From an uncultured Saccharospirillaceae bacterium (GTDB lineage: Bacteria > Pseudomonadota > Gammaproteobacteria > Pseudomonadales > Natronospirillaceae): DNA of 64,000 bases. The stretch lies in assembly GCA_913063165.1 (NCBI GenBank), contig CAJXZL010000001.1, positions 186,001 to 250,000 on the forward strand, given 5' to 3'. Position 1 is the stretch's first letter. Each line of letters opens with the position of its first letter. Positions 1 through 64,000 of the stretch are shown here, one piece after another. A program made the translations under genes and the position numbers. The notes below the pieces were generated by a model. That model searched no databases. It was given only the letters and a program-made list of their open reading frames with translations, and was not told the DNA's origin.

Positions 1-1614
1 CAAATCATCCGTATTAACCAAGAATTTTGCCGTGTCACGGGCTTCGACGAATCTGAGTTGATTCAGTGTAATCCAGACACCTATGCCAGCAGTAAGCATG
101 ACAGCAAATTTTGGGACACCATCTGGAACGAAGTGCTGCTGAATGGCAGCTGGGTGGGCGAGCTGACAATACAAACCCGATCCGGCGTCACCATTCCCAT
201 TCGACAAACGGTGTCGACGGTCCGAAACGCACAGGGTGTTGTTGACAACTTTGTTATCGTTTTTTCAGATATATCAGAGCAAAAGAAGACCATGGCAATG
301 GTCCGCTACCACGCTAACTTTGACACCTTAACTGACTTACCGAATCGCCGTTTGTTCATGAACCAATTAACGCGCTCTATGTCTCAGGCAGCGCGACACA
401 AATATTATTGCGCCCTTATCTTTGTGGATTTGGACAATTTCAAACAAATTAATGATTCATACGGCCATCCGGTCGGCGATCAGGTGTTGCTGCAAATAGC
501 CAGTAGGCTAAAGGCGCGCATTCGAAAAGAAGATTTTGTTGCCCGACTCAGCGGTGACGAGTTTGTCATATTGGTGAACCAATTGGCCGATGACGAACCG
601 ACGTCGGCGGGTAAAGCGTTGCAAATAGCCAACACCATCCTGCAAGAAATACGTTTGCCCATCGCTACCGATCAACACAACTTCCTGACCACGGCCAGTA
701 TCGGCATTACGTTGTTCTCCGGAATGGAAAAAACCGGTTATGACATCATGCGAGAATCGGATACGGCCATGTATCAGTCAAAGACCAATGGCCGAAACCA
801 CATCTCGTTCTTCTCCCGTGACATGCAGGCCAAAGTCAAAAATACCCTACACTTGGCCCACCGCATATCACACGCCATCGACAACCAAGAGTTTTCATTG
901 TTTTATCAGCCACAGTTTAATGAATACAACGATATGGTTGGTATGGAGGCATTGGTGCGCTGGGAATCGGATACTGGAGAATCATTACCACCCAGTGAAT
1001 TTATTCCAGTGGCCGAGCAAAATGGCAAGATTGTTGCCCTCGGTGATTTTATTTTGCGTCAGGCGTTAAAAGACCTAAAACTGATGATCGATATGGGATT
1101 ACCCGATACCTTTGGTCGTGTGGCGATTAACATTTCACCCAGACAGTTTTTGGATGGTGACTTTGAGTCGCGCATCCGCAGCGCCATACACGCCACCGGT
1201 GTCCCACCAGCACGGGTAGAATTAGAAATTACCGAAAGTTCGTTGATGGACCATGGTGAAACGTCCCAACAGGTACTGGAAAACCTTAAAAACATGGGCT
1301 TTTCATTTGCCATTGATGACTTTGGTACTGGCTACTCATCGTTGGCCTATTTAAAGAGTTTGCCGATTGATAAGCTCAAAATTGACCAATATTTTGTGCG
1401 TGATATCGCAACCAATCAAAGTGATGCCCAAATAGTCAAAACGATTATATCGATGGCGAAAGCGATGGGGTTGCACGTTATTGCTGAGGGTGTCGAAACC
1501 AAATCCCAGCTTGATTTTTTACGTGAAAATGATTGTGCCGAGTTTCAAGGGTATTATTTCTCTAAGCCTTTATCATTCAATGATCTGGTCGGCACCTATT
1601 TCATGAAAAAATAA
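1..1614 (+). CDS. PAS-GGDEF-EAL cyclic-di-GMP signalling protein (5' truncated)
   Basis: The reading frame is open from base 1, so the N-terminus lies outside the window. The visible part begins inside a PAS domain, continues into a GGDEF domain and ends with a complete EAL domain. The GGDEF signature reads SGDEF at 550-564, so its first glycine is serine; some active cyclases tolerate this. The EAL domain keeps EALVRW (about 946), the ELEITES metal-binding stretch, DDFGTGYSSL (about 1315-1345) and AEGVET, so c-di-GMP phosphodiesterase activity is likely. Family knowledge: such proteins make or degrade c-di-GMP in response to a PAS-sensed signal and control biofilm versus motility. No membrane segment is visible in this part. 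An 87-base gap separates it from ubiH, and the two are probably transcriptionally unrelated. Confidence 0.93.
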   Translation, partial: QIIRINQEFCRVTGFDESELIQCNPDTYASSKHDSKFWDTIWNEVLLNGSWVGELTIQTRSGVTIPIRQTVSTVRNAQGVVDNFVIVFSDISEQKKTMAMVRYHANFDTLTDLPNRRLFMNQLTRSMSQAARHKYYCALIFVDLDNFKQINDSYGHPVGDQVLLQIASRLKARIRKEDFVARLSGDEFVILVNQLADDEPTSAGKALQIANTILQEIRLPIATDQHNFLTTASIGITLFSGMEKTGYDIMRESDTAMYQSKTNGRNHISFFSRDMQAKVKNTLHLAHRISHAIDNQEFSLFYQPQFNEYNDMVGMEALVRWESDTGESLPPSEFIPVAEQNGKIVALGDFILRQALKDLKLMIDMGLPDTFGRVAINISPRQFLDGDFESRIRSAIHATGVPPARVELEITESSLMDHGETSQQVLENLKNMGFSFAIDDFGTGYSSLAYLKSLPIDKLKIDQYFVRDIATNQSDAQIVKTIISMAKAMGLHVIAEGVETKSQLDFLRENDCAEFQGYYFSKPLSFNDLVGTYFMKK

Positions 1615-1701
1615 GCCGTGCGACTAGCCCCTTTGCTTAATCACAGAGACTGGCTATACCGCCTTGGTTAACGAATAGTAGAAGACCAAAGAGACTAACC
1701 C

Positions 1702-2922
1702 TTGAATAATGTTACTCAGCACTATGACATCGCCATCATAGGCGGCGGCATGATTGGCCACAGCCTCATTGCCGCTTTGGCCAAACCCATCCAGATGGGA
1801 TTACAGGTAGCCCTAATCGACGCCGGCGCCCAACAGCCGTCTGGCCAGTCAGCGTCACCCGCATTTGATGATCGCGCCACTGCCGTATCCCTTGGCTCCA
1901 AACGTTTGCTCGACCAATGGGGACTGTGGTCGTTAATAGGCGACGCCGCCACTCCAGTACGCCATATCGAAGTCAGTGAGCAAGGCGCCTTTAATACTCT
2001 CAACATGGGTGAACAGGAGTCTGGAACTGATCCCCTAGGTTACATTGTGCCCAATCGGTGGCTTGGCCATTGCTTGCTTAAGCACAGCCAACAATTACCG
2101 GTAGACCTCTTTTTTGACGCAACAGCCACTAACATTCAATTTGAGGCTGAACGCGCACTGATTCACCTAAAGGACCACCCAACACTGTCTGCAAAATTGG
2201 TGGTGTTAGCCGATGGCGGACGATCAGACCTCACCCAGCAGCTTGGATTTTTTGCCGATACCAAAGACTTTCATCAACAGGCAGTGGTCGCCAGTATCGA
2301 AACCCAGTTGCCCCACCACAATAGAGCCTTTGAGCGCTTCACACCTTTGGGGCCCATGGCTCTTCTGCCTATGACGATTGGCCAATCCCATCGTCATGCT
2401 GCGTTGGTGTGGTCGGTAACGCCTGAATGTGCGGCCAAACTGGCCCAGATGGATGACAGTGACTTTTTACGGTCGGCACAAAATGCCTTTGGTGACCGAC
2501 TGGGTAATTGGTTAAGGGCCTCTGAGCGTAGCCAATACCCATTGGTTCGGGTCTATCGCCCTGAACAAGTGAGAAGCCGCTTGGTGCTCTTGGGTAACAG
2601 CGCGGCAAATCTTCACCCTGTAGCGGGTCAAGGGTTTAACTTGGCATTACGCGCGGTCGCGGCGTTAAGTGATACCTTACAAGATCAGCCAGACCCCGGC
2701 GACCTTGCCGGATTAATGGCCTACGCTGACCGCATACGCGCAGATCAACACCTTGTCATGACCCTATGCGATCAATTAATTGATGTGCACGAACAACCCT
2801 TGTTCACATGGCCACGACGGGGGTTGCTCGGCATGTTGGACCACCACCGTATCAGCAAAGGGCTGTTTGCCAAATTTACGATGGGTATCTTACCCAGTCA
2901 GCAATTTTCAAGGACACCCTAA
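1702..2922 (+). CDS. ubiH: UbiH-type FAD-dependent ubiquinone biosynthesis hydroxylase
   Basis: A 406-residue flavoprotein monooxygenase of the UbiH/UbiF/VisC family. The N-terminal Rossmann FAD motif GGGMIG is at residues 14-19, an ADGGRSD motif lies near 175 and the C-terminal FAD-ribityl motif GNSAANLHPVAGQG lies near 298-311. The histidine often found in GNAAH is asparagine here. The family hydroxylates the polyprenyl-phenol ring in ubiquinone synthesis (UbiH acts at C1). The start is TTG: an in-frame stop lies two codons upstream and the next methionine is inside the FAD motif. The stop overlaps the next gene's start (TAATG), and ubiH followed by ubiI is also the order in enterobacteria. 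Which ring position this copy acts on cannot be read from sequence alone. Confidence 0.85.
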   Translation: MNNVTQHYDIAIIGGGMIGHSLIAALAKPIQMGLQVALIDAGAQQPSGQSASPAFDDRATAVSLGSKRLLDQWGLWSLIGDAATPVRHIEVSEQGAFNTLNMGEQESGTDPLGYIVPNRWLGHCLLKHSQQLPVDLFFDATATNIQFEAERALIHLKDHPTLSAKLVVLADGGRSDLTQQLGFFADTKDFHQQAVVASIETQLPHHNRAFERFTPLGPMALLPMTIGQSHRHAALVWSVTPECAAKLAQMDDSDFLRSAQNAFGDRLGNWLRASERSQYPLVRVYRPEQVRSRLVLLGNSAANLHPVAGQGFNLALRAVAALSDTLQDQPDPGDLAGLMAYADRIRADQHLVMTLCDQLIDVHEQPLFTWPRRGLLGMLDHHRISKGLFAKFTMGILPSQQFSRTP

Positions 2923-4166
2923 TGCACACCGAGTTCGATGTAATCATAGTTGGCGGTGGGATGGTCGGTCTATCACTGGCGCAGGCACTCAGTGGCACAA
3001 AGCTGAAGTTACTCTTGGTAGAAGCCGGTTCTCTGGAGTCAAATTCGATTGCTGGCGCCTCTGGATTCGAGCCCCGCGTTAGCGCCATTAACCTCAAGTC
3101 ACAACAGTGGCTATCAGCCATTGGCGTATGGGACCATCTGCCAAAGGATCGCATTCAAGCCTTTACCAGAATGGAAGCATGGGATGCAGAAGGCACTGGA
3201 GAAGTCTCATTTGAATCGCGTCAAGTTGGCCAGGCAGCCTTGGGGTATATCGTTGAAAACTGTGTCATTCAAGACGCCCTCATGACCGCCTTATCGCAAT
3301 CGTCGATACATATCATGCGCCACACACGGCTGCAATCTGCAACGCCTTTGACCGACACCCCGTCACCAAACGGGGCGCACCACATTACTTTTGAAGACGG
3401 CACGACCACGACTTGCAACCTGTTGATTGGAGCCGATGGCCACCAATCGCGGGTGAGGCAACTCGGTGGATTTAAAACCCGTCAATGGGACTATCAACAC
3501 CAAGCGATTGTGACAACCATTACCCTGACTGAGCCTCATAACAACACAGCACGCCAAGCCTTTGCCACTGACGGGCCTCTGGGTATCTTGCCCTTACCTG
3601 GTCAGGACCAACGGCACTGCTCTATTGTTTGGTCGCAAAAATCGGATAGAACGGCGGCGCTGATGGCCCTGTCTGATACTGAGTTTTGTGTGCAACTGAC
3701 CCGCGCTATGGACAATCGACTCGGCACAGTCGTAGACGTCGATCGGCGTTTTGCCATTCCATTACAAGCGCAAATTGCCGAATCGCTGGTATGTGCTGGC
3801 ATGGCCCTTATAGGCGATGCCGCACACCGCATTCATCCCCTAGCAGGACAGGGCGCCAATTTGGGATTTGCAGATGCCGAAGCCCTTGCCGACAACATTA
3901 TTGCCACGACGAGTAAGGGTTTGGCAATCGGGGATCACTTCCAATTGCGCCAGTATCAACGTCAACGGCAGAGTCATAATCTGGCCATGACAGCCGCCAT
4001 GGAAGGATTTAAGCGTTTATTTGAATCTGACAATATTGCCGTGCGCTGGTTACGCAATGCCGGCATGAAACAGTTTGAAGACTTTGGCGGACTGAAAAGC
4101 GCGGTGATGGCGGTAGCGATGGGGCTTCAGAGCCCGCTAAACGGCGTGCATAAAAAACGGGGCTAG
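2922..4166 (+). CDS. ubiI: UbiI-type FAD-dependent ubiquinone biosynthesis hydroxylase
   Basis: A 414-residue second member of the UbiH/UbiI family, starting at an ATG that shares one base with the ubiH stop, so the two are translationally coupled. The FAD-binding GGGMVG is at residues 11-16, the GADGHQSRVR motif near 170 and GDAAHRIHPLAGQGANLG near 298-315; this copy keeps the histidine that the upstream paralogue lacks. A longer in-frame extension exists upstream but lies wholly inside ubiH. By gene order this corresponds to UbiI (VisC), the C5 hydroxylase of ubiquinone synthesis; UbiF-like specificity is the main alternative. The last codons overlap the lonB-type gene's terminator hairpin on the other strand. 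Confidence 0.83.
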   Translation: MHTEFDVIIVGGGMVGLSLAQALSGTKLKLLLVEAGSLESNSIAGASGFEPRVSAINLKSQQWLSAIGVWDHLPKDRIQAFTRMEAWDAEGTGEVSFESRQVGQAALGYIVENCVIQDALMTALSQSSIHIMRHTRLQSATPLTDTPSPNGAHHITFEDGTTTTCNLLIGADGHQSRVRQLGGFKTRQWDYQHQAIVTTITLTEPHNNTARQAFATDGPLGILPLPGQDQRHCSIVWSQKSDRTAALMALSDTEFCVQLTRAMDNRLGTVVDVDRRFAIPLQAQIAESLVCAGMALIGDAAHRIHPLAGQGANLGFADAEALADNIIATTSKGLAIGDHFQLRQYQRQRQSHNLAMTAAMEGFKRLFESDNIAVRWLRNAGMKQFEDFGGLKSAVMAVAMGLQSPLNGVHKKRG

Positions 4167-4176
4167 TAACGCCCCG
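4152..4176 (-). terminator. Intrinsic terminator of the thyA-Lon operon
   Basis: Read on the minus strand, a CGGGGC/GCCCCG six-pair stem with a seven-base loop is followed directly by six U residues. It lies just beyond the Lon-type gene's stop and overlaps the 3' end of ubiI, whose stop codon sits in the loop. Confidence 0.7.
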
Positions 4177-4214
4177 GATAGTCTACTGGAGAATCTGCCG
4201 CTTGCGGTGGCAGA

Positions 4215-6587
4215 TCACCCTTCTCTGTCATATTCAGACATCATCTTCAGTCGTTGCCAAACCAAGCCATTGATGCTGTCTTGTGGGTATCGGTTATATT
4301 CGTCAGCCTCACCCACATTCTCACCCAATAGAATACCCACCGCCTGTTCGACACGGGATACCGCATGTATGGCAAAGGTACCTGCATCAACTGCGGCAAT
4401 CACTTCGTCATCTATCATCAGATGCTGGACATTATCCTGTGGAATGATGACCCCTTGGTGTCCAGTAAGGCCACGCTCTTGGCACAGCTTAAAGAAACCT
4501 TCTATCTTCTCATTCACGCCGCCAATAGCCTGTACTTCGCCATATTGGTTGATGGATCCTGTGACCGCAAACCCTTGATCCACTGGTACGTCTGCGATTG
4601 CTGATAACAAGGCGATCAACTCTGCTAAAGACGCGCTGTCACCATCGATATAGCCATAAGACTGTTCCATGGCGATGTTGGCACTCATGATCAATGGAAA
4701 TTCTTTGGCGTATTTTTGACCCATATAACCATTGAGCAGCAGAACACCCTTACTGTGGATAGACTGACCCAGTTCCACTTCTTTTTCGATGTCTAAGATG
4801 CCATTAGAACCTGAATAGACGGTTGCCGTGATCCGTGCTGGCTGTCCAAATCGGGTCTCGCCCAATTCGATAACGGTCAAGCCGTTGATCTGGCCTACTT
4901 TCTCACCTTGGGTGTCAATGAGCACGGTGCCTTCACTGATCTCCTGCATCACCTGCTCACTGATACGACCGTGCCGGTATTCTGCGGCTTGCAGCGCCTG
5001 CTTGATGTGCACTTGGGTGATGAGGGTGTCATCGGTATCGGACCGAATAAAGTCTGCCTCGGCGATCACTTCAAACAAGCTCACCATACGTGGCGATAAC
5101 CGCGCCTTATGCTCCGATTGCCTCAGACTGTATTCGATCAATCGCTCAACAGCGTCACGGCTCATGGGCGCAAACCCTTTTGACTGACTGTAATGCGCCA
5201 ACCGACGGATGAGATGACCTAGTGTCTCCTCGGTACGGGGAATATAGCTATCGAAGTCAACCAACACCCGAAACAACTCACTGAACTCTGGATCATAGGC
5301 CTGCAACTGATAATAAATATCACGCGACCCGATCAAGATGATTTTTAAATTCAATGGCACACTCTGCGGATTAATACTGACTGATGAATACAGTGTCGGT
5401 TCCGAATGGGGTGACTCTAGTTTGATACTTTTGGTCTTTAATGCCAGCTTTAAGGATTCCCACGCATAGGGTTCTATCAGCAGTTTCTCCGCATCTAGGA
5501 TCAAAAATCCGCCATTTGCCCGCAACAGGCTACCGGGCTTTATCAAGCGATAATGCGTAATCGGCGTACCCTGCACCATCGAATATTCAATGCGACCAAA
5601 CAAATTCTGATAGGTCGGCATCAGTTCATACTCGACCGGCGCGCCGCCAGAAATCTGATGCTGGACCATAACGTTGGGTAGGTATTGGTTACTCAATAGC
5701 TGCCGGCGTTCAATATCACTCATGTTGTCCATTTGCGGATCGTCTCCGAAAATGTCCAAGATCACCCTAGGAATGTGGGTCCGAATGTCCCGAATAAAGC
5801 GCAACACCTGAATTTGATTTGCCCACTGACGCTCCAGCTCTTTCAACATGGGCTTAATGGCTTGTGAAATGCTTTCTAGATTCAGTGCTCGGTGTTTTTC
5901 CGACGCTTCTCTGCGCCACTGGGGCAATTCTAACAATTGCTCATTCAGCATGGCCTCTAACGAGGAGATGCGGCCAAGATAATCAACCTTCAGCGTTTCA
6001 GGCAGTTGCGCAAAATCGGTGTCTTCGATGGCTTTGCCTTCATGCAGAACCGAAAACATGATGGTACCGGCTTCACCTATCATCACAACGCCGACGCTTC
6101 CTGCATGGCGATCGACAATGGCAATGGCGTCATCATATTTCCGGTTGAAATCACTTTCAATTTGCGCCCGTTTACGTTGGTAGCTCGGATTTTCAAAGGT
6201 TGCAGGAAAAGTATCTTGCAACTCATCAACAAACCGTTCCATATCCTTCACCAAGCGCTGACTTTGATTGGCAGGTAACTCGATAATGATTGGGTCAGAC
6301 GGCTTCGCAAAATTGTTCACAAAACACCAGTCTGACGGTGCATTCTTCTTTTCAGCCTTTTCTTTCACGTACCGGCTGACCAAGGTTTGCCTGCCAGTAC
6401 CAGGCTCACCCATAACAAACAGGTTATAGCCGGTACTGGGCATATTGATACCGAATTCGAGCGCCGATTTGGCACGATCGTGGCCCAAAAAGCCAATGTC
6501 TGCTTGAAGCTGATCGGTACTGTCAAACGCCATGAAATCGAGTGACACCCGGGTCTTGAGTTGATCGGACGTAAGCTTAGTGGTCAT
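4215..6587 (-). CDS. Lon-type ATP-dependent serine protease (LonB/YcbZ-like)
   Basis: A 790-residue AAA+ protease of family S16. The Walker A GEPGTGRQT is at residues 60-68, unusually close to the N-terminus, so the long LAN substrate-binding domain of classical Lon is absent, as in LonB and E. coli YcbZ. The C-terminal proteolytic domain has the catalytic dyad as Ser651 in GDSAS and Lys694 in GGVNEK, 43 residues apart, the same spacing as in classical Lon. The central region includes an insert with coiled-coil character. No transmembrane segment is evident, so it is probably cytoplasmic, unlike archaeal LonB. It begins immediately after the thyA stop, indicating one transcript. Role in protein quality control is inferred from the family; substrates are unknown. 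Confidence 0.9.
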   Translation of the reverse strand: MTTKLTSDQLKTRVSLDFMAFDSTDQLQADIGFLGHDRAKSALEFGINMPSTGYNLFVMGEPGTGRQTLVSRYVKEKAEKKNAPSDWCFVNNFAKPSDPIIIELPANQSQRLVKDMERFVDELQDTFPATFENPSYQRKRAQIESDFNRKYDDAIAIVDRHAGSVGVVMIGEAGTIMFSVLHEGKAIEDTDFAQLPETLKVDYLGRISSLEAMLNEQLLELPQWRREASEKHRALNLESISQAIKPMLKELERQWANQIQVLRFIRDIRTHIPRVILDIFGDDPQMDNMSDIERRQLLSNQYLPNVMVQHQISGGAPVEYELMPTYQNLFGRIEYSMVQGTPITHYRLIKPGSLLRANGGFLILDAEKLLIEPYAWESLKLALKTKSIKLESPHSEPTLYSSVSINPQSVPLNLKIILIGSRDIYYQLQAYDPEFSELFRVLVDFDSYIPRTEETLGHLIRRLAHYSQSKGFAPMSRDAVERLIEYSLRQSEHKARLSPRMVSLFEVIAEADFIRSDTDDTLITQVHIKQALQAAEYRHGRISEQVMQEISEGTVLIDTQGEKVGQINGLTVIELGETRFGQPARITATVYSGSNGILDIEKEVELGQSIHSKGVLLLNGYMGQKYAKEFPLIMSANIAMEQSYGYIDGDSASLAELIALLSAIADVPVDQGFAVTGSINQYGEVQAIGGVNEKIEGFFKLCQERGLTGHQGVIIPQDNVQHLMIDDEVIAAVDAGTFAIHAVSRVEQAVGILLGENVGEADEYNRYPQDSINGLVWQRLKMMSEYDREG

Positions 6588-7382
6588 TTAGACAGATACC
6601 TCACCCTTTAAAACGGGATGGCTGACGTAGTCGACGATCTCAAAGTCTTCAAACCGGTAATCAAATAGGCTTTCAGGTCGGCGTTTAATGACCAATTTTG
6701 GCAAGGGATAAGGCTCACGGGTCATCTGGATGTCGGTTTGTTCTTGCAGATTGTTGTAGATATGCACATCGCCACCAGTCCAAACGAAGTCACCGGGCTC
6801 CATACCTAGTTGATCGGCCATCATATAGGTCAGCAGTGCATAACTCGCAATATTGAAGGGTAGGCCCAAAAACACGTCACAGCTACGTTGATAGAGCTGG
6901 CAACTTAATTTGTTATCGGCCACGTAAAATTGAAACAAGCTATGACAGGGTGGCAATGCCATGTGTGCCACTTCACCCGGATTGTAAGCCACCACCAACA
7001 TACGGCGGCTATTGGGGTCTTTGCGTAGCAGGTCCATCACATCACTCATTTGGTCAATCGTTTCACCACTGGGTGCCTGCCAAGATCGCCATTGTGCGCC
7101 ATAGACGCGGCCTAGATCGCCATTTTCATCGGCCCACTCATCCCAAATACGCACCTGGTTATCTTGCAAATAGCCAATATTGGTATCACCTTTAAGGAAC
7201 CACAGCAGTTCATGGATAATGCTACGCAGATGCACTTTCTTGGTTGTCACCAAAGGAAAGCCCTCAGCGAGATCAAAACGCATTTGATAACCAAAAACAC
7301 TTTGGGTACCAGTACCCGTACGATCCGATTTCATGGTTCCGTGTTCTTTGATGTGGGCAATCAAGTCCAAATACTGCTTCAT
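6588..7382 (-). CDS. thyA: Thymidylate synthase
   Basis: A 264-residue protein that methylates dUMP to dTMP with methylenetetrahydrofolate. The catalytic cysteine in [10 protein letters not shown] falls at residue 146, the same number as in E. coli ThyA, and the [19 protein letters not shown] substrate-binding block and the C-terminal hydrophobic end are present. I chose the second of two nearby ATGs: the AGGA ribosome-binding site is about seven bases from it, only one base from the first ATG, and the length then equals the family norm. The stop codon abuts the start of the Lon-type protease, so the two are likely cotranscribed. Cytoplasmic enzyme; identification is secure. Confidence 0.97.
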
Positions 7383-7597
7383 TAACATTTCCTACCGGTT
7401 CATTTTACCCCGCATTGTGGCACACAGACTGGTGGCCTGCCAATGAAGCGAAGCGCAATGCGTAGCTTATTTCTCCATGGCAGCGAAGGTCCTATCAGAT
7501 CGGTCATAAATGCCGTATTTGTCGGGGCATGACCTTTAACGCATGGGCAAGTCGTGACACAATCATGCTACGTTGTTTCGCCAGAGAATAATAAATA

Positions 7598-10500
7598 ATG
7601 GAAGCCTGGCTTGTCTTTCTAGTCGCCGCTTTATACATCTGCTTGCTGTTTGCGATTGCCATTTTTGGCGATAAGAGTATTCGGCGTAGACGGATATTGC
7701 CGCCTGCTTTGGTCTACAGTCTGTCGCTTGCTGTGTACTGTACCTCATGGACCTACTATGGTGCCGTGGGCCGCGCTGCAGTATCGGGACTAGAGTACAT
7801 TGCGATTTACCTAAGCCCCATATTGCTGTTCCTATTCGGCACCCCTATGCTCAAGAAAATTGTGCGAACAGCCAAGCGACAAAACATTGCTTCTATTGCC
7901 GACTACCTGTCTTCGCGCTACGGCAAACGCAGTGGCATTGCCATGCTAGTGACCATCATTTCTACCCTGGCCATTATTCCTTATATCGCATTACAGCTAA
8001 AAGCCGTATCGACCAGTATTGAGGTACTGACCAAACCGATTGCCTCTGAGTGGGCGCCTATTTGGTTTAACGACACCACCATGCTGACATCGTTTGCGAT
8101 GATCCTATTCGCAATCCTGTTTGGAACCCGTCAGGTCGACGTCACCGAGCACCACCGTGGTCTTATTTTGGCAATCGCGTTCGAGTCATTGGTGAAGCTC
8201 ACCGCCTTATTGGCTATTGCAGTATTTGTGGTGTGGTTTCTGTTCAATGGCCCCGAAAATTTCTTAGAACAATTTAGAACCAACCCTCAGATTACCCAAA
8301 GCTTTGACAAACCCCTAGGCAGTGGCTTTTGGACTCAGGCGCTATTGGCTGCAGGTGCGATACTGTGTTTGCCGCGCCAGTTTCATATTATGGTGGTTGA
8401 AAACGTCAATATTCGCCATTTGAATACCGCGCGCTGGGTATTCCCGATCTACCTCATTCTCGTATCGCTGGTGGTCATTCCAATTACCAGCGCAGGTTTG
8501 CTGTTATTTCCCAACGGCGACGTGCCTGCTGATACCTTCGTACTGAATATCCCGTTGATATCGGGGCAGCGCTGGCTGTCGTTACTGGTCTTTATTGGCG
8601 GATTTTCAGCAGCAACAGCCATGGTGGTCATCGCTACCCTGTCGTTAAGTACCATGTTGAGTAACGACGTTATTTTGCCCATCGTTTTGCGCCTGCAGCA
8701 CCGGTGGACAACTGACCGTTTGGATATATCGGGCTTTCTGCTCTACGTCCGTCGTTTGTCGATAGCCTTTATTATTTTAGCGGGCTATTTTTACCACCGC
8801 TCTTATGGCACCAATGAACAGCTTTCAACCATTGGCCTCATTGCCTTTAGCTTGGTGATTCAGTTAACACCATCCCTATTGGCCGGCATTTATTGGAAGA
8901 AGGCCAATGCGTGGGGTGTCTATGCAGGCATCATCGGCGGCTTTATTGTCTGGTTTTACACCCTTATGCTGCCGACCTTGGTTCGCGGTGGTATTTTGCC
9001 GACCACCATTATGGACATGGGCGTGTTCGGTTGGGGTTGGCTAAAACCCGAACAGCTATTTCTCATCCCGATTAGCGACAGCCTCACCCATGGCGTATTT
9101 TGGTCTCTGTCAGTTAACATTCTTTTGTTGGTCATGGTGTCATCACGTGCACCCACTCGGTTGATCGACCGCCTACAGGCAGCCGCTTTTGTCGAACAAG
9201 CGGATGCGAGCCCCAGTACTATTGAAGCGGGCTTTAGACGTCAGAATGTGACCGTTTCAGACATGCGGAGCCTGTTGGAACAGTTTGCTGGCGTCAGACG
9301 CTCCGATCACTTGCTGACCGAGTTTGAACAATCCAATGGCATCAAACTCAACGAAAGCATCGCGCCTAAGATTAATTTGGTGCGCTATGTTGAACGCATA
9401 CTGTCCGGCATCATTGGCTCATCCTCTGCTCGGGCCATGGTGCACTCCGTATTACTGGGTCGGTCCTTAGCGATTGAAGACGTGGTTACCTTCTTCGATG
9501 AGACCACACAAGCACTGCAGTTTAACCAAAAACTGTTATCCACCACGCTCGAAAACATCGATCAGGGCGTGAGTGTGATCGACCGTGACATGCGCCTGGT
9601 AGCATGGAACCGACGATACCTTGAATTGTTTGATTATCCCGACGACTTTATTCGCAGTGGACGTCCTGTAGAAGACTTGGTGCGTTATAACGCCAACCGC
9701 GGTGAATGTGGTTCAGGCGATATTGAAGACCATGTCGAACGCCGCATGGAACACCTCCGTAAGGGCACACCTCACCGTTTTATCCGGGTGAGGAAGAATG
9801 GCACCGTTGTAGAAATGAAAGGCAATCCGTTGCCTGGCGGCGGCTTCGTGACGACGTTCAATGACATTACTGAGCATATTCGCGCCAAAGAGGCCCTACA
9901 ACACGCCAAGCAGCAGCTTGAGATTCGTGTCGACGAACGGACCCGTACCATTCAAGAAATGAACCACGAACTACGCGAAGAGATCGTGTACCGTGAAGAA
10001 GTAAAAACCCTCTTACTACAGGCCAAAGCCGAAGCCGAATCGGCGAACGCCTCAAAAACCCGTTTCCTCGCATTGGCTAGCCACGACATTTTGCAGCCAC
10101 TCAATGCTGCACGTCTGTATACCGCATCATTGATCGAGGACGAACTGTCTTCCGGGCAGAGCGCGGTGGTCTCAAAGTTAAACGACTCGTTACAGTCAAC
10201 TGAAGAATTAATCTCTACCCTGCTGGAGATTGCCCGCCTAGACGACGGTGCGTTACAGCCCAAGATAGAATCCTTTGCACTCAATGATATTCTTCGACCC
10301 TTGATTCAAGAATCACAGCTACTGGCGCAGGAACGTCACATTCGGTTGCGTTGGGTGCCCAATCACCTGTGGGTACATAGTGACCCCGTTTACCTGCGGC
10401 GTATTCTTCAGAACTTGATAACCAATGCCATTAAATACACCCCTAGTGGCACTGTACTGGTCGGTTGTCGCAAACGTGGCGCAGAGGTCAGTGTTCAAGT

Positions 10501-11143
10501 TATGGATACCGGCCCAGGAATTGCAGCAGCAGACCAGAAAAAAATCTTTAATGATTTCTACCGTATTTCTGGAAGCGCTGCGATTGCCAACGGGGTCGGC
10601 TTAGGCTTGGGTGTGGTATCCCGTTTGTCGGCACTGTTGGATCACCCCCTTGACCTGCACAGTGAATTTGGCAAAGGCTCGCAATTTAGCCTGCTGGTAC
10701 CCATTGGTATACCACGGGTATCGGAAGAAACCCTTTTTGAAGACAAGAGCGAAGTGGTTAATCCGCTGGCCGGTCTACGGGTGCTGTGTATCGATAACCA
10801 GCCTGAGAATTTGTTAGCGATTACATCGTTACTAGAACGGTGGGGCTGTTTGGTGACTGTGGCCACCCGTGGCGATGAGGCAAAGAAGGTACCCTGTCCA
10901 CAGTTTATCCTGATGGATTACCAACTCGATTTTGGCGAAAATGGCATCACCCTCTATGCCGACCTCTGTGAATTCTGGGCAGTCGACATTCCGGCGGTCT
11001 TGATCACTGCGAACGCTGAACAATCGATACGCCAACAGGCTCAAGAAGCCGGTATGGCCTATCTCAGAAAACCGGTAAAACCTGCGCCATTACGGGCGAC
11101 GATGACCCATCTGATTAGGCAAAACCCATTAGGTGACGATTAA
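7598..11143 (+). CDS. crbS: CrbS/MxtR-like hybrid histidine kinase with transporter-like sensor
   Basis: An 1181-residue membrane sensor kinase. Residues 1-510 form a multi-pass sodium/solute symporter (PutP-like) domain, followed by a linker, a PAS domain (about 648-765), a short coiled coil, a histidine kinase core with phosphoacceptor His829 in ASHDILQPL, an ATPase domain with N, G1 and G2 boxes (about 930-1045) and a C-terminal receiver with Asp1107 in LMDYQLD and a conserved lysine in LRKP. This architecture is that of CrbS (Vibrio), MxtR (Pseudomonas) and CbrA relatives. The likely partner response regulator and acs lie 1.4-4 kb downstream on the other strand, matching the CrbS/R control of acetyl-CoA synthetase. 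Whether the transporter domain moves a solute or only senses it is unknown. Confidence 0.88.
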   Translation: MEAWLVFLVAALYICLLFAIAIFGDKSIRRRRILPPALVYSLSLAVYCTSWTYYGAVGRAAVSGLEYIAIYLSPILLFLFGTPMLKKIVRTAKRQNIASIADYLSSRYGKRSGIAMLVTIISTLAIIPYIALQLKAVSTSIEVLTKPIASEWAPIWFNDTTMLTSFAMILFAILFGTRQVDVTEHHRGLILAIAFESLVKLTALLAIAVFVVWFLFNGPENFLEQFRTNPQITQSFDKPLGSGFWTQALLAAGAILCLPRQFHIMVVENVNIRHLNTARWVFPIYLILVSLVVIPITSAGLLLFPNGDVPADTFVLNIPLISGQRWLSLLVFIGGFSAATAMVVIATLSLSTMLSNDVILPIVLRLQHRWTTDRLDISGFLLYVRRLSIAFIILAGYFYHRSYGTNEQLSTIGLIAFSLVIQLTPSLLAGIYWKKANAWGVYAGIIGGFIVWFYTLMLPTLVRGGILPTTIMDMGVFGWGWLKPEQLFLIPISDSLTHGVFWSLSVNILLLVMVSSRAPTRLIDRLQAAAFVEQADASPSTIEAGFRRQNVTVSDMRSLLEQFAGVRRSDHLLTEFEQSNGIKLNESIAPKINLVRYVERILSGIIGSSSARAMVHSVLLGRSLAIEDVVTFFDETTQALQFNQKLLSTTLENIDQGVSVIDRDMRLVAWNRRYLELFDYPDDFIRSGRPVEDLVRYNANRGECGSGDIEDHVERRMEHLRKGTPHRFIRVRKNGTVVEMKGNPLPGGGFVTTFNDITEHIRAKEALQHAKQQLEIRVDERTRTIQEMNHELREEIVYREEVKTLLLQAKAEAESANASKTRFLALASHDILQPLNAARLYTASLIEDELSSGQSAVVSKLNDSLQSTEELISTLLEIARLDDGALQPKIESFALNDILRPLIQESQLLAQERHIRLRWVPNHLWVHSDPVYLRRILQNLITNAIKYTPSGTVLVGCRKRGAEVSVQVMDTGPGIAAADQKKIFNDFYRISGSAAIANGVGLGLGVVSRLSALLDHPLDLHSEFGKGSQFSLLVPIGIPRVSEETLFEDKSEVVNPLAGLRVLCIDNQPENLLAITSLLERWGCLVTVATRGDEAKKVPCPQFILMDYQLDFGENGITLYADLCEFWAVDIPAVLITANAEQSIRQQAQEAGMAYLRKPVKPAPLRATMTHLIRQNPLGDD

Positions 11144-11241
11144 TTCATTTGGCGGAAACGCTATCCCTTAGACTAGCATCGCATTGCGCAGTGCTGCCCA
11201 AGTCGATACGCTTCTTAATCCATTGCTAGGTAATCACGAAC

Positions 11242-12477
11242 ATGAAGTCAGATCTACGCCCCCTCATCCCCGTATTGGTAAGTGCTTGCTTACTGCTGAT
11301 GCTTTCATTCGGCTACCGTGCGGGCTTTGGACTCTTTGTTCGCCCCATTTCTGAAGCCAATGGTTGGGGCCGCGACATCATGTCCATGGCACTTGCCATA
11401 CAAAATCTTACCTGGGGTGTTGTCGCCGTGTTCGCTGGTGGTATTGCTGACAAATATGGCAACTTGCGGGTGCTGTTGGTGGGTGCAGCCTGCTACAGTG
11501 TGGGCATGATCGGCATGGCATATGCGGCCAATGAAACGGCTATGATTGTGACCGCAGGCATCATTGTCGGCTCGGGAATTTCAGGCACCGCTTTTGGTAT
11601 TGTTTTGCCAGCCTTGGCGCGCGCTGTGCCACCGGAACGCCGATCCTGGGCAATGGGTATTGGTACCTCGGCAGGCAGTTTCGGACAGTTTTTGGTCGTC
11701 CCCTTGATGGCCGAGGTACTGGATTTAACCGGTTGGTTTATGGCCTTGAATATCTTGGGAGCGTCTGCCCTATTAATGGCTTTGGTGGCCATTCCACTGG
11801 CGCCCTATGGCGGCCCCAGCAAACAGGTAGACAACCACGATACCTCCACACCACTTGTGACCATTTTCCGACGCGCGTGGAGTGAACGCTCCTACCGTTT
11901 ATTGGTCGCGGGCTTTTTCGTTTGTGGTTTCCACCTTGCTTTTATCACAGTGCACATGCCCGGTTATTTGGTGGACCTCGGATTTGACGCCAAAATCGGT
12001 GCCTGGAGTATCAGCCTAATCGGTTTATTTAATGTGCTCGGAGCTTACATTGCGGGGGTTATGAGCGATCGGTATTCCAAGGCCAGAATTCTCAGCCTGA
12101 TCTATTTCTCTCGCGCCATCGCGATTAGCTTATTCGTCCTATTACCCGTCACCCTCACCAGTATTATGATGTTTAGTGCTGCCATGGGCTTCTTATGGTT
12201 GGCAACAGTGCCACCTACCTCGGGATTGGTCGCGGTATTATTTGGTACCCGTTATATGGCGTTTTTATACGGTATCGTTTTTCTAAGCCATCAACTGGGT
12301 AGCTTTGGTGGTGTCTGGTTAGGCGGGTTCCTGTACGAGCGTTTCAATTCCTACGACGGTGTTTGGTATGTCGGTATCGTTTTGGGGTTATTGGCCGCGT
12401 TGATTCATTGGCCGATTCGTGAACACAGTGTCGAACAGTCTTTAATGAAGCCCGCTACGTCAGCAACCGTCGCTTAG
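11242..12477 (+). CDS. MFS transporter, monocarboxylate/OFA-like
   Basis: A 411-residue major facilitator protein with about twelve hydrophobic segments and a central cytoplasmic loop near residues 190-210. The motif between helices 2 and 3 reads GGIADKYGNLRV, a variant of the MFS A-motif, and a matching GVMSDRYSKAR follows helix 8. The N-terminal half resembles the YbfB/OFA/monocarboxylate branch. It lies between the CrbS-like kinase (about 100 bases upstream, same strand) and the convergent response regulator gene, so carboxylate uptake linked to the acetate switch is plausible but is inference. A strong bidirectional terminator ends it. Confidence 0.8.
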   Translation: MKSDLRPLIPVLVSACLLLMLSFGYRAGFGLFVRPISEANGWGRDIMSMALAIQNLTWGVVAVFAGGIADKYGNLRVLLVGAACYSVGMIGMAYAANETAMIVTAGIIVGSGISGTAFGIVLPALARAVPPERRSWAMGIGTSAGSFGQFLVVPLMAEVLDLTGWFMALNILGASALLMALVAIPLAPYGGPSKQVDNHDTSTPLVTIFRRAWSERSYRLLVAGFFVCGFHLAFITVHMPGYLVDLGFDAKIGAWSISLIGLFNVLGAYIAGVMSDRYSKARILSLIYFSRAIAISLFVLLPVTLTSIMMFSAAMGFLWLATVPPTSGLVAVLFGTRYMAFLYGIVFLSHQLGSFGGVWLGGFLYERFNSYDGVWYVGIVLGLLAALIHWPIREHSVEQSLMKPATSATVA

Positions 12478-12486
12478 TACAGACAT

Positions 12487-12515
12487 AAAAAAAGACCTCA
12501 ATGAGGTCTTTTTTT
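12487..12515. terminator. Bidirectional intrinsic terminator
   Basis: GACCTC and GAGGTC form a stem with a three-base loop, flanked by exactly seven A on the left and seven T on the right, so it gives a hairpin plus U-tract on both strands. It sits between the convergent MFS and crbR genes and serves both. Confidence 0.92.
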
Positions 12516-12541
12516 ACACCGTATGTGTCAGAAACCGGTCG

Positions 12542-13195
12542 TTATTGCTGGGCTGTTTGTTCGGGCAGTTTTAACTTAGACGCCAAAATCACGGCCTGTG
12601 TGCGGTTTTGAACGCCTAGCTTTCTGAAAATGGCGGTGATATGCGCCTTCACAGTGGCTTCAGAAATATGTAGGTCATAGGCAATTTGTTTGTTTAATCG
12701 CCCTTCGGTCAGGTGCATCAGCACCTTAAACTGCTGGTCAGTTAATGCAGCAACGCGCTTTGAAAAATCGGTTTCTTCACGAGACAGCCGCTCTACCGCG
12801 ACTTTAAGTGCCGGTGGCACCCAAACATCGCCAGCCAACACTGCTTTGATGCCATCGATAAACAAATGCGATGCACTGCTCTTGGGGATAAAACCCACTG
12901 CGCCATAGGCTATGGACCGCTGAATGATGGCAGGGTCTTCCATCGCAGAAATCACCACGATCGGCAAAGACGGATAGTGCTCACGCAAATGAATTAATCC
13001 AAAAAAACCTTCACTTCCCGGCATATTGAGGTCGAGCAACAAAACATCGGGTTCACCGGCACCGTCTATCAGTGTTTTTACCGTATCGATAGATTCTGCG
13101 GCATCTAGCTGATCCTTAGGGAACGCCGATCTCAAAGTGGTGGTCAGAGCATCTCTAAACAAAGGATGGTCGTCAGCAAGTATGAATTTCAACAT
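12542..13195 (-). CDS. crbR: LuxR/NarL-family response regulator, CrbR/ErdR-like
   Basis: A 217-residue two-domain regulator. The receiver has the acidic pair DD at residues 8-9, phosphoacceptor Asp55 in LLLDLNMPG and a lysine in PKSSASH. The C-terminal LuxR-type helix-turn-helix spans about residues 145-205 (LTEGRLNKQIAYDLHISEATVKAHI). It lies upstream of acs on the same strand and next to the CrbS-like kinase, which has no DNA-binding domain, so this is the probable output protein. In Vibrio and Pseudomonas the CrbR/ErdR relatives activate acs in acetate use. The gap of about 140 bases to the acs terminator contains no other gene. The pairing is inferred from synteny. Confidence 0.85.
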   Translation of the reverse strand: MLKFILADDHPLFRDALTTTLRSAFPKDQLDAAESIDTVKTLIDGAGEPDVLLLDLNMPGSEGFFGLIHLREHYPSLPIVVISAMEDPAIIQRSIAYGAVGFIPKSSASHLFIDGIKAVLAGDVWVPPALKVAVERLSREETDFSKRVAALTDQQFKVLMHLTEGRLNKQIAYDLHISEATVKAHITAIFRKLGVQNRTQAVILASKLKLPEQTAQQ

Positions 13196-13291
13196 GATGA
13201 ATAATGCGTCAATGACTAGTGAAACTTCATCCTATAGTGCAATGACGTGAGACTCAACTACGATGTGGGGTTCTACTGGACAAGATCAATA

Positions 13292-13321
13292 AAAGGCAGC
13301 GAAACACCGTTCGCTGCCTTT
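13292..13321 (-). terminator. Intrinsic terminator of acs
   Basis: A perfect 11-pair stem (AAAGGCAGCGA with TCGCTGCCTTT) around an eight-base loop. On the minus strand the descending arm runs into TTTTATT. It follows the acs stop by 15 bases. Confidence 0.88.
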
Positions 13322-13336
13322 ATCGATAGGAGACTA

Positions 13337-15283
13337 TTAGAGGTTTTGGCGGTTATCAATCAGCTCATCGACCACTGCTGGATCGGCTAATGTGGATGTA
13401 TCGCCTAATTCACCGTATTCATTGGCAGCAATTTTACGCAAGATGCGGCGCATAATTTTACCTGATCGGGTCTTAGGAAGCCCTGGCGTCCACTGGATAT
13501 GATCTGGTGTCGCGATAGGACCAATCTCTTTACGCACCCAAGCCACCAACTCTTTGGTCAATTCGTCGTCAGCGTAAATACCCGCCATTGGCGTGACATA
13601 CACATAGATGCCCTGACCCTTCATGTCATGAGGATAACCGACCACTGCGGCTTCTGCCACGCTGGGGTGGGCAACCAAAGCACTTTCAATTTCCGCTGTA
13701 CCCAAACGGTGGCCAGACACGTTTAATACGTCATCGACCCGGCCGGTAATCCAATAGTAACCATCCTCGTCACGGCGCACACCGTCACCGGTAAAGTACT
13801 TGCCGTCATAGGTGCTAAAATAGGTTTGAACAAAGCGTTCGTGATCACCGTAAATCGACCGCATCTGCCCCGGCCAAGAATCGACTATCACCAAGTTGCC
13901 TTCACCAGCACCCTCAACGACGCCACCTTCAGCATCCACCAATTGTGGTTGTATCCCAAAGAATGGGCGGGTCGCAGAACCAGGCTTTAGTGCAGTAGCG
14001 CCTGGTAGTGGCGTGATCATAATGCCGCCTGTTTCTGTCTGCCACCAGGTATCCACGATGGGACAACGTGACTCACCGAATTTCTTGTAATACCACTCCC
14101 ACGCTTCTGGGTTGATGGGCTCGCCCACAGAACCGAGTAAACGCAGGCTGCTACGCTTACTGCTGCGCGTGGCTTCATCACCTTTACTCATTAGGGTGCG
14201 AATGGCCGTTGGCGCCGTGTATAGGATGTTCACTTGGTGCTTATCAATCACCTGGCCCATACGACCACTGTCTGGATAGGTTGGAATACCCTCAAACATC
14301 AGGGTGGTCGCACCGTTCGCTAGTGGCCCATAAACGATATACGAATGACCTGTGACCCAACCCACGTCGGCTGCGCACCAGTAAATGTCGCCATCGTGAT
14401 AATCAAACACATACTGGTGGGTCATTGAGGCATAGACCAAATAGCCGCCGGTGGTGTGCAACACGCCTTTAGGGGTGCCCGTTGAACCAGAGGTGTAAAG
14501 AATAAATAAGGGGTCTTCCGCATTCATGGGCTCTGGCGCGCACTCAAGTGAGGCGTTTTCAGTAGCGTCGTGATACCACACGTCGCGACTCGAATCCCAA
14601 TCGATAGCACCGCCGGTGCGTTTCACAACCAAGACATGGGTCACACAATCGATTGATGGGTGTTCCAGTGCCTTGTCAACGTTGGCTTTTAAGGCTACTG
14701 CTTTGGTGCCGCGCAAACCTTCGTCAGCCGTTATAATCAATTTGGAATCGCAGTCGATGATACGGCCAGCCAATGCTTCTGGTGAAAACCCACCAAATAC
14801 GATGGAGTGAATCGCACCGATGCGTGCGCACGCCAACATCGCGTAGGCCGCTTCAGGAATCATCGGCATGTACAGGGTCACGCGATCGCCTTTGGTCACA
14901 CCCATATCTTTCATCGCGTTAGCCAATTTACAGACTTCCGCATGCAGGCTGTTGTATGAAATGGTCTTATCGACGGACGGGTCATCGCCTTCCCAAATAA
15001 TGGCGGCTTGTTCACCACGGTCGGCAAGATGACGGTCAATACAGTTGTAAGACACGTTGGTCACACCATCAGCAAACCAACGGATGTGCAGGTCACTCTT
15101 ATCGAAACTCACGTCCTTAACAGTCGTATAGGGCTGGAACCATTCAATTCGCTTGCCCATGTCGCCCCAGAACGCTTCGTTGTCTTCAACAGACCGTTTG
15201 TACAATGCCAAATAGGTGTCGTTGTCTATAAATGCCTTTTTCTGAAACGCTTCAGAAACGGGATATACGGCGGAATCGGTCAT
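13337..15283 (-). CDS. acs: Acetyl-coenzyme A synthetase
   Basis: A 648-residue AMP-forming acetate:CoA ligase that activates acetate for the TCA and glyoxylate cycles. The P-loop-like [12 protein letters not shown] lies near residue 265, the WWQTETGG acyl-pocket motif near 410 and the catalytic, acetylation-controlled lysine in TRSGKIMRR at residue 609, the same number as in Salmonella Acs. An in-frame TTG lies two codons upstream, but the AGAGG ribosome-binding site is six bases from the ATG chosen here and touches the TTG. The upstream region carries a TGCAAC direct repeat that may bind the neighbouring CrbR-like regulator. Identification is secure. Confidence 0.97.
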
Positions 15284-15341
15284 GGTCAACCTCTAGTAAT
15301 ATGAATCGGAAAAGAGAAGGCGGCAACAATGTCCGCGGTTA

Positions 15342-15358
15342 TTGCAACATTATGCAAC
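15342..15358. promoter_or_regulatory. Candidate activator site upstream of acs
   Basis: TGCAAC occurs twice exactly ten bases apart (15343-15348 and 15353-15358), one helical turn, and the core also reads as the inverted repeat TTGCA-N6-TGCAA. It lies about 60-75 bases upstream of the acs start codon. The assignment to CrbR is inference from position only. Confidence 0.4.
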
Positions 15359-15437
15359 GAATTGGCTTTTCAGATTAATTAGACCATGGTAGAGAGGCCG
15401 CCATTATCTGACGGACATCAGTGAAATTGTGCGATTT

Positions 15438-15992
15438 TTACGGGTTTGGCTCTCGGTGTTTTTTGATTTTTTCGAGTGCGCGGTAATATTTCATCTTGGT
15501 GGCACTCAGTGCCATGCCGACAATGTCAGCGATTTCCTTCAGTTCAAGATCAGCGACAAATCTCAGGCTTAGTATCTGCCGTTCCTGATAGCTCAGACCG
15601 TCCATCAAGAAACCAAATTCATCAGGATTGTGTTCTGCAGCAGGTTCGTACTCAGGTTCGTGTGAAGTCTGGCCCCTCAGCAACTCTTTGATGTGCATCT
15701 CGCGTTTCATCCGTTCGTGGCGCGTATTGCAACGATTGATGGCGATGGTCGTTAACCAGGTACGAAAGGCAGATTTTCCTTGAAAGGCGGGCAATGACTT
15801 ATACACCCGCACCAGCACTTCTTGGAGCACGTCTTGGCTGTCGTCAGTATCTTTCAACGACGCAAAGATCAGCCGGAACAAATAGGGTTGATGACGCTTC
15901 ATCAAACACTCGTAGGCAGCCGATCGATAGGGTAATTCGCGCTGTGCCTTTGCTACCAGCGCGACATCATCAAGACGGTTAAGATCGTTCAT
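15438..15992 (-). CDS. sigX: ECF sigma factor, SigX-like
   Basis: A 184-residue sigma-70 family protein containing only regions 2 and 4. Region 2 spans about residues 28-95, with DDSQDVLQEVLVRVYKSL and the -10-binding FRTWLTTIAINRC; region 4 spans about 128-178, with LSYQERQILSLRFVADLELKEIADIVGMALSATKMKYYRA. It starts three bases beyond the stop of the CmpX-like channel gene and is last in the run. cfrX-cmpX-sigX is the order known from Pseudomonas, where SigX answers osmotic and envelope stress and has no classical anti-sigma factor; none with a zinc-binding motif is seen here either. In Pseudomonas oprF follows; here acs does. Confidence 0.87.
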   Translation of the reverse strand: MNDLNRLDDVALVAKAQRELPYRSAAYECLMKRHQPYLFRLIFASLKDTDDSQDVLQEVLVRVYKSLPAFQGKSAFRTWLTTIAINRCNTRHERMKREMHIKELLRGQTSHEPEYEPAAEHNPDEFGFLMDGLSYQERQILSLRFVADLELKEIADIVGMALSATKMKYYRALEKIKKHREPNP

Positions 15993-15995
15993 GAA

Positions 15996-16826
15996 TTATG
16001 GATGTATCTTAAATGAACCCTTAATTAAGAGGTGGTTGGGAATACTTAACTGTGCACCATCGTCCTGTTTGATACGGGTCTTCATCGTGCCGACTTCCTC
16101 AACAACGCCCACATTGCCATCAAATTCAAGCCGGTCGCCTTCACGAATCAGTTCTCGCGCATAGACACCTGACACGATATCGTTCGATAAACCACGGGTG
16201 CCTAGGCCCAGTGACAACGCACCTGCCAGAGCCAATGCCGATAGCAAAATGATAATAACGGCGTTCAACAGCAGGGTTTCAATCTGAAGTTCTCCGATTG
16301 CCAGCGACATCACAATAATAATGATCATGCCGTAGGACAAATTGCCGAGGTTCCGTCCATATTCTATGCCCATGCTGGCAGTGGCAGTTTCCACCAATCC
16401 TTGCACTGCTTGCGCCAACAGCAATCCAATGACCAAGATAAAAATGGCCACCAATATTTTCGGCAAGTACATCACCATGTCATCAAGGGCAGAGCTCAGT
16501 CTTGGCAGACCCAAGGTTTCGATTGCGGTAATGACAAATAGCAGCAGAATGAGCCAGAAGAAAATCAATCCAATGATGTCAGCAGCGGCACGATTAAAGC
16601 GCGCAGTCTTGAGCGTATCGGTAAGACCAATGGTATCAGCCAACTTATTAATACCCATTTTGGCCATTAACCTACTCACCAGACGACTCACCAAACCCGC
16701 CAAATACCATCCGACAACAATCAAGAATACCGCGGCCAATACTTTGGGGAAGTACAGCGCCATGGTTTCCCAGATACCGGCCAAACTGGACCAAAACGGG
16801 TTTTCACTCGACAGCACATTATTCAT
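15996..16826 (-). CDS. cmpX: MscS-family small mechanosensitive channel, CmpX-like
   Basis: A 276-residue membrane protein with about five hydrophobic helices (near 21-47, 85-107, 122-146, 163-185 and 185-205). A repeated conserved helix, LYFPKVLAAVFLIVVGWYLA and MYLPKILVAIFILVIGLLLA, is the TM-helix unit of this family. The last helix, rich in Ala and Gly, leads to GTRGLSNDIVSGVYARELIREGDRLEF, the start of the MscS beta domain, but the large C-terminal vestibule is missing. The start ATG has GGAG ten bases upstream and overlaps the end of the small upstream gene. In Pseudomonas, CmpX sits beside sigX and affects membrane homeostasis and SigX activity. The inner-membrane location is clear; gating is inferred. 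Confidence 0.85.
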   Translation of the reverse strand: MNNVLSSENPFWSSLAGIWETMALYFPKVLAAVFLIVVGWYLAGLVSRLVSRLMAKMGINKLADTIGLTDTLKTARFNRAAADIIGLIFFWLILLLFVITAIETLGLPRLSSALDDMVMYLPKILVAIFILVIGLLLAQAVQGLVETATASMGIEYGRNLGNLSYGMIIIIVMSLAIGELQIETLLLNAVIIILLSALALAGALSLGLGTRGLSNDIVSGVYARELIREGDRLEFDGNVGVVEEVGTMKTRIKQDDGAQLSIPNHLLIKGSFKIHP

Positions 16827-17115
16827 TCACTTCATCTCCGTTGGTGTTTTTATTGTTGTTTGATTGTGACAAGGGCGTGCCCGGTGCCAGCAGTACGCGA
16901 ACGACAGACATGGCGCCAACACCAATCATCATGGCGACATCCCAGATGCCGCGTTGGCGATTGGCAATATGGTAGGCATGGGTGACTTCATCTTGTCCCG
17001 ACACCTGTTCAATACTCTTGTTAAATAGTCCGCGAATTTCTTGTTCTAATTCGTCTGAGTTACTCATGGGCGCTACTCTGGTTTCTAGTGCCATGGAAAA
17101 CCCCGTGTTCTCCAT
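16819..17115 (-). CDS. cfrX: Small single-helix membrane protein, CfrX-like
   Basis: A protein of up to 98 residues with an acidic N-terminal half containing NSDELEQEIRGLFNKSIEQ, one hydrophobic helix (IWDVAMMIGVGAMSVVRVLLA) and a polar Asn-rich tail. Position before cmpX and sigX, and size, match cfrX of Pseudomonas, a gene of unknown mechanism in the sigX locus. Its end overlaps the cmpX start by eight bases. The start is uncertain: the first ATG has little ribosome-binding sequence, and starts at the internal methionines (about residues 8 and 17) are equally possible. It lacks the HxxxCxxC zinc motif of ZAS anti-sigma factors, but its size and single helix leave a regulatory role on SigX possible. 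Confidence 0.68.
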   Translation of the reverse strand: MENTGFSMALETRVAPMSNSDELEQEIRGLFNKSIEQVSGQDEVTHAYHIANRQRGIWDVAMMIGVGAMSVVRVLLAPGTPLSQSNNNKNTNGDEVNE

Positions 17116-17138
17116 CGCTAAAATTATTTTCTAACAGT

Positions 17139-17825
17139 TTAACCCCGCCTGATAATGCGTATCAAATTACTAAAACTCAATAAACTTAAGGCTGCCGATG
17201 CCACATAGGTGAGCGCACAGGCACGCAGAATTTGTTTGACTGCGGCTACGTCGGTCTCGGCTATGTACTCACCACTAATCAGCAAAGGCAGTGCCTTTGA
17301 AAAACTTGCATCCCACTCTACAGGTAAGGTAATCAGATGCACCAAGGTGTTAAAAAACATGCCGAGAATAACCGGAATCAAGAAAAGGCGACCGATGATT
17401 ACACCACCGGGAATCAGATGAAAAACCGCAATCAATATCAGGCTAATTTGCGATGCGCGAGCCACCCATACAGCGGCCGACACCAATTCGGTGCGGCGCA
17501 TGAGCTGCGGATCTTTGGTGTGCCATTGAATGGCATGCCCAATTTCATGGGCTGCCGTCGCCACAGCGGTGAGGTGCTTTCCATGAAAATTCCCTTTACT
17601 CAGAGCAACGGTCTGAGAGGTCGGGTCAAAATGATCTCCCCCATCCGTCATCGCCACTGAGACGTCTAACTTCAGGGTTTTTTTGAGGTGCTCTGCCAAT
17701 TCACCGCCCGTGCCGGGTAAATCTGGCCGAGCCGCTTCATGTCGACGTAACACGGTGCGAACCCAATAACTTGGCCACAGCACCAATATTAAAATCAGTA
17801 CAAATAGCGCCACCAATGCAATCAT
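17139..17825 (-). CDS. Neutral zinc metallopeptidase, YugP-like membrane protein
   Basis: A 228-residue protein with an N-terminal transmembrane helix (residues 1-20), the metalloprotease motif HEIGH at residues 93-97, two hydrophobic segments near 120-165 and a last one near 200-218. A downstream acidic residue in GEYIAETDVAAVKQIL could be the third zinc ligand. This is the zinc peptidase 2 (YugP) family, whose substrates are largely unknown. It begins three bases after the dxs stop, so it is cotranscribed with the isoprenoid genes, and it precedes the cfrX-cmpX-sigX module by about 20 bases. A role in membrane protein turnover is possible but not shown. Confidence 0.85.
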   Translation of the reverse strand: MIALVALFVLILILVLWPSYWVRTVLRRHEAARPDLPGTGGELAEHLKKTLKLDVSVAMTDGGDHFDPTSQTVALSKGNFHGKHLTAVATAAHEIGHAIQWHTKDPQLMRRTELVSAAVWVARASQISLILIAVFHLIPGGVIIGRLFLIPVILGMFFNTLVHLITLPVEWDASFSKALPLLISGEYIAETDVAAVKQILRACALTYVASAALSLLSFSNLIRIIRRG

Positions 17826-17828
17826 GGC

Positions 17829-19703
17829 TTAGCCTAACCGAGCGGCTATTGAATGTTGGATACCCGCTGCGTCCAAACCAACCGATGAGAGCATTTCTTT
17901 TGGAGAGGCATGATCTAAGAACGCATCTGGCAATCCCAAGTGCACCAGATCGACTGTCTGCTGCTGTTCTGCGAGGTATTCAGCAACGGCAGATCCGGCA
18001 CCACCGGCAATGGCGTTCTCTTCAACGGTGACCAACAACCTATGGGTGGCTGCCATTTCAAGTACCAAGGCTTCATCCAAAGGCTTGATGAATTTCATAT
18101 CAATTAGTGTCAAATCCATTGCTGTCGCGACAGGACGGCAGATCTCCACCATGGAACCATAGGCCAATATGGCAGCACGGGTTCCTTTCTGAAGAATTTC
18201 ACCCTTACCGATTGGCAAGGTATCTAGAGTTGCTTGCACCGCAGCTCCCGTGCCTGACCCACGTGGATAGCGCACGGCCGCTGGTCCTTCAAAGGCATAG
18301 CCGGTTGACAGCATCATCCGACACTCGTTTTCGTCACGAGGTGCCATGATAATCATGTTGGGAATACAACGCAGAAAACTGTAATCAAAGCTACCTGCAT
18401 GGGTAGGGCCGTCTTCACCCACCAACCCTGCGCGATCGATTGCGAACAGCACGTCAAGATGCTGCAGGGCAACATCGTGGATCAGCTGGTCATAGGCGCG
18501 TTGCAGAAAGGTTGAATAAATAGCGACTACTGGCTTTAAGCCTTCGCACGCCATGCCGGCTGCCAATGTCACTGCATGCTGTTCGGCGATACCCACATCA
18601 AAATAACGATCGGGGAAAGCGGTGGCGAATGCATTTAAATCGGAGCCTTCTTTCATGGCTGGGGTAATACCAACTAACTTGCTGTCAATGGTCGCTTGAT
18701 CTACCAGCCATTGACCAAAAATGTTCGAATACTTGGGTGCTGTCGAGGTGGGTTTTGCATCCACCTGAGATTCAATTTTGCTAATCGCATGGTACTTGAT
18801 TGGCTCACCTTCGGCAGGTAAGAAACCTTTGCCCTTGGTGGTCGCTATATGCAGGAATTGTGGGCCACTAAAATCACGTAAATTGCGAAGCACCTTTACC
18901 AAGCCAATCACATCATGGCCGTCGATAGGTCCCACATAATTGAAGCCTAATTCTTCAAATAGTGTCCCGGGTGTGACCATGCCTTTCATGTGTTCTTCTG
19001 CCCTGCGTGCCAATTCCCACACTGGCGGAATGGTACCCAGTACTTTTTTACTGCCTTCGCGCATGTGGGCATAGGTACGGGATGAAAATACCCGCGCCAT
19101 GGTCTTTTGAAGGCCACCGACGTTTTCTGAAATAGACATATCGTTGTCATTAAGAACCACCAACATATCAGTTTGCTTGTCACCAGCATGGTTCAACGCT
19201 TCGAACGCCATGCCTGCTGTTAACGCGCCATCGCCGATAATGGCAGCCACTTTTCGCGGTGTATTCACCAACGAAGACCCAATAGCCATACCCAGTGCAG
19301 CACCAATCGAGGTGCTTGAGTGGCCAACACCAAAGGTGTCGTATTCACTTTCGCTACGGGTCGGGAAAGCAGCCAAACCACCTTTATGGCGGATACTGGT
19401 CATGCGCTCACGACGGCCGGTTAAAATTTTATGCGGATAGGCTTGATGGCCGACATCCCAAACCAAGCGGTCATTGGGCGTATCATAAACAAAGTGCAAT
19501 GCGACCGTTAACTCAACAACCCCTAAGCCAGCACCAAAATGCCCACCCGACTGCCCGACGCTATACAATAAAAACTCTCGCAACTGGTCACACAACGCAG
19601 GCAATTCTGACAATTGCATTGCCCGCACATCGGCAGGGAATTGGATGCGGTCAAGTAATGGCGTGTCAGGTTTAACGCTGGGGATAAAATTGAAAATCTT
19701 CAT
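17829..19703 (-). CDS. dxs: 1-deoxy-D-xylulose-5-phosphate synthase
   Basis: A 624-residue thiamine-diphosphate enzyme joining pyruvate and glyceraldehyde 3-phosphate in the first step of the MEP isoprenoid pathway. The ThDP/Mg motif [15 protein letters not shown] lies near residues 150-165, the glutamate-containing [15 protein letters not shown] near 370, and the transketolase C-terminal domain is complete. The length is normal. It lies 54 bases downstream of ispA in the common xseB-ispA-dxs order and feeds precursors for ubiquinone and menaquinone side chains and undecaprenyl phosphate. Identification is secure. Confidence 0.97.
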
Positions 19704-19757
19704 GTCGTCCGCTTATTCATAGGGGTAATATATTCTAGCCTACAATGGCCCTGTAGG

Positions 19758-20645
19758 TCATCGATTCCGCATCAAAACAAAGGATGCTAGGTCGTGTAAT
19801 TCTCGGGTATCTGATTGCCACCCATCCAAAAGGCCGATCGCCTGTTCGTACAGCTCAGTTGCATATTGCTTAGCGCCCTCTAACCCCAATAGTGCGGGAT
19901 AGGTGGCTTTATGGTGTTGTACATCAGCACCCTGTGCTTTGCCCAAAACGGCTGTATCACCATTGACATCTAAAATGTCGTCCACGACCTGGAATGCCAA
20001 GCCAATCAGACCACCAAATTGGCGGGCAACTGCCAGCTGGGCATCGCTTATCGTTGGCTGGCACAGACAACCCATTTCGATGGCTGCAGTGATAAGCGCC
20101 CCCGTTTTTAATGCGTGGATGTGGCGTAGGGATTCCAAACTGACTGACTGCCCTTCCGCGCCAATATCCAACGCTTGACCACCGACCATGCCCTTGAAGC
20201 CAGACGCGGCACTGAGGCATCTCGTCATCTTTAATTTCTGATGCGCATTTAAGTCGGCATCTGGTGCTGACAACAGGGTCTCAATGGCCTGCATTTGCAA
20301 ACCGTCACCCGCTAAAATTGCCAAGGCTTCAGAAAACGCTTTGTGGCAGGTCAAATGGCCGCGCCGCAAATCATCATCATCCATGGCGGGCAAGTCATCA
20401 TGTATTAAAGAATAGGTGTGAATCATTTCGACAGCCAATGCAGGTGACAACCAGCGATCGTCCTGAACACCACAGGCACGGGCTGCTGCGCGCACCAAAA
20501 ATGGCCGCAAGCGTTTACCACCAGCCACCACGCTGTATCGGGCAGCCTGCTCAACGCGGTTGTCCGACGCAAGCGGAAATTCTGCTGCCAGAAGCGGTTC
20601 AAATGTCGCTTGAAAGGTCGCTAACCGTGACTCAAAAGCCGTCAT
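19758..20645 (-). CDS. ispA: Farnesyl diphosphate synthase family (IspA)
   Basis: A 295-residue short-chain trans-prenyltransferase that condenses IPP with allylic diphosphates, most likely to farnesyl diphosphate. The first aspartate-rich motif DDLPAMDDDDLRRG lies near residues 82-95 and the second, DDILD, near 222-226; GGKRLRPFL supplies the IPP-binding arginine. The two-residue spacing within the first motif is the bacterial FPP-synthase form. Its ATG overlaps the xseB stop (ATGA), showing translational coupling. Product chain length (C15 versus C20) cannot be fixed without modelling, but synteny with xseB and dxs favours C15. Confidence 0.95.
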   Translation of the reverse strand: MTAFESRLATFQATFEPLLAAEFPLASDNRVEQAARYSVVAGGKRLRPFLVRAAARACGVQDDRWLSPALAVEMIHTYSLIHDDLPAMDDDDLRRGHLTCHKAFSEALAILAGDGLQMQAIETLLSAPDADLNAHQKLKMTRCLSAASGFKGMVGGQALDIGAEGQSVSLESLRHIHALKTGALITAAIEMGCLCQPTISDAQLAVARQFGGLIGLAFQVVDDILDVNGDTAVLGKAQGADVQHHKATYPALLGLEGAKQYATELYEQAIGLLDGWQSDTRELHDLASFVLMRNR

Positions 20646-20875
20646 TCGCGGTCCTCAAAAGCTGACAATACTGGCTTACCATTTTCAACCATCAACTTTT
20701 GAACACGCTGCTCTGCCGTCTGCAAGGATTGTTGGCATTGACGAACCAAAGCCACACCCGACTCAAAGGCTTGCAACGAGTCTTCCAATGCGAGGTCGCC
20801 AGACTCCAGTTTTTGTACCAACTGCTCCAACTGGGCAAGCGATTGTTCAAATTCAATCGGCTTTTCATTTGCCAT
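20642..20875 (-). CDS. xseB: Exodeoxyribonuclease VII small subunit
   Basis: A 77-residue protein of mostly helical coiled-coil character (FEQSLAQLEQLVQKLESGDLALEDSLQAFESGV), the typical XseB fold. With XseA it forms exonuclease VII, which degrades single-stranded DNA to oligonucleotides. The start chosen has a strong GGGAGAAGG ribosome-binding site; a longer in-frame extension of 19 residues upstream lacks one and looks non-coding. The stop overlaps the ispA start. It is the first gene of the isoprenoid/sigX run. Confidence 0.95.
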   Translation of the reverse strand: MANEKPIEFEQSLAQLEQLVQKLESGDLALEDSLQAFESGVALVRQCQQSLQTAEQRVQKLMVENGKPVLSAFEDRE

Positions 20876-20987
20876 TACCTTCTCCCTATTTCGAATAGGC
20901 GCCACCCTAACCGACCCCAAAAAGTCGGTCAACCGAAACGCGTCAGTGTCATTATCAGTCAGCTATGCCTTGATCTCAATGCTGTGA

Positions 20988-22286
20988 TCAAATATCACAT
21001 AAAACGGCGCCAGCGTATCCGGTCGTATTGAGACCTAGTTGGACCGCGGCGGCCATTTCTTCTGGCGTTACCTGCCCAGCCAATAATTGACGGTACCCTG
21101 TTGCCAATAAGCTGTCCAAAGACAGGGTAGCATGACCCAATTGTGGTGCAGCGACCATGTGCACAGGATACCCGTTACCCACTATCTGATCTGCGATCTC
21201 AGCCAACCGCGGGTCATTAATAACCAGTTTCCCAGAAAATGCAGGAATATCGCCGGTGAGGTCCATGCTGAGTTGGGCAAAGGCTTCGGACGCAATAAAG
21301 TTCATCACCTGCGCTACGGCATCTGGCGATGCGGTGCGATTTAGCCCGACATAACCGCCGGTGGCAAAACTCGCCACGGCACCATTGGGACCCGGTAGCG
21401 GGAAGGTCCCGACTGACAACTGCGGCGACAGCTGAAACAAGGGTGATGCAGGATTCGTTGACCACTGCCCGTCAATAATCATCGCCGCATCACCCAAGGC
21501 AAAAGCAGATTGCATGTCTTGATAGCTTGCCAATGCAGGCTTGTCGTTCATATAACGTTTCCAGCTGACCACATCTGATAATGCCTGAACAACCAATGGG
21601 TCATTAAAACAAGCGGTTCCGGCAACCAAGCCAGTCGCCAAAGATGAAGAAACACGCCCTGCAAATAGTGTCTCATGAAACATTTGGCTCACCCACCATC
21701 CTGCATTACCTGCCACAAACAGTGGAATCACGCCGGCATTATCAGCTTGCTTCAACAAGGATTCCCAACTATCGGACGAGGTAGGCACTTTTAAGCCCGA
21801 GGCATCGAACACTGCTTTGTTATAGATGACCGTGGCCATTTGCATACCAAATGGTATGCCAAACACCTGTCCATCCGCACCCATCACAGTGGAAAGTCCC
21901 GATGGCAATACGGCTTCGAGTGACAAATTCGGCAAAGGTAACAACAGATTGAGGTTCGAGAGCGTATTGAGCCAACCCAATGCGGCTTGGGTTTGCACCA
22001 TGTCCGGCTGCACGTCGATTTCCAGGGTGTCAAATTCACCACGACGCACGGCATCGTATGCCTCGATGGGTATGAGGGTCGCCGTAACCCTAACATCCGG
22101 AATCATTTCGTGGTCGGCAATATAACGCCACAACTGGACATCACTGGCACGCCAGGTCAATAAATGAAGTGTGGTTGACGCCGTTGCAGGGGTGACAACT
22201 AAAAGGCTAACCCATACAAACAAGAGTAAAGCCTTCGTGCGCAGTTGCGGTGGTGTCTGTGGTGCTAAATAAGTCATGAATGTCAT
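20988..22286 (-). CDS. Orphan extracellular solute-binding protein (family 1)
   Basis: A protein of about 432 residues with a basic stretch then a hydrophobic signal segment (ALLLFVWVSLLVVTPATAS), hence exported. The body matches the bacterial extracellular solute-binding protein family 1 fold: FGIPFGMQMATVIYNKAVFDASGL and DAAMIIDGQWS, with a FATGGYVGLNRTASPDAVAQVMNFIAS segment typical of sugar ABC binding proteins. No lipobox cysteine is seen, so it is likely periplasmic and soluble. No permease or ATPase gene is near, so its transporter partner is elsewhere or it serves as a sensor. An in-frame TTG eight codons upstream is an alternative start; a further ATG lies three codons downstream. 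Substrate unknown. Confidence 0.8.
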   Translation of the reverse strand: MTFMTYLAPQTPPQLRTKALLLFVWVSLLVVTPATASTTLHLLTWRASDVQLWRYIADHEMIPDVRVTATLIPIEAYDAVRRGEFDTLEIDVQPDMVQTQAALGWLNTLSNLNLLLPLPNLSLEAVLPSGLSTVMGADGQVFGIPFGMQMATVIYNKAVFDASGLKVPTSSDSWESLLKQADNAGVIPLFVAGNAGWWVSQMFHETLFAGRVSSSLATGLVAGTACFNDPLVVQALSDVVSWKRYMNDKPALASYQDMQSAFALGDAAMIIDGQWSTNPASPLFQLSPQLSVGTFPLPGPNGAVASFATGGYVGLNRTASPDAVAQVMNFIASEAFAQLSMDLTGDIPAFSGKLVINDPRLAEIADQIVGNGYPVHMVAAPQLGHATLSLDSLLATGYRQLLAGQVTPEEMAAAVQLGLNTTGYAGAVLCDI

Positions 22287-22535
22287 GGGGCTCGTATTGG
22301 CGTCGTTCAAAAAAGAGTTGCACTGGCGCAGCGCACATTTAAGTCGGGCATTCTAACAGAGAATGTCAGGGATCGGTTGTACTGTGGAAGACAAATTAGG
22401 CTGGGTGAGTTGTAGTATTTTGTAGACTAAGCTGATGATGGGCGGCAACCATGCATAGGGTGCAATAAAAGCCCAGACTAGGCTCACAAAGCGGTAAGTA
22501 ATACTGGTACTCGGCGTTCAACAGGAACCCGCTCG

Positions 22536-22949
22536 TTAATGTAATGCCGAATTTTGAATCATGCATTTCTGCACACAACGTTCAAAAACCTCGCGTGTCT
22601 TACTCGAATAGGACCCAGCCAACTCAAAAATGGGATCGAACAATAGCAAGATGAATTTCGCGCCTACATCTGAAATCAGCACTAACTTCGATATGATGTC
22701 GCGCCCCATGCTGGCGAGAATACTGTCAAACCACTTGCCGATTTTTTCACAAGGCATTGTGTTTGATGTCAGAATGTCCTCATTGGCCAACAAACACTTA
22801 CATTGGCGATAAATGGTCACGCATTGACGCTCGACATCCTCTGTGAAATACCGCTGAGCCTCAACATACGTCACATCCAACTCAGTCGCTAGCCATTCTA
22901 ACTTAACATTTCGCTGCCCGCGGGTTCTCGACATGGTGGTAAAAGTCAT
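22536..22949 (-). CDS. Hypothetical protein, 137 residues, unrecognised
   Basis: An open frame of 137 codons starting at an ATG with a good AGGAG ribosome-binding site seven to eight bases upstream. I do not recognise the family. The N-terminal third is charged (RTRGQRNVKLEWLATELDVTYVEAQRYFTEDVERQ), with features of a small helix-turn-helix or recruitment segment, though no firm match. A hydrophobic stretch, LVLISDVGAKFILLLFDPIFELAG, lies near 85-110 and could be amphipathic or membrane-associated. Five cysteines are present. The flanks are A+T-rich and non-coding on both sides, and a consensus CRP site lies about 165 bases upstream. It may be a recently acquired or lineage-restricted gene. 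Confidence 0.6.
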   Translation of the reverse strand: MTFTTMSRTRGQRNVKLEWLATELDVTYVEAQRYFTEDVERQCVTIYRQCKCLLANEDILTSNTMPCEKIGKWFDSILASMGRDIISKLVLISDVGAKFILLLFDPIFELAGSYSSKTREVFERCVQKCMIQNSALH

Positions 22950-23110
22950 GACCTATCTCCTGAATACTGCTCCGGCACAAAGGCTTTATGCTGGGCTTAT
23001 CTGCTTCATTCAAAAAAGTTATCGCGTGTGACAGGAAGCCAATTTTATCTGTTATTCCATGCGGAGGTTTCGTGACACAGTCTGTTTGCAGATCCATCTA
23101 GTTTTTTTTA

Positions 23111-23132
23111 AATTGTGACACAGATCACACTT
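23111..23132. promoter_or_regulatory. Consensus CRP (cAMP receptor protein) binding site
   Basis: TGTGA-N6-TCACA is present without mismatch at 23114-23129, with A/T-rich flanks on both sides as in strong E. coli sites. It is downstream of the GST-like gene and upstream of the 137-residue hypothetical gene, both on the minus strand, so the hypothetical gene is its only likely target here. The rest of the 299-base gap holds no convincing gene. Confidence 0.75.
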
Positions 23133-23248
23133 TTTATCAATATTCGTCACTGCAGTAGTCTGCAATAAGCAGGCAGATGCGGCTGAAAATCGCAGCCTGA
23201 TCGGGCGGAGATAGGGGACGAAGCGCAAGGGTGTGCGCCTCAATCGTT

Positions 23249-23866
23249 TTACGACACCCGAACCTTATCAAATATATGAGAGGCTTGAGCACAGGGCCGT
23301 GCCATCAACAATGACAAGTAGGGAGCGACGCGCTTATAGGGAAGGACGCCTGAAGTGACACCCAGTTGAACGACATAGCCCATCAACACATCTGCTACCG
23401 TAAACTGGTCACCCATCAAATAGCCGTCAGTCGGTAACAAATCGACTAAGATATCAAAGCGCTTGATGATTTGTGGCTTTAGCAGGGGTGCAAATTGTGC
23501 ATCAAGCACGTTCATGCGGGACAAGGCATAGGTCACAATATCAGATTCCAAGTGCGTGTTGGCCAGATAGCACCAATACAAAAAATCACCCAAACGGGGA
23601 TCGTCAGCACCCAAACGCAAGCCACTCTCTGGAAACTGCTGACAGAGATAATCACAGATGGCACCGGATTCTTTAAGATGCACACCGTCAAAAACGGCGC
23701 TAGGCACCACACCAAAAGGATTGACCTCACGATAGCCGTCTTGATGCTGTTCGCCGAATGTCACTTTCACATCGTCAACTTGTAAACCCAACTCAAGCGA
23801 TAACCAACGAACCTTGGCACTGCGATCAGAATGACCGAATCCATAGAGTGTTATTCTGTCTTTCAA
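23249..23866 (-). CDS. Glutathione S-transferase family protein
   Basis: A 205-residue protein with a thioredoxin-like N-terminal domain (ITLYGFGHSDRSAKVRWLSLEL, then the conserved cis-proline region FGVVPSAVFDGVHLKESGAICDYL, in which the ES pair binds the glutathione gamma-glutamyl group) and an all-helical C-terminal domain (YLMGDQFTVADVLMGYV carries the N-capping box). The start is TTG, with an AGGAG ribosome-binding site eight bases upstream; no closer ATG exists in frame. Cytosolic. Substrate and role cannot be told from sequence: detoxification or thiol chemistry by family. Confidence 0.88.
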   Translation of the reverse strand: MKDRITLYGFGHSDRSAKVRWLSLELGLQVDDVKVTFGEQHQDGYREVNPFGVVPSAVFDGVHLKESGAICDYLCQQFPESGLRLGADDPRLGDFLYWCYLANTHLESDIVTYALSRMNVLDAQFAPLLKPQIIKRFDILVDLLPTDGYLMGDQFTVADVLMGYVVQLGVTSGVLPYKRVAPYLSLLMARPCAQASHIFDKVRVS

Positions 23867-23934
23867 CGGTCATTCTCCTAAATCAGTGGCCCTAACAGCT
23901 TCTGTGACGGCCAGTTGTGTTGGGTATAGGCTGA

Positions 23935-25266
23935 TTAAAACTGTCCGTAGCCGGTCCCACCGACTTGTCGCGCCAGATAGCCAGAATAATTGTCTGTCAT
24001 ACTGGTCAGGTAATCTAATTGTCGTTGGTAGATGTGAAACAAAGAGGCTGTTGCATCAGGCGCATCACCACCCATCAGATCAAATACCCGCTTGGTTTTA
24101 TAACTCATCAAGGAGCGATCCTTTTTCTGATACAACTCATAGCCGGCAGGAATAAAGGTATCCAGCAGGGTACTGAGTACGGCATAAGCCCCAATTTCTG
24201 TCTCTGTTTTTGCACTGTCGAGATAAACCTTTTGGTGCGCCATTTGCTTGGCTGCAGCCATACCTTCAACAACATGCTCTGGGCAACTGGCCAGTAAATC
24301 GCCTTCAAACTGCCCTTGCATTATTGCACGCTCATTGGAAATAAACGCCTCAACCAATGCGTCGATAATAACTTGCATCGCGCGCCCGCGCAGGGCGGCA
24401 AGAATTCTGTGGGGCGCCAAGGTAGCGCGCTCTGTTTCAGAAAAACTCACCTGACGATTGCCACACAACATTCTCAGAATGGGTTCAACCTCTTTAAAAT
24501 CGAGAATATTCAACTCTACCGCATCTTCCAGATCAATAATGCCGTAACAGAGGTCGTCGGCTGCCTCCATCAAAAATGACAATGGGTGGCGCGCATATTT
24601 GTTGGGGGCTATTTCAGGCAAACCGACCTGTTCAGCGATGTTGGCCAAAATGGCTTTTTCTGATTGAAAAGCACTAAACTTGCCTTTGTCGCTCGCATGC
24701 TCAAATGTCCAAGGATACTTCAACAAGGCTGCCATAGTGGGATAGGTCAGACGCAGGCCACCATTAAACAGGTGGTATTCCAGTTGGCTGACAATCCTCA
24801 GTCCTTGGGCATTACCTTCAAAATGCTGTAAATCCAAGCGTTCTTCTGGCGACAAGTCTTCAAAAAGCCAGGTATTGTCTCGCTGCTGAAACCAATCCTG
24901 TATTGCGTATTCGCCAGCATGGCCAAAGGGTGGATTACCAATATCATGTGCCAAACAGGCGGCTTGGACCACCACGCCGACGTCGTCAGGTTGCACCCAA
25001 TCGGGCATAGTAGCGGCGAGCCGCTCGCCCACTTTTAGGCCCAAGCTACGTCCGACACTGGCCACTTCAACTGAATGGATCAAACGGGTATGAATTTGGT
25101 CGTTGATCGCCAATGGATGCACTTGGGTTTTACCCGTGAGCTTTCTAAAGGCAGATGAAAAGACGATACGATCATGGTCTTTATGGAAATGGCTGCGGCC
25201 GATTTCAGACCCCGATAATGTACCGTGGCCGAAACGTCCGGGGGTTAACAGTTTTTCCCAATTCAT
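23935..25266 (-). CDS. dgt: Deoxyguanosinetriphosphate triphosphohydrolase-like protein
   Basis: A 443-residue HD-domain protein that by family hydrolyses dNTPs (dGTP in E. coli) to nucleoside and tripolyphosphate. The metal-binding residues are visible in RLIHSVEVASVGRSLG, CLAHDIGNPPFGHAGE and the downstream MEAADDLCYGIIDLEDAV. Length is close to the usual 440-500 residues. A GAGAGGG ribosome-binding site precedes the ATG. It lies about 40 bases downstream of nusB on the same strand. Together with nrdR, thyA and the dCMP deaminase-like gene, it gives this window several nucleotide-pool genes, though they are not one operon. Confidence 0.93.
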   Translation of the reverse strand: MNWEKLLTPGRFGHGTLSGSEIGRSHFHKDHDRIVFSSAFRKLTGKTQVHPLAINDQIHTRLIHSVEVASVGRSLGLKVGERLAATMPDWVQPDDVGVVVQAACLAHDIGNPPFGHAGEYAIQDWFQQRDNTWLFEDLSPEERLDLQHFEGNAQGLRIVSQLEYHLFNGGLRLTYPTMAALLKYPWTFEHASDKGKFSAFQSEKAILANIAEQVGLPEIAPNKYARHPLSFLMEAADDLCYGIIDLEDAVELNILDFKEVEPILRMLCGNRQVSFSETERATLAPHRILAALRGRAMQVIIDALVEAFISNERAIMQGQFEGDLLASCPEHVVEGMAAAKQMAHQKVYLDSAKTETEIGAYAVLSTLLDTFIPAGYELYQKKDRSLMSYKTKRVFDLMGGDAPDATASLFHIYQRQLDYLTSMTDNYSGYLARQVGGTGYGQF

Positions 25267-25308
25267 CGTATCTGCCCTCTCAATTGGTCACTGGGTAAGG
25301 CGACGGGA

Positions 25309-25761
25309 CTAGCGGTGATTGATTTCGGTTGCTCTCAATTGCTTAGACAGCTTGTCGAGTACACCGTTGACGTATTTGTGACCATCAGCAGCGCCAAACG
25401 CTTTCGCCAATTCTACACCTTCATTAATCACAACACGGTAAGGCACATCGATACGGTGAGACAGTTCAAACGCACCCATGCGTAAAATCGTCAATTCAAT
25501 TGGCGTCATTTTGGCAATTTCTCGGTCGATACAGGTCTCGAGCGTGGCATCCAAATCCGACTTATTCGTGGTCACGCCACGAACCACTTCTGAAAAATAT
25601 TCGCGGTCAATCTTAGACAAATCCTGATCTACAGCAAATTGCGCCAGCAATTCATGCACGGGTGTTTCAGCCACTTGCCACTGGTATAACGCTTGCAGCG
25701 CCATTTTTCGCGCTTTACGGCGCGCAGCAGGCATATTCTTTAAAGGCGTGTCATGTGACAT
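25309..25761 (-). CDS. nusB: Transcription antitermination factor NusB
   Basis: A 150-residue all-helical RNA-binding protein that with NusE (S10) binds boxA of rRNA operons and supports processive antitermination. The N-terminal RRKARKMALQALYQWQV and the central VVRGVTTNKSDLDATL are typical, as is C-terminal GVELAKAFGAADGHKYVNGVLDKL. The first ATG has GGAG ten bases upstream. Upstream in the same direction is nrdR; the riboflavin genes that often lie between nrdR and nusB in gammaproteobacteria are missing here. Confidence 0.97.
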   Translation of the reverse strand: MSHDTPLKNMPAARRKARKMALQALYQWQVAETPVHELLAQFAVDQDLSKIDREYFSEVVRGVTTNKSDLDATLETCIDREIAKMTPIELTILRMGAFELSHRIDVPYRVVINEGVELAKAFGAADGHKYVNGVLDKLSKQLRATEINHR

Positions 25762-25883
25762 GCAGGGTAATCTCCAATCAATTCGATCATCATTCTGAGC
25801 CTTCCCTACACATAATTAGGAAAGACAGCTTGTATTGGTTGTGCTGTGGGTGACATTGCAGCCATTTTAACAGAAGTTAGCAC

Positions 25884-26342
25884 CTAACTTTTGGTTTTTT
25901 CCAATCGGTCAATTTCTACTCTAAATTCACTGACATCTTGGAAGCTGCGGTAAACAGAGGCAAATCTCACAAAGGCAACGGGATCCAGTGCTTTTAATTC
26001 GTTCATCACCAACTCGCCCACAATACGACTAGGGACTTCACGCTCACCGGTCACCCGTAAATTGTGTTTGATATGGTCAATCGCTGCTTCGACCTGCTCC
26101 ATATTCACCGGCCGCTTTTCCAAAGCTTTCAACAGGCCAGAAGCCAGCTTTTCTTGATTAAATGGTTCTCTGCTGCCGTCAGACTTGATCAGCCTTGGCA
26201 TCAGTAACTCTGCACTTTCATAGGTTGTGAAACGTTCACCACAGACCACACATTCACGCCGTCTGCGCACCTGTGCGCCTTCAGACACCAGTCGGGAGTC
26301 GATCACCTTCGTATCCGGCTTGCTACAAAAAGGGCATTGCAT
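25884..26342 (-). CDS. nrdR: Transcriptional repressor NrdR
   Basis: A 152-residue nucleotide-responsive repressor of ribonucleotide reductase genes. The N-terminal zinc ribbon has Cys3, Cys6, Cys31 and Cys34, followed by the ATP-cone domain (about residues 46-136; [22 protein letters not shown]). Length is the family norm. An AGGGG ribosome-binding site precedes the ATG by nine to ten bases. The gap to nusB is about 120 bases with no gene. Binding of dATP/ATP to the cone controls DNA binding at NrdR boxes near nrd promoters elsewhere in the genome. Confidence 0.97.
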
Positions 26343-26645
26343 GTGGTTTTTCCCCTAGGGAGAGCACGTTAATGGCGCTAGTCTAACCAAAACTGACCAG
26401 CAACCAAACTGGATTTAACAAATAGGTGGTAACTCTGTGCATACCAGCGATGACAGCACCTCATAGCCGGTCGTTAAAAGGGACTGAGCACACCAGCATT
26501 TGCACACCCCTATTTCTAACCCTGCATGAAACGCCATTGACAAAACCCAGTTGAAATATTGCATTGAAACTGCCAAATTGATAACTGCATGCGGTCATAT
26601 CGCCTGCCACAGGACGGCATAACACCATTGAAAAGGCGCTTATTT
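26343..26645. other. Intergenic region between nrdR and beta-glucosidase
   Basis: A 303-base divergent gap. It holds a TTGACA at 26537-26542 with a weak -10-like TGCATT 17 bases downstream, a possible promoter for the beta-glucosidase gene. I see no RNA gene, repeat or strong operator. Confidence 0.4.
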
Positions 26646-27986
26646 ATGAAGTTACCATTACCCCCGCAATCACCACTTATTCTGCCTGACTTTACTTTTG
26701 GTGTGGCGACCGCCGCATTTCAAATCGAAGGCGCCTCTCACGATAAGGGACGGGTGCCTTCCATTTGGGATACCTTTTGCGACACACCGGGTAAGGTTTT
26801 CAATGGCGATAATGGTCATATCGCCTGCGACCATTTTAACCGAATGGATGCCGATCTGGATTTAATCCAATCGCTACAGTTTGACGCGTACCGATTTTCA
26901 GTCGCTTGGCCCAGGGTACAGAGCGCGCCCGGCAAGTGGAATCCCATCGGCATGGATTTTTATGACCGATTGGTGGATGGCTTACTAACACGCGGCATTA
27001 AACCGCATGTCACCCTGTACCACTGGGATTTACCACAGTTTTTTGAAGATACTGGCGGGTGGCTAAATAGAGACATTGTCCCTCGCTTTGTCGATTACGC
27101 CGACAAAGTCACCCGCAGGCTAGGTGATAGGGTCACCGCTTATGCCACATTAAATGAGCCTTGGTGCAGTGCTTATTTGGGGTATCGGTGGGGTATCCAT
27201 GCGCCAGGAAAAACCAGCGACGCAGACGGATTTTTGGCCATGCACCATTTGTTGCTTGCCCATGGTAGCGCCATACCCGTTATGCGAGAAAACGCACCCG
27301 CAGCAGCCCATGGTATCGTGTTAAATTTCACCCCTGCCTATCCTGCAACCGACAGCGCCGCTGACCAGCGGGCGGCTGCACAATGCGACGACGAGAACAG
27401 CCATTGTTTTGCCAGTGCGGTATTTGCAGGCCGGTACCCCACCTCCGTACAGGAAAGACACCCCGATTGGTGGCCAGAGTTTCCAGAAGAAGACTTGGCA
27501 ATCATTTCAACGCCTTTGGACTTTTTGGGCGTGAATTTTTATACACGACAAGTCGTTAGAGCGACATCCGACATTGATTTTGAACCGGTACCCCAACCGC
27601 AGGCTGAGCACACGGATATAGGCTGGGAAATTTATCCTGATGCCCTCACCCACGTACTGACCGACCTTCATACCCGGTACACTTTGCCGCCGATTTATAT
27701 TACCGAAAACGGCGCAGCCGGTGCCGATAGCATCAACGAACAAGATCAGGTTATCGACGATCAGCGCTGTCGATACTATGCGAGCCATCTCAACGCGGTC
27801 GACCGCGCGATGATGGCAGGTGTCAATATCAAGGGATACTTTGCATGGAGTCTGATGGACAATTTTGAGTGGGCCGAAGGCTATAACAAACGGTTTGGCA
27901 TTGTGTATGTCGACTATGTGTCTCAAAGACGCCTGCCAAAACAGAGCGCCTTGATGTTCAAAGACTTTTTAACTGAACGGCAATAG
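26646..27986 (+). CDS. Family 1 glycoside hydrolase (beta-glucosidase)
   Basis: A 446-residue (beta/alpha)8 GH1 enzyme. The acid/base Glu171 lies in TLNEPW and the nucleophile Glu354 in ITENGAA; the N-terminal GVATAAFQIEGA signature binds the non-reducing sugar. These residue numbers and the length are close to Thermotoga BglA (446 residues, E166 and E351). No signal peptide is evident, so it acts in the cytoplasm on imported beta-glucosides such as cellobiose. An upstream in-frame ATG would add 19 residues but has no ribosome-binding site, whereas AAGG lies before the ATG chosen. No sugar transporter or regulator is adjacent. Confidence 0.93.
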   Translation: MKLPLPPQSPLILPDFTFGVATAAFQIEGASHDKGRVPSIWDTFCDTPGKVFNGDNGHIACDHFNRMDADLDLIQSLQFDAYRFSVAWPRVQSAPGKWNPIGMDFYDRLVDGLLTRGIKPHVTLYHWDLPQFFEDTGGWLNRDIVPRFVDYADKVTRRLGDRVTAYATLNEPWCSAYLGYRWGIHAPGKTSDADGFLAMHHLLLAHGSAIPVMRENAPAAAHGIVLNFTPAYPATDSAADQRAAAQCDDENSHCFASAVFAGRYPTSVQERHPDWWPEFPEEDLAIISTPLDFLGVNFYTRQVVRATSDIDFEPVPQPQAEHTDIGWEIYPDALTHVLTDLHTRYTLPPIYITENGAAGADSINEQDQVIDDQRCRYYASHLNAVDRAMMAGVNIKGYFAWSLMDNFEWAEGYNKRFGIVYVDYVSQRRLPKQSALMFKDFLTERQ

Positions 27987-28002
27987 CCAGTCTGCGACGC
28001 GT

Positions 28003-28389
28003 CTAGGCTGCGTAGGTACCCTGGTGGTAGGCTAACTGCCAGTGGTCGCTCTCCAGTTTCCAGATGCCCGCATGCCGGGTTTTTCTCCCCGCTGGCGCAC
28101 CCAGTTTATTGGCAGAGAAGTGACTAATCGCCACCCTGTCACTCACTTGTTGCACACTAAAATCCTGTATTTCCCACTGGGTATCCGGATCGACGCGCAA
28201 TAGCCAGCTGATGGCATCGTCACGGCTGGTTTTATTGCCTCGGGCATCTAACTCGACAAAGTCAGGTGCGAGGGTGCGCGACAAAAATACCCGATCGTAA
28301 CGGCCAGGACCGATTAGCAATTCAGTTTCTAGGCCCAATAGGGTTTCAAGCAATCCCTGTTCACCCTGGGGCCGTTCTGGTACAACCAT
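28003..28389 (-). CDS. NTF2-like (DUF4440/SnoaL-type) protein
   Basis: A protein of about 128 residues with the cone-shaped NTF2-like fold pattern: an N-terminal helix (GLLETLLGLETELL), FLSRTLAPDFVELDARGNKTSRDDAISWLL and paired strands ending in RKTRHAGIWKLESDHWQLAYHQGT. This matches DUF4440 proteins, which range from small enzymes to ligand-binding proteins. The start chosen has AGAG about six bases upstream; a longer frame reaching 28455 is possible. It converges on the beta-glucosidase gene with only 16 bases between stops and is divergent from cca. Specific function unknown. Confidence 0.75.
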   Translation of the reverse strand: MVVPERPQGEQGLLETLLGLETELLIGPGRYDRVFLSRTLAPDFVELDARGNKTSRDDAISWLLRVDPDTQWEIQDFSVQQVSDRVAISHFSANKLGAPAGRKTRHAGIWKLESDHWQLAYHQGTYAA

Positions 28390-28527
28390 GTCGACTCTCT
28401 TATTGGTATCACGGTGGCTTAACATTGGCATCACGCTGTTAACTGATGCAGCCAATGATCGTGCGTTGACCTTTCAGCAGGTTCGTAAACTGGTTTATAC
28501 TCGGCTGATCTACATAAAGGAATGGTC

Positions 28528-29721
28528 ATGGACATTTATTTGGTCGGTGGTGCGGTGAGAGATGCCCTGTTGGGATTGCCAGTTATCGACCGCGATTGGT
28601 TGGTGGTGGGCGGTACAGCCGACGAATTGCTGGCCCAAGGCTTTCAGCCTGTCGGCCAAGACTTTCCCGTATTTTTGCACCCTGACACGCACGAAGAATA
28701 TGCGCTTGCCCGCACCGAAAGAAAATCGGGCCATGGCTACAAGGGCTTTTCGGTGTCTGCCATGCCGACCACGACCATTGAAGAAGATTTAATGCGTCGA
28801 GACCTAACGGTGAACGCTATTGCTCAGGCTAAGAACGGCGACCTTATTGATCCCTATCAGGGGGTGGCTGATCTTGAGAAACGCTGTTTACGGCATATTT
28901 CAGAAGCCTTTAGCGAAGACCCTCTGAGGGTTTTGCGGGTAGCACGATTTGCAGCGCGCTTTCATCACCTCGGCTTTACCATTGCGCCAGAAACGTTGGC
29001 ATTAATGACCCAGATGACCCAAGACGGGGCCTTGTCTTATTTGGTCGCTGAACGGGTATGGCAAGAAACCTACCGCGGCTTATCTGAAACCAGTCCTTGG
29101 ATTTATATTGACACGCTACAGCACTGTGGCGCTTTGAAAGCCTTGATGCCTGCATGGGACGCCGCTTTGTCGCTACCGCTAGGTCATGACCCTGCTACAA
29201 CCGTCAAGCAGCATGTGGCGCTGTCACTCAGCCATTGCGACAATGCTGAGCAACGGTTTGCCCTGTTGTGCTATAGCACCCAGCTGGCAAGCCTAGCCGA
29301 CAATGACCAGAACGCAGCGTTGCAAGCTATTGGGGAGCTGTGCCAATCATTAAAAGTGCCCAACAAGGCCGCCTCTCTGGCGATGCTCTGTACCCAATGG
29401 ATTGGACGCTGCCATGGGTTAGCAGGTTGTCCGCCTGAACAGATTTTAACCCTTATCAATCAGTTGGGCGCCCTGAAAGGTGACGAACCCTTACAGGCCT
29501 TCCTTGCTTGCTGTCGCGCAGACTTCGCAGCACAAACCCAGCAACACCTAGCAAGCTACCAACAAGGCGTTTGGTTGTTGGCCTGCGTTGCTCGGTGTCG
29601 CGCTGTCAACAGTGCGCCCTTTGTTCAGCAAGGTTTGGTGGGCAAGGCGATTGGACAGCACATGGACACAGCCCGCATCATGGCCATTACAGAGGAGCAA
29701 CAAACATGGGTGGCGTCCTAA
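28528..29721 (+). CDS. cca: CCA-adding tRNA nucleotidyltransferase with degenerate HD domain
   Basis: A 397-residue class II CCA enzyme. The flexible loop GGAVRD is at residues 7-12, the catalytic aspartates are Asp21 and Asp23 in DRD, and RRDLTVNAIA and the SEDPLRVLRVARFAARF basic/acidic block are intact, so the 3'-CCA addition and repair activity should be present. The C-terminal half keeps the helical backbone of the E. coli-type HD phosphohydrolase domain, but where E. coli has RFAALTHDLGK this protein reads RFALLCYSTQLA, so the HD pair is lost. The second ATG was chosen because AGGA is six bases from it. The 3' end overlaps the pteridine reductase gene by 16 bases. Confidence 0.9.
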   Translation: MDIYLVGGAVRDALLGLPVIDRDWLVVGGTADELLAQGFQPVGQDFPVFLHPDTHEEYALARTERKSGHGYKGFSVSAMPTTTIEEDLMRRDLTVNAIAQAKNGDLIDPYQGVADLEKRCLRHISEAFSEDPLRVLRVARFAARFHHLGFTIAPETLALMTQMTQDGALSYLVAERVWQETYRGLSETSPWIYIDTLQHCGALKALMPAWDAALSLPLGHDPATTVKQHVALSLSHCDNAEQRFALLCYSTQLASLADNDQNAALQAIGELCQSLKVPNKAASLAMLCTQWIGRCHGLAGCPPEQILTLINQLGALKGDEPLQAFLACCRADFAAQTQQHLASYQQGVWLLACVARCRAVNSAPFVQQGLVGKAIGQHMDTARIMAITEEQQTWVAS

Positions 29722-30428
29722 TTACCGGCGGTGCAAAACGCCTCGGTGCAGCAACTGCTAAACGCTTTCATCGCGCTGGCTATCGCATCCATTTACATTG
29801 TCATACCTCATCCAAAGCGGCCCAACTGCTTATAGATGACTTGAATGCCAACAGAGCCCACTCTGCTTTCCTTTATCAGGCAGACTTGACCCAACCGACG
29901 GAGATACAAGGGCTCTGCAATGCCGTTTTGGTTGAGGACCCGGCATTATCGGTGGTCATTAACAATGCCAGCACGTTTTTCCCAACGCCCATGGGCGCCG
30001 TCACCGATGCCCAATGGCAGCAGCTCTTTGATGTCAACACCAAGGCGCCGTTTTTTATTGTCCAAGCGTTGTCTGCTTGCCTCAAAAGTCAGCAAGGCTG
30101 CGTGATTAATTTTGCAGACATACATGGCATTCGGCCACTGGCACAACATGCGGTGTATTCAGCCGCCAAGTCAGGGGTCATTGCCATGACCAAAGCACTG
30201 GCGTTGGAATTAGCGCCTGACATTAGGGTAAACGCAGTGGCCCCTGGCGCGATCCTATGGCCAGAACAAGCCACATCACAGGACACTGAAAAGGTGCTAA
30301 ACAAAGTACCCCTAGGGCGGCTCGGCACCCTTGATGACATCACTGAGGCGGTGCTTTTTCTGGCACAAGCGCCCTATATTACCGGTCAGATTTTATCGGT
30401 TGATGGCGGCAGAACCCTGAATCAATAA
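29706..30428 (+). CDS. Pteridine reductase-like short-chain dehydrogenase (FolM/PTR1 type)
   Basis: A 240-residue NADPH-dependent SDR. The cofactor motif TGGAKRLG (residues 7-14) has the arginine seen in pteridine reductases. The catalytic set is Asp in FADIHG, Tyr 13 residues later and Lys four after that (YSAAK), the Asp-Tyr-Lys spacing of Leishmania PTR1, rather than the usual SDR serine. APGAILWPE is also typical of bacterial pteridine reductases. It likely reduces dihydro-monapterin, dihydrobiopterin or dihydrofolate in the cytoplasm. A GAGGAG ribosome-binding site inside cca precedes the ATG, and the 16-base overlap implies coupling with cca. Confidence 0.87.
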   Translation: MGGVLITGGAKRLGAATAKRFHRAGYRIHLHCHTSSKAAQLLIDDLNANRAHSAFLYQADLTQPTEIQGLCNAVLVEDPALSVVINNASTFFPTPMGAVTDAQWQQLFDVNTKAPFFIVQALSACLKSQQGCVINFADIHGIRPLAQHAVYSAAKSGVIAMTKALALELAPDIRVNAVAPGAILWPEQATSQDTEKVLNKVPLGRLGTLDDITEAVLFLAQAPYITGQILSVDGGRTLNQ

Positions 30429-30525
30429 GCGCGTCACCTATACAACTTAGGCAACTGGGTTATACTCAAAACGAACAGTCCGCTTGGTCACTGATCTGAA
30501 ACCCGACAGCATAAAGGAGCGTTCT

Positions 30526-30747
30526 ATGCCGGTTATCTATCGCCCAGCCAATACTATTGATGCCCATCTCATCGGCGACCTTCTGCGGCAAGCAGATCTG
30601 CCCTATCGTATTGAAGGTGAATTTTTACAGGGTGGCATCGGGGAACTTCAAGCCATGGGTTTACTGGGTATTTGGGTGACCGATACCGATGTTGATCAAG
30701 CACAGTCGATCATTGCTGCTTGGGAGAACAACGTCTACCCACAGTAA
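30526..30747 (+). CDS. DUF2007 domain protein
   Basis: A 73-residue protein matching the DUF2007 pattern: VIYRPANTIDAHLIGDLLRQADLPYRIEGEFLQGGIGELQAMGLLGIWVTDTDVDQAQSIIAAWE, a small ferredoxin-like fold resembling PII-type modules, called putative signal-transducing protein in databases. The ATG is preceded by AGGAG with six bases of spacing. It follows the pteridine reductase gene by about 100 bases on the same strand. Function unknown. Confidence 0.82.
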   Translation: MPVIYRPANTIDAHLIGDLLRQADLPYRIEGEFLQGGIGELQAMGLLGIWVTDTDVDQAQSIIAAWENNVYPQ

Positions 30748-31028
30748 GGAGACACTGCCCACTCACCGGACCGTCTGACCGGAATACTATTTCAAAATCT
30801 TGCGCTACATCATGCAATTAAGCTATTCGTGCCGTAACACCCACAGGCTAGGATACTGAAATTCGCGTAAAAACAGCGCTGTCGCCTTAAAACAACCGGC
30901 TTTTACCGCGGACATCACCGCCACAAGTTCCCTTTCATACCATAGTACCAGTGCGGCCTTTTTCTCCAATCTATGGTCTACACTCGGCCCCGTTTTGGAT
31001 CGTATTCACAATAAAAACGGAGAAAGAT

Positions 31029-31739
31029 ATGACATCCAACTTTAAAAAGCTGGCATTGAGCACAGCAGTGGCGTTTGCCGCATTTTCTGCAAGCGTTAAC
31101 GCGAGTGCAGCTGAAGAAGTAAAACCTGTACTACTTAAGACACCTATCGCATTCGGTAGCCACCTTCCTGCACTGGGCACCCCTATTAAATGGGTATCTG
31201 AGCAGTTGGAAGTGGTGTCTAACGGCACAGTAATGATGAAGATTTATGAGCCAAGTAAACTGGTTGCACCATTTGAAATTCTTGATGCTGTTTCAACCGG
31301 TAAAGTAAACTCTGGTTACGCGATTGCTGGATACTGGGATGGCAAAATGCCTGCAGCTTCCATTTTCTCTACCGTACCCTTTGGCCCTGAAGCGCCAGAA
31401 TTTATGGCATGGATGTATTACGGCAATGGTTTGAGCCTGTACCAAGAAATGTATGACACTGCCGGCTACAACGTAAAAGTGCTGCCTTGTGCCATCATTG
31501 CACCTGAAACTTCTGGTTGGTTTAAAGAAGAGATCAATTCACTTGAAGACTTTAAAGGCCTTAACATTCGCTTTTACGGCTTAGGCGGCAAGGTACTTGA
31601 AAAGCTAGGCGCTTCTGTGTCTCTGCTTCCAGGCGGCGAAATCTTTGGCGCACTTGAAAAAGGCGCAATCGATGCAACTGAATTCTCAATTGTTCAATCG
31701 CGCCGTAAAATGTCCACGAGGTACAGACCGTGGAAATAG
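31029..31739 (+). pseudogene. TRAP transporter solute-binding protein, 3' truncated (2-oxoacid/lactate type)
   Basis: The ATG has a GGAG ribosome-binding site and the encoded signal peptide (LALSTAVAFAAFSASVNASA) is intact. The mature part matches DctP-family binding proteins of the TakP/lactate group (FGPEAPEFMAWMYYGNGLSLYQEM, PCAIIAPETSGWF, LEDFKGLNIRFYGLGGKVLEKLG, GALEKGAIDATEFS). Homology stops near base 31690, after about 220 residues of a family usually about 330-370 long; the remaining frame (SRRKMSTRYRPWK) is antisense sequence of a histidine kinase gene. The C-terminal lobe is missing, and the dctQ/dctM membrane genes expected downstream are absent. Codon use looks like that of a highly expressed gene. 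The product is unlikely to bind ligand. Confidence 0.85.
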
Positions 31740-31863
31740 ACAGGGTGTAGACCACCGGTTGCCACCGTTTGGATGCAGCTTTACGGTCGCCGCGTCTGGC
31801 CACAAAAAATAGCAAGGCAATGTAAGCGAACGAAAAAAACGTAACCACTATGGGTGTGAGCAT
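31697..31863 (-). pseudogene. N-terminal remnant of a second CrbS-like sensor kinase
   Basis: From an ATG with AGGA seven bases upstream, the first 55 codons encode a membrane-spanning start (MLTPIVVTFFSFAYIALLFF) and VVYTLSISTVCTSWTFYGA, which aligns with VYSLSLAVYCTSWTYYGAVG at the start of the full-length kinase at 7598-11143. After FYGA the frame runs into antisense sequence of the TRAP binding-protein gene. More than 90% of the kinase is therefore missing. The fragment starts 31 bases beyond the dld stop, so the intact gene would have been the last gene of the lactate operon. Product non-functional as a kinase. Confidence 0.8.
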
Positions 31864-31894
31864 GACCGATCCTATATGACGTCTGTTCAGCCCA

Positions 31895-34699
31895 CTATCG
31901 ACTGGCTTCTTCTATTAAATACAGCAGACTTTGAAATGACAGACCGCCGTGGCGTGACAAACCAATTTCACAGGTGCGACTGGTCGAGTAGCCACTGTCA
32001 CAGCCAACGGCCTGCGCTTTTAAGGTTTGCAATGCCGACGCATTGAGCTCGGGTTGTGTAAAACCCTTGTCTCCGGCGAAGCCGCAACATTCAATATTGT
32101 GTGGCACGACGACATAGTCAGCACATCGTTGGGCAACCTGTAGGCTAATCTCTGACAAACCACTGCGTTTCGCTGAACAGGGTACGTGAAGCACCACCGT
32201 TTTGGGTAGTGACTTTATCGGCAACTTGGGAATTAACACCTCCGCCGCAAAGGTCATACTGTCCATCAGCGGTACAGCCGATTCCGACAGGCGCAAGGCA
32301 CAGGGGGACGTGTCAGACACAATGGTCATTCCTTGATCAATATAGGGCTGCAATACAGCCACTAATGCATCTTGAGACTGAGCGGCTTGCTCTGGAAACC
32401 CCTTGCTGGCAAAGGGTTGGCCACAGCAGACATCACCAATGCCTGAAGGGACATGCAATTGAATCCCTGCCCGTTCGGCAAGCTGTAATACGACATCCAT
32501 TTGACTTTGTTGGTGCGGGTCTGCCTTGGCTGGCCCCATCACCTGACTGACACAACTTGGCCAATAGACAAACGCCTGAGCGCCGTCTATAGGTGCCTGA
32601 GTGGCGGGTTTTCGGGTATTTTTAGCACGACGCGGCATCGCATCGGTCCAGAGGGGTACCGCCTTTCGCGTCACCCGATTCAGCACCTGCGTGGTCTTGG
32701 TGAGTAGGTTTGTACCCATGATGTCGTGTGCGGTCTGGGCTACTTGAATGCCAATCGCTGCTGTTTTTATCAGGGTAGGCAGATGAGCAACCGCCCATTG
32801 CGCCTTCCGCTGGTGCTTACTATTGGCTATCTGCCGCTGCTGTTTCACCAAATCACCCGTATTGATGCCAACTGGGCAACGGGCTGCACACATGCCGGTT
32901 GCAGCACAGCTATCTAACCCTTCAGACCAATAACTGTCTTGTAACTCTTTTAATAATGCCGGTTGTTCTCCCGTGTTGGTCAAACGGGATATCTCACGCC
33001 ACAACGCAATACGCTGCCTCGGCGTGTAAGTCAGATTTTTGCTCGGACAGACAGTTTCACAAAATCCACATTCGATACATTTATCAATTAAGGGATTGGC
33101 AGCAGGCAGGTCTTTGAGGTTCTTGATGTGTACATTCGGATCGTCATTCAAAATCACACCAGGATTCAGAAGATTGGAGGGATCCAGTAACTGTTTGATG
33201 CGTTTCATCAGCTGATAGGCATCCTCGCCCCACTCTAACGAGACGAAGGGCGCCATATTGCGACCCGTGCCATGTTCCGCTTTGAGTGAACCACCAAATT
33301 CGACAGCCACCAAATAGGTCACATCGGTCATAAAGGCTTCATACCGATCGCGATCTTGTTGCGTGGCAAAACTCTGTGAAAAGACAAAATGCAGATTGCC
33401 CTCAAGCGCATGACCAAAAATGAACGCATCGTCATAGCCGTGGGTATCGAAGCACGCTTGGAGTCGCTCGACCCCAGCAGCCAAATCCGCCATAGGAAAG
33501 GCGACATCTTCAATGACCACTGTGGTGCCTGTGTCTCTCACCGCACCCAGAGCCGGAAATAGCCCCTTACGGAAACCCCACAACTGCTCGTAGTGGTCGG
33601 GGTCAGTTGAGAAGCCACTGTCTGCAACCACGTCATGTGCTGCCAAACCGCTAGAAATAAGCGCGGCGTTGATAGCCAACTCGTCGGCAGTTTCCCCTCG
33701 CACATCAATTAACAAGGCAGCGGCGCCATCGGGTAACTGGCCAATAAATGCCGGCACTGAGGGATGATGGGCAGTGGCCTTTATGCCACGAGAGTCGATC
33801 AATTCCACTGCTGACACGGGTAAGGCTTTTAATGCCTGTACCGCCGCACAGCAGCTCCCAATGGTGGTAAATCCAACCAAAATGGCGGATTTAAAAGGCG
33901 CATCCGATACCGTGTGGTAGGCGATATCGGCAATAAAGCCCAACGTCCCTTCCGATCCCACCATCAGGTGACTGAGGACATCAATGGGATCTTCAAAGTC
34001 TATCAAGGCATTGAGACTGTAGCCCGTGGTGTTTTTAATCCGATATTTGTGCCGAATTTTGTCCACCAACACTGGGTCGGCATGTGTGTCCGCCATGATC
34101 TTAGACAGTGCGGCCAACAATTCAGCCTGATGGTGTTTGAACGATGAGACCGATGCTGGATCCCGGGTATCAATCAGGGTGCCATCAGCCAAAATCATGC
34201 GAAGACCTGCCATGGTGTGATAGGTATTTTGGGCGGTACCACAACACATGCCGCTGGCATTGTTGGCTACAATGCCGCCGATCTTGCAGCTATTGATAGA
34301 AGCAGGGTCAGGTCCTATCTTTCGACCAAATGGTGCCAGTGCGCGATTGGCATGAGCGCCAATCACCCCGGGATTCAAGTGCACCACATGGCCGTCTTGC
34401 TCAATACGAATATCTTGCCAACCTGCACCTAACAGCATCAGCACGCTGTCTGTTACCGCCTGACCCGATAAACTGGTGCCTGCCGCCCGAAAGGTAACGG
34501 ACACGTCATGTTCGGCTGCTAGGGATAAAATCGCCCGCACCTGTGCTTCGTCATTCGCTTGCACAACCACGGCGGGGGTTAGACGATAAAAGCTGGCATC
34601 GGTACCATAAGCAAATCGGTGTGGCGCATCCCGCCACTGAATAATGTCTGGGTGCTGCCGTTCTAAGGCCTGGGTGAAATGTTCTACGGCTTTTTGCAT
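31895..34699 (-). CDS. dld: FAD/Fe-S D-lactate dehydrogenase (Dld-II type)
   Basis: A protein of about 934 residues: a vanillyl-alcohol-oxidase-type FAD domain (about 30-200; FRAAGTSLSGQAV, MVGSEGTLGFIADI), an FAD-oxidase C-terminal domain to about 470, two 4Fe-4S motifs (CIECGFCETVCPSKN and CAATGMCAARCPVG, about 530-620) and a cysteine-rich CCG domain pair at the C-terminus (DVCCGQPFASKGF, NIECCGFAGDKGF). This is the Dld-II architecture of Shewanella, encoded beside lldEFG, oxidising D-lactate to pyruvate with electrons to the quinone pool. The frame can also start at TTG two codons upstream, next to the lldG stop; ribosome-binding sequence does not decide. Glycolate or another 2-hydroxyacid is an alternative substrate. 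Confidence 0.87.
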   Translation of the reverse strand: MQKAVEHFTQALERQHPDIIQWRDAPHRFAYGTDASFYRLTPAVVVQANDEAQVRAILSLAAEHDVSVTFRAAGTSLSGQAVTDSVLMLLGAGWQDIRIEQDGHVVHLNPGVIGAHANRALAPFGRKIGPDPASINSCKIGGIVANNASGMCCGTAQNTYHTMAGLRMILADGTLIDTRDPASVSSFKHHQAELLAALSKIMADTHADPVLVDKIRHKYRIKNTTGYSLNALIDFEDPIDVLSHLMVGSEGTLGFIADIAYHTVSDAPFKSAILVGFTTIGSCCAAVQALKALPVSAVELIDSRGIKATAHHPSVPAFIGQLPDGAAALLIDVRGETADELAINAALISSGLAAHDVVADSGFSTDPDHYEQLWGFRKGLFPALGAVRDTGTTVVIEDVAFPMADLAAGVERLQACFDTHGYDDAFIFGHALEGNLHFVFSQSFATQQDRDRYEAFMTDVTYLVAVEFGGSLKAEHGTGRNMAPFVSLEWGEDAYQLMKRIKQLLDPSNLLNPGVILNDDPNVHIKNLKDLPAANPLIDKCIECGFCETVCPSKNLTYTPRQRIALWREISRLTNTGEQPALLKELQDSYWSEGLDSCAATGMCAARCPVGINTGDLVKQQRQIANSKHQRKAQWAVAHLPTLIKTAAIGIQVAQTAHDIMGTNLLTKTTQVLNRVTRKAVPLWTDAMPRRAKNTRKPATQAPIDGAQAFVYWPSCVSQVMGPAKADPHQQSQMDVVLQLAERAGIQLHVPSGIGDVCCGQPFASKGFPEQAAQSQDALVAVLQPYIDQGMTIVSDTSPCALRLSESAVPLMDSMTFAAEVLIPKLPIKSLPKTVVLHVPCSAKRSGLSEISLQVAQRCADYVVVPHNIECCGFAGDKGFTQPELNASALQTLKAQAVGCDSGYSTSRTCEIGLSRHGGLSFQSLLYLIEEASR

Positions 34700-34705
34700 C
34701 GTCAA

Positions 34706-35347
34706 TTATTCAACCACCATCACTAATAAGCGTTTCGGGCCATGTGCCCCATAGGCTAAAGTTTGTTGTATGTCGGCCGTTTTTGACGGTCCGGTAATCA
34801 TCAGTACATTGGTATGTTCCGCGCATGCCGGATAGCGCCGTATCCATTCCTCAAATCGTCCAACCACCGATGACAGATGCACCACCACCAGATGGATCGG
34901 CGGCACCAGACTCATGGTTCTTGGCTCGTGCTGATCAGGGATCAAGGCGATGGTGCCTGTTTCAAATAATGCGCTGTGACTACTGGTGACTGCCAATCCA
35001 ATGTCATGAAACACCTGAGCCCGGTCTTGATCCATGGGTGCCTGCGGATCAACCCAGACAGCATCCTTGGGTTTGCGTTTCCATAATTGCTGTCCCAATG
35101 CAGAGGTCTGTGACACCCACTGCTGCTGCGCGCCTATGTCAGTCATCCAATCGACTACCGCCTGTGGCATCGACTCTGCATCACAGGAACGCACTTCGGC
35201 ATGGGTCTCTGAAAGCCGCTCGATAAATTGCGCCCTAAGGTTGTCTGTTGGCAACGGGTAAGGCACGTCGGCGGCGGCTTGGGTTGCTACCGGCTGGCGA
35301 AAGACACCGGCTTTTAGGCGGGACAATATGGCTGCTCGTGCTGTCAT
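34706..35347 (-). CDS. lldG: L-lactate utilisation protein LldG (LutC)
   Basis: A 213-residue LUD-domain protein, subunit of the LldEFG (LutABC) L-lactate dehydrogenase complex. The start MTARAAILSRLKAG is typical, and the LUD core carries ALFETGTIALIPDQHEPRTMSLVPPIHLVVV and MITGPSKTADIQQTLAYGAHGPKRLLVMVV. The ATG overlaps the lldF stop (ATGA), so the longer upstream frame inside lldF is not used. It is cotranscribed with lldE, lldF and dld. It has no iron-sulphur motif of its own. Confidence 0.93.
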   Translation of the reverse strand: MTARAAILSRLKAGVFRQPVATQAAADVPYPLPTDNLRAQFIERLSETHAEVRSCDAESMPQAVVDWMTDIGAQQQWVSQTSALGQQLWKRKPKDAVWVDPQAPMDQDRAQVFHDIGLAVTSSHSALFETGTIALIPDQHEPRTMSLVPPIHLVVVHLSSVVGRFEEWIRRYPACAEHTNVLMITGPSKTADIQQTLAYGAHGPKRLLVMVVE

Positions 35348-36717
35348 GATGCCGCTCCCGACTGGACACCCTTTTTGGGACGCGCAGCCATTTTCTGACC
35401 AAGGGATTGATGGGATAACGCTGGCGCAGCACGGTGTCGTGTCCATCCACCGAGCCATTTCGGTAACAGTGGATACAGCCGCAACATCAGCCCTAGGCTC
35501 ATGCGATACACACGTGGATGGCGGTTGAACATTGACCAGAATCGCCATATCCATTGTTCTCGCCGTGGCAGTGTTGCCTGAGCACGGTGATCTAGTAACA
35601 AATCGGTGATGGGTATGCCTACGGGGCAGACGGTGTGACAAGCGCCACAAAGAGTGGATGCCTTTGGATGATCGGGCGTGTCCGGCAGACTGGTTAAATG
35701 TGGAGACAATATTTTACCGATGGGCCCAGGATAGGTGGTGTTATAGGCATGGCCGCCTATTCTGGTATACACCGGACAGTGATTCATACAGGCACCACAG
35801 CGAATACATTGCAAACTTTCCTGCTGCCGTTCCTTTTGATAGAGCTGGCTCCGGCCATTGTCTAACAACACCAGATGCACAGCGCGCGGGCCATCGCGTT
35901 CTTCGGGCTTGCGAGGACCATGGATCCAGTTAACGTATGTGGTGATGGGTTGCCCCGTTGCACTGCGGGTTAATACGCGAATCAGTTTGGGCACATCCGC
36001 AAGGTGCGCGACCACTTTTTCGATCCCAGTGATCGCCACATGGACATCGGGTGCGGTGGTGCTCAATCGCCCATTGCCTTCGTTCTCCACCAGACACAGG
36101 GTACCCGTATCCGCGGCAATAAAGTTGACGCCACTGAGTCCTATACCTGCCTGTTCAAATTCGGTGCGTAATTGCTCACGTCCAATCGCAATCAATTCAT
36201 CAACATCAAGGGTGTAGGGCACATCCAGATGCGCTTGAAATAGCGCAGCTATGTCTTCCTTGGATTTATGGATCGCTGGCATAATAATATGCGAGGGCGT
36301 CTCGCCGGCTAATTGCACAATGAACTCACCCATATCGGTCTCTACAGCGCGCAATCCATGGGCTTCCAAATGGTGGTTCAGATAAATTTCTTCACTGACC
36401 ATGGACTTGCCTTTCACCATGGTCGTGGCCTGCGTATCCAACATGATCTGATGAATGGTCGCCTGCGCTTCCTCTATGGTTTCTGCCCAATGCACCTGTA
36501 TGCCATTCGCAACCATGGCCGCTTCAGCCTGTTCCAACAAGGCCGGCAGATTGCTCAGGGCTGCTTGCTTCAACTGTTTGGATTGCACACGTAATCGTTC
36601 AAAATCGTCGGAGTCAGGAAATTGTTGGGCGCGCTTATCAATCAAATAATCCATCGCCGGTCGAAATGATGGCTCGCGGGGATTATCCAGAATGCGTATC
36701 GGTGTGGCTTCAGTCAT
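35344..36717 (-). CDS. lldF: L-lactate utilisation iron-sulphur protein LldF (LutB)
   Basis: A 457-residue protein with an N-terminal LUD domain (about 65-300; NFIAADTGTLCLVENEGNGRL) and two 4Fe-4S motifs, CIRCGACMNHCPVY and CGACHTVCPVGIP, near residues 310-375, followed by a hydrophobic helical tail. It carries electrons within the LldEFG complex that oxidises L-lactate to pyruvate. The chosen ATG has GGGAG six bases upstream and overlaps the end of lldE by eight bases; the in-frame extension upstream lies inside lldE. Order lldE-lldF-lldG is that of Shewanella, Campylobacter and Bacillus relatives. Confidence 0.95.
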   Translation of the reverse strand: MTEATPIRILDNPREPSFRPAMDYLIDKRAQQFPDSDDFERLRVQSKQLKQAALSNLPALLEQAEAAMVANGIQVHWAETIEEAQATIHQIMLDTQATTMVKGKSMVSEEIYLNHHLEAHGLRAVETDMGEFIVQLAGETPSHIIMPAIHKSKEDIAALFQAHLDVPYTLDVDELIAIGREQLRTEFEQAGIGLSGVNFIAADTGTLCLVENEGNGRLSTTAPDVHVAITGIEKVVAHLADVPKLIRVLTRSATGQPITTYVNWIHGPRKPEERDGPRAVHLVLLDNGRSQLYQKERQQESLQCIRCGACMNHCPVYTRIGGHAYNTTYPGPIGKILSPHLTSLPDTPDHPKASTLCGACHTVCPVGIPITDLLLDHRAQATLPRREQWIWRFWSMFNRHPRVYRMSLGLMLRLYPLLPKWLGGWTRHRAAPALSHQSLGQKMAARPKKGVQSGAAS

Positions 36718-37480
36718 GACGATCTCCCAAGACAATATCCCGTACCAGTGTCGCAATGTGCTCACCCTGCAAGGCATCTTGCCGCTTGGCCAATTTGCCA
36801 TTGATGTTCATCAAGCACGCACAATCACTGCTGACGATTCTTTCAGCTTGGGTTGCCAACAATGCATCGCACTTGTCGGTCACCATCGCATTGGAAATAT
36901 CAGGATATCGAACCGAGAAGGTGCCGCCAAAACCACAGCATTCAGTCGCGTGATCAGCGGTAACCACCTGCACCTGCTCCCAGTGTCCTAAGACCGACTC
37001 GGTGGCCGTACGGGTATTTGTTTCGCGTTGTGCGCTACAGGCGGTATGCACAACGACCTTCACCGGGGTTGCATTGCGGCTGACCAATGGCGGGCAACTG
37101 GCCAAAAACTCCATCCATTCTACTGCGCGACTCGATACGTCAATCGCGAGCCCATGGTCGGGATCAGGTGCAGCAAACAATTGGGTATAGTGGTGCCGAA
37201 ACATGCCCGTGCATGAGCCGGACAGTACGACGATAGGCCAGGGTTCTGGAAACAACCGTAATTGTGCGCGGGCAACTGCTCGCGCCTGCTCAGTAGCGCC
37301 AGAGGTCATCGCCGGTTGGCCACAACAGGTTTGTTGTTCTGGGTAATGGACCCGTATGCCCATAGACTCGAGGACAGCGATCGCATCCATACCAGCATCG
37401 GCAAATGCGACGTCAACGATACAGGTGCCGAAAACATAAACATCGGCAGGAATGGCGGCTTGTTTGGAGGTTTGTTTCAT
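36710..37480 (-). CDS. lldE: L-lactate utilisation protein LldE (LutA)
   Basis: A 256-residue protein with two CCG domains: YVFGTCIVDVAFADAG and QQTCCGQPAMTSG in the first, VVVHTACSAQRE and ATECCGFGGTFSVRYPDIS in the second, as in heterodisulfide-reductase-like cysteine-rich proteins that hold an unusual 4Fe-4S cluster. First gene of the lldEFG-dld operon. The upstream 140-base divergent region contains TTGGAC-N17-TACAGT on the minus strand, a plausible sigma-70 promoter. No lldR-type regulator gene is next to the operon, so control is from elsewhere, or by the truncated kinase that once ended it. Confidence 0.93.
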   Translation of the reverse strand: MKQTSKQAAIPADVYVFGTCIVDVAFADAGMDAIAVLESMGIRVHYPEQQTCCGQPAMTSGATEQARAVARAQLRLFPEPWPIVVLSGSCTGMFRHHYTQLFAAPDPDHGLAIDVSSRAVEWMEFLASCPPLVSRNATPVKVVVHTACSAQRETNTRTATESVLGHWEQVQVVTADHATECCGFGGTFSVRYPDISNAMVTDKCDALLATQAERIVSSDCACLMNINGKLAKRQDALQGEHIATLVRDIVLGDRHD

Positions 37481-37621
37481 CGGTGAAAACTCTTTTTAAA
37501 TACTGTATGCAAACATCCATTAACGTCCAATGGTTCTTTAGTATTACAGACCCTTTTGACAATTAGGGTTATGGTGGCATCTGGCGTTGTTATTCTACTT
37601 TCTATTGGTTGGAACTCTTCC

Positions 37622-38500
37622 ATGTTCGACATTTTTCTCAGCATTATTGCCCCGATATTCCTCATCATTTTGCTGGGCGGTGCTTACCGCGCAATAAAGC
37701 CGGTTAAAATTGAAGCCATCAACCAAGTAAACATGGATGTATTCACGCCAGCGTTAATTATATCAGCCTTAGCGAAACCCTTTCCGAGTGATATGGCATT
37801 TGGTCCTTTTTTGATCGCAGCCGCTGTCATCGTGTTACTACCCGGGTTACTCACGCTCCCCATTTTAAAGCCATTGGGCTGGAACTTAAAAACCATTGTG
37901 CCACCGATGATGTTCCGCAACTCCGGCAACCTTGGCATTCCATTGTTGGTATTCGCTTTTGGGCCCGATATCCTGCCCATCGCGATCATGCTGTTTTTAG
38001 TCGAAAACACCTTGCATTTCACACTCGGCATGGCACTTATTCAAGGCCGCATAAACCCGCTGTCATTGCTCAAAATGCCTATGATTCAAGCCACGATCAT
38101 CGGCTTATCATTGGCCTATTTTCAGGTCGACCTGCCGATGTGGGCGATGCGTTTTCTTGAGCTCACCGGTCAGGTTGCGATTCCTTTGATGTTGTTTACG
38201 CTGGGTATCCGCATGCTTGATATCGATTTGTCAGCGTGGCGTTTTGGATTTATTGGCGCTGGATGGACCTTAGTCACTGGGATTGTGGCATTTTTACCGA
38301 TCTATTTCTTTTTCGATCTGAGCGACCAACAGCTCAATATCTTGCTGTTATTTGCCCTACTGCCGCCAGCCGTATTGAATTATCTGGTGGCCGAGCGCTT
38401 TAACATTGAACCCACTAAGGTGGCGACGCTCGTACTGTTTACCAATGCGCTCTGTGTTTTATGGATGCTGCCCGCATTGTCTTGGGTCCTGGCACCCTAG
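37622..38500 (+). CDS. AEC-family permease
   Basis: A 292-residue membrane protein with about ten hydrophobic helices arranged as two repeats, of the auxin efflux carrier/bile-acid-sodium symporter-like AEC family. The conserved MMFRNSGNLGIPLLVFAFG of helix 4 and LLFALLPPAVLNYLVAERFNIEPTKVATLVLFTNALCVL near the C-terminus identify it. Some AEC members carry dicarboxylates or malate. It is divergent from the lactate operon, so organic acid transport is a fair inference. The ATG chosen has GGAA eight bases upstream; a longer frame from 37556 is less likely. Confidence 0.85.
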   Translation: MFDIFLSIIAPIFLIILLGGAYRAIKPVKIEAINQVNMDVFTPALIISALAKPFPSDMAFGPFLIAAAVIVLLPGLLTLPILKPLGWNLKTIVPPMMFRNSGNLGIPLLVFAFGPDILPIAIMLFLVENTLHFTLGMALIQGRINPLSLLKMPMIQATIIGLSLAYFQVDLPMWAMRFLELTGQVAIPLMLFTLGIRMLDIDLSAWRFGFIGAGWTLVTGIVAFLPIYFFFDLSDQQLNILLLFALLPPAVLNYLVAERFNIEPTKVATLVLFTNALCVLWMLPALSWVLAP

Positions 38501-38660
38501 CCTAACACCTGAGCCTAATATCCTGGCCCATCCCCAGAAACCGTCCTCCTAAAGAAGTATTTTCAATGGCCACTTGATCTCACACTATGGCCAATAACCT
38601 GCTGTGTGCACTGTTATTGAATAGCAGTAGCGCCAACCACACCAACAAAAGGACGACTTC

Positions 38661-39443
38661 GTGTTAACTTCAAAAGCAGCGCTCATTACCGGATCAACCA
38701 GTGGTATTGGCCTCGCCATTGCACAGGCGTTAGCCGCCAATGGATGCAACATTGTGTTAAATGGCCTAGGCGATCCCACAGCCATTGAACAAACACGCAG
38801 CCACATGGCCCGTGAATATGGCGTATCGGTATTCTATCATGGTGCAGATTTGTCACAGTCTGACGAGATCGAAGCAATGATGGCTTATGCTGAAGACCAG
38901 CTGGGTGGCATCGATATTTTGGTGAATAATGCGGGCATCCAGCACGTGGCATTGACTGAAGACTTTCCGGTTGAGAAATGGAACGCCATTATTGCCATCA
39001 ACATGAATTCCAACTTTCATACCACCCGACTCGCATTGCCTGGTATGAAGCGTAAAAATTGGGGCCGTATCATCAACATTGCTTCTGCCCATGGCTTGGT
39101 GGGCTCAGCCCAGAAGTCGGCTTATGTCACTGCCAAACACGGTGTTGTGGGCTTTACCAAGGTAACGGGTTTGGAGACGGCAAAAACCGGCATCACCGTC
39201 AATGCTATCTGCCCTGGCTGGGTAAGAACCGAACTGGTTGAAAAACAGATTGCTGCGCGCGCAACAGCTGACAACATTTCGGTGGAGGCCGCAGCGACCT
39301 CACTGTTAGTGGAGAAGCAACCGTCTTTGCAGTTTGTTACGCCTGCCGCTTTAGCGGATACGGCCTTGTTCTTATGCGGATCCAGTGCAGATCAAATTAC
39401 CGGTACCACCATTTCGATGGATGGCGGTTGGACTGCGCAATAA
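38661..39443 (+). CDS. bdhA: D-3-hydroxybutyrate dehydrogenase (SDR family)
   Basis: A 260-residue NAD-dependent short-chain dehydrogenase. TGSTSGIG (residues 10-17) binds cofactor, NNAGIQH follows strand 4, and the catalytic Ser (IASAHGLVGS), Tyr and Lys (YVTAKHG) are in place. GIQHVALTEDFPVEKWNAIIAINMNSNFHTTR and ICPGWVRTELVEKQI are close to 3-hydroxybutyrate dehydrogenases of poly-hydroxybutyrate or ketone-body metabolism, which give acetoacetate. The start is GTG, with AAGGA seven bases upstream. It stands alone, ended by a terminator that overlaps the convergent channel gene. Confidence 0.88.
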   Translation: MLTSKAALITGSTSGIGLAIAQALAANGCNIVLNGLGDPTAIEQTRSHMAREYGVSVFYHGADLSQSDEIEAMMAYAEDQLGGIDILVNNAGIQHVALTEDFPVEKWNAIIAINMNSNFHTTRLALPGMKRKNWGRIINIASAHGLVGSAQKSAYVTAKHGVVGFTKVTGLETAKTGITVNAICPGWVRTELVEKQIAARATADNISVEAAATSLLVEKQPSLQFVTPAALADTALFLCGSSADQITGTTISMDGGWTAQ

Positions 39444-39453
39444 GCGCTGGCTT

Positions 39454-39476
39454 GGGGCCTAGCTGCCCCCTTTTTT
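39454..39476 (+). terminator. Intrinsic terminator of bdhA
   Basis: GGGGC and GCCCC pair around a six-base loop, then six T follow. The stop codon of the convergent channel gene lies inside this hairpin, so the T-tract is also codons for the lysine-rich channel tail. Confidence 0.7.
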
Positions 39477-40415
39477 CTTCTCAGCTTCTTTCTTCCCGTC
39501 AGCTTTCTTCTCTTCTTTTTCCCCAGATTCAGGGTCTTCGTCATCAGACAAGGCAATCACGGGATTAAGATTTTCGCCACAATGGCGGCAAAATTTGGCG
39601 TCCTCATCGTGTCCCACCTTGCCACAACCCGGGCAGCCCCGCCTGTCGCGTACTTTACGCATCGCTTGGCCAATCTCTGCGGCATAAATACCGGTGGGAA
39701 CTGCAATAATGGCGTAGCCGGTCACCATCACCGCGGACGCCAAAATTTGGCCTAGCGGGGTTTGGGGCACAATATCCCCGTACCCGACCGTGGTGAGGGT
39801 AACAATGGCCCAGTAAATTGCGGTAGGTATACTGGTAAAGCCATTTTCTGGTCCTTCGACCAAAAACATGACCCCGCCAAAACTAAAAACGATCACCACC
39901 ACGCTGTACAAGAATATTAAGATCTTTCGGCTACTTTGCTTCATGGCAACCAGTAAAAGATCCGCATCCTTTAAGTAGTGAGACAGTTTGAATATCCGGA
40001 ACACACGCAACATACGAATGACGCGTAACAACAGCAAGCTACTCATACCGCTATAAAATAGTCCCAAATAGCTAGGTACAATGGCAAACAAATCCACCAA
40101 GCCATAAAAACTAAATATATAGCGCCATGGTTGGCTTACCGAATAGACGCGCAAACCATATTCAATAGTAAAGAGGATGGTAATTGTCCATTCAATCGAC
40201 ACCAAGGCGGTTCGCAAAAATTCATTAATATTGGGTGTGCTTTCGATGAGCACCACCAACACACTTACGATAATCGCCGCGATCAAACCCAGATCAAATA
40301 GACGGCCACTGCGCGTATCTGTGCCAAATATGGTCCGGTTGATTTTGGCACGAAACAGGGTTTTTGGATCGACCTCTGCCGTGTCTGTGGACTTTTGCGG
40401 GGAATCGTTGCTCAT
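39459..40415 (-). CDS. Voltage-gated-type potassium channel with C-terminal zinc ribbon
   Basis: A 318-residue six-helix ion transporter protein. Helices S1-S4 span about residues 40-150, with S4 carrying RVIRMLRVFRIFKLSHY (regularly spaced arginines), S5 lies near 165-190, the pore has the K+ selectivity filter TVGYGD near 209 and S6 follows. The C-terminus has a zinc-ribbon-like CPGCGKVGHDEDAKFCRHCG (about 263-282), then a run of Asp/Glu/Lys ending in EKKKGGS. The zinc ribbon is unusual for a bacterial Kv-like channel and may be a ligand or metal sensor. The ATG overlaps the stop of the acyltransferase gene (ATGA). Inner membrane. Confidence 0.9.
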   Translation of the reverse strand: MSNDSPQKSTDTAEVDPKTLFRAKINRTIFGTDTRSGRLFDLGLIAAIIVSVLVVLIESTPNINEFLRTALVSIEWTITILFTIEYGLRVYSVSQPWRYIFSFYGLVDLFAIVPSYLGLFYSGMSSLLLLRVIRMLRVFRIFKLSHYLKDADLLLVAMKQSSRKILIFLYSVVVIVFSFGGVMFLVEGPENGFTSIPTAIYWAIVTLTTVGYGDIVPQTPLGQILASAVMVTGYAIIAVPTGIYAAEIGQAMRKVRDRRGCPGCGKVGHDEDAKFCRHCGENLNPVIALSDDEDPESGEKEEKKADGKKEAEKKKGGS

Positions 40416-41218
40416 GAATCTAAACCCTCAGGTTGGCAGCTTGGGTGCGTGAGTGCTTGTTGCAACACGGTGCCGATTGCATCATGACTGGACTCTGCCA
40501 AGGTTCTTCTCAATTGGTCATGGCTTTCCATTGCCGGCAAGAAATGCACCATAACGTCTATGCGCGACAAAAACATCAGTTGATAGAGGTTGCCGATAAA
40601 GCTTTGTTCACCGATATAGGGCACCACGGGATGTGGCTGGGTTTCATGACAGTAATGCAGTGCGACCGGCTGTACAGGAACGCCTGTCTCAATTGCGCCA
40701 CCAAACAGTCGTGGATGAAATTTCATTAAGGGCCAACCCGAACCGGTGGTGGCTTCGGGATAAAACGCCACGATGTTCGGGGTTTTAAAACAATCCGCCA
40801 TCTGCGCATACAGAGACTTGGCTTGGTGTAATCCCCGTTGGATGAATAACGTCCCCACCCCTTTTGCTAGGGTACCGATCAAGGGCCACCGCGCTACCTC
40901 TGCTTTGCTGATAAACCGCACGGGTAACAAAGCACCTAGCACCACAATGTCGAGCCATGAAATATGGTTACATACCATGACACCGTGCGAAATGGGCGGA
41001 ACGCCTTTAACATGGAGGTGCACAGACAGAATCTTCAATAACAGGCCATACCACAAGCAAGCGAACCGCCTGTTGGCCGCAGTAGTAGCGACGATTGACA
41101 GGGTCCATACCACCAACAATCCAATGACTAACCAAAGGAACAACAATGGCACCCGAATAATGAAACGCACTACACCCATGTTTTGCCCTAAATCCCTGAG
41201 TCTCTTGAAAATGGCCAC
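40412..41218 (-). CDS. PlsC-like 1-acylglycerol-3-phosphate acyltransferase
   Basis: A 268-residue membrane acyltransferase. An N-terminal hydrophobic helix (VPLLFLWLVIGLLVVWTLSIVATTA) precedes the catalytic NHISWLD (the HX4D motif, near 88-94) and FYPEATTGSG (the EGT-equivalent motif, near 155). The family transfers an acyl chain to lysophosphatidate in phospholipid synthesis; related proteins act on ornithine lipids. The start appears to be GTG at 41218 with a poor ribosome-binding site; a methionine 13 codons on is an alternative. It is translationally coupled to the downstream channel gene by an ATGA overlap, an unexplained pairing. Confidence 0.85.
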   Translation of the reverse strand: MAIFKRLRDLGQNMGVVRFIIRVPLLFLWLVIGLLVVWTLSIVATTAANRRFACLWYGLLLKILSVHLHVKGVPPISHGVMVCNHISWLDIVVLGALLPVRFISKAEVARWPLIGTLAKGVGTLFIQRGLHQAKSLYAQMADCFKTPNIVAFYPEATTGSGWPLMKFHPRLFGGAIETGVPVQPVALHYCHETQPHPVVPYIGEQSFIGNLYQLMFLSRIDVMVHFLPAMESHDQLRRTLAESSHDAIGTVLQQALTHPSCQPEGLDS

Positions 41219-41422
41219 CGGCTAATGATCGTAACGACGGTACCGCTTTATCTTTATCGGTATTGACCGCGTTGTCTAGTATTGTCCTGCTAGGTTATTC
41301 GTATTTCGCTACAATGAACAGATTCAAAAACAACCACACATTGGCCGAATCCCTAGTGCACATCCTACAGGCTTTTGTGGTATTTTATCGCTCACATTAA
41401 TCATCAGAATGCTTACGCCTCC

Positions 41423-42433
41423 ATGAAAAAAGAAATCGTCTTAACGGGAATTACCACTACCGGTATTCCGCACCTCGGCAATTATGCTGGTGCCATTCGC
41501 CCTGCCATCGACGCCACCAAGAACGGTGACATTGAATCCTATTTTTTCTTAGCGGATTACCATGCGCTGATCAAGTGCCATGAGCCTGATCGCATCAAGG
41601 AATCCTCTAAAGCTATCGCTGCCACGTGGTTGGCTTCGGGTCTTAATCCAGACGAGACCATGTTTTATCGCCAATCCGATATACCTGAGATTTTGGAACT
41701 CAATTGGTTGTTAACCAGTGTCACCGCCAAGGGCCTTATGAACCGCGCGCATGCTTACAAAGGTGCGGTACAGGAAAATATTGAAGCGGGCACGCAGGAT
41801 GGCGACAAAGGCATTACCATGGGGCTCTTCACCTACCCGATTTTGATGTCTGCCGATATCCTCATGTTTAACGCCAACAAAGTGCCTGTTGGTAAAGACC
41901 AAATTCAGCATTTGGAAATGTGTCGCGACATTGCCGCACGTTTTAACCACATTTTTGGCGATACCTTCACCCTGCCACAGGTGGTGGTTGAAGAAAACGG
42001 GATGATCTTACCCGGTATCGATGGCCGTAAGATGAGCAAAAGCTATCACAACACCATCCCCTTGTTTGAAGGTGAGAAAAAACTCAAAAAGCTCATAAAC
42101 AAGATTGTCACCAACTCTTTAGAACCGGGTGTACCAAAAGACCCTGACACCTGTAGCCTGTTTTCAATTTATTCGGCGTTTGCTACTGCCGACCAAATTG
42201 CAGAGAAACGGACACAGTATGAAGCCGGTATTGGTTGGGGTGACGCCAAGCGCCAGCTATTTGAAACCCTAAATGACCAACTGGCCGACAAGCGTCTACG
42301 CTATGAAGAAATCATGGCTGACCCTGCTTATATTGAAGCCACCTTGCAAAGGGGCGCTGAGAAGGCCCGTGAGAAAGCGGCGCCTTTGTTGGCAAAAGCC
42401 AAAGCAGCCGTTGGTATTACACCCATTCGCTAG
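41423..42433 (+). CDS. trpS: Tryptophanyl-tRNA synthetase
   Basis: A 336-residue class I aminoacyl-tRNA synthetase charging tRNA-Trp. The HIGH-type motif is PHLGN (residues 16-20) in [17 protein letters not shown], and KMSKS lies near residue 203-207 in [13 protein letters not shown]. Length and start are typical; an in-frame ATG 16 codons upstream is not needed. No strong ribosome-binding site precedes the ATG. A GGATGGGC hairpin follows the stop. It is followed by an unrelated glycosyltransferase gene. Confidence 0.96.
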
Positions 42434-42443
42434 ATCCCGATAA

Positions 42444-42466
42444 GGATGGGCCTAGGCTGCCCATCC
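42444..42466 (+). terminator. Hairpin after trpS (terminator-like)
   Basis: A perfect eight-pair stem (GGATGGGC with GCCCATCC) and a seven-base loop begin ten bases after the trpS stop. No U-tract follows, so termination strength is uncertain; it may stabilise the 3' end. Confidence 0.5.
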
Positions 42467-42507
42467 CTGCCCTGTGTTAGCCGCCCCGTTAATTATAGAA
42501 GGCCTGC

Positions 42508-43743
42508 ATGACGTGTCTTGACACCCAATCATTTAACAACGTGCTTATTCTGGGAAAAACGTGGCCAGAATCCTCTGCCAGTGCCGCGGGTATTCGCATA
42601 CAAGACATCATGCGTTTGTTAGCGCCCCAATGCAGTCAGGTACACTTTGCCAGTGCGGCCCAACGGTCAGAACACAGTGATGACATGGGCTGCATTGTTT
42701 GTCATACCGTTCAGATCAATGACGATGGCTTTGATACGTGGATTGCTGCGCTGAACCCCGATCTGGTTATTTTTGATCGCTTTATGACTGAAGAACAGTT
42801 TGGTTGGCGGGTACAGGATCACTGCCCAGAAGCCATTCGGGTGTTGGATACCAGTGATTTCCATGGCTTACGGCATGCCCGCGAAGTGGCCTTGAAAACA
42901 CAGGCCCCCGTTGACCTCTATAATGAGATTGCCCTGCGAGAATATGCAGCCATCGCGCGTTGTGATTTAACCCTGCTAATTTCACCCATTGAACGCGACT
43001 TATTGATCGACGCATTCCATATCGACCCGGACCTGCTCTATTGGCTGCCCTTTATACAACCACGACCCGATGAGGCGGCATGGACATCATTTGAGAGCCG
43101 GCAGCACATGCTGTTTGTGGGTGGTTACAAACATGCACCCAATGTTGATGCCGTGCAATGGCTAAAAGCCGAGATTTGGCCCCTGATCCGCGCGCAATTA
43201 CCAACGGTTGAATGCCACATCTACGGCCCCTATGCGCCGGTATCTATCACCCAACTGCACCAACCAAAACAGGGGTTTTATGTCCAAGGGCGTGTTGACG
43301 ACATTCGGTTAGCCATGCAGTCACATCGCGTCAATTTGGTGCCTCTGCGGTATGGGGCTGGAAACAAAGGCAAGGTCATTGACGGCTGGGCGACAGGTAC
43401 AGCCACCGCGATGACACCAGTGGCTGCTGAGGGCATGGTCAGTGATTTCCCTGACGACTTTCATCCGAGTGACAGTGCCGTCGCATTTGCTGAACAAGCG
43501 GTGCGTCTCTACCAAGATGCAGCCTATTGGCAGGCAGCCCAGGCGTTCGGACGAAACGCAATAATCGACGGGACCGATGCAGACATCCACGGCGACCCCT
43601 TTGTTCAACGACTTTTTGGCCTCAAAAACACATTATCAGAACACCGACATCGCAACATACTTGGGCGGTTGCTGTCACAACAGCAGTACCGTGCCAATGA
43701 ATTTTTGTCACGGTGGATTACCTTGAAAAACACCTTGACCTGA
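42508..43743 (+). CDS. GT-B glycosyltransferase (GT4-like)
   Basis: A 411-residue protein resembling group 1 glycosyltransferases. The N-terminal half has ASAAGIRIQDIMRLL and a DLVIFDRFMTEEQFGWRV donor-side strand; the C-terminal half carries MLFVGGYKHAPNVDAVQWLKAEIWPLI, VECHIYGPYAPV and YVQGRVDDIRLAMQSHRVNLVPLRYGAGNKGKVIDGWATGTATAMTPVAAEGM, the usual nucleotide-sugar-binding region (Glyco_trans_1_4). No signal or membrane segment. The ATG has AAGG close upstream. No other polysaccharide gene is adjacent, so acceptor and sugar are unknown. Confidence 0.82.
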   Translation: MTCLDTQSFNNVLILGKTWPESSASAAGIRIQDIMRLLAPQCSQVHFASAAQRSEHSDDMGCIVCHTVQINDDGFDTWIAALNPDLVIFDRFMTEEQFGWRVQDHCPEAIRVLDTSDFHGLRHAREVALKTQAPVDLYNEIALREYAAIARCDLTLLISPIERDLLIDAFHIDPDLLYWLPFIQPRPDEAAWTSFESRQHMLFVGGYKHAPNVDAVQWLKAEIWPLIRAQLPTVECHIYGPYAPVSITQLHQPKQGFYVQGRVDDIRLAMQSHRVNLVPLRYGAGNKGKVIDGWATGTATAMTPVAAEGMVSDFPDDFHPSDSAVAFAEQAVRLYQDAAYWQAAQAFGRNAIIDGTDADIHGDPFVQRLFGLKNTLSEHRHRNILGRLLSQQQYRANEFLSRWITLKNTLT

Positions 43744-43807
43744 CACCTATCAGGTGCGGAAATGGAAACCTTGATAATCTGTCGTGGTGTTGTTTACGGA
43801 AGAATAA

Positions 43808-45205
43808 ATGAACCAGCTTGTTATGCCAAAGTCCGTTACTCAGGATGCAGACCGTAGTTTTATTGAGCAAGCCACCGAACGCTTGCTGCAGGATCTTGCT
43901 TGCCTAACGTATGTACCCCATCAACTGATTCGACTATCGCAGCCCATACCGGACGTCAATCTGATCGCCTGGCTAAAAGCCAATCCTTTAGGCGCTCGTT
44001 ATTATTGGAAAAACCGCAATCACACCTTGGCTTTGGCCGCATTGGGCGACTGCTTGGTATTGGAAAGTGATACAACGGATGATCAGCGCGACATCGCCAC
44101 AACACTGTTGTCTGTTGTTTCCGGCACCGATGCAGGCTTCATTGGCGGACAATCCTTTAACGGCCAAACCGGCACTGGACAATGGCAGGACTACGCTGCG
44201 ATTCGTTATTGCTTGCCTGTTATCGAGTTGCGCCAAATACATGCCGCCAGCACCCTCTATGTCAATTTGTTCGCCCGCACAGCATCCGATTGGCACAAGC
44301 AGCTGGGCAACGTCGAAAGGCTACTCAAATCGCTATCGTTTCCAGCACAGGGGCAACTCCAGACACCGCACCACGCCATCAGCCGCCGTTCAAACAACCT
44401 CGACGAGGCACAGTGGCACACGCTGGTAGACAAAACCCTGTCTGGGATACGTCATAAACAGGTAGAAAAAGTCGTATTGGCCCGTGAAGTGGCGATAGAA
44501 ACTGACGAGGCAATTGATGCCTTCGATTTATTGGCCGCTTGGCAACAACGTACACCCAACAGCTTCTCGTTTTTATACGATTTTGACGGCGGTATTTTTC
44601 TTGGCTGCAGCCCAGAACGCTTGCTATCTCGGCGGCAGGACATGGTCAGCACCGAGTCGTTGGCCGGCACTACCCGTCGAGGGGCGACACCTGAAGAAGA
44701 CTTCAGACTGGGGCAACTGCTATTAGAAGACCCCAAACTCTGTCGTGAACATGAATTGGTTAGCCAATTTGTCACTGAAAAAATTCGTCCGTTTGTCACC
44801 AACCTCACCATCAGCAACCCTGCTGGCATCTTTAAGTTAGACCGCATACAGCACCGGTATCTCCCGATCAAGGGCATGCTAAAACCCCAGGTTCAGGACA
44901 TTGATTTGCTACAACAGCTGCACCCCACACCTGCTGTGGGTGGTTTTCCGCAAGCGCAGGCCCAAGCCTTAATTCAAACACTGGAATCCTTTGATCGCGG
45001 CTGGTATGCAGGGGTTGTTGGCGTTATCAGTGAACACAATGCCGACTATGTGGTGGCCATTCGGTCGGCACTGGTCAAGAATAACCACATCCAGTGTTAT
45101 TCCGGTGTCGGACTGGTAGAGGGATCAATCGCGGAATCGGAGTGGCAAGAATTGGAATCAAAAATAGAGTCCTTACTGTCCGCATTAACGGGCAACAGCG
45201 CGTGA
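43808..45205 (+). CDS. menF: Isochorismate synthase
   Basis: A 465-residue chorismate-binding enzyme converting chorismate to isochorismate, the first committed step to menaquinone. Conserved blocks are VEKVVLAREVAIE, FLYDFDGGIFLGCSPERLLS, ESLAGTTRRG, CREHELVSQFVTEKI, LHPTPAVGGFP and C-terminal YSGVGLVEGSIAESEWQELESKI. First gene of the men operon, beginning 65 bases after the glycosyltransferase stop. Its stop overlaps a GTG start for menD. The linkage to menD makes a siderophore-type isochorismate synthase (EntC) unlikely. Confidence 0.94.
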   Translation: MNQLVMPKSVTQDADRSFIEQATERLLQDLACLTYVPHQLIRLSQPIPDVNLIAWLKANPLGARYYWKNRNHTLALAALGDCLVLESDTTDDQRDIATTLLSVVSGTDAGFIGGQSFNGQTGTGQWQDYAAIRYCLPVIELRQIHAASTLYVNLFARTASDWHKQLGNVERLLKSLSFPAQGQLQTPHHAISRRSNNLDEAQWHTLVDKTLSGIRHKQVEKVVLAREVAIETDEAIDAFDLLAAWQQRTPNSFSFLYDFDGGIFLGCSPERLLSRRQDMVSTESLAGTTRRGATPEEDFRLGQLLLEDPKLCREHELVSQFVTEKIRPFVTNLTISNPAGIFKLDRIQHRYLPIKGMLKPQVQDIDLLQQLHPTPAVGGFPQAQAQALIQTLESFDRGWYAGVVGVISEHNADYVVAIRSALVKNNHIQCYSGVGLVEGSIAESEWQELESKIESLLSALTGNSA

Positions 45206-46908
45206 AAAACCACCATCGCAACAACCTCAATCTGGCATGGAGTCTGCGCCTGTTAACGCTACTACAGCGTTCCGGTGTTCGAGATTTTTGCATTGCGCCC
45301 GGCAGTCGCAGCGCACCACTGGCGTTGGCAGCCGAAGCGCTGGCCAAGCAGGAACCTGATGTGCGGTTACAGGTGCATTTTGATGAACGTGGTCTGGGCT
45401 TCTTTGCACTGGGGCTAATACGGGGAAGCGACAGGCCAGTGGCCGTCATTACCACCAGTGGCACCGCCGTCGCTAACTTATTGCCCGCCACCGTTGAGGC
45501 GTTCCAGAGTCACAAACCGCTTATTTTGGTGACCGCCGATCGGCCAGACGAACTACTAAATTGCGGCGCCAATCAAGCCATTGATCAAGTAGGCATCTTC
45601 GGCACCTTTGCTCCCACCCAGGTCACCTTCCAAGCCACGCCAGATGCCCAGTCAATCGACGATTTTGACCAGCAGTGGTCGACCATTGCCCGCCAGCTGG
45701 CGCGTCCGCTTTATAACCAAGGCCCCATTCATATCAATTGTCCGTTTCGCGATCCTTTGTATCCTAGCGACACTGCATTGTCAGCAGACCAGCGCGGCCA
45801 ATGCGACCTATGGCTGACGTCATGGCCAGAGCCCGAGCGGCCAGTATCTAACGCTTTGCCTGCGGCAATCGACACCCATGAAGGTAAGACACTGATGGTG
45901 GTGTTGGGGCAAATGTCAGGCAGTGAATCCAGCAGGGTCCTTGAATGGGCTGAGACGCACGGCTATCCGGTTATTGCCGATTTTGGTTCCGGCCAGCGAT
46001 TGGCCCGCTCTGCCAACCTCGTGCCCTATCCCGAATTGGTAATCGCCACCCAACAGGGCCAGAGTTGGCTCGCGCAATTTGACAAGGTGGTGCAATTTGG
46101 CGGACGTATCACAGGTAAACGGTTGGGTCAGTGGTTGGCACAGGGTAGCCAAGAATACGTCATAGTGACGCCCACGCATCAGGCGTTAGATCCCAGTCAC
46201 CGTGCGCGCCACATGGTGTCGGATGTCGCCCGTTATTGTTCGGCATCTCACCCAATGCAAAAGACAGCGCCCCTACCACGCGCATTGATCACGCGCATCA
46301 GCGCGGCCGTTGCGCGCAGCGTGCAGTCGTCCTTTTCAGAACTCACAGCGATCAGCACGGTCTGCGAGTGGCTCCCTCAAAACAGCCAGTTGTTTGCCGG
46401 CAATAGCTTGGCCATTCGCTGGTTAGACAGCCTCGCGCCGCAGATACAGGGTCAAATCACCTACTGTCAGCGCGGTGCCAGTGGCATTGACGGTCTGATT
46501 GCAACCACCCTAGGCATTGCAACGGCTACCCGGCAACCTTTGATCGCCTTATTGGGCGACACCTCCGCATTGCACGACCTCAATAGCTTGGCATTGGCTG
46601 CCCAATGTGACACACCCTTGATTGTGTTGATTACCAACAACAGTGGCGGCAGCATTTTCAATTTATTACCCATTGCGGCCTTAGCTGAAGCCAAACGCAC
46701 ATTGTTTCAATGCGAACACCACTGGCAATTTGCCAATGCTGCGGCCATGTTCGAATTGCCCTACTACCAACCCACTGACGCGACAGCGCTCACACAGGCT
46801 TTGGCGCAGGCTTACAAAAAGAAGGGTGCCTCCATCATTGAATGCCGCTTTCCTCCCACTGAGGCCACTGATCTGTACCAACAGTTAATCAGAGATATAA
46901 GCGAATGA
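45202..46908 (+). CDS. menD: 2-succinyl-5-enolpyruvyl-6-hydroxy-3-cyclohexene-1-carboxylate synthase
   Basis: A 568-residue ThDP enzyme joining 2-oxoglutarate and isochorismate. DFCIAPGSRSAPL near the N-terminus, HFDERGLGFFALGL with the catalytic glutamate, ITTSGTAVANLLPA and the ThDP/Mg motif LLGDTSALHDLNSLAL...ITNNSGGSIFNLLP are all present. The start is taken as the GTG overlapping the menF stop (GTGA), which gives near the family length; an in-frame ATG 36 codons upstream lies entirely inside menF. The ribosome-binding sequence is weak, consistent with coupling to menF translation. Confidence 0.94.
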   Translation: MKNHHRNNLNLAWSLRLLTLLQRSGVRDFCIAPGSRSAPLALAAEALAKQEPDVRLQVHFDERGLGFFALGLIRGSDRPVAVITTSGTAVANLLPATVEAFQSHKPLILVTADRPDELLNCGANQAIDQVGIFGTFAPTQVTFQATPDAQSIDDFDQQWSTIARQLARPLYNQGPIHINCPFRDPLYPSDTALSADQRGQCDLWLTSWPEPERPVSNALPAAIDTHEGKTLMVVLGQMSGSESSRVLEWAETHGYPVIADFGSGQRLARSANLVPYPELVIATQQGQSWLAQFDKVVQFGGRITGKRLGQWLAQGSQEYVIVTPTHQALDPSHRARHMVSDVARYCSASHPMQKTAPLPRALITRISAAVARSVQSSFSELTAISTVCEWLPQNSQLFAGNSLAIRWLDSLAPQIQGQITYCQRGASGIDGLIATTLGIATATRQPLIALLGDTSALHDLNSLALAAQCDTPLIVLITNNSGGSIFNLLPIAALAEAKRTLFQCEHHWQFANAAAMFELPYYQPTDATALTQALAQAYKKKGASIIECRFPPTEATDLYQQLIRDISE

Positions 46909-47693
46909 AGACCGTCTCTAAGCCCACCGTGGTGATCCTGCCTGGGTTTATGGAACCGATAGCCGAATGGCAATGGCTCGTCGAAGCCTTGGCAGACGCA
47001 TGCACCTGCGTGGTGGTTGATATCAACGCGTTTAGCGCCACACTGACCGAACCCCAAACGGAGCCCGAATCTAACCGATTTTCTGGGTCTAATCGGTTTA
47101 TTGAAGCCAGTGCTGCCCTGTGGGAAGCAGTCGAAAGACAATATTCACTCCCTGAACAGTTCAGCCTGCTCGGGTACTCTATGGGCGGTCGTATTGCATG
47201 GGCATGGGCACAACAGATGCCGCACCGTATCAACCAATTGGTATTGGAGTCCTGCCATCCCGGTTTACTCGCCACTGATGCACAGTTAGAGCGACAAGCC
47301 GCAGATAGCGCATGGGCAACGCAGTTTCAGACGGAGCCCCTCAGTGCCGTGTTGGAGGATTGGTATCAACAAGGGGTTTTTGCCAATCTTGATAAACAAG
47401 CGCGGCAAGACCGTATTACCCAACGCCTGTCATTGTCGCCTACAGCCATTGCCCACCAACTTCTGACTTTTGGCCTTGGATGGCAGCCTCATTGGGATAG
47501 GCTACCAGCGATACCAACGGCCTACATTTGTGGTGCTTTGGATCGCAAATTCTCAGCGATTGGCCAACAGTTAGCTGCGCAGAATACCCACATCAGGCTT
47601 TATCAACAGGACGACAATGGGCACAATGTCCATCAAGAATCGCCCGACCTATTTTTAGCGCTTATTGCACCTTTGCTCACAAGGATTTCATAA
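46905..47693 (+). CDS. menH: 2-succinyl-6-hydroxy-2,4-cyclohexadiene-1-carboxylate synthase
   Basis: A 262-residue alpha/beta-hydrolase that eliminates pyruvate from the MenD product. The nucleophile serine is in [14 protein letters not shown] (near residue 88) and the histidine in [12 protein letters not shown] near the C-terminus; [11 protein letters not shown] carries the oxyanion region. The N-terminal oxyanion motif reads PGFME rather than the more common HGFLG. The ATG overlaps the menD stop (ATGA). Position between menD and menB as in E. coli supports the assignment over other hydrolases. Confidence 0.9.
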
Positions 47694-47697
47694 CACC

Positions 47698-48555
47698 ATG
47701 ACTCAAGATGCCCACAACGATTGCCACATACTGTCCGGTGCCGAATGGCAGGATTGCTCACAGCCATTTGACGATATTTTGTATCACAAGGCCGATGGCA
47801 TGGCGAAAATCACCATCAACCGCCCTGAAGTGCGAAACGCTTTTCGTCCACAGACCGTGATGGAAATGCGCCAAGCCCTGTCAGATGCCCGTTTTGACGA
47901 ACACATTGGCGTCATTATTTTTACCGGTGCAGGCGATCATGCGTTCTGCTCTGGGGGTGACCAACGGGTTCGTGGCAACTCAGGTTATGTCGACGGTGCC
48001 GGTCAACACCACTTGAATGTTTTAGACCTCCAAAAAGACATTCGCTCATTGCCAAAACCCGTCATTGCGATGGTGGCAGGCTATGCGATTGGTGGCGGCC
48101 ATGTATTGCATCTGGTCTGTGATCTGACAATTGCTGCAGACAATGCCCGCTTTGGCCAGACAGGCCCTAAAGTGGGTTCCTTTGACGGCGGATTTGGCGC
48201 CAGCTACATGGCCAGTATCGTTGGACAAAAGAAGGCCCGCGAGATTTGGTTCCTATGCCGACAGTACGATGCTGAACAAGCGCTAGACATGGGATTGGTC
48301 AACCGCGTAGTGCCTCTGGCGCAGTTAGAACAAGAGACGGTTCAATGGTGCCAGGAGATTCTTCAGCATTCGCCCATTGCCTTACGTTGCTTAAAATCTG
48401 CATTCAACGCCGACTTAGACGGCCAGTCAGGAGTTCAAGAACTGGCGGGCAATGCAACCATGCTGTTCTATATGACCGAGGAAGGACAAGAAGGCAGGAA
48501 CGCGTACCTCGACAAACGACCGCCCGATTTTAGTAAGTTTACACGCCAGTCGTAG
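47698..48555 (+). CDS. menB: 1,4-dihydroxy-2-naphthoyl-CoA synthase
   Basis: A 285-residue crotonase-fold enzyme closing the naphthoate ring of menaquinone. Signature segments are [65 protein letters not shown] and [28 protein letters not shown], which are nearly invariant in MenB. The ATG at 47698 lies four bases after the menH stop. Homohexameric and cytoplasmic by family. Identification is secure. Confidence 0.97.
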
Positions 48556-48563
48556 GAGCGCTG

Positions 48564-49544
48564 ATGGACAGCGGACAATGGCTTGATCAGGTGACCCGTG
48601 TCGAGTGCTGGCGTTATGATGCCGCGCTGACGGTCACCCTTCCCACTCGGTTTGGGCCTATCGCCTCACGGCAAGGGCTCATGCTGCGTTGGGAGACCAA
48701 TCAAGGCATTTTATATTCCGAAGCTGCGCCATTTCCCGGGCTCCAGACACAAAGTCTATCTGAGACGTTTTTGGAGCTCCAACGGCAACTGAGTCAGCCC
48801 GATGCCATCGACATCGCCACGCTCAGTCCGCCCGTCAGTCTAGCGCTTGGGGCAATAGCCTACCGCCTATCCGAGCCCGTTCTTTCCGGTTCCGCACCGA
48901 CAGTCTGTGGTTTGCTGTCTGAGGGACAACCGTTGTCTCCCAGATTGGCCGCCTTTGACACCCTGAAATTGAAGCTACAGGGCAACCACATTGAACCCAA
49001 TGCTGCCTTAATACGGCAGGTACTCGATGGCCTCGAATCAACCGCGTCGCTCAGACTCGACTGCGCCGGCAACTGGTCTCGCAATGATTTACTGACACTG
49101 CTCGCACAGATTCCTGAACACCGGATCGCCTATATTGAAGATCCTTTTGCTGCCTTATCAGACTATTCCCAGTGGACCCAAGACTTTACGACCCCTTTTG
49201 CACTGGATGACCTTGCGTCGCAATGGCTCAGCCAGCCCACCTTGACCGGCGGTTTGGCTGCGCTTGTGGTTAAGCCATTGGTTGTGGGATTTGCAACCAC
49301 CCAATTATTGGCCAAGGCCGCACAACGCGCCGGCATCGATGTGGTGCTGAGCAGCGTTTATGAGTCCAGCGTCCAACTCAATTTTTATTATTGGCTGGCA
49401 CAACAGTGGAAGCTCTCTGCTGCGCAAGGCTTCGACACCGGACAGTATTGGCAAGCAGACATGGTCGAGCACGCCCGATGTGACAGGATAATCCGCCCGC
49501 TCATGCCCATCGAGGACATGGAATATCTGGGACGCCTACGATGA
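48564..49544 (+). CDS. menC: o-Succinylbenzoate synthase
   Basis: A 326-residue enolase-superfamily dehydratase producing o-succinylbenzoate. LKLKLQG carries the catalytic lysine, LRLDCAGNW, AYIEDPF and FALDD the three metal-binding acidic positions, and LVVKPLVVGF the second lysine. SSVYESSVQLNFYYWLAQQW matches the C-terminal barrel end of gammaproteobacterial MenC. Starts nine bases after menB, and its stop overlaps the menE start (ATGA). Confidence 0.92.
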   Translation: MDSGQWLDQVTRVECWRYDAALTVTLPTRFGPIASRQGLMLRWETNQGILYSEAAPFPGLQTQSLSETFLELQRQLSQPDAIDIATLSPPVSLALGAIAYRLSEPVLSGSAPTVCGLLSEGQPLSPRLAAFDTLKLKLQGNHIEPNAALIRQVLDGLESTASLRLDCAGNWSRNDLLTLLAQIPEHRIAYIEDPFAALSDYSQWTQDFTTPFALDDLASQWLSQPTLTGGLAALVVKPLVVGFATTQLLAKAAQRAGIDVVLSSVYESSVQLNFYYWLAQQWKLSAAQGFDTGQYWQADMVEHARCDRIIRPLMPIEDMEYLGRLR

Positions 49545-50893
49545 CCGAGTTTGTGTGTATGATTCACCAAGGTTGCATACGCTGGCCAGAGGCGACTGCT
49601 GTGGTATGCGGCAGCCAGGCATTAACGTATCGCGCACTCGACGCACAGGTGAACATAGCAGCACAAGCATTAAGCCATTGTGACCCCTGTGTCACGGTGA
49701 AGCGCAGCGTCACGGGTACGCTGGATGATGTTGTCCAATTGTTGGCTGCGCAACGGATCGGTCTGTGTGTCATGCCGCTGAACCCGCAACTCCCTGACGA
49801 TTGGCTTAACGCGGCAGTCAAAAACCTAGTCCTAGCAGACTGGCCGGAACCAACGCAGAATGCCGAACTGACAGCTAAAACAGCTAAAACAGCTAAAACA
49901 GCTAAAACAGCCATAACGCCTATAGCTGCCAACTGCCCATTGCATTGGATATTGACATCAGGCAGTACAGGTACACCCAAGGTAGCGGTGCTTAGCATGG
50001 GTAACCACCACTACAGCGCGATCGGCTCACTCTGGTATCTGCACAGCCAGGTCGGCGACCGTTATTGGATGTCGCTGCCCTTGTTCCACGTCGGGGGCTT
50101 GTCGCAATTATTTCGATGCTTTCTGTCGGGCGCGACACTGGTCATACCCAACCAAAGACTCTCGGCCGACTGTTTGGCAGAATTCAATATCACCCACCTG
50201 TCGTTGGTGCCCACCCAGTTACAACGATTATTGGCAGAACGCCAGGATGCTTTATCGCACTGTAAAAGCATTCTATTAGGCGGCGCGCCGGCACCCCAAC
50301 ACTTGCTTGACCAGGCGAAACACCTGCCCCTACAAACCACTTATGGGCTCACTGAAATGGCGTCGCAAGTAGTGACCAAGCAACCCGACGGCCACTACCA
50401 GCTTTTACCCTATCGGGCACTTAAGATTTCAACGCTCGATGAAATACTGGTCAAGGGTGACACCCTGTTTCTTGGCTATCAAACTGCCGCTGGCCTAAAC
50501 CCTTCGGTAGATGCTGACGGTTGGTTCAGGACGCGAGATACCGGGAGTTGGAATGGACAGCGATTGGTCATCACGGGCAGAATCGACAACCAATTTATCA
50601 GCGGCGGTGAAAACATCCAGCCAGAAGTACTAGAGCGCATTGCGCTTGGATATGCCACTATAGAACAAGCGGTCGTGGTGCCAGTATCCGACACTGAATT
50701 TGGACAGCGCCCCGTCATCTATGTGTCAGGAGCAACCGATTTAAATGGATTTTTGACTTGGTTTATCAGCCACATTCCTAAGCATGCAAACCCTATCGCG
50801 GTCTTGCCCCTTCCTCCTCAAGCAGGGTTAAAGATCAATCGACAAGGACTTCAACAATTAGCGGAGCAACATATCCATGGCAATTTGGCATAA
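49541..50893 (+). CDS. menE: o-Succinylbenzoate-CoA ligase
   Basis: A 450-residue adenylate-forming ligase that activates o-succinylbenzoate. The P-loop [17 protein letters not shown] is near residues 143-160, TTYGLTEMASQV near 268-279, and the hinge and C-terminal domain include WFRTRDTGSW and ITGRIDNQFISGGENIQPEVLE; LKINRQGLQ holds the C-terminal lysine region. Residues 111-122 are four tandem Thr-Ala-Lys units from a 9-base DNA repeat just before the catalytic core, an unusual low-complexity insert. The start overlaps menC and the end overlaps the thioesterase gene by 17 bases. Confidence 0.93.
   Translation: MTEFVCMIHQGCIRWPEATAVVCGSQALTYRALDAQVNIAAQALSHCDPCVTVKRSVTGTLDDVVQLLAAQRIGLCVMPLNPQLPDDWLNAAVKNLVLADWPEPTQNAELTAKTAKTAKTAKTAITPIAANCPLHWILTSGSTGTPKVAVLSMGNHHYSAIGSLWYLHSQVGDRYWMSLPLFHVGGLSQLFRCFLSGATLVIPNQRLSADCLAEFNITHLSLVPTQLQRLLAERQDALSHCKSILLGGAPAPQHLLDQAKHLPLQTTYGLTEMASQVVTKQPDGHYQLLPYRALKISTLDEILVKGDTLFLGYQTAAGLNPSVDADGWFRTRDTGSWNGQRLVITGRIDNQFISGGENIQPEVLERIALGYATIEQAVVVPVSDTEFGQRPVIYVSGATDLNGFLTWFISHIPKHANPIAVLPLPPQAGLKINRQGLQQLAEQHIHGNLA
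49871..49906 (+). repeat. Four-copy 9-bp in-frame tandem repeat within menE
   Basis: ACAGCTAAA is repeated four times without error, followed by a partial ACAGC. Each unit adds Thr-Ala-Lys, so copy-number change keeps the frame. Confidence 0.95.
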
Positions 50894-51308
50894 ATCGGTC
50901 AATCTGGACGACATCAATGAAACGGTGCACAAAGACACCCTCATGGAACAATTGGGCATTCAGATTACCGAGCTCACTGACAACGCCATGATTGGCACCA
51001 TGCCCGTTGACCATCGCACCAGACAGCCGTTTGGCGTGTTGCATGGTGGCGCATCCGTGGCGCTGGCTGAAACACTGGGCAGCATGGCGTGCTGGCTTAC
51101 GCTTGAAGAACCCCTCATTTGTTTTGGTATGGACATTCAGGCGAACCATATACGACCAATGACGTCTGGATTGGTTACTGGGATTGCCACACAATTACAT
51201 CGTGGTACTACAACCCAGATATGGGACATACGCCTAGAAGATGAGCAGCATCGCACTGTGTGTGTTGCACGCCTCACCCTGGCAATAAGAACACCAAGGA
51301 ACAACTAA
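50877..51308 (+). CDS. menI: Hotdog-fold thioesterase, probable DHNA-CoA thioesterase
   Basis: A 143-residue PaaI/YdiI-type thioesterase. The motif FGVLHGGASVALAETLGSMA contains the active-site glutamate on the central helix, and GMDIQANHIRPMTSGLVTGIAT the substrate strand. It overlaps menE by 17 bases and is the last gene of the men cluster, so hydrolysis of 1,4-dihydroxy-2-naphthoyl-CoA (the MenI step, done by YdiI in E. coli) is the likely role. Homo-oligomeric and cytoplasmic. Outside this context the family is promiscuous towards acyl-CoAs. Confidence 0.9.
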   Translation: MAIWHKSVNLDDINETVHKDTLMEQLGIQITELTDNAMIGTMPVDHRTRQPFGVLHGGASVALAETLGSMACWLTLEEPLICFGMDIQANHIRPMTSGLVTGIATQLHRGTTTQIWDIRLEDEQHRTVCVARLTLAIRTPRNN

Positions 51309-51369
51309 TCCGGCACTGTGCAAGCATGACGCCTATTCATATCGACCTCTTCATTTCAGGATTCCTCGC

Positions 51370-52272
51370 GTGGAAACATTGGGTTATTTGGCCGCATTAG
51401 CGGCCGCAGCAAGCTGGGCCTTTAGTAGCTTATTAACCGTCGGTCCCGTTAGGGCGTTGGGTACCATCACATTTAATACCCTAAGAATGGCGAGTGTCGC
51501 CCTCATGTTGACCCTGTTTTTATTGGTACAACAGGGCAATGCCATACCCGACACCCACCATCTCATTCAGCTGGCCTTGAGCGGTTTCATCGGCATATAC
51601 CTCGGCGATACTTTTTTATTCGGTAGTGTGAAGCGACTGGGCCCACGAATGGCTGGCTTATTGTTTGCAGCCAATGCACCGATCAGCTTTTTAATTGGCA
51701 TGATGTGGTTTGACGAAAGTTACTCCATCACCAATGTGCTGGGTCTGCTTTTAGTGATTGCCGGCGTGGCATTGGCTCTGGCTTTTCGTGCACAATCAGG
51801 CAAGCATGCGTGGGAACAGCCTTTTGGCAAGGTGAGTTCAGGCATTGCCGCTGGGTTATTGGCAGCCCTCTGCCAATCCGTGGGTACATTTATCGCTTTG
51901 GACGCCATGGTTGCAGGTACGGACCCAGTATTGGCAACTGCGACGCGCGTCTGGATCGCCGCAATTTTTCTTTTTCTTACCCTGTGGGCGCGCAACGGTA
52001 GAAAAGTATTTGCTCTCTACTCGGGTTTGTCATTGAACGTGGCTGCACGCATCGTCGGAAGCGGTGTTATTGGCATGGGCGTGGGTATGAGCCTGCTGCT
52101 GTGGGCCATTAAAACAGCACCCGTAGGCACCGTCGCTACTTTGTCGGCTACCACCCCTATTATCCTGCTTCCTATGGTCTGGTGGATGACCAAGGAGCGC
52201 CCTCGGGCGGTCTCTTTATGGGCTGCAACTGCAGTTGTTATTGGTGTAGGCTTGGTCTTTTCCCATACATAA
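51370..52272 (+). CDS. EamA-family (DMT) membrane transporter
   Basis: A 300-residue protein with ten hydrophobic helices in two five-helix EamA repeats: AAAASWAFSSLLTVGPVRALGTITFNTLRMA starts the first and SSGIAAGLLAALCQSVGTFIALDAM the second; ATLSATTPIILLPMVWWMTKERPRAVSLWAATAVVIGVGLV is a typical last hairpin. The family exports amino acids, nucleosides or metabolites. The start is GTG, with AGGA about eight bases upstream. It follows menI by about 60 bases and precedes the amino acid ABC operon, but the latter has its own leader. Confidence 0.87.
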   Translation: METLGYLAALAAAASWAFSSLLTVGPVRALGTITFNTLRMASVALMLTLFLLVQQGNAIPDTHHLIQLALSGFIGIYLGDTFLFGSVKRLGPRMAGLLFAANAPISFLIGMMWFDESYSITNVLGLLLVIAGVALALAFRAQSGKHAWEQPFGKVSSGIAAGLLAALCQSVGTFIALDAMVAGTDPVLATATRVWIAAIFLFLTLWARNGRKVFALYSGLSLNVAARIVGSGVIGMGVGMSLLLWAIKTAPVGTVATLSATTPIILLPMVWWMTKERPRAVSLWAATAVVIGVGLVFSHT

Positions 52273-52279
52273 AGACTAG

Positions 52280-52402
52280 TGATTTAAATCAATTCAGTCT
52301 ATTATTAGCCTTCGATCAGCAAGTGATTTCAGTTTGATTACGGAACCAAATAGAAATTCGGAAATTTAATTTCTGTTTACATCGAAATCGTTTTCAGTAA
52401 AC
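52280..52402. promoter_or_regulatory. Leader of aapJ with three inverted repeats
   Basis: The A+T-rich 190-base region before aapJ holds three symmetric elements: the 12-base palindrome TGATTTAAATCA (52280-52291), AGAAATT-N9-AATTTCT (52352-52374) and GTTTAC-N16-GTAAAC (52375-52402), the last two directly adjacent. They could be operators or RNA hairpins controlling the transporter operon; the protein involved cannot be named. Confidence 0.5.
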
Positions 52403-52462
52403 TTGTTGCTCGCACTACAGTTCCAAAAAAAATAACAGCCGCTTGACGGTTCAGGAGAGTAT

Positions 52463-53470
52463 ATGAAATTGTTAAAACTAGCAGCGGCCACCGCTGTAAC
52501 GATCGCTTTCACGAGCACTGCTGTTGCAGGTCCTGCTCTAGATAAAATCAAAGCAAAAGGCTTCCTACAGTGCGGCGTGAGTCAGGGTTTGGCAGGTTTC
52601 TCTGCTCCTGACGAAGCAGGCAACTGGACTGGTCTAGATGTTGATTTCTGCCGCGCAACTGCTGCTGCAATCTTCGGCGATGCAACTAAAGTTAAGTACA
52701 CCCCACTATCAGCTAAAGAGCGTTTCACTGCTTTGGCTTCTGGCGAAATCGACATGTTGTCACGTAACTCTACGTGGACTAACACCCGTGACGCGTCTTT
52801 GGGTATCAACTTCACTGCTGTAACTTATTACGACGGTCAGGGCTTCATGGTAAGCAAAGACCTAGGCGTAACTTCAGCACTTGAGCTAAACGGTGCTTCT
52901 GTTTGTACTAACCTTGGTACAACTACTGAAGTTAACTTGGCTAACTACTTCCGCCAGCACGGCATGACGTATGAGCCAGTTGTATTTGAAAAGGCTGACG
53001 AAGTTGTTGCAGCTTATGACAGCGGCCGTTGTGACATCTACACAACTGACCTTTCTGGTATCGCAGCACAGCGCACTAAGCTGTCTAACCCAGATGGACA
53101 CGTTGTATTGCCTGAAACTATCTCTAAAGAGCCTCTAGGTCCTTCGGTTGTAGCTGGCGATGATCAGTTGTTCGATATCGTTCGTTGGGTTGTTTTCGCA
53201 ACAGTTGAAGCTGAAGAAATGGGCATCAACTCTAAGAACGCGAAAGACATGGCTATGAACAGCGACAGCATCTCTGTTAAGAACTTCTTGGGCGCTGGCT
53301 CAACTGGTAAGAACATGGGTATTCCAGATGACTGGGCACTTCAGGTTGTTTCTCAGGTTGGTAACTACGGCGAAATCTGGAGCAAGCACGTTGCACCTCT
53401 AGGCTTGGCACGTGGTTTGAACAACTTGTACAACAATGGCGGCATCATGTACGCGCCACCAGTAAAGTAA
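52463..53470 (+). CDS. aapJ: General L-amino acid ABC transporter periplasmic binding protein (AapJ/BztA)
   Basis: A 335-residue binding protein with a signal peptide (LLKLAAATAVTIAFTSTAVAGPA). The mature start LDKIKAKGFLQCGVSQGLAGFSAPDEAGNWTGLDVDFCRATAAAIFGD and ITTDLSG-like YTTDLSGIAAQR are characteristic of AapJ/BztA proteins, which bind many L-amino acids, glutamate and glutamine among them. Codon choice is strongly biased (GCT, GGT, AAC, CGT), suggesting high expression. A 12-pair hairpin follows, separating it from the permease genes. A near-ideal AGGAGAG ribosome-binding site precedes the ATG. Confidence 0.95.
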   Translation: MKLLKLAAATAVTIAFTSTAVAGPALDKIKAKGFLQCGVSQGLAGFSAPDEAGNWTGLDVDFCRATAAAIFGDATKVKYTPLSAKERFTALASGEIDMLSRNSTWTNTRDASLGINFTAVTYYDGQGFMVSKDLGVTSALELNGASVCTNLGTTTEVNLANYFRQHGMTYEPVVFEKADEVVAAYDSGRCDIYTTDLSGIAAQRTKLSNPDGHVVLPETISKEPLGPSVVAGDDQLFDIVRWVVFATVEAEEMGINSKNAKDMAMNSDSISVKNFLGAGSTGKNMGIPDDWALQVVSQVGNYGEIWSKHVAPLGLARGLNNLYNNGGIMYAPPVK

Positions 53471-53486
53471 TATTGTAAGCACTATC

Positions 53487-53513
53487 AGCACCCCATCCTT
53501 GGGATGGGGTGCT
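53487..53513 (+). terminator. Strong hairpin between aapJ and aapQ
   Basis: A perfect 12-pair stem (AGCACCCCATCC with GGATGGGGTGCT) around a three-base loop starts 16 bases after the aapJ stop, followed by the A/U-rich ATATTTA rather than a pure U-tract. It probably acts as a partial terminator and 3'-end stabiliser so that the binding protein is made in excess over the permeases. Confidence 0.8.
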
Positions 53514-53641
53514 ATATTTATCCAGGTATGAACCATAATGGCTTATTCATTAGCATCTAAGGTTGACACCTAACACCCGTCCGCGCTGCATAACACTTAT
53601 GATACGCGGTTCGAGCACAACCCCTAGCTAGGAGTTGCATC

Positions 53642-54829
53642 TTGAGCACTCATTCTGAATTGAAAAACCCTGCAAAACCTCCATTTTGGCGAGACCCAGA
53701 AAAACGCTCCATAGTTTTTCAAGTGGCTGCCGTTGCTTTTGTGGGCTATATCTTATGGGCATTGACATCGAATACGATGCATAACCTAGCAACACGAGGC
53801 ATTGCCTCTGGTTTTGATTTCTTGTCCTTTAATACCAGCTTCGACATTGGTGAAACGCTGATTGAATACAGCCCTGAATCTACCTATTTCAGAGCCTTCT
53901 GGGTTGGCGTATTGAATACCTTGTTGGTGTCATCAATAGGTATCGTCTTTGCGACCGTCTTAGGCTTTAGTGTCGGCATAGCAAGACTCTCAAAGAACTT
54001 TGTTATCTCAAAGATGGCAGCAGTTTATGTTGATACCCTGCGTAATATCCCACTGCTACTGCAATTGTTCTTTTGGTATTTTGCCGTATTGCGCCCTCTG
54101 CCGCTGCCGAAAAACGCGATAGCGTGGGGCGAATCCATTTTCCTATCCAATCGTGGATTGGTAGGTCCAAAGCCTATTTTCGAGTCAGGGTTTGGTTGGA
54201 TTTTTGCGGCACTGACTGTTGCCATCGTGGCTGTCTTTTTCCTTGCCCGCTGGGCGAAAAAGCGCCAAGAAGCGACAGGCCAGCAGTTTCCTGTATTTTA
54301 TGCCTCAATTGCCGTCTTGGTATTCCTTCCCTTAGTTGCAGCGGCTGCCACTGGCTTCCCGCTTAGCTGGGACATACCTGCTCTTAAAGGCTTTAACTTC
54401 CGTGGCGGTATGGTTATTACCCCCGAGTTTGCTGCCTTGGTAGGTGCATTGTCGATTTACACCTCGTCGTTTATCGCAGAAATTGTGCGTGCTGGTGTAT
54501 TGGCAGTAAACCATGGCCAAACAGAAGCGGCATTTGCTTTAGGCATCAAACCTAAGTTCACCATGCGCTTAGTGATTATTCCACAGGCATTGCGGGTTAT
54601 TATTCCACCCCTTACAAGCCAATACCTTAACCTAACCAAAAACTCCTCATTGGCCGCTGCTATTGCGTATCCAGATTTGGTGGCAGTTTTTGCAGGAACG
54701 GTACTCAATCAGGTAGGTCAGGCCGTAGAGATTATGGCAATGACGCTGGCAGTGTATCTGTTCTTCAGCTTGGTTATTTCAACATTCATGAACTGGTATA
54801 ACGCCAAAATGGCGTTGGTGGAGAGATAA
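53642..54829 (+). CDS. aapQ: General amino acid ABC transporter permease (AapQ/BztB)
   Basis: A 395-residue inner-membrane permease. It has an N-terminal helix (IVFQVAAVAFVGYILWAL), the AapQ-specific FDFLSFNTSFDIGETLIEYSPESTYFRAFWVG, and the permease core with the EAA loop EAAFALGIKPKFTMRLVIIPQALRVIIPPLTSQYLNLTKNSSLAAAIAYPDL. The start is TTG with TAGGAG seven bases upstream. It pairs with AapM one base after its own stop, and the long distance from aapJ (171 bases) contains the hairpin above. Confidence 0.95.
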   Translation: MSTHSELKNPAKPPFWRDPEKRSIVFQVAAVAFVGYILWALTSNTMHNLATRGIASGFDFLSFNTSFDIGETLIEYSPESTYFRAFWVGVLNTLLVSSIGIVFATVLGFSVGIARLSKNFVISKMAAVYVDTLRNIPLLLQLFFWYFAVLRPLPLPKNAIAWGESIFLSNRGLVGPKPIFESGFGWIFAALTVAIVAVFFLARWAKKRQEATGQQFPVFYASIAVLVFLPLVAAAATGFPLSWDIPALKGFNFRGGMVITPEFAALVGALSIYTSSFIAEIVRAGVLAVNHGQTEAAFALGIKPKFTMRLVIIPQALRVIIPPLTSQYLNLTKNSSLAAAIAYPDLVAVFAGTVLNQVGQAVEIMAMTLAVYLFFSLVISTFMNWYNAKMALVER

Positions 54830-54830
54830 C

Positions 54831-55943
54831 ATGACACAACAAACTTATCTACCAGGCCAACACCCAACACTACCACCGCCAAAGAACCTGATTGGCCCTG
54901 TGGCTTGGATGCGTGAACATTTATTTAGCGGCGTCTATAGCACGTTACTGACATTTTTCGGGATTTACCTCCTGTATCTTGTAGTCCCTCCGATGCTTGA
55001 CTGGTTAATATTGTCAGCAGACTTTATCGGTGACACACCTGAAGCCTGTACCTCTGATGGCGCTTGTTGGGTGTTTGTTTCAGTGTGGTATGAACAGCTC
55101 ATGTACGGTCAGTATCCCCCTGAGCAAATTTGGCGGATTAACTTTTCCTACGTTTTGGCTTTAGCAGCTGCTGCACCGCTGTTTTTTGATTCAGTTAGCG
55201 TCAAAATTAAAGGCCTACTGATTGGTTTCCTACTGATCTTCTACCCTATTATCTGTTTCTATCTTTATTATGGTGACAGCTTCGGGTTGGAATTGGTTGA
55301 AACACCTTTGTGGGGTGGCTTGTTCCTAACCTTGGTTATCGCGGTGACCGGTATCGTTGCATCATTCCCATTGGGTGTGATCTTGGCACTGGGTCGACGT
55401 TCTAACATGCCTACCATCAAGACAATCTGTGTGGTGTTCATCGAATTTTGGCGTGGTATTCCACTGATTACTGTGTTGTTTATGTCGTCTGTGATGTTCC
55501 CATTGTTTGTACCCGAAGGTTTGAGCCCAGACAAGTTGGTGCGCGCATTGATCGGTGTTGCCTTGTTCTCATCGGCCTATATGGCAGAAGTGGTACGTGG
55601 TGGATTGCAGGCCATTCCAAAGGGCCAGTATGAAGCAGCTGATGCATTGGGCTTGAGTTATTGGAAGAGCATGACTTTTGTCATTCTGCCCCAAGCATTG
55701 AAAATGGTCATACCAGGTATCGTCAACACCTTTATTGGTTTGTTTAAAGATACAACATTGGTATTGATTATTGGCTTGTTTGACCTTTTAGGTACTGCAC
55801 AAAAAGCCGCCACCAACCCCGACTGGATCGCTTACAACATCGAAGGCTATGTTTTTGCTGCCATCGGATTCTTTGTCTTTTGTTTTAGTATGAGTCGTTA
55901 TTCACAACGCCTAGAGCGTACGTTGAATACTGGCCATCGCTAA
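54831..55943 (+). CDS. aapM: General amino acid ABC transporter permease (AapM/BztC)
   Basis: A 370-residue permease with about eight hydrophobic segments. [34 protein letters not shown] is typical of AapM, and the EAA loop reads [45 protein letters not shown]. Together with AapQ it forms the membrane channel of the transporter. GGAGAG at the end of aapQ is its ribosome-binding site. It ends 13 bases before aapP. Confidence 0.95.
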
Positions 55944-55956
55944 TATAGGAATAGCT

Positions 55957-56727
55957 ATGACTGAACAACAAAATAACCGCGTCCTATCAGAAGACGTCGT
56001 CATCCGTATCAACGAGATGCATAAGTGGTACGGTGATTTCCACGTACTTAAAAACATCAACCTGGAAGTGCACAAGGGCGAGCGTATCGTCGTGTGTGGT
56101 CCTTCAGGGTCGGGTAAATCAACGATGATTCGTTGCATCAACCGCCTTGAAGAACACCAAAAAGGTCAGATCATCATTAACAACACTGAATTGACCAATG
56201 ACGTGAAAAACATTGAGGAAGTGCGCCGCGAAGTCGGCATGGTATTCCAGCACTTCAACCTGTTCCCTCACCTCACCATTTTGGACAACCTCACGTTGGC
56301 ACCTATTTGGGTACGTAAGATTCCGAAAGCTGAAGCAGAAGCCACGGCAATGCATTACCTAGAACGCGTCAAGATACCTGAGCAGGCACACAAGTATCCT
56401 GGCCAACTTTCTGGTGGACAGCAACAGCGTGTAGCGATTGCCCGCTCATTGTGTATGAAGCCAAAGGTGATGTTGTTTGACGAACCGACCAGTGCATTGG
56501 ACCCAGAGATGATTTCCGAAGTTTTGGATACCATGATTTCTCTGGCAGAAGATGGCATGACCATGGTGTGTGTCACACACGAAATGGGCTTTGCTCGCAA
56601 AGTAGCTGACCGCGTGATCTTTATGGACGCCGGTGAAATTATTGAAGAAAACGTACCTGAAGAATTCTTCCATAATCCACAGAACGAGCGTACTAAATTA
56701 TTCTTGTCTCAGATCCTAGATCACTAA
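55957..56727 (+). CDS. aapP: General amino acid ABC transporter ATPase (AapP/BztD)
   Basis: A 256-residue polar amino acid-type ATP-binding subunit. Walker [10 protein letters not shown] is at residues 48-56, the Q-loop at [12 protein letters not shown], the signature LSGGQQQR and Walker [16 protein letters not shown] are intact, and the H-loop reads [15 protein letters not shown]. It energises uptake through AapQM. Last gene of the operon; an intrinsic terminator follows by about 40 bases. Confidence 0.96.
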
Positions 56728-56764
56728 GACAAGTTGGCTGCGTCTCGGCGCAGCAATCGATAGA

Positions 56765-56807
56765 GCAGACAATGACCACTTTAGGGTGGCCTTGTTTGCT
56801 TTTTTTT
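56765..56807 (+). terminator. Intrinsic terminator of the aap operon
   Basis: GCAGACAA...CCAC pairs with GTGG...TTGTTTGC (with a small bulge and one G-U pair), followed at once by eight T. Confidence 0.75.
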
Positions 56808-56889
56808 GCGCTCTCCACAGCGACTCATTGCCATCTGTTGCCCATGAAACTGCCACTTAAATGCAATCTTCGGCATGGGAGCAATGCTT

Positions 56890-56958
56890 CACCACCCTAG
56901 ATAATTACTACACCTACCTAGACACCTAACTAGCCACCTGCCTAGCCACCTACCTAGA
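56890..56958. repeat. Four-copy 12-bp CTAG-containing tandem repeat
   Basis: Four consecutive 12-base units at 56911-56958 follow the pattern CACCTrmCTAGm (CACCTACCTAGA, CACCTAACTAGC, CACCTGCCTAGC, CACCTACCTAGA), with a diverged fifth copy, CACCACCCTAGA, starting at 56890. Each copy contains CTAG, a tetranucleotide usually rare in enteric-type genomes. It lies in the 497-base gene-free stretch between aapP and the deaminase gene; apart from the terminator I see no other feature in that stretch. Confidence 0.85.
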
Positions 56959-57224
56959 ATCCGTCACAGCGTATTGCCTACGCCGTATGAGCTCAGGACG
57001 GCATTCAATGCACGCCAGATTAGCCCATTCAGGCTTTTCAACAGACCATCGCTGCTCCTATTTGCTATCGATAAAACTCCTAGGATAGACTGACCCCATC
57101 ACCCACTCGGTGACCCACATTTGCATAGCCACTCCCATTTTTGAATGGCGCAAAAGGTTACCCTTTTTGATGTTTCAAAAGACCTCCAGAGGGCGGACTT
57201 TTGTGCACTAGGCGGAGCAACACC

Positions 57225-57662
57225 ATGTCAGATAAATGGCTTCAACGATTTTATCAAATGGCCGAATTGGTCGCTTCTTGGAGCAAAGACCCCAGTACCC
57301 AGGTCGGTGCCGTTATCACCCAGCATAATCGGGTGGTATCACTGGGATTTAACGGATATCCCCATGGCGTGAGCGACTCAGCTGGAGAAGATAGCCGCGA
57401 CTTGAAACTACTTAAGACCATTCATGCCGAAGAAAACGCCATTCTATTCGCCAAGCGGGACTTGGTCGGTTGTGACATGATTGTGACCCACTTTCCCTGC
57501 CCTAATTGTGCAGCAAAGATTATCCAAACCGGTATCACATCGGTTTACAGCCCGCCCCCCGACCCTGAATTCAGTTCGCGCTGGGGTGACAAAATAAAAA
57601 TCAGTGAAAGCATGTTTGCCGAGTCTGGCGTTGCAGTGGTATGGCTCGACACCGGTCACTGA
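57225..57662 (+). CDS. dCMP deaminase family protein
   Basis: A 145-residue zinc-dependent deaminase. The zinc site is HAEENAIL (His and proton-relay Glu) and PCPNCAAKII (two Cys), with the N-terminal STQVGAVI and GFNGYPHGVSDS nucleotide-binding loops of deoxycytidylate deaminases (ComEB/YfbR-unlike). It would convert dCMP to dUMP, the ThyA substrate. The ATG has GGAG eight bases upstream. Gammaproteobacteria often use dCTP deaminase instead, so this enzyme may be an alternative dUMP route; that the activity is on dCMP rather than another cytosine compound is by family. Confidence 0.88.
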   Translation: MSDKWLQRFYQMAELVASWSKDPSTQVGAVITQHNRVVSLGFNGYPHGVSDSAGEDSRDLKLLKTIHAEENAILFAKRDLVGCDMIVTHFPCPNCAAKIIQTGITSVYSPPPDPEFSSRWGDKIKISESMFAESGVAVVWLDTGH

Positions 57663-57732
57663 CGGGCGGACGACTATCTGTGTATTTCGTCCACAGAGCC
57701 ATACACAGAAGCGTCTCCGCCTAAAAGTCATC

Positions 57733-57777
57733 AAGGACTTCAGGCACCTATCACTAGGCAATTGCAGTGAAGTCCTT
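57733..57777 (+). promoter_or_regulatory. Structured leader upstream of argS
   Basis: AAGGACTTCA (57733-57742) is exactly complementary to TGAAGTCCTT (57768-57777); between them is a smaller CCTA/TAGG hairpin. The element ends 39 bases before the argS start and about 70 bases after the deaminase stop. It may be a terminator of the upstream gene or a 5'-leader structure of argS; only two further T follow. Confidence 0.5.
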
Positions 57778-57816
57778 TAATATCGCGCCACTACCTACCC
57801 AACACTCTAGGCACCA

Positions 57817-59550
57817 ATGAATATTCGTGAATTAGTAAGTCAAAAAGTCAGTGCGGCTATGTCCATCGCTGGCATCCCAAGCAACTTTACTGCCAATGTC
57901 ATCATCAGTAAAAATGCCCAATTCGGTGATTATCAGGCCAATGGCACGATGGCAGCAGCAAAAGCCATGAGACGCCCACCACGCGACCTTGCCGCTGAAA
58001 TCGTGTCTTACTTAAAACTAGACGGCATTGCCGACAAGGTCGAAGTTGCTGGGCCAGGCTTCATCAATATTTCATTATCCTCAGAATTTTTAAGTAGTCT
58101 GGCATTTGATATCGCCAAAGACCCCCGCCTTGGCATCCCACAGGCCGAACAGGCTGATACCGTGGTTGTAGACTACTCTGCGCCCAACCTTGCAAAAGAA
58201 ATGCATGTAGGCCATCTACGGTCCTCTATCATCGGTGATGCACAGGTGCGGTTAATGGAGTTTTTGGGCCATCATGTGATTCGTCAAAATCACATTGGCG
58301 ATTGGGGCACGCAATTTGGCATGCTCATAGCAGAACTCGAAGAAGCCTTAACCGGTGATGACGCACTGAGTTTTGAACTCAAAGACCTTGAGACCTTCTA
58401 TCAACGCAGCAAGGCTCACTTTGATGCAGATCCAGCGTTTGCCACCAAGTCTCGTGATTACGTGGTGCGACTACAGAGTGGCGACGCACAGGTGTTAGCA
58501 CTGTGGAAGCGATTTATCGACCTGTCCATGCACCATGCTGAAGAAATATACCAGCTGTTGAATGTATCCTTGACCCGCAAGGATGTCCAAGGCGAGAGTG
58601 CTTATAACGCTGACCTGCCGGTACTGGTAAAGGAATTAAAAGACCAAAATCTCGCTGTTGAGAGCGAAGGCGCATTGGTGGTGTTTCTCGATGAATTGGC
58701 TGACAAAGACGGCAATCCGTCGCCAGTCATTATCCAAAAGCAAGGTGGCGGATTTTTATATGCCACCACCGACTTGGCTGCAATTCGATACCGCACCAAT
58801 ACCCTCAAAGCAGACCGTGTTTTGGTGTTCACCGATGCCCGCCAAGCGCTGCATTTTAAGCAGATATTTTTAGTCGCTGAAAAAGCCGGTTTTAGCACGC
58901 CCAATGCCAAATTAGTGCATTGCCCGTTCGGCATGATGTTAGGACAAGACGGCAAGCCGTTCAAAACACGTTCAGGCGGCGTGGTGAAGTTAGCTGATTT
59001 GCTGAAAGAAGCGATTGAGCGCTCTGAAGCCCTAGTCATGACAAAAAATCCTGACTTAGATGCCGATACCCAAGCAGATGTTGCCCGAAAAGTGGCTATT
59101 GGTGCGGTGAAATACGCTGATTTGTCTAAGACCCGTACCCATGATTATGTGTTCAATTGGGATGCCATGCTCAGCTTTGAAGGCAACACAGCGCCCTATT
59201 TGCAGTATGCCTACACACGCATTCAATCCATTGCAAGAAAAGCCAACGCGTCCACCGATGTTGCACCCCTGATTCTAGAAACAGCGCAAGAGCGTGCGCT
59301 GGCCATAAAGCTGATTCAATTTGAGGAAGCTTTGGAACAGGTGAATAGAGAAGCACAGCCGCATATCATCTGTACCTATCTGTATGATTTGGCATCATTG
59401 TTTATGTCGTACTATGAACACTGCCCCATTCTCAAACCAGAGGTGCCTGAACCGATCAAGAACAGCCGACTGACGCTCAATGCTGCCACAGCGCGTACCC
59501 TGCAGTTGGGATTGGACTTGTTGGGTATTGAAGTGATGGAACAGATGTAA
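57817..59550 (+). CDS. argS: Arginyl-tRNA synthetase
   Basis: A 577-residue class Ia synthetase. The N-terminal additional domain, the HIGH-type motif in [21 protein letters not shown] (near 125-145), [13 protein letters not shown], and [25 protein letters not shown] in place of canonical KMSKS are typical of this enzyme. The C-terminal anticodon-binding domain with [12 protein letters not shown] and [34 protein letters not shown] is complete. It starts at the only nearby ATG; ribosome-binding sequence is weak. A stable hairpin follows its stop. Confidence 0.97.
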
Positions 59551-59562
59551 ACATCTTCAAAT

Positions 59563-59589
59563 AATCGCATCCCTAGGTGGGATGCGATT
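59563..59589 (+). terminator. Terminator hairpin of argS
   Basis: A perfect 11-pair stem (AATCGCATCCC with GGGATGCGATT) around a five-base loop begins 13 bases after the argS stop. Only a short T stretch follows; the stem is the same read from the convergent parC side. Confidence 0.75.
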
Positions 59590-59643
59590 TCAGTGCCACT
59601 GCCGCGATGACAGTGACACTTTTCTTCTACTTAATTGACCCGA

Positions 59644-61887
59644 TTACTCGACGTCTGTACCTGTCACCAACTGAAAACCTCTTGGCAATTTATGACCGCG
59701 TCGGCCACGTTCACCTCGATAATGCTCTAAATCAGAAGACTTTAAGCGTAGTAACCGCTTACCTGCATACAACACCAGCGTTTTACCCGCCGACACCACG
59801 GCAATATGGCTCATGAACTCACGGCCACTCTGTACATTGGCTGATGGAATAGAAATGATCTTGTTACCCTTTCCCTTGGACAACTCAGGCAGATCACTAG
59901 CAGGGAACACCAACAAACGGCCTTCATTACTGACTGCAGCGATCAAATCAGTGTCTTTGTGTGGCACGCGTTGTGCGGCAATGATCGCGCCACCTTTTGG
60001 TACCGATAGGGATGCCTTACCTGCCTTGTTCTTGGTTTCTAACTCACCAAGTCGGCCAATAAAACCATAGCCCGCGGTGGTTGATAACAATAGGGCTTCA
60101 TCATGACTGCCCATCACCATGTCACAGAACGTTGCGCCCGGTACTGGGTTTAACCGTCCAGACACGGGTTCACCATGACTGCGGGCTGAGGGCAAGCTAT
60201 GTGCCGCTAGGCTATAACTGCGGCCCGTACTGTCCATCAAAATGACGTTTTGATTGCTGCGGCCACTGACTTTAGTGAGGAAGCTGTCTCCCGAGCGGTA
60301 GGCTAGTCCAGAATGATCAAATTCAAGACCCTTTGCGGCTCGTATCCAACCTTTTTCTGACAGGATAACGGTAATGGGTTCTGCTGCGATTAACTGCTCT
60401 TCCTTAAAGGCTATTGCTTCACCACGCGACACAATAGGCGACATACGGTCATCACCATAGGTCTCTGCAGCAGCCATCAACTCCTTCTTGATCAGAGTGC
60501 GCATTCTGGCTGGGCTAGATAGAATTTTCTTTAAATAGTCTCGCTGTTCGGCCAACTCGGATTGCTCAGCGCGTATCTTCACTTCTTCGAGTTTGGCCAA
60601 CTGGCGTAACTTCAAATCTAAAATGGCTTCAGATTGCACTTCGGTCAGACCAAAGCGCTCCATCATCACAACTTTGGGTTTTTCTTCGGTACGAATGATG
60701 TGAATGACTTCATCAATATTGAGAAACGCGATTAACAAGGCATCTAAAATATGTAACCTGGATTCAACGCGCGCCAAATCAAAGGTCAAACGGCGCGTTA
60801 CACGGTCTGTTCTAAATGCCAACCACTCCAACAGAATGGTATTGAGACCCTTGACCGCAGGACGGCCATCGGTGCCAATCATATTCAAATTGACACGATA
60901 CGACCTTTCTAAATCGGTTGTGGCAAACAGGTGCGTCATCAGGGCATCGACATCAATGCGATTGGAGCGTGGTTCTATCACCAAACGGGTTGGATTCTCA
61001 TGATCGGATTCGTCGCGTAAATCGGCAACCATGGGCAGCTTTTTGGTCTGCATTTGTTGCGCGATCTGTTCCAATATCTTTGCGCCCGATACTTGATGCG
61101 GCAGGTCGGTGATTACGATATCACCCTGCTCCTGCTCGTAAACCGCGCGCATACGCATAGAGCCTTTGCCCGTGGAATAGATGCGTTCGATCTCGTCACG
61201 GGGGGTAATCACTTCTGCGCGGGTTGGATAGTCTGGTCCTTTCACATGCATCATCAAATCAGAAACGGTAGCGCTCGGCATATCCAACAAATGGATACAG
61301 GCACTAATCAGTTCTCTTAAATTGTGTGGCGGAATATCGGTCGCCATACCTACCGCGATACCTGTGGTTCCATTGAGCAGAACATGAGGTACTTGCGCTG
61401 GCAAAATCTGGGGTTCTTCTAATGAGCCGTCAAAGTTTAACTGCCAATCGACGGTGCCTCGAGACACTTCCGATAGCATGACATCAGCAAACTTAGACAA
61501 CTTGGATTCGGTATAACGCATGGCAGCAAAAGATTTTGGATCATCTGGTGACCCCCAGTTGCCCTGACCATCGACCAAGGGATACCGATAGGAAAAAGGT
61601 TGTGCCATCAACACCATCGCTTCATAACAGGCACTGTCGCCATGGGGATGGTATTTACCCAAAACATCACCCACGGTACGGGCAGACTTCTTATGTTTGG
61701 CAGTGGATTTTAATCCCAACTCGCTCATCGCATAAATAATGCGTCGCTGCACCGGCTTGAGGCCGTCGCCAATATGGGGCAATGCACGATCTAAGATGAC
61801 GTACATGGAATAATCTAAATAGGCTTTTTCGGTAAACTGCCCCATTGACATGGAATCAACGGGTTCGATATTAATAGGATCAGTCAT
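59644..61887 (-). CDS. parC: DNA topoisomerase IV subunit A
   Basis: A 747-residue type IIA topoisomerase subunit. The N-terminal winged-helix region [30 protein letters not shown], the segment [36 protein letters not shown] and the catalytic tyrosine in [11 protein letters not shown] (near 122) are intact, and [18 protein letters not shown] follows. The C-terminal domain has the blades of the ParC beta-pinwheel and no GyrA-box-like QRRGGKG, so ParC rather than GyrA. HGDSACYE has Ser at the position that is Ser80 in E. coli, the quinolone-sensitive form. parE is not next to it. It unlinks daughter chromosomes. Confidence 0.96.
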
Positions 61888-62022
61888 AGAAGTATTGTTA
61901 CTATCATGGCGGTTAACGGGGGTAGTGTGTCAGCCCAAACCCGAAATTACAATGCCTTAATTCTGGTGTACTGTATCGCTTAACGCGCCAAATTAGCCTG
62001 GAAATTATTGAAGGAATTGCAG

Positions 62023-64000
62023 ATGAAATTTATCCTGAAGTCCGTCTATTACCTGATCGCCATTGCCATCATTTTAGTGGTCAGTGGTGGCCTGGGCGTC
62101 TATTTTACTTTAAAAGGCAGCCTGCCTGTTTTAGAGGGTGAATTTCAAGAAGCCTCCTTAGATTCTGGCTTTGCAGTGACACGAGATATCCAAGGCGTGG
62201 TGACCATTACCGCCGATTCTCGTGCAGACACCGCATTCGCACTGGGATTTTTACATGCCCAGGAACGCTTTTTTCAAATGGATCTGCTCAGACGGAACTC
62301 TGCAGGAGAACTGAGTGAACTTTTTGGTAGCCTAGCGGTGAAACACGACAGTGCCATGCGGCTGTATCGGTTCCGTGCCGTGGCTGAACAAGCACAGAAA
62401 CGCTTAGGCGCAGAACAAAAGCAATTGCTCGCGGCCTATACCCAAGGCGTGAATCGGGGCTTAACTGAATTGTCGGTAAGACCCTTTGAATACCTTCTGT
62501 TACAAAAGTCACCGCGCGCATGGAGAGAAGCAGATACCTTCCTCGTTTTGTATTCGATGTATCTGGACCTTCAAAACGCAGAGGGTGCGCGTGAGCGGAC
62601 GTTGGCCGTCATGCAGGACGAATTACCCTTAGAATGGTACGAATTTCTAACACCAGAAGGTGGGATATGGGACGCCCCAATTTCGGGTGATGCAATAGAT
62701 CGCCCATTAGTAACGCCTGACTCAGCTTGGCCTATACAATCAACCACGGTGGCGGCTATTGATGCCAGTGAGCCCCATCTACCGGGCTCAAATAACTGGG
62801 CCTTAGCCGGTGGACGCACCGCGTCTGGTAGCGGCATGCTTGCTAATGATATGCACTTGGGATTAAGGGTGCCCAATATTTGGTATCGTGCCTCTTGGTC
62901 TCTAGGTGACCGCACCATTACAGGGGCGACATTACCTGGTACGCCCGCGATGATAGTCGGTAGCAATGAACACATCGCATGGGGATTAACCAACAGTTAT
63001 GGCGATTGGTCGGACGTTGTCATTTTGGACACCAATCCGTCTAAAAGCCTATACCAAACACCAGAAGGCTGGGAGAATTTTACCACCTATAACGAGTTGG
63101 TGGCCGTATCCGGGGAAAATTCAGTCAACGTGAATGTGCGCTATACGCGTTGGGGCCCCGTAATAGGCGAAAACCACAAGGGTCAGCTTTTGGCGCTCAA
63201 ATGGGTTGCCTTACAGCCAGATGGTGCCAACTTTAACATTATGAATTTAGAACGTGCGGACACCACAGACCAAGCGTTATCCATTGCCGCATCTGGCGCT
63301 ATCCCGCATCAAAACTTTGTCGTTGCCGACCGTGATGGCGCTATTGGCTGGACCATCTTTGGTCAAATGCCCAATAGAGTCGGGTTTGATGGCACCCAAC
63401 CCACCTCATGGGCAGATGGTGTAGCCAGTTGGGATGGCTATCGCGCGGCTGAAGATTATCCGTCTGTACGACAAGCGGGTGAGGGCGTTATTTGGACTGC
63501 CAATAGCCGTACCCAGTCAGGCAATAATGCCAAAAAAGTCGGTAACGAGGGCTACGCGCTAGGCGCTAGAGCGCAGCAAATTCGAGACCAACTACGAGAC
63601 ACGCAATTGGCCCACCCTGATGATATGCTCGCAATCCAAAGAGACGACCGTGCGCTCTTTCTAGAACGGTGGCACGGGTTGATGGTGTCAGTGGTCAAAG
63701 ATTATCCCAACGTGAAACAGCAAAAAGAACTGACCAAGCAGCTTGCACAATGGCAAGGACGGGCAGTTGCTAATTCAGTTGGCTATCGATTGGTGAAACA
63801 ATTTAGAACCGAAGTGATCAAAGGCACCCTGGGTGTTCTCTACGGGGATCTCGAACAACGCACGGCATTCTTTGATACCGACTCTGTGAATAACCTGATT
63901 GAGTACCCAACCTGGCAGCTGATCACAGAGCAGCCTGAACATTTGGTACCCCTAAGCCATAGCAGTTGGGACAGCTTTATGGTGGCGGCAGTCAATAACG
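62023..64000 (+). CDS. Penicillin acylase family Ntn-hydrolase (3' truncated by window end)
   Basis: An open frame of 659 codons continuing past base 64000. AAGGA seven bases before the ATG supports the start. An N-terminal membrane segment (SVYYLIAIAIILVVSGGLGVYF) anchors or exports it. The alpha-region contains ALGFLHAQERFFQMDLLRRNSAGELSELFG, typical of acyl-homoserine-lactone/penicillin acylases. The self-cleavage nucleophile is Ser256 in PGSNNWALAG, where the beta-chain would begin; GLTNSYGDWSD and NRTQSGNNAKKVGNEGYALGARAQQI follow. Likely periplasmic. Substrates may be AHLs (quorum quenching), beta-lactams or other N-acyl compounds; the family alone does not decide. Confidence 0.9.
   Translation, partial: MKFILKSVYYLIAIAIILVVSGGLGVYFTLKGSLPVLEGEFQEASLDSGFAVTRDIQGVVTITADSRADTAFALGFLHAQERFFQMDLLRRNSAGELSELFGSLAVKHDSAMRLYRFRAVAEQAQKRLGAEQKQLLAAYTQGVNRGLTELSVRPFEYLLLQKSPRAWREADTFLVLYSMYLDLQNAEGARERTLAVMQDELPLEWYEFLTPEGGIWDAPISGDAIDRPLVTPDSAWPIQSTTVAAIDASEPHLPGSNNWALAGGRTASGSGMLANDMHLGLRVPNIWYRASWSLGDRTITGATLPGTPAMIVGSNEHIAWGLTNSYGDWSDVVILDTNPSKSLYQTPEGWENFTTYNELVAVSGENSVNVNVRYTRWGPVIGENHKGQLLALKWVALQPDGANFNIMNLERADTTDQALSIAASGAIPHQNFVVADRDGAIGWTIFGQMPNRVGFDGTQPTSWADGVASWDGYRAAEDYPSVRQAGEGVIWTANSRTQSGNNAKKVGNEGYALGARAQQIRDQLRDTQLAHPDDMLAIQRDDRALFLERWHGLMVSVVKDYPNVKQQKELTKQLAQWQGRAVANSVGYRLVKQFRTEVIKGTLGVLYGDLEQRTAFFDTDSVNNLIEYPTWQLITEQPEHLVPLSHSSWDSFMVAAVNN

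Follow-up and report, generated by a model that had tools for sequence, protein, structure and literature searches.

Deletion-made gene remnants, i.e., pseudogenes, occur in bacterial genomes. The locus described here, located in a window of 64,000 nucleotides (the whole stretch of DNA that was analysed), contains parts of two functional systems. The first is represented by TRAP substrate-binding proteins of the DctP family (PF03480), which the 5' part of a dctP gene (31029..31688, plus strand) resembles in residues 1–220 of about 355, its 3' part being missing; for a full-length relative (P0005), the nearest solved structures are 7ug8 (a ketoacid-binding protein), 4pet, and 2hzk, found with E-values between 1e-54 and 5e-53. 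Unlike in DctP-family systems, similarity to the family is lost here at residue 220, and neither dctQ nor dctM follows downstream. The second system comprises CrbS and RpuS, which are presented as SLC5/STAC sensor kinases in PMC9100948. CrbS-like kinases with PAS, HisKA, HATPase, and receiver domains are matched here in their first 58 residues, whereas about 5% of the kinase remains.

Two truncated genes and their join

Searching the ORF starting at 31029 against Pfam revealed DctP with an E-value of 5.6e-22 (profile positions 19–180 of 286), while the same ORF scored under both NCBIfam cut-offs. Further comparison was based on the best 80 of 154 GTDB loci encoding a relative. In this set, the BLAST match ended at residue 220 in 79 cases and at residue 221 in one, placing the end of the family match at Ser220 (codon 31686–31688); an earlier sequence-only reading, in which the dctP homology stopped near 31690, was borne out in this point (base 31688). 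The full-length substrate-binding protein expected of a functional DctPQM transporter is not encoded, since only the first 220 of about 355 residues of the product follow the family. We also looked for family members that naturally end at the break: 79 of the best 80 relatives do not, with 349–368 residues from the aligned start, and even the shortest (about 272 residues, L058 by calculation) runs about 52 residues beyond it. This short frame (L058:8-847, an Amphritea MAG) is nonetheless followed by dctQ and dctM. Past the join, the sequence deviates from the family at residue 221, and of the eight subsequent columns with a conservation of at least 95%, six deviate as well. At the DNA level, five plasmid records gave a match; three of them (H1–H3) stopped at query positions 737–740, corresponding to 31687–31690 of the window, H4 stopped earlier, and the match of H5 was to the dehydrogenase gene.

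On the minus strand, homology revealed the 5' tip of a CrbS-like hybrid sensor kinase gene (31690..31863), comprising 58 codons from an ATG at 31863, with an AGGA, read by eye, upstream of it. The 100-residue ORF as a whole showed no Pfam or NCBIfam match at E ≤ 0.001. With a query of 59 residues, the matches ended at residue 58 in 12 of 13 non-self rows of a first table and at residue 56 in the other one, and in a second table of seven rows at residue 59 (three), 58 (three), and 54 (one); with 69 residues, 11 of 13 ended at residue 58, one at 62, and one at 56. The family match runs to about Gln58 (codon 31692–31690), i.e., three residues past the FYGA motif directly after which, near 31697, the match was previously proposed to stop. 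This motif was also said to occur in the paralogue at 7598, which in fact has YYGA at that place. The tip was 40–61% identical to 20 aligned rows (L036 and L132 being the same gene), the best rows coming from genomes of its own family, and a 56-residue stretch of the tip was matched at E ≤ 0.001 in 191 of the order's 293 genomes, among them the own genome. In view of these matches and of the E-value of 5.6e-22 for DctP, chance similarity of the two stumps was rejected. A transporter-like domain joined to HisKA/HATPase is not encoded, just the 58 N-terminal residues being present. Pfam SSF scored 22.5 against a cut-off of 22.8 in the kinase of a relative (P0006) and was not listed for the 7598 paralogue (P0003); the label "CrbS-like" rests mainly on overall similarity, and the SLC5 label is tentative. 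The paralogue itself lies in a cluster (7598–15289) together with an MFS-type permease, a LuxR-type response regulator, and an acetyl-CoA synthetase-like gene, an arrangement that may be as expected of a CrbS/R acetate switch, judged from names given by eye with the kinase alone searched.

The two stumps are joined at 31687..31690, a position with a precision of a few bases: dctP ends at about 31688 and the kinase at about 31690, so that about 1 base, give or take a few, separates the two families. HMMER alignments overran the join, reaching 31684 or 31687 for the kinase and 31709 for dctP, and MAFFT on DNA aligned nine more dctP-like bases beyond a 9-base gap at this place. As proposed earlier, each frame then continues into the antisense of the other gene, namely for 16 codons to a stop at 31737–31739 in the dctP frame (31689..31739, plus strand) and for 42 codons to a stop at 31563–31561 in the kinase frame (31561..31689, minus strand). 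Since the overlap of the two homologies at the join does not exceed a few bases, the event may have been blunt or mediated by microhomology. No direct repeats were found within 31400–32000, where three inverted pairs all lie left of the join, a scan that cannot reveal repeats in the ends that were lost. Scans for promoters and terminators gave signals at the level of shuffled sequences. The exact junction sequence had no match in viral_contigs, and among 38 genomes compared the own genome alone showed a DNA match across the join.

With regard to constraint, the dctP stump was changed at seven of the 114 positions that at least 95% of the relatives have in common, compared to a median of 0 among the best 80 of 154, where L117 alone has at least seven such changes (15). 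This is a weak hint of relaxed constraint and may be due instead to divergence of this dctP, which is among the most divergent sequences with a nearest-neighbour identity of 0.83 (0.76 for L117). Its product is up to 81% identical to proteins of Oceanospirillaceae, about 70% to those of Vibrio, and at most 48% to those of the compared genomes of its own family. The third-position GC of dctP is the lowest among the 43 ORFs of at least 200 codons in the window and, taken with the pattern of relatives, may reflect foreign origin or high expression.

Missing parts and neighbouring genes

The assembly to which the window belongs is a draft of 2.55 Mb in 112 contigs with a completeness rated at 98.12%. 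Within these 112 contigs, the full-length relative P0005 matched the stump and a full-length dctP paralogue of 36% identity on contig C6, and outside this paralogue the 3' part of dctP was not found. A cognate dctM was likewise not found in the assembly, the best match in the genome (46%) belonging to the C6 transporter; conservation to be expected of dctM is 65–81%, which is the identity of two query proteins to those of four relatives. In this second TRAP system (G000 contig C6, and also L037:7530-10776), dctP is divergent from dctQM.

The remainder of the kinase was not found in the assembly either, using the 7598 paralogue and the kinase of a relative as queries. These detected the 7598 gene, a 1046-residue kinase on contig C51 (28–29%), the tip, and kinases matching in the histidine-kinase/receiver part only. 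Two candidates for the remainder were examined and rejected. A 458-residue kinase on contig C28 begins with MDLS directly behind a stop codon, its similarity being confined to the histidine-kinase and receiver part, and a match on C52 covers 142 residues of the transporter-like part alone, within a 578-residue frame, as found with the 7598 paralogue. The missing parts of both genes are thus absent from this draft of 112 contigs. At the locus itself, neither dctQ nor dctM is encoded, as a functional DctPQM would need, and about 5% of the kinase is left, in agreement with the earlier statement that both genes and more than 90% of the kinase are absent.

Directly beyond the kinase start, a gene for an FAD-linked oxidase with a 4Fe-4S domain (31895..34705, minus strand; GlcD/GlpC-like, with scores under the NCBIfam cut-offs) ends 31 bases ahead of it, and because of this short distance the kinase seems to be the terminal gene of the FAD/Fe-S operon. 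It is accompanied by lutC, lutB, and lutA (34706..37480, minus strand), assigned via Pfam as LUD domain, LutB/LldF-like, and CCG, respectively; the LutB/LldF-like gene reached 433.6 bits with TIGR00273, slightly under the cut-off of 444.8. Only 75 bases separate lutA from an ORF for an AEC-type (Mem_trans) permease (37556..38500, plus strand), and a gene for 3-hydroxybutyrate dehydrogenase (PHB_DH) is located at 38661..39443 (plus strand). Genes 49–52% identical to the latter directly precede dctP in four relatives' loci (L051, L052, L055, L109).

Corresponding loci in relatives

In the best 80 of 154 loci, dctQ follows dctP in 79, L109 ending 47 bases past dctP; dctM is present in 75 and in all 73 with at least 2 kb downstream. 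A CrbS-like kinase gene is located upstream of dctP in divergent orientation in 11 of the 80, a count that looked upstream of dctP only, kinases elsewhere being taken from a separate gene list. The FAD/Fe-S gene occurs in 24 of these 80 loci, each time on the dctP strand (24/24), the AEC permease in 19, and both together in 13. With flanks of at most 10 kb, shorter in some loci, a lut gene was the best match of no ORF in the 80. Genomes of the own family revealed further combinations: G006 carries dctPQM-lutABC-FAD/Fe-S on one strand, G012 dctQM-lutABC-FAD/Fe-S up to the contig end, and G005 lutABC-FAD/Fe-S with no dct gene within the 19 kb covered. A comparison of cca within the family (42–50%) was of no help.

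Synteny, proposed earlier as a check for an intact dctPQM and kinase at this place, gave a mixed answer, in that related modules do lie near dctP in relatives, while the intact convergent order is present in none of those compared, among which there was no congener. A dctPQM module facing a kinase gene followed by the FAD/Fe-S gene was found in 0 of the best 80 of 154 loci and in 0 of 20 stretches of other genomes. The one kinase-like ORF situated shortly downstream of dctPQM and convergent with it, in L047, has 433 residues and matches the histidine-kinase part only. In six own-family genomes, the kinases closest to the tip (up to 61%) are preceded by a gene for an acyl-CoA synthetase, compared to identities of only up to 48% for dctP-linked kinases. 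No close counterpart of this synthetase was seen in the own genome, the best match by E-value being 30% identical.

As separate observations, a CrbS-like hybrid kinase divergent to dctPQM was seen in L038, L040–L048, and L056 (Bermanella, Thalassolituus, Oceanobacter, and others), so a TRAP-linked CrbS/RpuS-like system may recur in these bacteria. Beside the divergent kinase of L043, an ORF at 5513–6136 resembles a response regulator by eye, and in L046:6241-9704 (Thalassolituus alkanivorans) the dctP-adjacent kinase is split into two overlapping frames by an apparent frameshift.

Origin of the join

We favour a deletion scar, to which we assign a probability of roughly 0.6: a single interval would have been lost between codon 220 of dctP and about codon 58 of the kinase gene. 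The ancestor would have carried a dctPQM module beside a lutABC / FAD-Fe-S dehydrogenase operon ending in a CrbS-like kinase gene, and one deletion would have removed the 3' part of dctP, dctQ, dctM, and about 95% of the kinase. Judged from gene sizes in relatives, this would amount to about 5.6 kb or more (dctP about 0.4 kb, dctQ 0.55 kb, dctM 1.4 kb, and the kinase 3.3 kb). After such a deletion the membrane part of the transporter would be absent, and truncated proteins of 236 and 100 residues would be possible products, neither of which should work as a receptor or kinase. Counting against a single deletion, the convergent order required is unseen in the relatives compared, where the FAD/Fe-S gene lies on the dctP strand in 24 of 24 cases; the tip is nearer to acyl-CoA synthetase-linked than to dctP-linked kinases; and none of the ORFs in the best 80 of 154 loci was matched best by a lut gene. 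The sequence-only reading had left a large deletion, an inversion in the lactate region, and an assembly chimera side by side. The double truncation and the lactate setting held up, and of the three a deletion is the most probable.

The orientation of the FAD/Fe-S gene, which is on the dctP strand in relatives (24/24, and also in G006) and on the opposite strand here, would be explained by an inversion that, in an originally colinear dctPQM/lutABC/FAD-Fe-S arrangement, broke dctP and the kinase and joined their 5' parts head on, the second junction being lost later. With the convergent ancestral order seen in no compared locus, this is a serious rival, but it is less likely than one deletion, since the assembly yielded no second junction and the gap between lutA and the AEC permease gene is only 75 bases, so that a second event must have removed everything; an inversion plus a deletion also means two events versus one.

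An assembly artefact, with two intact genes merged or the stretch between them passed over, is slightly less probable again. Neither stump contains a stop or frameshift ahead of the join, which fits a misassembly of intact genes, as do the draft state of the assembly (112 contigs in 2.55 Mb) and a neighbourhood order matched by no compared relative. On the other hand, the displaced halves are on no other contig despite the completeness of 98.12%, and homologies sharing a few bases at most offer no long shared stretch to mislead an assembler. The larger number of conserved-site changes in the dctP stump than in all but one of the best 80 of 154 relatives also argues weakly against an artefact.

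Composition is alike on either side of the join, as the window's two halves correlate at 0.864 in their tetranucleotide signatures. Nine stretches of other genomes (14–21 kb, lengths not matched) gave 0.09–0.59 with either half, while pieces of the own genome (6–16 kb) gave 0.45–0.79 and the 8 kb on each side of the join 0.62, from which short pieces appear to be noisy in this test. A cross-species chimera is not supported by composition, though the third-position GC of dctP is the lowest of 43 ORFs. Of the chimera once proposed, the version with different organisms is thus disfavoured by composition, and the one made from remote regions of a single genome by the neighbourhood theme common to both ends. 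Both ends have partners known from such neighbourhoods, for which a random chimera offers no explanation. Since relatives carry such modules near dctP, in varying sets, and the two halves share an oligonucleotide signature, a real local rearrangement is favoured.

That the truncated genes are retained and used, e.g., as a secreted half receptor or a short membrane peptide, is very improbable: the frames are open to the join and their starts are in place, but the receptor would lack about its last 135 residues and any membrane subunits, each tail is merely the antisense sequence of the opposite gene, and some conserved positions are changed. It is just as hard to credit that the join is fixed in the population, with both stumps and their mutually antisense 3' tails kept for a new role in the lactate region.

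Returning to the deletion scar, its importance would be modest. If real, the organism lost TRAP uptake together with the neighbouring sensor and kept the lactate-oxidation genes and the AEC-type permease. For annotation, both ORFs should be marked as remnants, and the name dctP should not be used here to predict a TRAP transporter. As in deletion-made pseudogenes, two open 5' stumps are joined without filler; nothing notable differs from these, both genes here happening to face each other. The outcome is an ordinary broken-gene scar, i.e., a gene loss, and not a new system.
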